A DNA stretch of 34,823 nt from a virus. Position numbers and translations under genes: made by a program. Below the pieces are notes generated by a model that worked only from the letters and a program-made list of their open reading frames with translations, was not told where the DNA came from and made no database searches. The stretch covers positions 1-34,823 of the IMG/VR virus record IMGVR_UViG_3300042291_000529; one strand, 5' to 3'. Within the stretch, counting starts at the first letter, position 1, and every line of letters begins with the position of its first letter. Below, piece after piece: positions 1 through 34,823 of this stretch.

Positions 1-1
1 G

Positions 2-295
2 GTCAACCCAAGAAAAAAAGAAAAAGGCGGGCTTAGACTCACTGAGCAAGGATTTGAATGTCTGCAACAGGCAGGTATCAAATGTTACGAAATTAGATTC
101 GATGAACCTATCTTTTTTACTAACAAACTGGCCATTTGGATTGATCAAAATATAGATTGCCCATTTTATTTGTCTAATAGAAAGATTTGGGTATTTGGAG
201 AAAAGATGGCTGTCAAATTAGTGTTGTTTTCTGGCAACATTGCAAAATACCAAAGAGCGCAGGAAAGATTTAAAGAAAAACAGAAAATCACTTGA
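2..295 (+). CDS. Conserved small phage protein, 5'-partial
   Basis: An open frame enters from the left edge and ends at TGA 293-295, giving 97 visible residues. It begins VNPRKKEKGGLRLTEQGFEC and contains the segments CYEIRFDEP, FFTNKLAIWIDQ and KMAVKLVLFSGNIAKYQRAQ. The pattern of a basic start followed by an alternating hydrophobic/charged body is that of the small (about 90-100 residue) conserved hypothetical proteins of T4-like marine phages. I recognise the family by its look only and know no function for it. The true start lies at or just before the window edge, and probably only a few residues are missing. The -35 box of the next gene's promoter overlaps its stop codon. No signal peptide, membrane segment or catalytic motif is visible. 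Confidence 0.7.
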   Translation, partial: VNPRKKEKGGLRLTEQGFECLQQAGIKCYEIRFDEPIFFTNKLAIWIDQNIDCPFYLSNRKIWVFGEKMAVKLVLFSGNIAKYQRAQERFKEKQKIT

Positions 296-320
296 CAAAG
301 TGCAAGATCTTTGCTATACT
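292..320 (+). promoter_or_regulatory. Strong sigma70-type promoter with extended -10
   Basis: TTGACA (292-297) is followed after exactly 17 bases by TATACT (315-320). A TG one base upstream of the -10 hexamer (312-313) makes it an extended -10. The predicted start is near 327, leaving a leader of about 44 bases before the ATPase ATG at 371. This is a host RNA polymerase type promoter, so the gene is probably read before the late phase. The -35 box overlaps the TGA of the preceding gene. Confidence 0.85.
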
Positions 321-370
321 AGTAACACTGTAAACAACTTACTTCAACAGTTTTTTTAGAAAGAAGCACT

Positions 371-1453
371 ATGTCAGAGAAACTTTCCGCCAATCGTACA
401 GTTAGTCCTAACGAAGCTAAAGCAGCCATTCGTAAATGTATGAAAAAACAACGCCCTGTTTTCATGTGGGGCCCTCCCGGTATTGGTAAATCCGATATTG
501 TTAAGCAATTAGGCGCTGAGCAAGATCGTAATGTAATTGATGTCCGTTTGAGCCTTTGGGAACCTACAGATATTAAAGGTATTCCATTTTACAATGCTAA
601 CTTGGGTACAATGAGCTGGGCTCCTCCATTGGAATTCCCTAGCGATCCAGAAGATACTTCTATCTTGTTCTTAGATGAACTAAACTCTGCGGCGCCGGCT
701 ACTCAGGCGGCAGCTTATCAGTTGATTTTGAATCGCCGTGTAGGTACTTACATTTTGCCAAAAGGTGTAACTATTGTTGCTGCCGGCAACCGCGAAACTG
801 ACAAAGGTGTTACATTCCGTATGCCTGCTCCGTTGGCAAACCGTTTCCTGCACGTTGAACTCCGTTGCGATTTTGAAGATTGGCACCAGTGGGCTGTTAG
901 CAATCGCGTTCACGAACAAGTTGTAGGTTATTTGGGTTTTGCCAAGCAAGACTTGTACGACTTCGATCCAAAGAGTTCTAGCAAGGCATTTGCTACTCCC
1001 CGTTCTTGGATGTTTGTTAGCGAGTTGTTGGAAGAAGATGATGTTGCAGATAACACATTGACTGATTTGATTGCAGGTGCTGTTGGTGAAGGTCTTGCTG
1101 TTAAGTTCATGGCTCACCGTAAGGTTGCTAAACAAATGCCTAAGCCAGAAGATATTTTGGCAGGTAAAATTAAGAAGTCAGAGATTAAAGAAATCTCAGC
1201 AATGTACTCATTGACAATTAGCCTGTGCTACGAGCTTCAAGAAGCTGATCGTAAGAAGGCTAAGGATTGGGATGTTATGGCAGATAACTTCTTTGGATTC
1301 ATGATGGATAATTTCCCAACTGAATTAGTCGTTATGGGTGCAAAGGTTGCGTTGACTAACTATCAACTGCCGTTTGATGCTAGCAAATTGAAGAACTTTG
1401 ACAAGTTCCACGATAAGTACGGCAAGTATATTATCCAAGCAATGGAAGGCTAA
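371..1453 (+). CDS. MoxR-like AAA+ ATPase
   Basis: A 360-residue AAA+ ATPase of the MoxR / dynein-related (AAA_5) type. Visible motifs are Walker A GPPGIGKS (residues 34-41), Walker B ILFLDE (98-103), a sensor-1 asparagine in VAAGN (N140), and an arginine-finger-like ANRF (R158). MoxR ATPases usually act with a VWA-domain partner to remodel or activate protein complexes, often during metal insertion or complex assembly. The next gene encodes a VWA protein, so the two probably work together (inference); the target is unknown. The ATG at 371 has only a purine-rich AGAAAGAAG upstream (358-366), but it is the first ATG after a strong promoter. A terminator follows directly, so the gene can be expressed alone. 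All 15 arginine codons I located are CGT or CGC. A CobS-type cobaltochelatase subunit is a possible relative but less likely, since no CobT-like partner is seen. Confidence 0.88.
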   Translation: MSEKLSANRTVSPNEAKAAIRKCMKKQRPVFMWGPPGIGKSDIVKQLGAEQDRNVIDVRLSLWEPTDIKGIPFYNANLGTMSWAPPLEFPSDPEDTSILFLDELNSAAPATQAAAYQLILNRRVGTYILPKGVTIVAAGNRETDKGVTFRMPAPLANRFLHVELRCDFEDWHQWAVSNRVHEQVVGYLGFAKQDLYDFDPKSSSKAFATPRSWMFVSELLEEDDVADNTLTDLIAGAVGEGLAVKFMAHRKVAKQMPKPEDILAGKIKKSEIKEISAMYSLTISLCYELQEADRKKAKDWDVMADNFFGFMMDNFPTELVVMGAKVALTNYQLPFDASKLKNFDKFHDKYGKYIIQAMEG

Positions 1454-1457
1454 AATT

Positions 1458-1478
1458 GGACCCTGCGGGGTCCTTTTT
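1458..1478 (+). terminator. Rho-independent terminator after the AAA+ ATPase
   Basis: A perfect 6-bp GC-rich stem, GGACCC (1458-1463) with GGGTCC (1468-1473), has a TGCG tetraloop and is followed by five T (1474-1478). It starts four bases after the ATPase stop codon. It insulates the ATPase transcript from the VWA gene, which has its own promoter just downstream. Confidence 0.88.
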
Positions 1479-1480
1479 GC

Positions 1481-1509
1481 TTGCTCTTTTGATAAATTGA
1501 CTATATAAT
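1481..1509 (+). promoter_or_regulatory. Sigma70-type promoter for the VWA/metallopeptidase gene
   Basis: A perfect -10 TATAAT (1504-1509) lies 17 bases after a partial -35 TTGCTC (1481-1486). The expected start is near 1516. A good ribosome site, AGGAG (1525-1529), precedes the ATG at 1535. The promoter lies between the terminator of the ATPase gene and the next start codon. The -35 box is weak, so it may be less active than the promoter at 292-320. Confidence 0.65.
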
Positions 1510-1534
1510 AGTATTATCGCAACTAGGAGTTATT

Positions 1535-2791
1535 ATGACAGTAATGAAAACTGAAAAACAAAAGAAACAAGATTGGACTGGTAAGGAATTTACCTCTGCC
1601 GAAAAAGCAAAGATTTTGGATAAACTTATTACCGCACGAGTTGGTCTGTTGCTCCGACATCCGTTTTTTGGTAATTTAGCTACTCGTCTTAAAATGATAG
1701 ATGCATCGGATTGGTGCAATACACTAGCCACAGATGGTCGTAACTTCTATTTCAATTACGGTTTTGTAAACAAGCTCACTCCTAAAGAAGCAGAGTTTGG
1801 TTTTGCACACGAAGTTCTACATAATGTATTTGATCACATGGGACGTCGTGATAGCCGCGATCCACAGTTGTCAAACATTGCCGCCGACTTTGCCACTAAC
1901 CAAATTCTTAAAGATGAAAGAATTGGTACAGTTCCTGCATTCATTAAGATTTTCCAGGACGACAAATATCGTGGCATGAGCTATGAACAGATCTATGATG
2001 ACCTGTATGAGAAGGCAGAGAAGATTGATATTGGTTCACTAGGTGAATTGTTAGACGAGCACCTGGACGGAGAAGGGGACGGAGAAGGGGAAGATGGAGA
2101 AGAAATTGACGGTAAAGGCAAAGGTCGTCCAAAACTTACTGCTGAAGAAAAGAAACAGATCCGTGATGAGATCAAAGAAGCTATGGTAGCGGCTGCTCAA
2201 TCGGCAGGTGCTGGTAAAGTGCCGGCAGGTGTACAGCGTATGATTAGTGACTTTACAGAACCAAAGATGGACTGGCGTCAACTTTTACGTATGAATATCC
2301 AAAGTATTCTTAAGAGTAACTTTAGCTTCAGCCGCCCTAACCGTAAGTCGCAACATTGCGGTGCAATTTTGCCAGGTATGATGAACGAAGAAACTATTGA
2401 TGTGTCAGTGGCAATTGACATGTCAGGTAGTATTTCAGACAAAATGGCTAAAGACTTCCTAAGCGAAGTTAAAGGTATTATGGATGAATACACTGACTTT
2501 AAATTGGACCTGTGGTGTTTTGATACGCAAGTGTACAACTATGCTCAATTCACTGGCGATACTGCTGAAGACATTCTACACTACGAAGTTAAAGGTGGTG
2601 GCGGAACTGACTTTGATGCCAATTATGAATTTATGAAGGAAGAAGGCATTGAGCCCAAGAAATTCATTATGTTTACTGACGGATATCCATGCGGTAGCTG
2701 GGGCGACGAAGATTATTGTGATGCATTGTTTGTTATTCACGGAAATGACAGTATCGTTTCTCCGTTCGGTCAGACAGCCTATTATAAATAA
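1535..2791 (+). CDS. DUF2201-type metallopeptidase-like / VWA-domain protein
   Basis: A 418-residue protein with the layout of the COG3864/DUF2201 family. The N-terminal domain carries HEVLH (92-96), followed by H101, a zincin-like HExxH signature. An acidic Gly/Asp/Glu linker (about 174-195) and a charged helical stretch lead to a C-terminal von Willebrand A domain. The metal-ion-dependent adhesion site looks complete: DMSGS (295-299), T358 in GGGGTDF, and D382 in FTDG. In cells such proteins are encoded beside MoxR ATPases, as here, and the VWA domain is thought to present substrates to the ATPase ring. The peptidase activity is predicted only. AGGAG at 1525-1529 supports the ATG at 1535. 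Arginine codons are nearly all CGN, as in the ATPase. The linker is encoded by a short GGAGAAGGGGA-type tandem repeat (about 2069-2091). No signal peptide is seen, so a cytoplasmic role is likely. Confidence 0.87.
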   Translation: MTVMKTEKQKKQDWTGKEFTSAEKAKILDKLITARVGLLLRHPFFGNLATRLKMIDASDWCNTLATDGRNFYFNYGFVNKLTPKEAEFGFAHEVLHNVFDHMGRRDSRDPQLSNIAADFATNQILKDERIGTVPAFIKIFQDDKYRGMSYEQIYDDLYEKAEKIDIGSLGELLDEHLDGEGDGEGEDGEEIDGKGKGRPKLTAEEKKQIRDEIKEAMVAAAQSAGAGKVPAGVQRMISDFTEPKMDWRQLLRMNIQSILKSNFSFSRPNRKSQHCGAILPGMMNEETIDVSVAIDMSGSISDKMAKDFLSEVKGIMDEYTDFKLDLWCFDTQVYNYAQFTGDTAEDILHYEVKGGGGTDFDANYEFMKEEGIEPKKFIMFTDGYPCGSWGDEDYCDALFVIHGNDSIVSPFGQTAYYK

Positions 2792-2803
2792 AGTAGGTAC
2801 ATA

Positions 2804-3100
2804 ATGTCGCTAAATAGAGGGACAGTTAATGCGTTGAGTGTTTTGGGATTTAGGAAACTATCCTTTATTCCAGAACATTTTGCCAGACTCTCTATTGATC
2901 ATAGGATAGATGTTAAAGCAGTAGAATATTGGATAGAGTACAATCTTAATAGTAGGTACTCAGTTCAAATAAATTACGGGCTGGATCATACCAGGAAAAT
3001 TTTAGAAATTACTGAAATTGGTATGGAAGATCCTAAAGAACTAACTATGTTATCACTAGGGTGTCATCATTTACATAAGAAAATAAAGGATAATTTTTAA
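2804..3100 (+). CDS. Hypothetical protein, 98 residues
   Basis: A small soluble protein with no recognised motif. It starts MSLNRGTVNALSVLGF and has a Tyr/Ile-rich middle (AVEYWIEYNLNSRYSVQINY) and a His/Lys-rich end (GCHHLHKKIKDNF). It begins 12 bases after the VWA gene stop, with a weak TAGG (2794-2797) as ribosome site, and is probably cotranscribed with that gene. All six of its arginine codons are AGA or AGG. This is the opposite of the two genes before it, which argues for a different expression level or origin. No membrane segment or catalytic residues are evident, and I do not assign a function. Confidence 0.65.
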   Translation: MSLNRGTVNALSVLGFRKLSFIPEHFARLSIDHRIDVKAVEYWIEYNLNSRYSVQINYGLDHTRKILEITEIGMEDPKELTMLSLGCHHLHKKIKDNF

Positions 3101-3101
3101 A

Positions 3102-3338
3102 ATGGAAAATCAAGAAGCACAAGTAACCAGCGAAGCAGTTGGTGGAGAAGCTCAAGGGGCACCTGCTCCTGAATTAACAATTACAGATTTAATCAACATT
3201 CGATCAGTTGTTGATGTTGCAGTTCGTCGTGGCGCATTTGGTGCTACCGAGGCATCTGCGGTAGGGGCTGCATTTGATAAGTTAAACACTTTTTTAAATG
3301 CTGTTGCGCCTGCTAAGACTGATCAACCGGCAGAATAA
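3102..3338 (+). CDS. Conserved small phage protein, 78 residues
   Basis: A small acidic protein in two parts. A disordered Gln/Glu/Ala/Pro-rich N-terminus (residues 1-24) precedes a compact helical part, LTITDLINIRSVVDVAVRRG followed by AFGATEASAVGAAFDKLNTF. This helical pattern, with a DL...I..V.D.A..RGAF core, is one I associate with small conserved hypothetical proteins of T4-like marine phages; the function is unknown. The start lies one base after the previous stop. AAAGGA (3085-3090), inside the end of the previous gene, can serve as ribosome site, so the two genes are probably translated in a coupled way. The next gene follows after 12 bases. Confidence 0.72.
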   Translation: MENQEAQVTSEAVGGEAQGAPAPELTITDLINIRSVVDVAVRRGAFGATEASAVGAAFDKLNTFLNAVAPAKTDQPAE

Positions 3339-3350
3339 AAGGAGAATCGC

Positions 3351-3941
3351 ATGAAACATGTGGGAAAAATGAAAAACAACTCAGCTAGAGTTGCTGTAGC
3401 GTATAGAACTATTCCTGGCGACGCAATGAGCGCTTTGGTAATCGGTACTACCGGCCTAGGCGATGCATATCACGATGCTCTTATGGCATTGATTGAAAGC
3501 GACACTGGTCAACAGGCAAATGAACTGGCGGATGTATTAGCAACTAGGAGATTTCCAGACGGAACTGTAATGTTAAGTTGGCTACATGCTCACGGACATC
3601 TTAAAAAAGTTCCCACTAGTCTTGTGTTGATGACTCAGAACTCGCAATCTTCTATTCCGCTCGACGAACTCAATGTTGTTATTGCAGAACAAAAAGGTGT
3701 TAGTCTAGATGAACTCGCTGTAAGTGAGGAAGGTAAGCCTAAAGATAAAAAAGCAAAAGCGGCTAAGGAAGAAATTATTATTCCCGAAGTAGTCGAAGCA
3801 GTCAGTACTAAGGCACTAACACCTATTGAAATGAGATCAAAGGCTGATAAACTTTTCAAAGAAGCACAAGCTCTACGCAAACAGGCAGACGCTATTGATC
3901 CGCCTAAAAGTAAAAAACAACAAACTGTAGAAGCTGAATAA
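3351..3941 (+). CDS. Conserved T4-like phage protein, 196 residues
   Basis: A protein in two parts. The N-terminal globular region (about 1-125) starts MKHVGKMKNNSARVAVAYRT and includes PGDAMSALVIGTTGLGDAYH and RRFPDGTVMLSWLHAHGHLK. After a Lys/Ala/Glu-rich charged linker (about 126-150) comes a helical tail, LTPIEMRSKADKLFKEAQAL followed by RKQADAIDPPK, likely a coiled coil. I recognise this two-part protein as a conserved hypothetical of T4-like marine phages; its role is unknown. The start has the best ribosome site of the small-gene group, AAAGGAG (3338-3344). Its stop overlaps the thyA start by one base (TAATG at 3939-3943). That coupling suggests co-expression with nucleotide metabolism but does not prove a shared function. 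Confidence 0.78.
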   Translation: MKHVGKMKNNSARVAVAYRTIPGDAMSALVIGTTGLGDAYHDALMALIESDTGQQANELADVLATRRFPDGTVMLSWLHAHGHLKKVPTSLVLMTQNSQSSIPLDELNVVIAEQKGVSLDELAVSEEGKPKDKKAKAAKEEIIIPEVVEAVSTKALTPIEMRSKADKLFKEAQALRKQADAIDPPKSKKQQTVEAE

Positions 3942-4822
3942 TGCATCCAGATCATGTTTACCTAAACGCTCTAAAAAATATTCTAGAGAACGGTGATGAT
4001 CGGCCTGATCGCACAGGGGTAGGTACACGAGGTATCTTTGGCCTTCAAATGAGATTCGATCTTACTGAAGGCTTTCCTGCTATTACTACAAAAAAGTTAG
4101 CATGGAAGGCCTGCGTCAGTGAACTACTTTGGTTCATTGAAGGCAGTGGAGACGAAAATCGTTTGAAGGAAATTTTGCACGGTGAACGGTACAGTGAAAA
4201 GAAAACTATCTGGTCAGATAATGCTTCTGCTCCATATTGGGTGAATAAGAGACTGCAACGACATCCTGGAGATCTAGGCCGAGTGTACGGCGTTCAATGG
4301 CGTAGATGGCGGAAACCATTAGTGCGTATCAACAAAGTTGTTTTACAAAATCATGACCAATTGCTAGAATTAATTGACGGAATCAAGAACGATCCTTATA
4401 GTCGTAGGCATATTATAACAGCTTGGAATCCAGGTGAACTTGACTTAATGGCATTGCCCCCATGTCATATGATGAGTCAATTTTATGTTAATAACGGTAA
4501 ACTAAGTTGTCAAATGTATCAACGTTCGGCAGACATGTTTCTTGGAGTGCCTTTTAACATTGCAAGTTACGCATTGTTCACTCACATGTTAGCACAGGTG
4601 TGTAATTTAGAAGTTGGGGATTTGATTATTACTATTGGTGATGCACACATCTACAATAATCACTTTGAACAGGTTAAAGAACAATTGACACGTGACCCAC
4701 TGCCATTGGCAAGATTAGAATTAAATCCAGAAATTTCTGTAATAACAGATTTTGAAATGGAAGATATTGAACTAGCAGATTATCAAAGTCACGATGCAAT
4801 TAAAGCACCAATGGCAGTTTAG
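3941..4822 (+). CDS. thyA: Thymidylate synthase (ThyA type)
   Basis: A 293-residue folate-dependent thymidylate synthase, which methylates dUMP to dTMP using methylenetetrahydrofolate and supplies dTTP for phage DNA synthesis. Visible family residues are R24 in DRTG, the arginine pair R155-R156 in SRRHI (phosphate binding across the dimer), the catalytic cysteine C175 in ALPPCHMM, D198 in RSADMFLG, N206 in FNIASY, and H236/Y238 in GDAHIYNN. The C-terminus IKAPMAV matches the usual ending of the family. Length is normal (E. coli 264, T4 Td 286), and no intron or intein interrupts it, unlike T4 td. The start codon shares its A with the stop of the preceding gene (TAATG), so translation is probably coupled. 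The 3' end overlaps the converging tail-fibre gene by four bases. Confidence 0.97.
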   Translation: MHPDHVYLNALKNILENGDDRPDRTGVGTRGIFGLQMRFDLTEGFPAITTKKLAWKACVSELLWFIEGSGDENRLKEILHGERYSEKKTIWSDNASAPYWVNKRLQRHPGDLGRVYGVQWRRWRKPLVRINKVVLQNHDQLLELIDGIKNDPYSRRHIITAWNPGELDLMALPPCHMMSQFYVNNGKLSCQMYQRSADMFLGVPFNIASYALFTHMLAQVCNLEVGDLIITIGDAHIYNNHFEQVKEQLTRDPLPLARLELNPEISVITDFEMEDIELADYQSHDAIKAPMAV

Positions 4823-6087
4823 ACCTTAACTTCAATCACACCAAAGCCTTCGGATTTATCTTCGAGGGCTTTTCCTATTACTGCTCCGCTAAAAACATTT
4901 TGTCCAACACAGGCATATCCCGGATGTGCGCTAGTTACTAGTAGATCGCCCTTCTTAATAGGACCAATAACTTTGCACGAAACGCGACCTTTTAAGGCAA
5001 TATAGGGGTGAGTTTCGTTGGTTCCTGCCTCGGAATTCATCATATAGGCTGGATTTTTACTTACTATACCCGCTACCCTTGTATCAGCATAAATTGCGGT
5101 AACGGTAACTTCGTTATCTCCGCCAACTACTAACACGGTACCTGGGTCATAGACTGCATCTGCTTCATATCGTTCAGCAAGGTCTGCATATAGCGCAGAT
5201 GATGCAACAGTGGTTAAAATATTAGTAGCAGGATTATATGTTATTCCATTATCTATGTATGCAGCATTAGTAGTTGAATTAATAAATGTAACATAAAATT
5301 GTTGATTAGTTGCGGTTGTATTAGCCGTAATACCGGAGGCAGCAGTTGCAACGTCAGCATGTAATGAGCTCAACGATTCGGCTGCGGTGCCCCAAAAATA
5401 ACTGCTAGTTGACAATCCGGTAATTTCACTCCTAGATGATCCGGTTATAGGATCAGCACCTGCTAGTGTAAAACCTTTTACAATTTTTGTAAAATTAGTA
5501 GTAATAGAGGGATAAGTAGGAGATACAGAATAATCACCTGACATATTATAAGTTTCTGCAGATACAATAGCAACAACTTCGTCGTTTGTACCTAACACAG
5601 CTTTGATATTGAATACTGGAAGGTCGGGAGCTAGTACATCATATTCAAAATCACCACGCCACTGTGCCTTAATGTTAGCACCAGTAGCCGGTCCAACAAC
5701 TATCCATTCTGTACCGGTCCACACCTTTAATTGGTTTGATATTGTATCAAACCATAAGTCACCTATTGTAGAATCGCTAGGAATAGTTTCACCAGTATTC
5801 GATACTGCCAATGTTTTAAATTTAGCTGCAATTGTTCCACTAGCTTCCGCATAACACACATTTAATGTGTTAGTTGTATTATTGTACCAGGTCTGCCCTA
5901 TTAAAGGAGTTGCAGGTGGAGTGCTATTTGAAAAATTTTCTAATAATTTTAAAAAGTTTTCATTTTGAATTTCACCGTAACCAGAATAGTTTCTTCCTAC
6001 AAATATTAAATCAGTAGTTTGATCTAAAGAAGCATCTTGTACTATTGTAAGTTGCTGCCCATTTGTTTTGTTTATAATATATGACAT
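4819..6087 (-). CDS. Tail-fibre-like protein 1, with conserved C-terminal fibre domain
   Basis: A 422-residue structural protein, the last gene of the minus-strand operon. The N-terminal module (about 25-135) is shared with the next two genes upstream in the operon. It contains DLIFVGRNYSGYGEIQNENF, GQTWYNN (64-70), GDLWFDTISNQLKVW (109-123) and VVGPA (130-134). The middle is low-complexity Ser/Thr/Ala. The C-terminal domain (301-422) begins ADLAERYEADAVYDPGTVLV and contains VAGIVSKNPAYMMNS and GRVSCKVIGPIKKGD. This type of terminal domain occurs on many phage tail fibres and looks like the self-cleaving (peptidase G2/IMC-like) or chaperone-like fibre tips; that comparison is inference. Likely role: host contact at the baseplate. 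The ribosome site is AAGAG before the ATG. Its stop overlaps thyA tail to tail. Confidence 0.8.
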   Translation of the reverse strand: MSYIINKTNGQQLTIVQDASLDQTTDLIFVGRNYSGYGEIQNENFLKLLENFSNSTPPATPLIGQTWYNNTTNTLNVCYAEASGTIAAKFKTLAVSNTGETIPSDSTIGDLWFDTISNQLKVWTGTEWIVVGPATGANIKAQWRGDFEYDVLAPDLPVFNIKAVLGTNDEVVAIVSAETYNMSGDYSVSPTYPSITTNFTKIVKGFTLAGADPITGSSRSEITGLSTSSYFWGTAAESLSSLHADVATAASGITANTTATNQQFYVTFINSTTNAAYIDNGITYNPATNILTTVASSALYADLAERYEADAVYDPGTVLVVGGDNEVTVTAIYADTRVAGIVSKNPAYMMNSEAGTNETHPYIALKGRVSCKVIGPIKKGDLLVTSAHPGYACVGQNVFSGAVIGKALEDKSEGFGVIEVKV

Positions 6088-6098
6088 TTAATATTCTC

Positions 6099-7484
6099 TT
6101 AAGGTCTAACGGCAGTAAAATCTACCTGCCTATTGTGATTAGTTGCAACAAAGTTGAAGTAGATAACATAGTTAGTAGTAGTACTAACAGTATCAGGATT
6201 AGTAATAGTAATAGATCCGGACGTGTATTCGCCGTATGCATTTAATATTTGAGTTCCTGAAGATATTGCTGCTATGGGTGGAGTAGATGCAGTATAGCTG
6301 AATCGAGAATACGGAACACCGCCAGTGACTTTGATGAAGAACGGAATACCTACAGTTATTGGATCACTAATTGTGCCTATCTCAGAAGTAGAAGTAGTGC
6401 CAACACTATCAGTTCTAATTATTTCATTCCAAGCAGGTTTCACAATATTAATATTTGCAGTAGGTGCCCACAACCAGGTCACTTGTCCAACAGTAGAAGT
6501 ACTAGTTGCAGTAAAGGTGTAAGGATGATTATTTAAAGGTTCCCACCAACTGAAATTTTGCTGTGAATAAGTCGTAGTTAATTCAAACTGTCTGACTGAC
6601 GTTTCTGTATTATATACACAAATAACTGATGCTCTAGTATTTCTCGGTGTAGATATAGTATCAAACATTCTTGCTAAACTATTAGCAATCGCATAATTTG
6701 CATTATTGTATGAGGTCAGGTTAGTATTGGTCAAACTAAAACTACTAGTTGTCATAGTAGCAGTATATGTACCATAAGGAGTTATATCAAAATACGCAGA
6801 TAAGGTAATTGGCGCTAAAACTTCTTGACCTTTAATATATATGCGACCTAAGACTTCCAAATCTTGTAATAACGTAACGCCTTTTTTAATAGATCTCGGT
6901 TGTCCTTCATACTGGGTTCCGGCAAGATATACCGTCGATGAAGAAGCAGTCATATTAAATGCTTCTTCCGAAATTAATCCAGCATATTCACCATAAGAAT
7001 TAATTAAACTAACCTTAATTGGATTAGGCAATTCTCCATTACGGATAGGTCCCGGTGGAGGCAATATACCAAATTGACCTAACAGGCCGGAAGTAGCAGG
7101 CCCTACTAAATTGTAACTGTTGCCATCCCATACTTTTAATTGAGTATTAATAGTGTCATACCAAAAATCACCAGTGCTAGTTGTAATAGGAGCAGTCCCG
7201 CTAACATGAGATCCGTATGTAGGCTGAAAAGATGATCCGTCATATACTGTTAATCGTTTTGCAGTTTTATTAAACCAAAGCTGACCAGTTTGAGGACTTC
7301 TTGGTTCTTCATTTTCAGGAGCTGCAAAACTGGTCAATAGTCTAACTAGATTGGTGTTGTAATACTCACCGTAGTTGTTTACATTTTTTCCTATTAGATC
7401 TAAGCTAGTGGAAAAGGTATCAACATCACCAACTGCAATAGTTGATAATACTGTTCCGTCGTTATTATATATTGTGTAGGCCAT
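6099..7484 (-). CDS. Tail-fibre-like protein 2, paralogous N-terminal module with Ig-like end
   Basis: A 461-residue structural protein sharing the N-terminal module of its neighbours: SLDLIGKNVNNYGEYYNTNL (27-46), GQLWFNK (67-73) and GDFWYDTINTQLKVWDG (105-121), then LVGPA (126-130). A third shared piece, LISEEAFNM followed by KKGVTL, comes after the VGPA. The rest is Thr/Ser/Asn-rich beta structure. The last 100 or so residues (ITVGIPFFIKVTGGVPYSRF ... SGSITITNPD) look like an Ig-like beta-sandwich, a fold common on phage surface proteins. It begins 12 bases (11-base gap) before the next gene in the operon and lies one base after the previous one. The ribosome site is weak (AAAGA). Its role is probably attachment or decoration of the tail. 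No enzymatic motif is visible. Confidence 0.75.
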   Translation of the reverse strand: MAYTIYNNDGTVLSTIAVGDVDTFSTSLDLIGKNVNNYGEYYNTNLVRLLTSFAAPENEEPRSPQTGQLWFNKTAKRLTVYDGSSFQPTYGSHVSGTAPITTSTGDFWYDTINTQLKVWDGNSYNLVGPATSGLLGQFGILPPPGPIRNGELPNPIKVSLINSYGEYAGLISEEAFNMTASSSTVYLAGTQYEGQPRSIKKGVTLLQDLEVLGRIYIKGQEVLAPITLSAYFDITPYGTYTATMTTSSFSLTNTNLTSYNNANYAIANSLARMFDTISTPRNTRASVICVYNTETSVRQFELTTTYSQQNFSWWEPLNNHPYTFTATSTSTVGQVTWLWAPTANINIVKPAWNEIIRTDSVGTTSTSEIGTISDPITVGIPFFIKVTGGVPYSRFSYTASTPPIAAISSGTQILNAYGEYTSGSITITNPDTVSTTTNYVIYFNFVATNHNRQVDFTAVRP

Positions 7485-7485
7485 T

Positions 7486-9219
7486 TTATGTCTTTATATG
7501 ATAATAGATTGGGTGCCCGTTTGTTCCAGACAACGTAGCAGTTGTTAAATTAGGAACCTTAAAGAATCCAGCAGTAACCGTAGTTCCTGTACCGTACTTG
7601 TCAACTCCCCCGAGAGCATTCCACAATGTTTGATAGCTAGCTTGACTAACTTCTTGTCCATTGCAATATAAGAATCCAGTATAGGACGTTGAGGTACCCG
7701 ACGGCATGATCATGCCAGTTGAAATTAATCCAGGATATACATCTGCTAGAAAATTTCCTTTGGTAATTTTAGATAACGATCCGGTATCTGTTACAATCAT
7801 TGTAGTAGTACTTGTAGCAGTTGTTAAAGACGGTTGGTCAGTAATTGCGCCAGGAGTTAATGTTGTTGTTAATGTTACATTTGCAGAGCCGTTAAATGTT
7901 ACGGCAGACGATGTTGAATGTCCGCTTATACGGAAGGTTCTAGAAGTCTGCAAAGAGGTAGCAGTATCAGTGTTACCATAAATGTTAACAAAAGTTGTAG
8001 AGCTACCAATATTTCTTACATATACACTTTCAAATGGTCTAGCAGCTGATCCTAAATTTGTTGCCGAGTTTACGGGAATAATATTTCCAGCTATGATATT
8101 CGAAGCTGTGGATATTTCAGTTGTACCGTATACAGTTAAATTACCTGCCAATGAAGTATGTCCCGCAACGGTTGCAGATCCTGTTATAGATAGATTGCCA
8201 TTAGCACTAATTTCTCCATTGAAATACGCACTGCCATTAACTGTTAATGTTCCTGTATTAACAGAAGTATTAATTCCTACCTTACCAGTCTGTCCATCAA
8301 ATTTTATATAAGAATTATCTGTTACCCCAACTTTTAAAACACCAGATGGGTAGCTATATTCGACAAGTCCTAAGTTTGTACCAGTAGAAGTAGCAATCTT
8401 TATTTCTTTATTAGTTTGATTTGGTCGTCTAACAAATAATCCCTGAGCTGATTCTACAATTAATGATCCAGCAAGTAGTTGTCTTTGAGAAATAGGCCAT
8501 ATATTTTTTAATACTTCGTTAGCTTGAACATACACTCCATTAGAAATTTCTAATGTCTTAGCTCTATCTGCAAGACCATTAAATTTTGCAGCCACTTTTG
8601 TAGTGAGGTTAACACCCGGAACTAAGCTAGAGAATCCATCGATAACTGTTCTAGGCGTGAAAGTATTGTAAGAGATAATCTCAACAACTTTACCATTTAC
8701 CCAATTTAAAATTACAGGATATGTTTCACCTGTATTGCTTATTAAATTTACAGCTTCGTTACCTGTTTTAGCATCACCAGTCGATACGTTCGGACCTACT
8801 AAAGTCCAAGTATTACCGTATCTAATTTTAACCTGAGTATTGCCAGTATCGACCCAAATATCTCCATCAATTAAAAGTTGATGGTACTCTATACTAGGAT
8901 CATTTGCCTGTTGATAAATTCCGTTAGCACTGGGCCAGCGAGCACTTGTTGCTGCGCCATTGTTAACACGCAATACTTTGCGACCTGGATTGCTAGTGTC
9001 ATACCACAATTGTCCTTCAATAGGATTAATAGGTGCATTCGGACTTGCAAAATTTTCAAGCAACCTTAAGAAATCTTGAGCAATTGTTTCGCCATAGTTA
9101 ACATATCCAGGTCCTACAAGATCCAGACTGGTATCGTAATTATTTTTAATAGGACCAGTAACAGTAATCGTATTTGACTTACTAGGATCTGAAAAATTTA
9201 GAGTATATTGTGTTGCCAT
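7486..9219 (-). CDS. Tail-collar / short-tail-fibre-like protein 3
   Basis: A 577-residue structural protein with three parts. The N-terminal module (about 30-145) is shared with its two downstream neighbours: SLDLVGPGYVNYGETIAQDF, GQLWYDT, GDIWVDTGNTQVKI and LVGP. The middle (about 290-470) holds short beta repeats such as NGEISANGNLSITGSATVAG and GNLTVYGTTEIS, expected to form a trimeric beta-helical shaft. The C-terminus (501-577), TGMIMPSGT ... GFLYCNGQEVSQASYQTLWN followed by FKVPNL, is a phage tail-collar domain, as in T4 gp12 and many fibres. Likely role: fibre or collar that touches the host receptor; whether it is the true gp12 equivalent cannot be settled here. It starts two bases after the stop of the 221-residue structural gene. 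Confidence 0.85.
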   Translation of the reverse strand: MATQYTLNFSDPSKSNTITVTGPIKNNYDTSLDLVGPGYVNYGETIAQDFLRLLENFASPNAPINPIEGQLWYDTSNPGRKVLRVNNGAATSARWPSANGIYQQANDPSIEYHQLLIDGDIWVDTGNTQVKIRYGNTWTLVGPNVSTGDAKTGNEAVNLISNTGETYPVILNWVNGKVVEIISYNTFTPRTVIDGFSSLVPGVNLTTKVAAKFNGLADRAKTLEISNGVYVQANEVLKNIWPISQRQLLAGSLIVESAQGLFVRRPNQTNKEIKIATSTGTNLGLVEYSYPSGVLKVGVTDNSYIKFDGQTGKVGINTSVNTGTLTVNGSAYFNGEISANGNLSITGSATVAGHTSLAGNLTVYGTTEISTASNIIAGNIIPVNSATNLGSAARPFESVYVRNIGSSTTFVNIYGNTDTATSLQTSRTFRISGHSTSSAVTFNGSANVTLTTTLTPGAITDQPSLTTATSTTTMIVTDTGSLSKITKGNFLADVYPGLISTGMIMPSGTSTSYTGFLYCNGQEVSQASYQTLWNALGGVDKYGTGTTVTAGFFKVPNLTTATLSGTNGHPIYYHIKT

Positions 9220-9221
9220 GA

Positions 9222-9872
9222 TTAGTTTCCAATATTACTCAAGCTCTGAATTCGTATTGTGTAATCAATTTGAATCAATCTATTCAAACTTTTTTGTACG
9301 GGGTGAAAAATAACATGAGTTAATAGCATTCCTGTGTTAGGACCTTCAGTACTAAAGGATTTTAAACCCAATTCATCAAATACATAAGCGCCTTCTGAAT
9401 TAGTTGCATTATCAAATGCTGCTTGATCGCTAGGTTCGCCAAAGTCTAATAAACAGCTTACAAGAACATCAGTATAAGCAACACCAGCAATGTGTCTAGT
9501 TTCCATAAAGTTTCTTGCAGGATCTAAAGAATAACTTTGTTTAGCATCAACTGTTTTGTAATAAGTTTGATTATATAAGGCAGCAACATTACCAGTATTA
9601 TTAGGAGTTAAGTAAGTAATGATTCCTGTCGGGTCAACTCTAGTTCCGCCATTACCAAACACCATTTCTGCAATAGTGCCTTCGCCTTGATTTGCTATAC
9701 TCTGTGCAAGAGCAATAGAGAAATTTTCGTAGTGAATTGCATTTCTTTTATTAATAAAGACTTCGTTAGTAGTAGGGTCATAGATCTTAATATGACCCTG
9801 AATGCCAACACTACCTGCTTCGTTGGGTTTAGAAGCCGGGATAGGCGTGGGATCTTTTAGTAAATTGCTCAT
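9222..9872 (-). CDS. Conserved virion structural protein (baseplate/tail region)
   Basis: A protein of 216 residues from the preferred start, MSNLLKDPTPIPASKPNEAG. Recognisable stretches are GIQGHIKIYDPTTNEVFINK, RNAIHYENFSIALAQSIANQ, EMVFGNGGTRVDPTGIITYL, and the C-terminal LTHVIFHPVQKSLNRLIQID. I recognise it as a conserved structural protein of T4-like marine phages, normally next to the fibre genes; its exact place in the virion is unknown. An upstream in-frame ATG at 9887 would add MEDKN. I prefer 9872 because GGAAG (9881-9885) sits 8 bases before it. The late-promoter-like octamer at 9892-9899 would also start transcription too close to the 9887 ATG. The fold looks soluble, mixed alpha/beta; no catalytic motif was seen. 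Confidence 0.8.
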   Translation of the reverse strand: MSNLLKDPTPIPASKPNEAGSVGIQGHIKIYDPTTNEVFINKRNAIHYENFSIALAQSIANQGEGTIAEMVFGNGGTRVDPTGIITYLTPNNTGNVAALYNQTYYKTVDAKQSYSLDPARNFMETRHIAGVAYTDVLVSCLLDFGEPSDQAAFDNATNSEGAYVFDELGLKSFSTEGPNTGMLLTHVIFHPVQKSLNRLIQIDYTIRIQSLSNIGN

Positions 9873-9891
9873 GTTTTTATCTTCCATACTG

Positions 9892-9899
9892 ATATTTAT
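9892..9899 (-). promoter_or_regulatory. T4-late-promoter-like octamer ATAAATAT upstream of the 221-residue structural gene
   Basis: The minus strand reads GATAAATAT in the 32-base gap between the protease gene and the next structural gene. This differs from the T4 late consensus TATAAATA by one base. It would give a short leader before the ATG at 9872. Function is inferred only. The same octamer recurs at 30859-30866 and 31329-31336. Confidence 0.45.
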
Positions 9900-9919
9900 C
9901 CATATAATTTATTCGTAAT

Positions 9920-11575
9920 TTAACTTCCGTACCTATAAATTTTAGGTCTTGGCCAAGCTAGTCCTGTACTAGGACGAAGACCTTGATTTACTTTAGGACC
10001 TACTTGCCCCGTTGCTGGCCGTTCTTTATAAAAGTATAAGAATCTATTAGTAGATCCTTGAAGATCAGTATAATCAGTTGGTCCGCCTGTACCTGCTGTA
10101 ATTTGGTTAAGTTTTGATCGATCGTGTATGTATGTTAATGCTTGCGTTTGATTTAATCTAGGCCAGGTTTCTGCAAGACACGCTAACACACCCGCTACTT
10201 GAGGACTTGCCATTGATGTTCCAGATCGTTTAGTTAAGTAATATGCAGTGTCCCGAGCATCGTTAGAATAAATTCCAATGTTAGAATTTATACTACTCAT
10301 AATATGCCGACCAGGCGCATATACATCTATACGAGGTCCGCAATTACTACTAACAAATTTAGAATCATCAATCGATGATCCAACTGCTCCAACGCAGATC
10401 ATATTTGAAACTGCTGTTACAGTTCCTCTTAGGTAGTAATATACTAAGAAACCTACAGTAAAATAGTTGTTATAATCATCAGATATTGATGACGTTTCAT
10501 TTGCAATTTTAGAATATAGATTTCCGGCTGCTCCAACTGCAATAACGCCTGCTGCCATTAAATCAATAAAGTCTTCTTCTAGTCCAGTGTTGCGCTGGTT
10601 AACAAATGCGAAACCTCCAGAATTAAAAATTTCGTAATTTGTAAGTTGAGTAGAAGTAAATGGGCCAGCTATTGTAGTTCCTCGGTATCTCACTGAAGTG
10701 ATTGATGTAATGTTTACTTCTATAAAAAGACCGTAACTATGATTTGTTATAGTGGGGTTTTTATTTCCCGTTAAAGGATTAATTTCTTTATTTTGATGCC
10801 ATACTTTAATGTAATCTGAAAAATAAGTAGTAGAACTAGGAGAACTAGAATAAGGACTTATATTATAGATAGTTGCATCACGTGCCCACCCTTGAGTATT
10901 TCCAACAAGGGTACCTGCTACGTGAGTTCCGTGATCGTTATCAGTTGTCCTATCTGAATAGCCGTCACCGTTATAATCAGGATAGGATGGATCAACATAG
11001 GGACCATAAACATACGTACCGGGGAAATCAGAAATTACTGTCGGGTTTATTTCAAACCAATTGTACTGGACTACTCGAGAACCACCAGTACCGTCAACAT
11101 TAACTGCAAATTCTGGATGATCAGGATTCATGTGGCCGTCTACAATCACAACGTCAACATGTTTTCCACTGGCAGTTACATTAATTTCTCCGGATGTATT
11201 ATTGATACCATTGGATCCCCAACTAGACCGTTGTTGACCTTCAACAGATCTTAATAGACCCCAATTTTTATGAGAAGCTGAAACTGAATTTGATTTATTC
11301 CAAAAAGTACTAGATTGGACCCAGTTAGGTCTAAATTTTAGACCTGCTTCCTCAAGTGACAACTCAACAGCCATTACTCTTGAATCTTGGCGAATCAATG
11401 CTGCTTCATTGTCAGTTAATCTATAATGTGTATTCCTACTAACAGGTCGCCTATTTTTAACCGGAACTCCCCTATCGGGTATAAAAAGAGAGCCACCCGG
11501 AGTTTCCATGTCATCATAGAAATTATCTAGATCTTCATAGTGGTGTAGTGTTATAACATATTCTCGCTCTTGCAT
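9920..11575 (-). CDS. Subtilisin-family (S8) serine protease in the tail operon
   Basis: A 551-residue protein with an intact subtilase catalytic domain. Catalytic residues are Asp146 in VIVDGHMNPDHPEF, His215 in DNDHGTHVAGT, Asn352 (oxyanion) in GAAGN, and Ser454 in SGTSMASPQVAG. It therefore should cleave proteins. There is no signal peptide or membrane anchor, so it acts in the infected cell or in the virion, not by host secretion. The first 130 residues (MQEREYVITLHHYEDLDNFY ...) lie before the catalytic domain and may be a pro-region or a docking domain; residues 500-551 are a short tail. A long Asp/Pro/Tyr/Gly-rich loop sits between the Asp and His motifs (about 180-212). It lies one base after the collagen-like fibre gene and 32 bases before a structural gene, so it is expressed with tail parts. 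It may process fibre or giant proteins, or act on host surface proteins (both inferences). Confidence 0.92.
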   Translation of the reverse strand: MQEREYVITLHHYEDLDNFYDDMETPGGSLFIPDRGVPVKNRRPVSRNTHYRLTDNEAALIRQDSRVMAVELSLEEAGLKFRPNWVQSSTFWNKSNSVSASHKNWGLLRSVEGQQRSSWGSNGINNTSGEINVTASGKHVDVVIVDGHMNPDHPEFAVNVDGTGGSRVVQYNWFEINPTVISDFPGTYVYGPYVDPSYPDYNGDGYSDRTTDNDHGTHVAGTLVGNTQGWARDATIYNISPYSSSPSSTTYFSDYIKVWHQNKEINPLTGNKNPTITNHSYGLFIEVNITSITSVRYRGTTIAGPFTSTQLTNYEIFNSGGFAFVNQRNTGLEEDFIDLMAAGVIAVGAAGNLYSKIANETSSISDDYNNYFTVGFLVYYYLRGTVTAVSNMICVGAVGSSIDDSKFVSSNCGPRIDVYAPGRHIMSSINSNIGIYSNDARDTAYYLTKRSGTSMASPQVAGVLACLAETWPRLNQTQALTYIHDRSKLNQITAGTGGPTDYTDLQGSTNRFLYFYKERPATGQVGPKVNQGLRPSTGLAWPRPKIYRYGS

Positions 11576-11576
11576 T

Positions 11577-12410
11577 TTAATTTTCCAGTTGTAATATGGT
11601 CAAATCAACATTTATAATTCTAGACACAGAATCTTTGTTAGTTACTGTTAAGTATATTGTAGAGGTCGTTGTTGTGTCATTATTAAATCCAAGAACGCCA
11701 GGAGTAATTAATTGTGTTAGGGCGCCAACTGAAGTAATAATTTCAGCAATTACTCCACTGCCGGGCAATGGATCATTTCCTTCTGTCCTACTTGAGTCAG
11801 CACTTCTGCTTGCACCATCAGAATAAATTCGTACCCATGCAGGATAATTAGTAGTTACTTTTGATAGGAGATAAGATTTAGCTCCTACAGTCTGGCAGTT
11901 TGATGCGGCAGCGGATGCAACACTTATACCGGTTGTGGCCTGTACAGCGGTCCTAGAAGACAGACCAATTACTGTTGCGGGTCTCCAAGTTGAACTACTT
12001 GCGTTCCAAACTAGTGCTTGATTATTCGTAGGAGGAGATGATGCTGTGTCAACATCAAGAAAAACGTTTATGCTAGTTGCAGTATAGGCTGTTGGTATTC
12101 CCGTTAAAGAAGAATAATTACCAGTAGTAGATACTGCTGCAAGGGACTGCCATCGAGTATTATAATTAGTAGCATCTATCTTAGCTAATACTTGGTTAGC
12201 AGTTCCTCCTGGAATCACACCCTGACCGTTAGTACCAGTACTTCCTGGGGTGCCGGGATCCCCTTTAAACCCAACATTGGTTAGTTCACTAGATAGTTGA
12301 GTTAAAAGACTTGAAAAAGTAACTCGTTTTGTAAGTCGATTATCAACTATTACAAATGTCGTAGCATTTGTAACATTAGTAATCGTTGGTAATAGCGTAA
12401 TATTTGGCAT
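11577..12410 (-). CDS. Collagen-like fibre protein, 277 residues
   Basis: A short fibre-type protein. Residues 47-64 form six Gly-X-Y triplets (GFKGDPGTPGSTGTNGQG), a small collagen-like segment that usually trimerises. They are followed by a tail-fibre-type linker, GGTANQVLAKIDATNYNTRW. The middle has LTGIP and FLDVDTASSPPTNNQALVWN, typical of repeated phage fibre elements. The C-terminal beta-rich domain (from about 165) contains YPAWVRIYSDGASRSADSS and DPLPGSGVIAEIIT and is probably the exposed head. Likely a tail or baseplate accessory fibre; its exact position is unknown. The start is one base after the stop of the giant protein gene, with AAGGA inside that gene's last codons as ribosome site, so translation is coupled. 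Confidence 0.78.
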   Translation of the reverse strand: MPNITLLPTITNVTNATTFVIVDNRLTKRVTFSSLLTQLSSELTNVGFKGDPGTPGSTGTNGQGVIPGGTANQVLAKIDATNYNTRWQSLAAVSTTGNYSSLTGIPTAYTATSINVFLDVDTASSPPTNNQALVWNASSSTWRPATVIGLSSRTAVQATTGISVASAAASNCQTVGAKSYLLSKVTTNYPAWVRIYSDGASRSADSSRTEGNDPLPGSGVIAEIITSVGALTQLITPGVLGFNNDTTTTSTIYLTVTNKDSVSRIINVDLTILQLEN

Positions 12411-12411
12411 T

Positions 12412-15400
12412 TTAATATCCTTCTAGAGGTTCTCCGTTTTCATCCGTTAATGCAACACTGTTTTCAAGGAGCACTTTTTCTCCTCCATAATAATATATGT
12501 CTGGCAACTCAGCTGGTCTAGAACGTATAAAGTTAGCCTGTGTACCTGTACTAGATACTAATGATGTTGCACTAGCATTTTCCCAGAAGGCTCCTTCCTT
12601 CTTCACTACCGTTATTCTTGTTCCAGTTGTAATTTCTTCAGCAATATTTAATGTTATCTGTTGAGTAGATGTAGTTATAGTAAATTCTGGAGGAAGTGTT
12701 TCATAACTCGAAGTTGTAACTCCGTTAACCTGCACAGATGCCATTGTGTAATATGAACGAGATTTATCGTGAACAATTAGTGAAGTTTTTCGTAGCTGGC
12801 GTCCGCCATAATATACTTCTACTTGATCTATTGCGTTAGTAAGTGTTGAGAATATAATACCATTACCTGCATGAGTTGATGTAGTAGTTACAAAAGTGGA
12901 CGTATTCGTCACAGTGCTAATAGTATATGTTGTTGTATTTGAACTAGGAATATTCTGTATTAAACTATAATCAACTGTTGGAATAATTTGGCGAATACTT
13001 TGATCAATAACTTCTGTGCCTATGTCAGAGAACTTTGCAGGACCAGTTCCTAATGTCGATCGGCGCAGGCCACTTAACACGTTTCCGTCTTTAGCAGTGT
13101 ACTCAATGCGTTCGCTGTCAACTAAGATAACTCCTGGTAAATTTCTTCCTGGATTTGGTTGCAATAAATGGTCACCATGTTCTACAAAAATCTTATCATC
13201 AGTATATTGTAACGGTTGTGCTAACTTTGTAGAGAAATATTCTGATATACGTCTAAATTGCTGACGACCAAACATGTCTTTAAAAATTCTATGACCTAAT
13301 ATTTTAGTTCCATAAGATGGAGGATTAATTACGACAACTACAATATCATCAGTTAATTTAATATTTACAAATTCTGATAATTCAATTGTTCTCATATCTT
13401 CACGAACAAAATAATCAAAGCCAGCAGTTAATTGTTTGTTTTCAATAGTTACCCATACATAATTTTCATTAAGCACAGGGAATGTCAATATTAATTCGTC
13501 AGTGCCTTTGAATCTTTCAGTCCTTATCATCATGTTGTCATGATCAGTAAACGAAGTTACTTTAATAGTAGCAGTAGTAACAGGAGTTGATAGACTCAAT
13601 GCATTACCTGTTAAGAAGTAATCATAATCAACCAATGGCAAGATTGCAATTGCATCTCCTGCGACTATTCCAGGTTTAATTAATGTAATAGTTTCGTTTA
13701 TTGTATTAACAGTAAAGTCATAGCCTGGGCGTAACTCAATGCCATTAACGTAAACTTTAACATTGTTTAAGTTATAAGTACTTGGACGAGAATTTTTAGA
13801 ATCAATAGGATAAGTCATTACTCCGTTACGGATTTTGTAATAACTTGCCCATGGTGGTAGCAATCTTTCTCTAGTAGTATCTGTTATTTTTTCAACAATA
13901 ACTTGTTCGCTTAGAGGTTCAATGCCGCCGGGTGCTCGCTCTAAAAATAATTCAGAAGTTGCAGTAGACCCAACGGTAAAGAATTGTTCATGCATTGTAT
14001 TAAATTTAGGATATAACTGATTGAAGAACCATGCTTCTAAATTATATAAATTACTAGTTAATCCATTAACTGTAATCATTGCTCTATTATTAACAGAGCT
14101 AGTTGGACTCAATACAAATCCTCGAACACTAATATCTTCGGGATTTGGTGACTCTCCTATTACATCGCCGTTTAGTAAAACGTATACACTTAATACTTCA
14201 TCAATAGGTAGTAAACTAGACACTGCTATTGTTCCGGTATTTCCCTGAGAAACAACTTCGGTTCCTACATAATTACTGTCTACTATAGTATTAGAACCAG
14301 CAGTAACAAAAGAATATCCTACTAATGTGTTGGCCGGTTGCGTATTAACAACTATAGTATTGCCAAACATACAATATTGGGTAGAAGTAGTGAATGAGTT
14401 TTCATTGAAAACTTTTTCAAATGTTCTGCCATTTGCCTGTACTCTAAATCCTAAAGGTGCATCAGGTAACCATGTTAATTCTGCTCGAGTCACGCCAGAT
14501 GGTCCAGCGGCAAAAGCTCCAGATACTACCAATGGGTATGTTAGAGGCTCAACTGTAGTGTATACGTTAATACCCACAGCATCGCGCACTAATCCCGGAA
14601 CACATTCTTCAGGAGCATAACTATCAACAGAATTTAAAAAATTGTTTCCATCAATAACAATATCTTCTGGTTTGTAACCCAAATTTGTATCGTATAGATT
14701 AGTTCCGCTTATCATACTATCCAAACTATTGTAATTACTATTATACGAGTAAAACTCTAATTCAGTAGATCCGTATACACGAACATCTAGTTCTCCAGAT
14801 AATGTAACACTTGGATCGATACTTCTTACAGAAACAACTGCTCTATTCAGGCCATCAATTGAATTAGAAATACTATACCAAAGAGTATTAGTAGTAGTTG
14901 AAAGTATTTCAGTAGATGTTGTACTCAAAGTAACAGCAGCTCGTCGAACATCAACATACGGTGCAAATGTCTGTAATGATAATACTGTGGCACTAGAGAA
15001 TGTTTCAACAACAGTGTCTAACAATTTATTATTAGCATCTAATTTGTTAATGATGCTAGTGAGGTTAACATGAGCATCTGATTGTAAAGTAGTTCCTAAG
15101 CTGCTTAATTCTAGATCACTAATGCCTTCAAGGTAATTATTTGCAGTCTTGGTTATCCCAATAGCTTGATTAAATCCTGGATCAAGACTAATTTCATAAT
15201 CTAATGCAGTTACTACTACTGTTGTTCCGCTAAATGTTGCCGACACATTAGTGTACGATGGGCCGTACCCCATGCCTGGATCTGTAACAATAATATTTGT
15301 TACAGTAAACCCGTCTTGAACAACTGTAGCATATGCTTGTCTTCCACTAGGATAATTAGGTGGAGGAAAAGTAACTGTAACTAATGAAGTTGTTGACGTA

Positions 15401-18400
15401 GACATAATAGTAGTTAAGGTAGAAACTGATCGAATTCCGTACCCGTAAAGACTATTAACTCCTACAACCGCTACTAAATCTCCTACGCTGATAGCAGTAT
15501 TAAATGAATCCTTAGTGTTAATAATTATTGTAGATCCAGCAGGAGAACCTGATTGAATAACGCCTTCAGAAGTTACAATACGAATACTGGTATCTGTTAA
15601 ATCGTTAACAGTAAGTGTAATATTATTAGTACCAGTGTTACGAAAGCCAATAGTATTTCCGTCAATTAAAATTTTATCACGGAAAACATAATTTGCGCCG
15701 CCCGTACCAGTTGACGAAACCCGTACGTTATACCCAGTGTTATCTACTATTAAATCAAAAGTAGCATTAGAACCTACTTGATAGTTTGTGCCTGTTATGT
15801 TAGTATACACTGTATAAGATGTGCCTGCGGCGGTACCTTCAACAATACTAGCATAGCCAACAATTGGGGATGGAGAATTATTATCAACTGTAATTATAGC
15901 ATCATTGACTCCATCTACACCACCTAGTGCTGAACCTGAAATCTTGATCTTATGTCCTATTCGATAGTTCAACCCGCTATTAGTTACTGTTGAAATGCTG
16001 TAAGTTCCAGTGCCGGTATCAATTATATTAAATTCTGCGCCGCTTCCGACAAGAGTAGTACCAGATAACCCAGAAATTGTATATGTTGAGAAGATTCTTT
16101 TTATTTGTGTATCTACTAAGTCTAATGTAGTAACATACACTTTATTACCTGGACCAACACCTGATACAATAGTAGTAGGTTTAAAAATTTGAGTAGAGGT
16201 GTTTAACGGAACAATAGTCTGTCCTGCAAAAATTCCATCAAGAGAACTGACCGTAAATTGTGTTTGATTTACATCCAAATCTCCCAGAAGTTTAGTAACT
16301 GCATAACTATTAACAGTTTCGCCCCAAGGAGCAGAATCAAACCCTGTACCGGTATTATCCCAGTTAGGGGTTTGATTAAACAGTAAGCCTTGAACAGATA
16401 TTCCTGGATATTCTGCGCCGTTTAATAGTAGGGGCAATTCTTTACCTGGCATCAAATCACTAGGATTATATAGACTATTAATTCTATCTACAGCATTATA
16501 CAAATCAATATTCTTATTATAGGTAATTTTAAAAACTTGTCCATAAGTTGGAACTTGATTTAAGAATACAAACTTAGCATAGTGTCGAATATAACCTGGT
16601 AGTTCTCCTGATCGTTCTGTATTCAAGAAATACTTATAACGATGGTCAACCATTCGTTCACCTTCCCAAGAATTTCTTGGGAACGCCTGAGGAATATCTA
16701 TACCAGTTTGAGATACCTTAACTTGATAATATTCAATAGTATAGTCTGCACCAAATATTAATTTGCCATCTAATAACGGAGTAATAGTACGTTTGTCTGG
16801 ACTTGCTAACCATGTTAATGTAAACTTGTCCAATGTTCCGTCACATACAAATTCGTCAGTTACTGTTAAATCAACAATGTCACCTACTGTAGAAGTTCTG
16901 TCAAACTTCATCCCAATAATATTTTTTCGAACAGTATCATTGGACATTATAACAGATACCCTAGCAGGATCATTACCTACATTACTATTAGAAATAGTTA
17001 CGATTGGTGGAATTACATATCCAGCTCCCGGATTGGTTACTAACACCTTGTACACTTCACCGTTTCTAATGTATGCTTCGGCAGTTGCACCCGAACCAGT
17101 GTCACTAGTAGCAGTAGTAATAGTTACTGTAGGTCTTTGAGTATATCCTGTGCCTGCATATCCTACTTCAATTGCTCCAACATAGAATTTATAATTGTCT
17201 GCCCATGATTTCCAAGGATATGTATCTAGTAATGGATCACCTAGCCCAACTACTTCAAGAGAGTCGCTGACTGTATTATAGTAAGACGGTAAATCGAAGT
17301 CAGTTGTGTATAGATTAGACTGTTCAATCTTATCGTAGATCGAAGTATAACTTCTTATCTTTGTATGATAAGGTTTGATTTCATTAATATAACTTTCAAA
17401 ATATTCTTCATTATTTAATTTATAAACAGGACGCTGATCAAGTGTACCGATGTTATTAAAGACGTTGATGAAGGAAGTTTTAAATGCCCAGTCCAATAAT
17501 TTCTGTTCTGTTAGCGCATACTTAACTGCTGCAAAGAAAAACAAATTCCAATTTACTTTTAACGAATTAATAAAAATATTATCTTTTAGGGCAGTAAGAA
17601 TATAATACAATTCTTGATCAGGAATTTGGTCGTATAAAGTTTCTTCAATAGTTGCACTGTCGTAAGCATACTTGCCTAAACTGTAATCCCACAAAGTATC
17701 TAATAACTGTATAGTCCCCTGTTCTCTGTAGACAATATCATATGAAGGAATATAATTTCCAGCAGCTTCTACTTTTTGCAATATTGCATATTTTCCATCG
17801 CCAATATTTTTGACTTTTACGTAGTCACTATTAGCAATAGAAGTTAACGATCCTAATTCAAACAGATTAGATATAGTGTATCCTACAGTTTTATATGCAT
17901 CATAGGTACTATTAACCCAATCAACTGTTTTCCAGAACAATGGTGTATTGTACTTTTGAGTTTGAGTTCGAACCCATACTCTTAAAGAATAATTAAAACT
18001 GTGCTTGGTCCATCTTCCGTTATAATCAGCGTTAGCCTGAACAATAATTGTGTGCGGTCTAACTTCAATTTTTAAAAGCCCGTCTTGGTATCCAGCTCCT
18101 ACATTAGTAATAGTTGCAGAAATTATCTTGCCTTCTGAATTTAATTCTGTTACAATCTCCCCCACAGAGGTGCCGGCTGAAAGAATTTTAACCTTTGGAG
18201 CAATGGTATATCCGAAACCAGGATTAATAATAGTTACATTTTTTATTTTTCCGTTTTCTGCATAACATTCTAAGCTAGCACGTATATAGTTAACTGTAAA
18301 GACTTCATCAAGTGCAGCGGTATCTTCAACTATTGCATCATACTCGTATGAAAGTAATGCAGGAATTTCTTCTACCTTGTTAAGGTTTTCAAAAGAATAA

Positions 18401-21400
18401 TTTCCTACAATTCTATTTTCAAGCAATACAGAATTTACAAAAGAAATTAAGTTACGTAATGCTGCCAATCTATCTTTAAACAGAGTTTGTTGAGGACGAA
18501 TTCCAATTCCGTATCTATTTCTATAGGTAAGACTCTTACTAGGAACAACTGTGCCTAAACTATCGTGCCCTAATAAGCTGTCAAATAATTTCTTTTCTAA
18601 GAGCGTATTAGGTAAACTTGTATGATCTCTTTCATTCAATAACAACCATTCAGTGTGAGTAGGAGTAGATGAATAATAATGAGTACTGATATTTGCATTA
18701 ATTCTGTTACCAACTAGTAGTGGTTGGACATTTGCAAATGCAACAGTGTCAGGAGATAATATTTCAATAAATTTTAATCCGTTAGCAACGGGATCCGCAA
18801 TATAATTAGAAACTTGATAGCTACTTAACCTTCTATTTTTAACAGAAGGCAATGTTACTTTATTCTTAACCCAGAAGTAATAAACATTTTCAAATGCGCC
18901 TGTTACATTATTAAACACTTGTTTAACTGAGATAACACTATTGTCAGGATATTTAGGTTGGCCACTAATACTATTTGTCAATCCTTTAGTAGTGTCAGCT
19001 TGTGCAGCCCATTCGCTTGGTAGTAGATCTGATTTTACCCATTCATAAACATCAATACTTGCACCTGGGAATAATCTACCCCAATTATTTTTTCTAAATA
19101 TCTCGTCGCCTTGTTCATACCAGGTATACTTAGCAGTACTCAAATCCCACCATAATTCACCAACATGCTCATCTAACCAGTTTGTTTCAGTGTTGACAAT
19201 TGTGCCTGCAAGTCCTATAGAATATGTAGCAGGATCAAATGCGGCTTTATATTTTAATTCTTGTTCGGCAATACCTGCAATCTTTCCTTTAACTGGATCA
19301 ATAACATCAAGATAATCAATAATCTCTTCTTTCAATGTATCAATTAGTGCGACACGCCCAACTGTTGAAATATCAACTAAGTCTGATTGTTCTCTTAACA
19401 CATTCCAGCTTAGAGAATTTGTATTCACTTTATTAAAGATAAACAATCTAGAAGCATCAGTTGCAGGAGCAGGTAATAAATTACTTTGATTTGTCGGTGC
19501 TCCTACAAACACACCATTATTGGTTACTACAACTGCACTACCATATCTGCTACCAGCAGAAATAGTGTAAACTGCAGGTTCTAAAGTAAATGTTGTATAT
19601 CCAGCTCCCCAAACGTCTGTTAATGCGTTTTGAGCATAGATTACCAAATTACGAATGCCAGCAGGGAATCGAGTAGTATCAATATAAAAATAATGATCAC
19701 GATTTGGAGAATTTTGAATTGTGCCGCCGTAAGGACCATATGTTAGCCCATCAACTTGTCCAATAATATACTTAATATCAACATCTGTATGGAATGTAAC
19801 AACTATGGTATTTCCTATGTTTGCAGGATTTTCAGACAACTCGATGTTAGTGATTACAGGAGCTGTTGGGGCTTGTGTAGGAATATCAAAAGGTATTATA
19901 GATGCTTCTGTAACATCTTCAATTATCCTAACATCGTTCAATTCGTCAGCTTGAATGAATTTGTTGCCTATCTTATTGTACAAATAAACTGTTCCAGCAT
20001 CCGGCAACGACTCATTAAACTTTGTAGAATTATTGTCAAATGTAGTCTTACCTGAATTATTATATTCATCAAATATTTGGTCTTGACTTCTAGTTTTGCC
20101 TAGAGCGCTGATACCAATTGTCTTTTCATCTTTACTGATAGATATAGAGTAACCAAACTTTAAATCATTGGTAGGTAGAGGATTGACAATAGTTTGTACT
20201 AATGTATATGTACCTGTAGAAGTTAAATTAGTTAGTTTATAAATGTCAACTTTACCGTAAGGTTCGTTTGTTTCTTTAAACTCAGGTGCAGATATAATTA
20301 GGTAATTTGTTGACATAGCAACATCATATCCAAATTTACCAGTTAAGTGTGATAAAGTTTGTAGGTATTGTAAATTATTATTAAAAATTTCTACAACACC
20401 GGTAGAGGTATTAAATTTACCCGGGGCGCTAATTGCAATTCTTGAACTATCAGGTGATCCGGCAATTTTATGTCCCCATTGATCCCCAGCATACAATATT
20501 GAATTAGGTTTAATTTCAAATAATTCTGGATGGTCATTAACTACTGTTTCATTCTTTAATGTAGTTGTAACTGTTCCGTTAGTTCCGGTAGTATTTCCAA
20601 TAATTAACACTGTTGGAGCTTGTAAATACCCCCATCCTGGACTAGTAATTATTATTGAAGTAGCAGTAGCAGTAGCAGTTGTTGAAGTAGTTAACCAGCT
20701 AATAATTCCAGTTGCAGGAACTCCATTCGAAGTTTCAGGATTTGAAAAACTTAACGAAATAGTAGATGTATTTGATTTGTCAGCTGTTGTTAGTCCAGAT
20801 AACACTGCTGAGGCTATTCCCTGGCCGCCACGAGAAATTCCAGTCGTAGAGGTAAATGTTCCTGTACCAAAACTTACAACATAAGCATATACAGAACCTG
20901 TGCTAATAGATGATGAGATTCCAGGAGCACCAACCAACATCATTGTAGACACATTAGACGCAACTTGATTTACATATATAGAATGGCCGAACCTAGAGTT
21001 ACTTAATGTAGCTGTATTAGTTAATACAATTTCAGTAAATGTTGGAAAATCTTCTTGACGACTATCAATCTTAACTAATCCTTCATTGATGTAAGGTCTA
21101 GCGTATCCGGTGCCAGTACTAAAAGTTAATACATTAGTTCCAGTTGCTCTAACATAAGTAGCCTCAGGAGCTCCAGTTACATACAACTTTTTTGCAATAT
21201 CATATTGTAAAGCATAACCAAACTGTGTAGAACTAGTTGCGCTGGCGTATGTTTTTTGAGCACTATTTAAAATATAATCATATTTTCGTGCCCAGATACC
21301 GTTTACGTTATTAAAGACTTTAACTCGTCCCCAATTAAATGTTCCGTCAACTTTCCATCCTGGTGCAGATACTAACATTACAGGGCTATCATCGGATGCA

Positions 21401-24400
21401 AAGATTGATGTTCCGAACTGCTGTCCGGGTGGTGTGTTAACTGTATCTGAAACTGCCGCAGAATAGTTTTTAATTTTTTCGTAAACTTGCCACTTGCCGC
21501 CAGTTCCGTTATCAATCCAAACTTTATCACCGGCATTTAATTTTAATAAATCAGTAACTGCTGCTAGCTCATCAAGATTACTATATCTAGCTTCTTCAAA
21601 TTTATACAGGGCACCGTAATTTAATAATGCTTCATTTTCTATACTGGATAAAGAACTAGAAACTGTAAATTGACTGATTGTTACAACAGAGTTAACAATG
21701 TAAACTCCATTAACCTGATTATTAAATCTTGCTACAGAGATAACATCTCCAGGTTGAAGATTATGATGTCCATCAGTTACAAAAGTAATTTCGCCACCTG
21801 GCGCACTAACAAACACTCCTGTAATCTCAGCAAGTTGTTTTGCATATCTGTATACTGTCCAGTCTCCATTTTCTTGAAAACCTAACCAAATTGTGTCTCC
21901 GTCTTGTATTGCAGAATTATTAGCAATGTCTAACAGACTGTTTTTATTATAGGCAGTAGAGGTAACATCGTCAGGACGTACATAACCCGCTGTGGTTAAT
22001 TTTAAATTATTATCTAACCAAGTGCTAGGATAAGAATCGATAGTAGCAGCAGGTGAATAGTCAACTGGGGTTAGTAGTAAGTCTGAAGGTATTACATAAT
22101 TAACTAAAGGATTTGAATCAGTTGGTACTAAATCGGCAAATTTAATTAGATAAGGATTTTCTAAAAAGGTTCCTTCTTCTAAAGAAAATTCTATTTCATT
22201 TAAAGTACCAAAACTACCGTAATGGCCTATTCTAAAAGCCCACTCTTCTTTAAAAGAAATCTCACCCTTGTTAGTAAATTCACTAGCTTTGGATAATTTG
22301 TCAACTGCATTTTTAGTACCCTTATCTTTAATCATTCCTTGATAGAATTTATATTGACTAATCGGGTTAGTAAAGATATTGTTTAAGTATATTCTAGGAG
22401 TGTATCCTGTTAAATGTTGCGCCAATTGCTGTTGACCATAATCAAAATTATCAATATCTAAACTATAGAAATCATCAAACTGATTAACTTTGTAATCAAA
22501 GTTAGGTAACAGTTGTGGAACTGGTTTGTCTCGCAGCTGATCCCATTCGTTGAAATTGAACGTAACATTAGCACTAATTGATTTCAAAGATTGGTAATAC
22601 CTACCGTTATACCTTACAACTTTACCCGGTAAGTATTTCTTATATGGTTGCCAATCGGTAATTTCAACATTATCGTATACAAATCCAGGGCTGAACAAAT
22701 CTCCGTTCCAGTTTTTTGTTCTAAATCCAGAAAGTTTAATTCTTCGTTGCTTATATCCTGTCTCAACGTCATAGATAGTATCGTTGAATACTGTAAAGTT
22801 ATTAAACACCATACCGTGTTCTTTTTGTACAGAATTTAATGTTGCAAAGAATAAGCCCTCGTTTGCATCTCTAGTTTTAATTGTGCATATTGTATCTTCT
22901 CTAGACATAGTAAATCTATCAATAGGATAAGGTTTACCGTCTGCCTTTAATAGACTGTATTCATATTTTCCTGTAGAAATATTATCTACTACTGTGTTTG
23001 GAAAATTATATTTGATATAATTTGCAAACGGGCTTAATGTAATTAAGTTACCGTCGGCCCAATTTTGCGTAGACCAATACAAGAATTCTTTTCCTGTAAA
23101 TTTCCAATTAAGTATTTCATTTAAATCTGTATTAAATTCATCAAATATAAATCCTTGACTCTCTAGATATGCACCATAACCTAAAATTACATCATACACT
23201 TCTTGAACATTTGTAAATTCTGATCCATAAGGAATCTGTGTTACAGTTGTTTCAAATTTTGATGGTTGCTGCGCTGTTGCGCCGCCCTTAACAGGAAGTG
23301 TGGGAATACCTTGAAACAATGTTAGATCAAATGTAGAACCTGCGTTGTGTCCAATCTTAACTCTATAAAATTTATTATTGTATCTTACTAGTTGACCTTG
23401 TTTGTAATAGCGGCCAGTTGTAGATTCCGCTGAGGTAGTATCAACACTACTTAATCCATTGTTACCATTATTAACTATGTTAGACCATTCAGTAAACTCT
23501 TCTGATGTGCCGCCAACTTTAACAACTCCAGAAGAAAAAGAAACAATTGGACGGAATATTTTAAAGTATGGATTTGTTACATCGTATCCTTTAATAATAA
23601 ATTTACCATTAGATTTTTGAACAATGATTCCAGAAATACTAGCAGTGTTAACAGGATTACTTACATTTAAAATTAGTGAGTAGTCTTCAGACGGTAACAC
23701 AACTCCCGGGCTTGTAGAGGTAGGGTCTACTGAATCAATAATAATTTGTAATTTTTCTTTGCTGACAAAGCCGCCAACCTTATGGAAAAGATTAAAATTA
23801 AGATATTCAAGATCTTGTCTTAATCTTGTAATATAATTTTGGTCTTTAGATTTACCATTTTCGATAACGTAGGATCCAAAACCTGCAATCTGATTGTTAT
23901 CTTCCCCTTCAATTACTAATTTTCTAGGATCTAAATATAGATCATCGCTTGTATATGTTGCCTGTCCGGTAACGTTAATGTCTGATCTGCTAACGTCATA
24001 TAGATTAGCACAGAATGAACAAGGGTTTAATAGAGCAGCGGCTGCTAAAGATGCAAAAGGATATTGAGAACTAGACCTCCATGCAAACTCAGCTGGTCCG
24101 ACATCCCCGAACTTCCATTTTTCTTTTTTGTTTTGGTATGAGTTTTCTGAAACTAAAAACGTGTTGGGGTTTTTTAAATCACCATTAATGTCAACTGGGA
24201 TAATAGAAGACAGGCCAGGTCTTGCATAATCAGAAAGATAGATATCAGTACCTCTTACATACCCGTTTTCTAAATCTGTCCAAAGCATAGTATTAGAAGA
24301 GGTATAAGGTGCGACTCCATACTCAGATGCCCACCAATCGGGAGGATTTATAAATCCAAGCATTTCCCAAGGAGCAATATTAGGGCGAATAGTATCATAG

Positions 24401-27294
24401 AAATAAGAAAACAATGCCTTCCATGATCCAGAAACTTCTAAATCTAGAAGATTATCCACAGTACCTACATAATTCCAAGTGAAGGCGCTTCCTTCGTTAA
24501 ACGTACTATTTGTTGATACATCAACTCCGTACTTACCCGCCCATCGTGAAAAATCATTTATAAGAATACCGTTTACGTCAGCTACTGTATATTGCCTTTC
24601 TCTAAAAGCTGCTGGGCAAAATGCCAACATATCGAATAAATTTTTATCATATGAAACTTTAATATTGTTAAAAATTCGAGTTTCAAATTCTAGAATAATA
24701 GCATCTCTGTAATCGCCGTAGGCAACTATTATACTACCATCGTGGCATCTTATTGATTCTACAAGGCCGTTTGCAGGTGTTTGTTTAGTAAACAATATAG
24801 GTTCGTACGCAGGCCATAGTCCTAATTTACTAGGAGTAGGAGGAATATAACAGCCCAACGTATTAGAATAACAATGAATTGCTATAACATCACCTATTAC
24901 TAATGGCAATAGTAAAGTTACAGATCCATCAATATAATTAAATGTATATTGTCGATCTCGAATCAATTGTTCATCATTTACATAAATGATAACTGATTGA
25001 AAACTTAATCTTGTTAAATCAAATTCAAACCCTATAGGATACTCAACATTAAAAGTATCAGTAACAGTAAATGTTCTTACTACTTTATTCTGCCCGTATC
25101 CAATCATATCAGATCGCTGATATGGAGATTTAAGATCTTTAGCAGTATTAAGAGTTTTTATAATTGAATCTACTGCATCGGCGGGAGATGTTTGACTATC
25201 AACTTGTACCAATGACCTTAAAAAATTCATTTTAAATTGATCGTATTGATTCCCAGCTGCTCGTATTGCATCGACTACATTGTGTTCTTTCTTACCAAAG
25301 AATATTTGTGAGAAAGAAATTGGGTTAGCGTTAATAACTAATCTTGATCCGTATTTTGTATAGTCTGATAAATCTCTTAAGTTAGTTCCATCATATGCAG
25401 AAGTTTTATTAACCATTGTGGATAAATGGTCTCCTAACTCACTTAGTGTTAGACTTATTGGTGAACCATTTAATGGATTATTTGTTAATCCTATTGGAGT
25501 TTCATAATAACCATTAGCATTAGGAACTTGGTCTGTTTCTATCTTCAACAATACTACATCGTTTTCTAATAACGTATTACTGGTGATCAATTCAACTTTA
25601 CCAGAAGTAATAGATGCTGTTGATGTAATTTTCACATTGTTTACATAAACTGACGCTACTAGATTAGTATCTACCGGAGAATCTAAACAGGTTACGGTAA
25701 TTGTATTTGTATCAGTAGTAATTGTTTGTATTTCTAATACTGGTATTTTATAATTTACAGATTCGGCCCAAACATTAACTAAATTGTCATCTAGTTTTAA
25801 ATAGGTAATAGAAGTTGAGATAGTCTTACTTAAATTATTATCAATCAAAGTAATTGACTCTGACATAAAATAATTTTTAAATAGGTAGCTACCGGCGCCA
25901 ATATTGTTTTGATATTTTAATGGGAATCCTAAAATTTGATCGTTTGCGCCAGAACCTAGTTCGTATCCAAAAATTTGATTTCCTGTAAAACTGTTTGCTT
26001 CAGAAATATCTGTATAGCTAGTACCGTTGTTAGTGAAGAGATCAAACAGCGGTGGTTGATTTACCTTGGTATGTTGTTGAGCATATAACCATTTGCTAGT
26101 AGCAACATTAAAATACCAACTTGTACCGTAATACTCTGTGCCTAAATTTACACTAACGGAATCTCTATCATTTGGAATTAGATCATCAGCACCAATAAGA
26201 CGTAGTACAGGAACTTCTCCTGTTAGATCAAAATTAACAGAAAATACTTTGCCCCTAACATCTATGTCAGTATCTACGTTAAAGACTACTCTATGTCCTT
26301 GCTGTAATAGCACACCGTCAATATAGTATCCGTAGGTACCATCAACTGTAGCAAATGCATCAGTTGTAGTATCATCAATTAAATCAATGTTTTTAATTCC
26401 AGCTTTTCCAAAATTATATAATTGTAGATTAGGCTTAAATTCGATAATAGGACGTTTAGCTCTTGCTTCTAACGGATAGATCACCGGAACATTGTTAATC
26501 TCAGATGTAGCTCTAATGATTTCTTTATGGAACCACCTGTTGTAACGTGTCCATGGATTCAAGTCAGCGCTGGCTCTGCTAATTGTAGTATAATCAGGAG
26601 TCAATGGTAACTTTTTATCACCATCAAATGGAAATTCGTCAAACTCTACATTGTCAAATTTTTCATCAAATACTGTAGCAGTCCTGTCATAAGAATCTAG
26701 TAATGCGTAGTTAATTAAATTAATTGAAGACCCTACTCCTTCAACTATGTATACAACACTTGCAATTTCAATCTTCATTCCATTGCTTAACGCATATCCA
26801 TTAGACATTGTATAGGAAGAATTGCCCACAATGTCGTTAACTGTTTCAGATACATCTAATGCAATAACATCAGGACCTGTTGGCAACCAATAATAGTTTG
26901 TAAAATTTATTAACTTGTCCCAATCAATTAATGGATCGTATGAATAGAATTTTGAATTAAAAATTGAATCAAGATTAGAATTCTTTCCGCCTTGTATTCT
27001 AATTTCGTTAATTAAATCGTCATAGGAAACAACATCAGTGATGTTATCATTTGCATCTTTAAAAACTAATGCTGGCTCTAAACTATAATTATTTCTTAAG
27101 GAAGATAACTCATCAAGATAAAAATCTGTAGTAGGATTATAGTTAGGCGTTATCTTCGATCCAACAAAACCGTCAAGTCTTTCAACTTGAGGAGTTTGAA
27201 TAAATTGATCAATTGTACTAGATAAAAATTTAGAATTTTTATCAGTTCGTAGATATTCTGGTAGTAGGTTAACTGATTTCTTAATATCCGCCAT
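12412..27294 (-). CDS. Giant baseplate/tail structural protein (about 4960 residues), in the position of T4 gp7
   Basis: One uninterrupted frame. I choose ATG 27294 (MADIKKSVNLLPEYLRTDKN), one base after the gp6 stop; a GTG at 27306 in the same frame would add four residues. The N-terminus (NLLPEYLRT, TIDQF, GFVGSKI ... FYSYDPLIDWDKLINFTNYY) is one I associate with the giant structural protein of T4-like marine phages. Visible parts, approximate residues: N-terminal region 1-150; seven FG-GAP-like repeats (1960-2600) suggesting a beta-propeller; an Ig-like insert (2475-2580); FPGASIDVYEWVKSDLLPSE (near 2745-2765); several GxGYxxxPxV modules (near 2225, 3025, 3385, 3425, 4005); repeated VNGxxLxxGxDY units; and a conserved C-terminal piece, FRRISEYFSTKLAQPLQYTD, near 4670. 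It follows gp6 as gp7 does in T4 (1032 residues), so it is probably a wedge protein that reaches outward. No gp8-11 homologue is recognised; it may include them. Confidence 0.85.
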   Translation of the reverse strand: MADIKKSVNLLPEYLRTDKNSKFLSSTIDQFIQTPQVERLDGFVGSKITPNYNPTTDFYLDELSSLRNNYSLEPALVFKDANDNITDVVSYDDLINEIRIQGGKNSNLDSIFNSKFYSYDPLIDWDKLINFTNYYWLPTGPDVIALDVSETVNDIVGNSSYTMSNGYALSNGMKIEIASVVYIVEGVGSSINLINYALLDSYDRTATVFDEKFDNVEFDEFPFDGDKKLPLTPDYTTISRASADLNPWTRYNRWFHKEIIRATSEINNVPVIYPLEARAKRPIIEFKPNLQLYNFGKAGIKNIDLIDDTTTDAFATVDGTYGYYIDGVLLQQGHRVVFNVDTDIDVRGKVFSVNFDLTGEVPVLRLIGADDLIPNDRDSVSVNLGTEYYGTSWYFNVATSKWLYAQQHTKVNQPPLFDLFTNNGTSYTDISEANSFTGNQIFGYELGSGANDQILGFPLKYQNNIGAGSYLFKNYFMSESITLIDNNLSKTISTSITYLKLDDNLVNVWAESVNYKIPVLEIQTITTDTNTITVTCLDSPVDTNLVASVYVNNVKITSTASITSGKVELITSNTLLENDVVLLKIETDQVPNANGYYETPIGLTNNPLNGSPISLTLSELGDHLSTMVNKTSAYDGTNLRDLSDYTKYGSRLVINANPISFSQIFFGKKEHNVVDAIRAAGNQYDQFKMNFLRSLVQVDSQTSPADAVDSIIKTLNTAKDLKSPYQRSDMIGYGQNKVVRTFTVTDTFNVEYPIGFEFDLTRLSFQSVIIYVNDEQLIRDRQYTFNYIDGSVTLLLPLVIGDVIAIHCYSNTLGCYIPPTPSKLGLWPAYEPILFTKQTPANGLVESIRCHDGSIIVAYGDYRDAIILEFETRIFNNIKVSYDKNLFDMLAFCPAAFRERQYTVADVNGILINDFSRWAGKYGVDVSTNSTFNEGSAFTWNYVGTVDNLLDLEVSGSWKALFSYFYDTIRPNIAPWEMLGFINPPDWWASEYGVAPYTSSNTMLWTDLENGYVRGTDIYLSDYARPGLSSIIPVDINGDLKNPNTFLVSENSYQNKKEKWKFGDVGPAEFAWRSSSQYPFASLAAAALLNPCSFCANLYDVSRSDINVTGQATYTSDDLYLDPRKLVIEGEDNNQIAGFGSYVIENGKSKDQNYITRLRQDLEYLNFNLFHKVGGFVSKEKLQIIIDSVDPTSTSPGVVLPSEDYSLILNVSNPVNTASISGIIVQKSNGKFIIKGYDVTNPYFKIFRPIVSFSSGVVKVGGTSEEFTEWSNIVNNGNNGLSSVDTTSAESTTGRYYKQGQLVRYNNKFYRVKIGHNAGSTFDLTLFQGIPTLPVKGGATAQQPSKFETTVTQIPYGSEFTNVQEVYDVILGYGAYLESQGFIFDEFNTDLNEILNWKFTGKEFLYWSTQNWADGNLITLSPFANYIKYNFPNTVVDNISTGKYEYSLLKADGKPYPIDRFTMSREDTICTIKTRDANEGLFFATLNSVQKEHGMVFNNFTVFNDTIYDVETGYKQRRIKLSGFRTKNWNGDLFSPGFVYDNVEITDWQPYKKYLPGKVVRYNGRYYQSLKSISANVTFNFNEWDQLRDKPVPQLLPNFDYKVNQFDDFYSLDIDNFDYGQQQLAQHLTGYTPRIYLNNIFTNPISQYKFYQGMIKDKGTKNAVDKLSKASEFTNKGEISFKEEWAFRIGHYGSFGTLNEIEFSLEEGTFLENPYLIKFADLVPTDSNPLVNYVIPSDLLLTPVDYSPAATIDSYPSTWLDNNLKLTTAGYVRPDDVTSTAYNKNSLLDIANNSAIQDGDTIWLGFQENGDWTVYRYAKQLAEITGVFVSAPGGEITFVTDGHHNLQPGDVISVARFNNQVNGVYIVNSVVTISQFTVSSSLSSIENEALLNYGALYKFEEARYSNLDELAAVTDLLKLNAGDKVWIDNGTGGKWQVYEKIKNYSAAVSDTVNTPPGQQFGTSIFASDDSPVMLVSAPGWKVDGTFNWGRVKVFNNVNGIWARKYDYILNSAQKTYASATSSTQFGYALQYDIAKKLYVTGAPEATYVRATGTNVLTFSTGTGYARPYINEGLVKIDSRQEDFPTFTEIVLTNTATLSNSRFGHSIYVNQVASNVSTMMLVGAPGISSSISTGSVYAYVVSFGTGTFTSTTGISRGGQGIASAVLSGLTTADKSNTSTISLSFSNPETSNGVPATGIISWLTTSTTATATATSIIITSPGWGYLQAPTVLIIGNTTGTNGTVTTTLKNETVVNDHPELFEIKPNSILYAGDQWGHKIAGSPDSSRIAISAPGKFNTSTGVVEIFNNNLQYLQTLSHLTGKFGYDVAMSTNYLIISAPEFKETNEPYGKVDIYKLTNLTSTGTYTLVQTIVNPLPTNDLKFGYSISISKDEKTIGISALGKTRSQDQIFDEYNNSGKTTFDNNSTKFNESLPDAGTVYLYNKIGNKFIQADELNDVRIIEDVTEASIIPFDIPTQAPTAPVITNIELSENPANIGNTIVVTFHTDVDIKYIIGQVDGLTYGPYGGTIQNSPNRDHYFYIDTTRFPAGIRNLVIYAQNALTDVWGAGYTTFTLEPAVYTISAGSRYGSAVVVTNNGVFVGAPTNQSNLLPAPATDASRLFIFNKVNTNSLSWNVLREQSDLVDISTVGRVALIDTLKEEIIDYLDVIDPVKGKIAGIAEQELKYKAAFDPATYSIGLAGTIVNTETNWLDEHVGELWWDLSTAKYTWYEQGDEIFRKNNWGRLFPGASIDVYEWVKSDLLPSEWAAQADTTKGLTNSISGQPKYPDNSVISVKQVFNNVTGAFENVYYFWVKNKVTLPSVKNRRLSSYQVSNYIADPVANGLKFIEILSPDTVAFANVQPLLVGNRINANISTHYYSSTPTHTEWLLLNERDHTSLPNTLLEKKLFDSLLGHDSLGTVVPSKSLTYRNRYGIGIRPQQTLFKDRLAALRNLISFVNSVLLENRIVGNYSFENLNKVEEIPALLSYEYDAIVEDTAALDEVFTVNYIRASLECYAENGKIKNVTIINPGFGYTIAPKVKILSAGTSVGEIVTELNSEGKIISATITNVGAGYQDGLLKIEVRPHTIIVQANADYNGRWTKHSFNYSLRVWVRTQTQKYNTPLFWKTVDWVNSTYDAYKTVGYTISNLFELGSLTSIANSDYVKVKNIGDGKYAILQKVEAAGNYIPSYDIVYREQGTIQLLDTLWDYSLGKYAYDSATIEETLYDQIPDQELYYILTALKDNIFINSLKVNWNLFFFAAVKYALTEQKLLDWAFKTSFINVFNNIGTLDQRPVYKLNNEEYFESYINEIKPYHTKIRSYTSIYDKIEQSNLYTTDFDLPSYYNTVSDSLEVVGLGDPLLDTYPWKSWADNYKFYVGAIEVGYAGTGYTQRPTVTITTATSDTGSGATAEAYIRNGEVYKVLVTNPGAGYVIPPIVTISNSNVGNDPARVSVIMSNDTVRKNIIGMKFDRTSTVGDIVDLTVTDEFVCDGTLDKFTLTWLASPDKRTITPLLDGKLIFGADYTIEYYQVKVSQTGIDIPQAFPRNSWEGERMVDHRYKYFLNTERSGELPGYIRHYAKFVFLNQVPTYGQVFKITYNKNIDLYNAVDRINSLYNPSDLMPGKELPLLLNGAEYPGISVQGLLFNQTPNWDNTGTGFDSAPWGETVNSYAVTKLLGDLDVNQTQFTVSSLDGIFAGQTIVPLNTSTQIFKPTTIVSGVGPGNKVYVTTLDLVDTQIKRIFSTYTISGLSGTTLVGSGAEFNIIDTGTGTYSISTVTNSGLNYRIGHKIKISGSALGGVDGVNDAIITVDNNSPSPIVGYASIVEGTAAGTSYTVYTNITGTNYQVGSNATFDLIVDNTGYNVRVSSTGTGGANYVFRDKILIDGNTIGFRNTGTNNITLTVNDLTDTSIRIVTSEGVIQSGSPAGSTIIINTKDSFNTAISVGDLVAVVGVNSLYGYGIRSVSTLTTIMSTSTTSLVTVTFPPPNYPSGRQAYATVVQDGFTVTNIIVTDPGMGYGPSYTNVSATFSGTTVVVTALDYEISLDPGFNQAIGITKTANNYLEGISDLELSSLGTTLQSDAHVNLTSIINKLDANNKLLDTVVETFSSATVLSLQTFAPYVDVRRAAVTLSTTSTEILSTTTNTLWYSISNSIDGLNRAVVSVRSIDPSVTLSGELDVRVYGSTELEFYSYNSNYNSLDSMISGTNLYDTNLGYKPEDIVIDGNNFLNSVDSYAPEECVPGLVRDAVGINVYTTVEPLTYPLVVSGAFAAGPSGVTRAELTWLPDAPLGFRVQANGRTFEKVFNENSFTTSTQYCMFGNTIVVNTQPANTLVGYSFVTAGSNTIVDSNYVGTEVVSQGNTGTIAVSSLLPIDEVLSVYVLLNGDVIGESPNPEDISVRGFVLSPTSSVNNRAMITVNGLTSNLYNLEAWFFNQLYPKFNTMHEQFFTVGSTATSELFLERAPGGIEPLSEQVIVEKITDTTRERLLPPWASYYKIRNGVMTYPIDSKNSRPSTYNLNNVKVYVNGIELRPGYDFTVNTINETITLIKPGIVAGDAIAILPLVDYDYFLTGNALSLSTPVTTATIKVTSFTDHDNMMIRTERFKGTDELILTFPVLNENYVWVTIENKQLTAGFDYFVREDMRTIELSEFVNIKLTDDIVVVVINPPSYGTKILGHRIFKDMFGRQQFRRISEYFSTKLAQPLQYTDDKIFVEHGDHLLQPNPGRNLPGVILVDSERIEYTAKDGNVLSGLRRSTLGTGPAKFSDIGTEVIDQSIRQIIPTVDYSLIQNIPSSNTTTYTISTVTNTSTFVTTTSTHAGNGIIFSTLTNAIDQVEVYYGGRQLRKTSLIVHDKSRSYYTMASVQVNGVTTSSYETLPPEFTITTSTQQITLNIAEEITTGTRITVVKKEGAFWENASATSLVSSTGTQANFIRSRPAELPDIYYYGGEKVLLENSVALTDENGEPLEGY

Positions 27295-27295
27295 G

Positions 27296-30200
27296 TTAGG
27301 TTCCACTGGTTGTTACAATTGCTGATATTGATTTTATCTGCGATGCTGTAATGGCATCAATTATTTCTATGTCTGAAATATTTGCCCCATTGATAAAAAT
27401 TTCATTTGAGAGACAGGCAACTTCGTACAAGCTACCAAAACTACCAACGCTTTTAGGAGTGACTACAAAATTAGTTATGTCAGGGGTTAGTTGGTTCATT
27501 ACATAAGCCGACAATTCACTAAAATAAAACGATTGTCCAAAATTCCAATTTTCTAAAGCAAAGAATTCATTAATTGCTACTAGTATTCTAGTTTTTAAAT
27601 CATTATCTGTAGTTGGTTTTTCAGAATTTCTTACTGCTTTAAATTTAGCTTGTAAGCTAGTAGTAGCATTACTTCCAAATAATACTTTATATTTTACAGA
27701 ATGAAAAATAATTTCATCGCTGATTGCCTTAATTGGTTCCAGACTGCTAGAGTAATTTTGTTCTAAACTACTGCTAGTCGGTGGTAATGGTTGTCTAGCA
27801 GAATTACCAGCAAGCCAACTTCTTATTTCATTATCATATCCAGTAGTCAATACATAGATGTCTATAATATTTGATTTACTAGGGTCAATACGTCTATCAG
27901 ATCCACTGTTATGTATATAGTGGAAATTTAAATCCGATCTGCCTGCTCGAGCAAAATATTGATCAGTATATATTAATTTTTGAGTTAATTCAGACCAGTA
28001 CTTAACAACATTTAAATCTGAGCTGTAAAAATAAAATAAATCGTTGTCTGCTACTAAATTTGTAGATTTATAAATGAAGAAATCGTCTTCAGTGTTAAAA
28101 GGAATTATTCCTGTAGTAAGAGTATATCGCAACCCATCACTTAATTTCTTAAAATAAACAAAATTCTGTTTGAATCCTGTTGTAGAATCAACGTATTCTG
28201 GGTTGACTATAGATTTAAAAGAGTCCGGATCTGCAAGCTGTCCAGTATTATTATAATCATAAAAACTTACTTTAACCTTTTTAGGTTCCACATATCCGTC
28301 AGGTTCAACTACTGGACCATCAATTTGCCAAGAATAATCTGAAGTTAGTTTTCCTGAGAAACTATTTCCTAATAACCAAACACCTGATACTTTTCTAAAT
28401 GCATTATTAGTAGCAATGTTAATGTAATAATCCCCATTCTCTCCTAATACAGAAGACGGATTAGTTGTTCCGCTATACCACTGACGAGTTGACTTAGGTT
28501 CTGGGTTAACTGATAAGACATCAACTCTATCTTTAATAACAGAATTGTTTGTAAAATCATAGTTAATAGAATCAGTATCTATATAGAATGATGTTTCAGC
28601 TTGACTTTCAAATATAAAAAACAAATTCCTATAACGAACTTTGTAATTCTTTCCAGTCCAAACAAAAGCTATGATCCAGCTAGAATCTAATCCAGCATCG
28701 CTAACGTTACCTTGGTTATCTAAACTAAAAGAATTAGTTAAATTTAAATTAGAATTTAAAATTATATCCCAAGTTCTGGCATCGCTCGATATTGTTAAAC
28801 CAAAATTTCTTTGGCTCATACAAAGATTTGCAATTTCATTTTCAATTGAATAATTTAAAGTATGAATATACTTAGGTACTACCTCAACTGGTACAGCTCC
28901 ATGAGGAACACGACTTGCAAATATTACAGGACCAGTTCCGTCATCTAATGTACCAACTCCACTGTTGCCACCATCACCGATAACTTGGTATACCATAGAC
29001 CACAGGTAGTCTTTGCCGCCTGCCGGAATAATACCTGAGGTAGGAACAGTTACTAGATTATTATTGCTGTCAAAGTACTTGCCAGTTGTTGGATTAAATT
29101 TAACTAGTGCGCCCGGGGAAACATATCTTAAATTTTGTTCTGAGTATTCACCTACTGCCATAACTCCTGAAATATTTGAGAAATAGCCTCGACTCTGTCC
29201 AGGTGTTTTATTAACTTCATTCCATGTTAACGCCAATGAAGTTAAATCTAAATTTGTATATTTTTCAATATAAAAAGAACGAATGCCATTAGATAATACA
29301 ACAGGGGCTAGTGTATTCTTAATAACAGATAGCACTTGATTTCTGCTAGTAAATTCAAACTCAAAATATTCTTCAGTTTCTTCTTGATACAAAATTCCAT
29401 CGGCAGCAAAAATATTTGTTTTACTATAACCGCCGGTAACATCTGAAATGTCATAATATTTGCTTAGGCCGCTACTTACTCGGTTGACACTCTTAATTTT
29501 TAATATATCAGAACCTGCAGTCAGCGGAGCAATATTATAATCTTCTCCGGTAATCATTCTATTCTGTAGGTAATAATTTTGAGGAGCCTTAGTTTGAATG
29601 CTGGCGTTTGTTTCCGGTCCAGAACTATTACTAACTGTATACTGTAGACTTAGTGTTAATTGTAACGTGTGAGTTTGATTTGACCCGTTAACGTATGGTA
29701 CTTGGATAACAATACCACTCATTTGCTCAGGTTTAATAACATAAGACTTTCCATTACTCTGTCTATAGAATAATCTGAATTGCCCCTTGGGCAAATCGCC
29801 GAACACACCATCAGCAAAATTTAAATCAATCTGATCATTTTCTCTAGGAGCAATTGCATAAATGGTTCGTAAATCTTTATTAAGACTATTGTAGATAACG
29901 TTGTTACTGTTGTTAATTGTAGGAACATCTGTCCACAATGTAGCAAAATTACCATCTTTATCTAGCTGCCATAACCACACATCTGTATCGTTAATATCAG
30001 GAGTATTGATTCCTACAATTTCGTTAGGTACCGGATTATCAAGTGTAAACTGAACCATACTCAATGATCCCTGTTTAAACATAGTAAAGAATCCGGTATC
30101 TGCGCTACCCGATCCTTGATTATCATTTTTATAAACAAAACTAAATTTGTTAGCAGGTTCGGGTGCAGCTTCATATACAAATGTTTTACCAATAAACGTA

Positions 30201-30841
30201 CATGGTGCTACTTCAAATCCCATTGATACTCCGTCAATGTTTTTATTATAGCTAAACAATGGAACATCAGTTGTTGCGCCGTTAAAATAATATTGCTCTG
30301 TTAAAATACCGTCTAATGTTTCTCTGTCAGCCGGATTTCCAAAATCAGAACTCATTGCAGAATTCATAATGTTAATGAATTGTTGGTACCAATTAGAATT
30401 AGTAGCATCATTCCATCCGATGGTAGTATTGGCTAAATTGTTTCCGTTAGAATCAATGACGCTGTCAGTTGTAGAAATAGCTGTAACTTTTAAAAAGCCG
30501 TTTGCAGGTGTGTTGCGCTTAGGACGATAGCTAATTAATTGTGCCAAACGTAGAATACTGTCACGACGTTGAGCAGTTTCTAAAAAGTTTTCTCGAGCAT
30601 TTAAATCAACACGGAAACTTAGATTTTGACCTAGATACGCAATAAGGTCAATTAGAGCAATATACTCACTACTGTCAATAAAATCGTTAAAATCTTCTGG
30701 ATAATTTTCCTGAAGATAGGAAATCATTGTACGTCTTAGTGTTTCAAAGTCGTAGCTTTTAAAGTCAGCATTTCGGAAAGATTGGTAAACTTTTTTCCAA
30801 TCTTCGCCGACCAGTAGTTGAGAGTTAGTTGAAGGAATCAT
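27296..30841 (-). CDS. gp6: Baseplate wedge protein gp6 (baseplate J-like), enlarged
   Basis: A protein of 1181 residues against 660 in T4 gp6. The N-terminal 115 residues are typical of T4-like gp6: DWKKVYQSFRNADFKSYDFE, LRRTMISYLQENYPEDFNDF, SSEYIALIDLIAYLGQNLSF and LNARENFLETAQRRDSILRL. The C-terminal region (LKTRILVAINEFFALENWNF, then VTPKSVGSFGSLYEVACL) is the other typical part. gp6 forms the ring that holds the baseplate wedges together around the hub, with gp25 and gp53. The extra length lies in the middle. It includes residues about 783-830 (RQWYSGTTNPSSVLGENGDY ... VSGVWLLG), which look like a fibre/collagen-linker type module inserted into the wedge. The ATG at 30841 has AAAGA as a weak ribosome site, and an ATAAATAT octamer lies 17 bases before it. 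Confidence 0.93.
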   Translation of the reverse strand: MIPSTNSQLLVGEDWKKVYQSFRNADFKSYDFETLRRTMISYLQENYPEDFNDFIDSSEYIALIDLIAYLGQNLSFRVDLNARENFLETAQRRDSILRLAQLISYRPKRNTPANGFLKVTAISTTDSVIDSNGNNLANTTIGWNDATNSNWYQQFINIMNSAMSSDFGNPADRETLDGILTEQYYFNGATTDVPLFSYNKNIDGVSMGFEVAPCTFIGKTFVYEAAPEPANKFSFVYKNDNQGSGSADTGFFTMFKQGSLSMVQFTLDNPVPNEIVGINTPDINDTDVWLWQLDKDGNFATLWTDVPTINNSNNVIYNSLNKDLRTIYAIAPRENDQIDLNFADGVFGDLPKGQFRLFYRQSNGKSYVIKPEQMSGIVIQVPYVNGSNQTHTLQLTLSLQYTVSNSSGPETNASIQTKAPQNYYLQNRMITGEDYNIAPLTAGSDILKIKSVNRVSSGLSKYYDISDVTGGYSKTNIFAADGILYQEETEEYFEFEFTSRNQVLSVIKNTLAPVVLSNGIRSFYIEKYTNLDLTSLALTWNEVNKTPGQSRGYFSNISGVMAVGEYSEQNLRYVSPGALVKFNPTTGKYFDSNNNLVTVPTSGIIPAGGKDYLWSMVYQVIGDGGNSGVGTLDDGTGPVIFASRVPHGAVPVEVVPKYIHTLNYSIENEIANLCMSQRNFGLTISSDARTWDIILNSNLNLTNSFSLDNQGNVSDAGLDSSWIIAFVWTGKNYKVRYRNLFFIFESQAETSFYIDTDSINYDFTNNSVIKDRVDVLSVNPEPKSTRQWYSGTTNPSSVLGENGDYYINIATNNAFRKVSGVWLLGNSFSGKLTSDYSWQIDGPVVEPDGYVEPKKVKVSFYDYNNTGQLADPDSFKSIVNPEYVDSTTGFKQNFVYFKKLSDGLRYTLTTGIIPFNTEDDFFIYKSTNLVADNDLFYFYSSDLNVVKYWSELTQKLIYTDQYFARAGRSDLNFHYIHNSGSDRRIDPSKSNIIDIYVLTTGYDNEIRSWLAGNSARQPLPPTSSSLEQNYSSSLEPIKAISDEIIFHSVKYKVLFGSNATTSLQAKFKAVRNSEKPTTDNDLKTRILVAINEFFALENWNFGQSFYFSELSAYVMNQLTPDITNFVVTPKSVGSFGSLYEVACLSNEIFINGANISDIEIIDAITASQIKSISAIVTTSGT

Positions 30842-30858
30842 ATTCTTTTCTAGATACC

Positions 30859-30866
30859 ATATTTAT
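30859..30866 (-). promoter_or_regulatory. T4-late-promoter-like octamer ATAAATAT upstream of gp6
   Basis: The minus strand reads CAATAAATATGG in the 46-base gap between gp25 and gp6, the largest internal gap of the operon. One base differs from the T4 late consensus TATAAATA. The distance to the gp6 ATG (17 bases) suits a late promoter with a short leader that still contains a ribosome site. Function is inferred. Confidence 0.5.
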
Positions 30867-30887
30867 TGTAAAAATTAACCGCGCATA

Positions 30888-31325
30888 TTATTGTAGTACT
30901 AGACCAACTTTCTGATCAAACACTAATTTTAATGCTGACGATTGGTCGGTATTTTTCATCACAAGAACAATATCTATTAGATATCCTTGCTCGTATTCGT
31001 TAACTTGTATTTGTGTAGGATATACTCTAGGATCAGTGTTACATATAGTCTCAATATCTTTAGTTAATACATTCCTGATCTGCGGTGTCAACGGTTCCAT
31101 AAGTATATCCCAAATAATAGTACCAAAGGTGGGATTCATTACTCGTTGTCCTTTTCTTGTGTTGAAATGATTAAGAATATTTTGTTTAATCAAATCAAAG
31201 TCGTAGAGTTTAGATCCTCTGTTGTCGGGATTAGTTGTGCTAAAACCCTTATAATAGTGAGTCAGCTTGTTAGTATGTTGACTATTATAATTCGTAACAT
31301 TAATTTCTAAATTCTTATAGGGCAT
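30888..31325 (-). CDS. gp25: Baseplate wedge protein gp25
   Basis: A 145-residue protein of the gp25/gpW-like family (T4 gp25, 132 residues), a wedge component with a lysozyme-like fold but no proven enzyme role. Visible features are SKLYDFDLIKQNILNHFNTR (38-57), KGQRVMNPTFGTIIWDILME (58-77) followed by PLT, and a C-terminal beta part, YLIDIVLVMKN and LKLVFDQKVG. The EPLT motif and the NPTFG turn are the family marks. It lies between gp5 and gp6, the usual place in T4-like marine phages. The start MPYKN matches the usual start of relatives, but no Shine-Dalgarno site precedes it. The bases before the ATG are ATAAATATACC, only three bases from the octamer, so the mRNA may be very short-leadered or read through from gp5. 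Confidence 0.95.
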   Translation of the reverse strand: MPYKNLEINVTNYNSQHTNKLTHYYKGFSTTNPDNRGSKLYDFDLIKQNILNHFNTRKGQRVMNPTFGTIIWDILMEPLTPQIRNVLTKDIETICNTDPRVYPTQIQVNEYEQGYLIDIVLVMKNTDQSSALKLVFDQKVGLVLQ

Positions 31326-31328
31326 GGT

Positions 31329-31336
31329 ATATTTAT
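31329..31336 (-). promoter_or_regulatory. T4-late-promoter-like octamer ATAAATAT directly upstream of gp25
   Basis: The minus strand reads TAATAAATATACC and then the gp25 ATG. The octamer is identical to those at 9892-9899 and 30859-30866. It is very close to the start codon (three bases), so a transcript from it would have almost no leader. It may be a chance AT-rich match. Confidence 0.35.
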
Positions 31337-31343
31337 TATTATT

Positions 31344-33638
31344 TTAAGAGCCGGTTTTTATAGGGTTGCCACTGCTGTCACTGAGGATGCCGCCACTGCC
31401 TGTACCTACTAATTTACCCTGTAGCTGTCCTAAAAAGCATTCATAATAACCCTTCTTCTTGGCTTTGATATCTGGCGTATTAAAGCCAATAGACTTGCAA
31501 GCCGCTTCAAAATAGTTAGGATCTGTTTGTGCAACCTTACATCTATCAAGCATGTATTTGACACTAACTTCAGCTGATATAGCAGGATCGCTTAACAATT
31601 TAGGGTTGTTAAGTAAATCTTTGTTCACCATATTACCGTAACGTTTATAGTTGGCGCGGCCGGTTAACTGAATGTAACCTCGGCCTATAAAGTTGCCGCC
31701 GTCACCTGGCTGAGTATTACCTAAACCTTTACCTTTAGCAGTTTGGTATCCGTACAAGAATTCAGGCAAACTGTTATTAGGGTTGCCTGCATATTGTTGG
31801 GCAAGTGCTTTATCACCTTTAAACACACTAGGAAACACTTGTAATAGTCTGTCTGCAGAGTAATTAAATCCTTCTTCAACTAACTTCCAACGACATTCGC
31901 CGCCTGCAATACCTAACAAAGAAGCTACTGCATAAGGACTTGTTATTCCATATTTGGCGCAGGCGGCTTTGAGGGCAGCAATACCTGGGGCGGCGGAACT
32001 AGCGTTAATATCTTTAGAAAATTCAGGAGTACAAGTTCCAGGAACAACTTCAGGTGGATTAGCAGGCTCTTGTTTGCCAGCAGCAGGATTAGGGGGAACG
32101 CCAGCAGCGACACGTGCAGATCCAGGTGCGTTTGCAAGAGTAACGTCTGTAGCAGTAGAACTAACTTTAGTAGGATTAATGTTTTCATGTTGCGGCCAAG
32201 GTTCGTGTGTTGGCACACGTTGCATGATAGTTTTAATAGTTCCAGTATTATAAAACTTACCATCGCTCCATCCGTAGCTAACTTGTTTATCCGGTAGACT
32301 AAACAGTGGCAAATCTGGAGGAACTTCTGCAGACGTTGCAATGTTTGGGGCTCCGGCTGCTGGACCATTTAAATGTACATTTGATCCAGAAATTAATACA
32401 TTTCCATTAGCACCTAAATTAAGCACTCCGGCTGTACCTAGATTGATATTGCCTTCACCAGCAAGGCTTACTGCTCCCTCAGCAGAGAAATTAATTTCGC
32501 CGCCGGATTCAACGTCATACCCAAGTCCTGCTGTAATACTTACCAAACTACCAATTGTTTCGTCGTGCTTTCCTCTAACGGCAATTTTTTGGTCGCCATC
32601 AACTACAAGATAATTGTATCCTGTAATGTTAGTTTCCATATTTTTACCTGCTCGCATCTGAATGTTGCGGCCTGCTTCTATATTAACATCTCGATCGGCA
32701 CGGAAGTTAAAATCTGCTTCAGTATGAATACTAACACTGTCTGCGGCGTAGATATCAATCTTACCATTACTGGTCATTTCAATCCATGCGGTGCCTTTAC
32801 TGTTAGCAATGTAGATTAAGTCTTGACTATTGTGCATTAAGATTTGATGACCTGTTCTTGTTCTAAGTCTAATCAGTTCATTCTGTCCGTTGACATCTCC
32901 GTCATCCATGACAAAACTACTGCCGCCAAGTCTACTAACAGGTGCTTGTGCATTTCCTTCGTAACCCAACTTACCTCGTTTAGCACCAGCACTATCATCA
33001 AGCGGGCCAGGGGTGCTAATACCAAACACTCCGCTAGGTACTTCTCGCCTTGCACTACTAGAAGTAACGCCGCGAGCTGTGTCTAACAACAATCCTTGCT
33101 GTACCAATCTATCTGCAAAAGGATGTACTGGTTTAGCAAATCTTTCTACGTTAGGGTTTTCTAACTTCTTAGAGCTTTTGTGAAATTCTGCAACGGGCAA
33201 ATAATCTGTGCCGTATTTTCTACGCTGTTCTTTTGTGACCGCAACTTGTTTGCTGGCGGCAATACCAGGCACCATATGATTTTGAAATACATCAGCTACA
33301 CATCCCATCCAATAACCTTGATTAGGATCTCCGTCAATAAAGATAACCATAACTGTGGTTCCAACGTCTGGAGGTACTGCCCAAAAACCGTAGCTCTTTT
33401 GTACATCATTAAAATCGCTGCTGTTAGTTCCTTCGTGCCTAATAGAAGTATTGCCTGCAAAAGGACTTAGGTAACGAACTACATAAGTTTCGCCTTGAAT
33501 CTTTGTAGAGCTAGGCATACCTTTAATTAAAGCAACTTCAAGTCCGCCCATATAAGTTGGATCAAGATGGTTTGTTACTTCTGCAAGGAAGGGGCCCGGA
33601 TTAGGTAGTGGGGCACGTTTTCTTGTTTCAAATCCCAT
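31344..33638 (-). CDS. gp5: Baseplate hub/spike protein gp5 with C-terminal GH19-type lytic domain
   Basis: A 764-residue central spike protein. Domains in order: an OB-fold (about 15-120; PFLAEVTNHLDPTYMGGLEV, VPPDVGTTVMVIFIDGDPNQ, GYWMGC); a charged linker region (120-240) where T4 gp5 carries its GH24 lysozyme; a triple-stranded beta-helix of short VxIxA-type repeats (about 260-425); a Pro/Ala-rich linker with THEPWPQHENINP (477-489); and a GH19 chitinase/endolysin-like domain (545-745). Likely catalytic glutamates are E581 in AGGECRWK and E589 before GFNYSA; the substrate-loop GRGYIQLTGRANY (652-664) is also present. It should pierce the outer membrane and cut peptidoglycan during injection. 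The start at 33638 is preceded by AGGATAA, which lies in the last codons of the upstream gene. It is unusual in carrying its lytic domain at the tip side of the chain. Confidence 0.93.
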   Translation of the reverse strand: MGFETRKRAPLPNPGPFLAEVTNHLDPTYMGGLEVALIKGMPSSTKIQGETYVVRYLSPFAGNTSIRHEGTNSSDFNDVQKSYGFWAVPPDVGTTVMVIFIDGDPNQGYWMGCVADVFQNHMVPGIAASKQVAVTKEQRRKYGTDYLPVAEFHKSSKKLENPNVERFAKPVHPFADRLVQQGLLLDTARGVTSSSARREVPSGVFGISTPGPLDDSAGAKRGKLGYEGNAQAPVSRLGGSSFVMDDGDVNGQNELIRLRTRTGHQILMHNSQDLIYIANSKGTAWIEMTSNGKIDIYAADSVSIHTEADFNFRADRDVNIEAGRNIQMRAGKNMETNITGYNYLVVDGDQKIAVRGKHDETIGSLVSITAGLGYDVESGGEINFSAEGAVSLAGEGNINLGTAGVLNLGANGNVLISGSNVHLNGPAAGAPNIATSAEVPPDLPLFSLPDKQVSYGWSDGKFYNTGTIKTIMQRVPTHEPWPQHENINPTKVSSTATDVTLANAPGSARVAAGVPPNPAAGKQEPANPPEVVPGTCTPEFSKDINASSAAPGIAALKAACAKYGITSPYAVASLLGIAGGECRWKLVEEGFNYSADRLLQVFPSVFKGDKALAQQYAGNPNNSLPEFLYGYQTAKGKGLGNTQPGDGGNFIGRGYIQLTGRANYKRYGNMVNKDLLNNPKLLSDPAISAEVSVKYMLDRCKVAQTDPNYFEAACKSIGFNTPDIKAKKKGYYECFLGQLQGKLVGTGSGGILSDSSGNPIKTGS

Positions 33639-33641
33639 ATA

Positions 33642-34823
33642 TTATCCTATGTTAAAGGTTCCGTTTATTAATTTGTTTAGTGGACTAGCAGATGCGCTAC
33701 TTCCAAATTTAGCACTAACTGATCCTATTAAATTTTTATCTAGGATAGGAACAGATCCAGTTAATCCAGATAGTTGAGATTGGCCAGATACAGCTTTGTC
33801 TTTTATAGAATTAACATCCACTGCATTAAACTGCCCAGTAATATTAGAAAATGGGTTAACCTGCGATGTAGGTATATTAGCCAGCGCAGATGCAACTACC
33901 CCAGCTGGTAAAAGATTACCTGATATACTTTTAATATCACTAACTCCGTATAAGTTTGCCACGGCAGTAGCGCCTCCTTTAGCAGCAACTTCGTTGACAT
34001 AAGCAATGTCTACTCCAGGTGCAGGTGCAGTTGAATAAGGCATGGTAGGAGGAATATTTTTAATCTTGCTTGGAGAAATATAATCTAATACAACACCGGC
34101 GTCTGCAGCCTGAGAAAGATTAACTCCTTCGGGTGTATTATTTCCAAAACTTGCAATTTGATTTAAAGATTTACTTTGGTATTGCCTACTTAAACCAGAC
34201 AGTTGTGAAACGTCCAGTCCTGCCCGAGCACCAATTGCGTTGGGGTCAGCAGTAGATCCGTTAAATGCTGCAATCTTGCTGCCAATGTCGTTAACAAAGG
34301 GAGAAATTTTAGTTCCTAAACTACTAATTATTCCAACAGCGGCTACTCCTAATTCTTTTGTTCCGCCAAGTATACTGTTGACTGATCCGTTGGCTAGCCT
34401 AGTTGGATCAATTGTAGAACCAAACTTAACATCTAATGCTGTAGGATCTGTGACTACACCTGGCAGTTTAATTGTGGCACCTTCTCCTATACCAGACCCT
34501 ATGTTTGGTTTGTTAAGAACAGATGCAATAGCTATACCGCCAATTGCCGTAGCAACAGCACCCAGTGCTCGGGGTACCGGAATGTTACCTGTTAACACGT
34601 TTGCGGCCACGGCAATTAAAGCAGCAGAACCTAATCCTGTTTGATTTATAGCTCCGAGGCCAGACGAATTTAATCTAATATTAGAAGATATATCAATAGG
34701 CAAAGGTTGCCCTATTATAGAAGAACCTGCTGATAGTACCCCGGATCTTAATACACTGCCAGGGGTTTGCATTAACATTCCGGCTGTAGATCCGCCAAGG
34801 CCTCCTGTGGCCGCAGTAAAGTT
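33642..34823 (-). CDS. Gly/Ala/Ser-rich structural protein, 5'-partial
   Basis: The frame is open to the right edge, giving 393 visible residues (starting NFTAATGGLGGSTAGMLMQT); the first ATG inside the window (34778) is therefore not proven to be the start. The composition is rich in Gly, Ala, Ser, Asn and Ile, with few charges. Two hydrophobic stretches (GSAALIAVAANVLTG and ALGAVATAIGGIAIASVL) lie about 65-80 and 86-103 residues into the visible part. Later parts contain repeated SQLSGL-type pieces and end NKLINGTFNIG. I do not recognise a family. Its place directly before gp5 and the three-base gap make a baseplate hub or tail-tube-end role likely; a protein that meets a membrane is another possibility. 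Confidence 0.72.
   Translation of the reverse strand, partial: NFTAATGGLGGSTAGMLMQTPGSVLRSGVLSAGSSIIGQPLPIDISSNIRLNSSGLGAINQTGLGSAALIAVAANVLTGNIPVPRALGAVATAIGGIAIASVLNKPNIGSGIGEGATIKLPGVVTDPTALDVKFGSTIDPTRLANGSVNSILGGTKELGVAAVGIISSLGTKISPFVNDIGSKIAAFNGSTADPNAIGARAGLDVSQLSGLSRQYQSKSLNQIASFGNNTPEGVNLSQAADAGVVLDYISPSKIKNIPPTMPYSTAPAPGVDIAYVNEVAAKGGATAVANLYGVSDIKSISGNLLPAGVVASALANIPTSQVNPFSNITGQFNAVDVNSIKDKAVSGQSQLSGLTGSVPILDKNLIGSVSAKFGSSASASPLNKLINGTFNIG

Follow-up and report, generated by a model that had tools for sequence, protein, structure and literature searches.

A predicted proteinase K-type zymogen of T4-like phages, encoded in a strict pair with a fibre domain

The known virion enzymes of tailed phages act for the most part on polysaccharide or peptidoglycan, and T-even gp38 and Tfa are partner proteins encoded behind the fibre. 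These two and Pam3 gp25 resemble the protein described here in gene position, and bind the distal fibre as we propose for it, but, unlike it, none of them is a protease; for Pam3 gp25 a structure is available (PMC9608196). Tailspike depolymerases such as LKA1gp49 (PMC5701251) are virion enzymes that act on the host surface, the role proposed here, although they cut polysaccharide and are themselves fibre proteins, whereas the present enzyme is a separate protease. In the pfam13884 intramolecular chaperone peptidases (PMC4728585) a peptidase is linked to the fibre C-terminus, again as proposed here, but these are part of the fibre chain, cut only themselves and belong to a family different from S8. 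Proteinase K-like subtilases (keratinase 5wsl, aqualysin I 4dzt, proteinase K 1ic6) have the same catalytic fold (Z 34–36) and an N-terminal propeptide like the one predicted for our protein, which differs from them in having no signal peptide, about 160 extra catalytic-domain residues, a disordered tail with a motif, and a phage fibre as its pairing partner.

The window, that is, the whole stretch of 34,823 bases that was analysed, is a virus record with T4-like baseplate genes (gp25, gp6-like and gp5), and comes from a T4-like virus of bacteria; a near DNA search of phage records with it gave no match. Its protease belongs to PHROG 9158, whose cyanophage members are annotated as "subtilisin-like serine protease" or T4-GC 292. 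In Sullivan 2010 an S8 peptidase, T4-GC518, appears as a gene and nothing more, and in the literature on cyanophage subtilisins, virion S8 peptidases and fibre-linked subtilases we found no function for the family and no description of a propeptide or of fibre pairing. New here are the predicted zymogen layout, the catalytic invariance, the fibre-domain pairing, the alternative partner, the fast divergence and a relative labelled as a virion protein.

An S8 protease with a predicted propeptide

The protease gene encodes 551 residues from an ATG start (Table 1). The initial annotation had described a complete subtilisin-type protease, set in a fibre operon and with no export signal, and all of this holds. 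The four residues, correctly numbered there, lie in the S8 motifs VVIVDGH (D146), DNDHGTHVAGT (H215), GAAGN (N352) and SGTSMASP (S454); Pfam Peptidase_S8 (PF00082) covers residues 137–479 (E=3e-25, 89.6 bits, gathering cut-off 21.8); and the first 60 residues are without a hydrophobic stretch, the best 15-residue Kyte-Doolittle mean being 0.27. The patterns used to search for relatives left out the four catalytic residues, which are far beyond chance because they are invariant among all 92 non-identical family members; as judged from these sequences, catalysis in the family is under selection. In the AlphaFold2 model of the protein (mean pLDDT 87.7) the catalytic domain matches keratinase 5wsl with Z 35.9 (277 aligned residues, 2.4 A) and aqualysin I with Z 35.4. 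By its motifs and modelled subtilase fold the protein is a member of peptidase family S8, of proteinase K type, with predicted activity. That it is not of the T4 gp21 type, as had also been claimed, agrees with S-SCSM1, which has a prohead protease (ORF40) plus a separate S8 protein (ORF228); no gp21-family signature was found in the window protease, the Pfam and PHROG matches of which are to S8 alone.

Table 1. Features of the protease gene and the paired fibre gene in the window
Feature	Position	Strand	Basis
S8 protease gene, family PHROG 9158	9920..11575	minus	ORF call, Pfam, PHROG match
Predicted I9-type propeptide, residues 1–78	11342..11575	minus	Predicted layout, Pfam of relatives, hhalign
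Predicted processing linker, residues 73–84	11324..11359	minus	Model and start of mature-enzyme alignment
Proteinase K-like catalytic domain, residues 85–522	10010..11323	minus	Predicted model, structural match
Catalytic D146	11138..11140	minus	92/92 relatives
Catalytic H215	10931..10933	minus	92/92 relatives
Oxyanion-hole N352	10520..10522	minus	92/92 relatives
Nucleophile S454	10214..10216	minus	92/92 relatives
Disordered C-terminal tail, residues 523–551	9923..10009	minus	pLDDT 32–44, conserved motif
Paired fibre protein, 277 aa, short collagen-like run	11577..12410	minus	ORF and sequence reading
Fibre C-terminal jelly-roll domain, conserved pairing partner	11580..11960	minus	C-terminus of 87/87 upstream genes

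What was missed earlier is a region that looks like an I9-type propeptide. The AlphaFold2 model gives residues 1–78 a beta-alpha-beta-beta-alpha-beta layout directly ahead of the mature enzyme; I9 (PF05922) is the commonest Pfam match in the relatives (14 of 33), through weak matches with a best E of 0.0078; and hhalign places these residues in register with the propeptide of subtilisin E (letters verified against PDB 3whi) at E 0.0032, against 0.28 for a reversed control, the closing motif DP.V..VE also falling in register. The propeptide profile found no match among PDB sequences, and the whole-model structural alignment runs mostly over residues 85–533, so that the propeptide alone is little covered by it. 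Residues 79–83 of the linker are disordered (pLDDT < 50), the alignment of mature proteinase K, aqualysin and keratinase starts at model residue 85, and a propeptide cut is predicted near residues 79–84. Each of the I9 signs is modest singly; taken together, they suffice to make a zymogen likely. At the other end of the protein, the tail carries a motif, G..[FYWL]PR, that is found in 85 of 92 relatives and, among the ten window proteins tested, occurs in no other, which makes the tail a candidate docking peptide.

The protease matches PHROG 9158 with E=1e-98, and the cyanophage proteins of this group (S-CREM1 SCREM1_165, S-H38, S-RSM4 SRSM4_039, P-SSM2 T4-GC 292) are of the same family and have its catalytic residues; the closer ones have the fibre domain and gene order in common with the window, and the isolate members are at most about 43% identical to the window protease. 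The 37 annotated phage records that match it belong without exception to cyanophages or to marine single-cell viruses, with identities of up to 43%, and the S8 protein of S-CAM1 is a member too, though a very divergent one. From viral contigs, a profile-guided scan gave at least 579 relatives, several of them on large contigs of up to 400 kb, and 80 loci were kept. A cyanophage host for the window was first assumed and then dropped: a T4-type capsid gene is present in 11 of 13 relative contigs tested and psbA was found in only 1 of 20, so the family, which is known and widespread among uncultured T4-like phages, probably extends past the known cyanophages, although many of the contigs are fragments. 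Among the relatives, S8 is fused to LamG, Ig, cupredoxin-like and esterase-like domains. The cupredoxin-like extensions, C-terminal and with a plastocyanin-like motif, occur in loci L013 and L019–L022, and S-TIM54 (L030 4063-10485) encodes near the portal gene a 2140-aa virion protein with S8, Ig-like and esterase-like domains. Second S8 genes accompany the fibre-paired one on the contigs of L011 (G002:C1:37796-38797) and L039 (G006:C1:33411-34313).

Fibre pairing and partner swapping

The collagen-like fibre gene upstream and the close spacing on both sides were rightly recognised in the initial annotation: the fibre gene, whose product contains the run GFKGDPGTPGSTGTNGQG, lies 1 base from the protease gene, and the downstream gene (9222-9887) lies 32 bases from it. 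The C-terminal domain of the fibre, of about 127 residues and modelled as a beta sandwich (pLDDT 93.5), stands at the C-terminus of all 87 readable upstream genes in the contig loci, a set in which at least two of the loci come from duplicate copies of a single contig. Fibre and protease genes are 1 base apart in 42 of 88 loci and overlap by 4 or 1 bases in 23 of 88. What follows the protease varies, the 221-aa family of the window being found there in only 32 of 76 loci, and so does the setting of the pair, which adjoins the giant and gp6 genes in S-CREM1 and S-H38 and lies in the talC/tRNA region in S-WAM2, S-RSM4 and the ACG phages. In the subgroup of P-SSM2, S-SCSM1 and Sf-CH8 the upstream domain is common to the subgroup and differs from the fibre jelly-roll domain. 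Across the compared loci, genomics establishes a strict pairing of fibre and protease. No clear PDB relative of the fibre domain emerged, and its likeness to the jelly-roll domains of other subtilases was set aside because it is weak, the best Z of 7.4 being usual background.

The giant protein had been put forward as a substrate for maturation, and as an obligate partner or as a general role this is not supported: of 88 contig loci, some of them incomplete, 32 have giant-like sequence close to the protease, and S-RSM4, S-WAM2 and the ACG phages have the cassette at another position. In the window the giant structural protein (12412-27306, minus strand, 4964 aa, phrog_10938) shows CBM_5_12 matches around residue 1552, along with FG-GAP and C1q matches that are weaker. 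The gp5-like baseplate protein (31344-33638, minus) ends in a GH19 chitinase/endolysin-type domain; three tandem fibre-like proteins of 422, 461 and 577 aa with a common N-terminal module, phrog_15511, are encoded at 4819-9219 (minus); and the interval 371-4822 reads as a MoxR-like ATPase gene, a VWA-type-looking gene and thymidylate synthase (3941-4822).

Against four close relatives, the protease is 69–78% and the fibre 65–78% identical, compared with 92–96% for the next gene; dN is about 0.13–0.28 for protease and fibre and 0.03–0.05 for the next gene, so that the pair diverges about five times faster, dS being near saturation for protease and fibre.

The same fibre domain also precedes a second kind of partner. 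Among its 20 copies in isolate loci, 12 are followed by S8, 7 by a second family of about 600–930 aa and one, in a siphovirus, by neither. Four members of this alternative family scanned against Pfam gave no match and no S8 signature. Both pairings are present in one genome in S-H9-1, ACG-2014i and AG-345-P14, and partner swapping behind the fibre domain is shown by these gene orders. In a tree of 40 fibre domains, which cluster by partner type even inside one genome, the partner label changes twice, compared with an average of 7.5 when labels are shuffled and with none of 500 shuffles giving so low a count, near-copies among the domains likewise clustering labels, so that the tree is support rather than proof. 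Because of these few label changes and of the three genomes with both pairings, the fibre domain seems to be matched to its partner type, as docking predicts. Genes of the alternative family lie at L019 2575-4878, L025 5380-7206, L026 5383-7680, L027 8309-10639, L028 5365-8154 and L113 708-2678.

Virion presence and possible roles

The S-SCSM1 record carries virion labels on its S8 protein ORF228, on the upstream fibre ORF227 and on an alternative partner, ORF232. We counted 48 such labels in the genome, and the study reports 45 virion proteins detected by MS (PMC9602691). The label seems to track detection rather than homology, because several hub genes are unlabelled and a translational repressor is labelled. 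ORF228 is a divergent relative, with an upstream domain different from that of the window, and from this one labelled relative the protease is likely a virion component. For S-CREM1, virion MS yielded only 14 proteins, and the peptidase goes unmentioned in the text of that paper.

We propose, with moderate confidence, a self-activating virion-borne subtilisin of proteinase K type that is docked on the fibre and cuts host-surface proteins. Synthesis would take place in the host cytoplasm and yield a zymogen in which the I9-type propeptide, to judge from fold and family, would aid folding and block the active site; as the product of the gene directly behind the fibre gene, the protease would dock on the C-terminal jelly-roll domain of the fibre, perhaps via the conserved disordered tail, and cleave itself once near residues 79–84. 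Riding on the fibre tip, the mature protease would then cleave host-surface proteins, whereby a receptor would be uncovered or the virion freed, as the proteolytic counterpart of tailspike depolymerases. A virion enzyme that trims host surface proteins was among the roles suggested initially, and it is favoured by the strict fibre-domain pairing, the partner swapping, the rapid co-divergence, the lectin and Ig fusions and the virion label of the relative.

The main rival, which we regard as possible if rather unlikely, is fibre maturation, also among the roles suggested initially. Here the protease would act during assembly and cut the fibre encoded upstream or one nearby, for instance to free or trim the C-terminal domain of that fibre. 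The strict pairing and the invariance of the catalytic residues fit this reading equally well, T5-like fibres are known to have C-terminal chaperone domains that cleave themselves (pfam13884; PMC4728585), and the fast divergence of the protease could track a changing fibre substrate. Assembly proteases can stay in virions, as prohead proteases do, and virion presence is compatible with an assembly role because the prohead protease is also virion-labelled in S-SCSM1. Yet the fibre domain would have no general need for S8 cutting, because a non-S8 partner follows it at other loci, in some cases within one genome, and a transient processing enzyme would not be expected to be fused to lectin and Ig domains, as S8 is.

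It is improbable that the protein is a fibre assembly chaperone or adaptor in which proteolysis is limited to removing its own propeptide: its position behind the fibre gene is like that of known fibre chaperones and adhesins, and Pam3 gp25 forms a 3:3 complex with the fibre gp24 (PMC9608196), but triad and oxyanion Asn persist throughout the family, to identities as low as about 25%, at a position where the partner need not be a protease because the alternative family (four members scanned) shows no S8 signature. A role inside the cell, with the protease acting on host proteins or at lysis, would suit the missing export signal and is the least probable of these roles, given a gene that is always in the fibre pair and in structural gene clusters and the S-SCSM1 virion label.

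More tentative than the docked protease is the idea of a widespread, modular "socket" system in T4-like phages, in which the fibre domain would take a self-activating subtilisin or another large partner, so that a proteolytic tip could be swapped for a different one and the protein coats of hosts opened by proteolysis before infection. In cultured cyanophages, fibre and protease offer a pair of proteins that can be tested directly. If the proposal of a fibre-docked zymogen subtilisin is true, a large family (at least 579 contig matches) that is labelled unknown would gain a function, and T4-like phages would also cut host-surface proteins.
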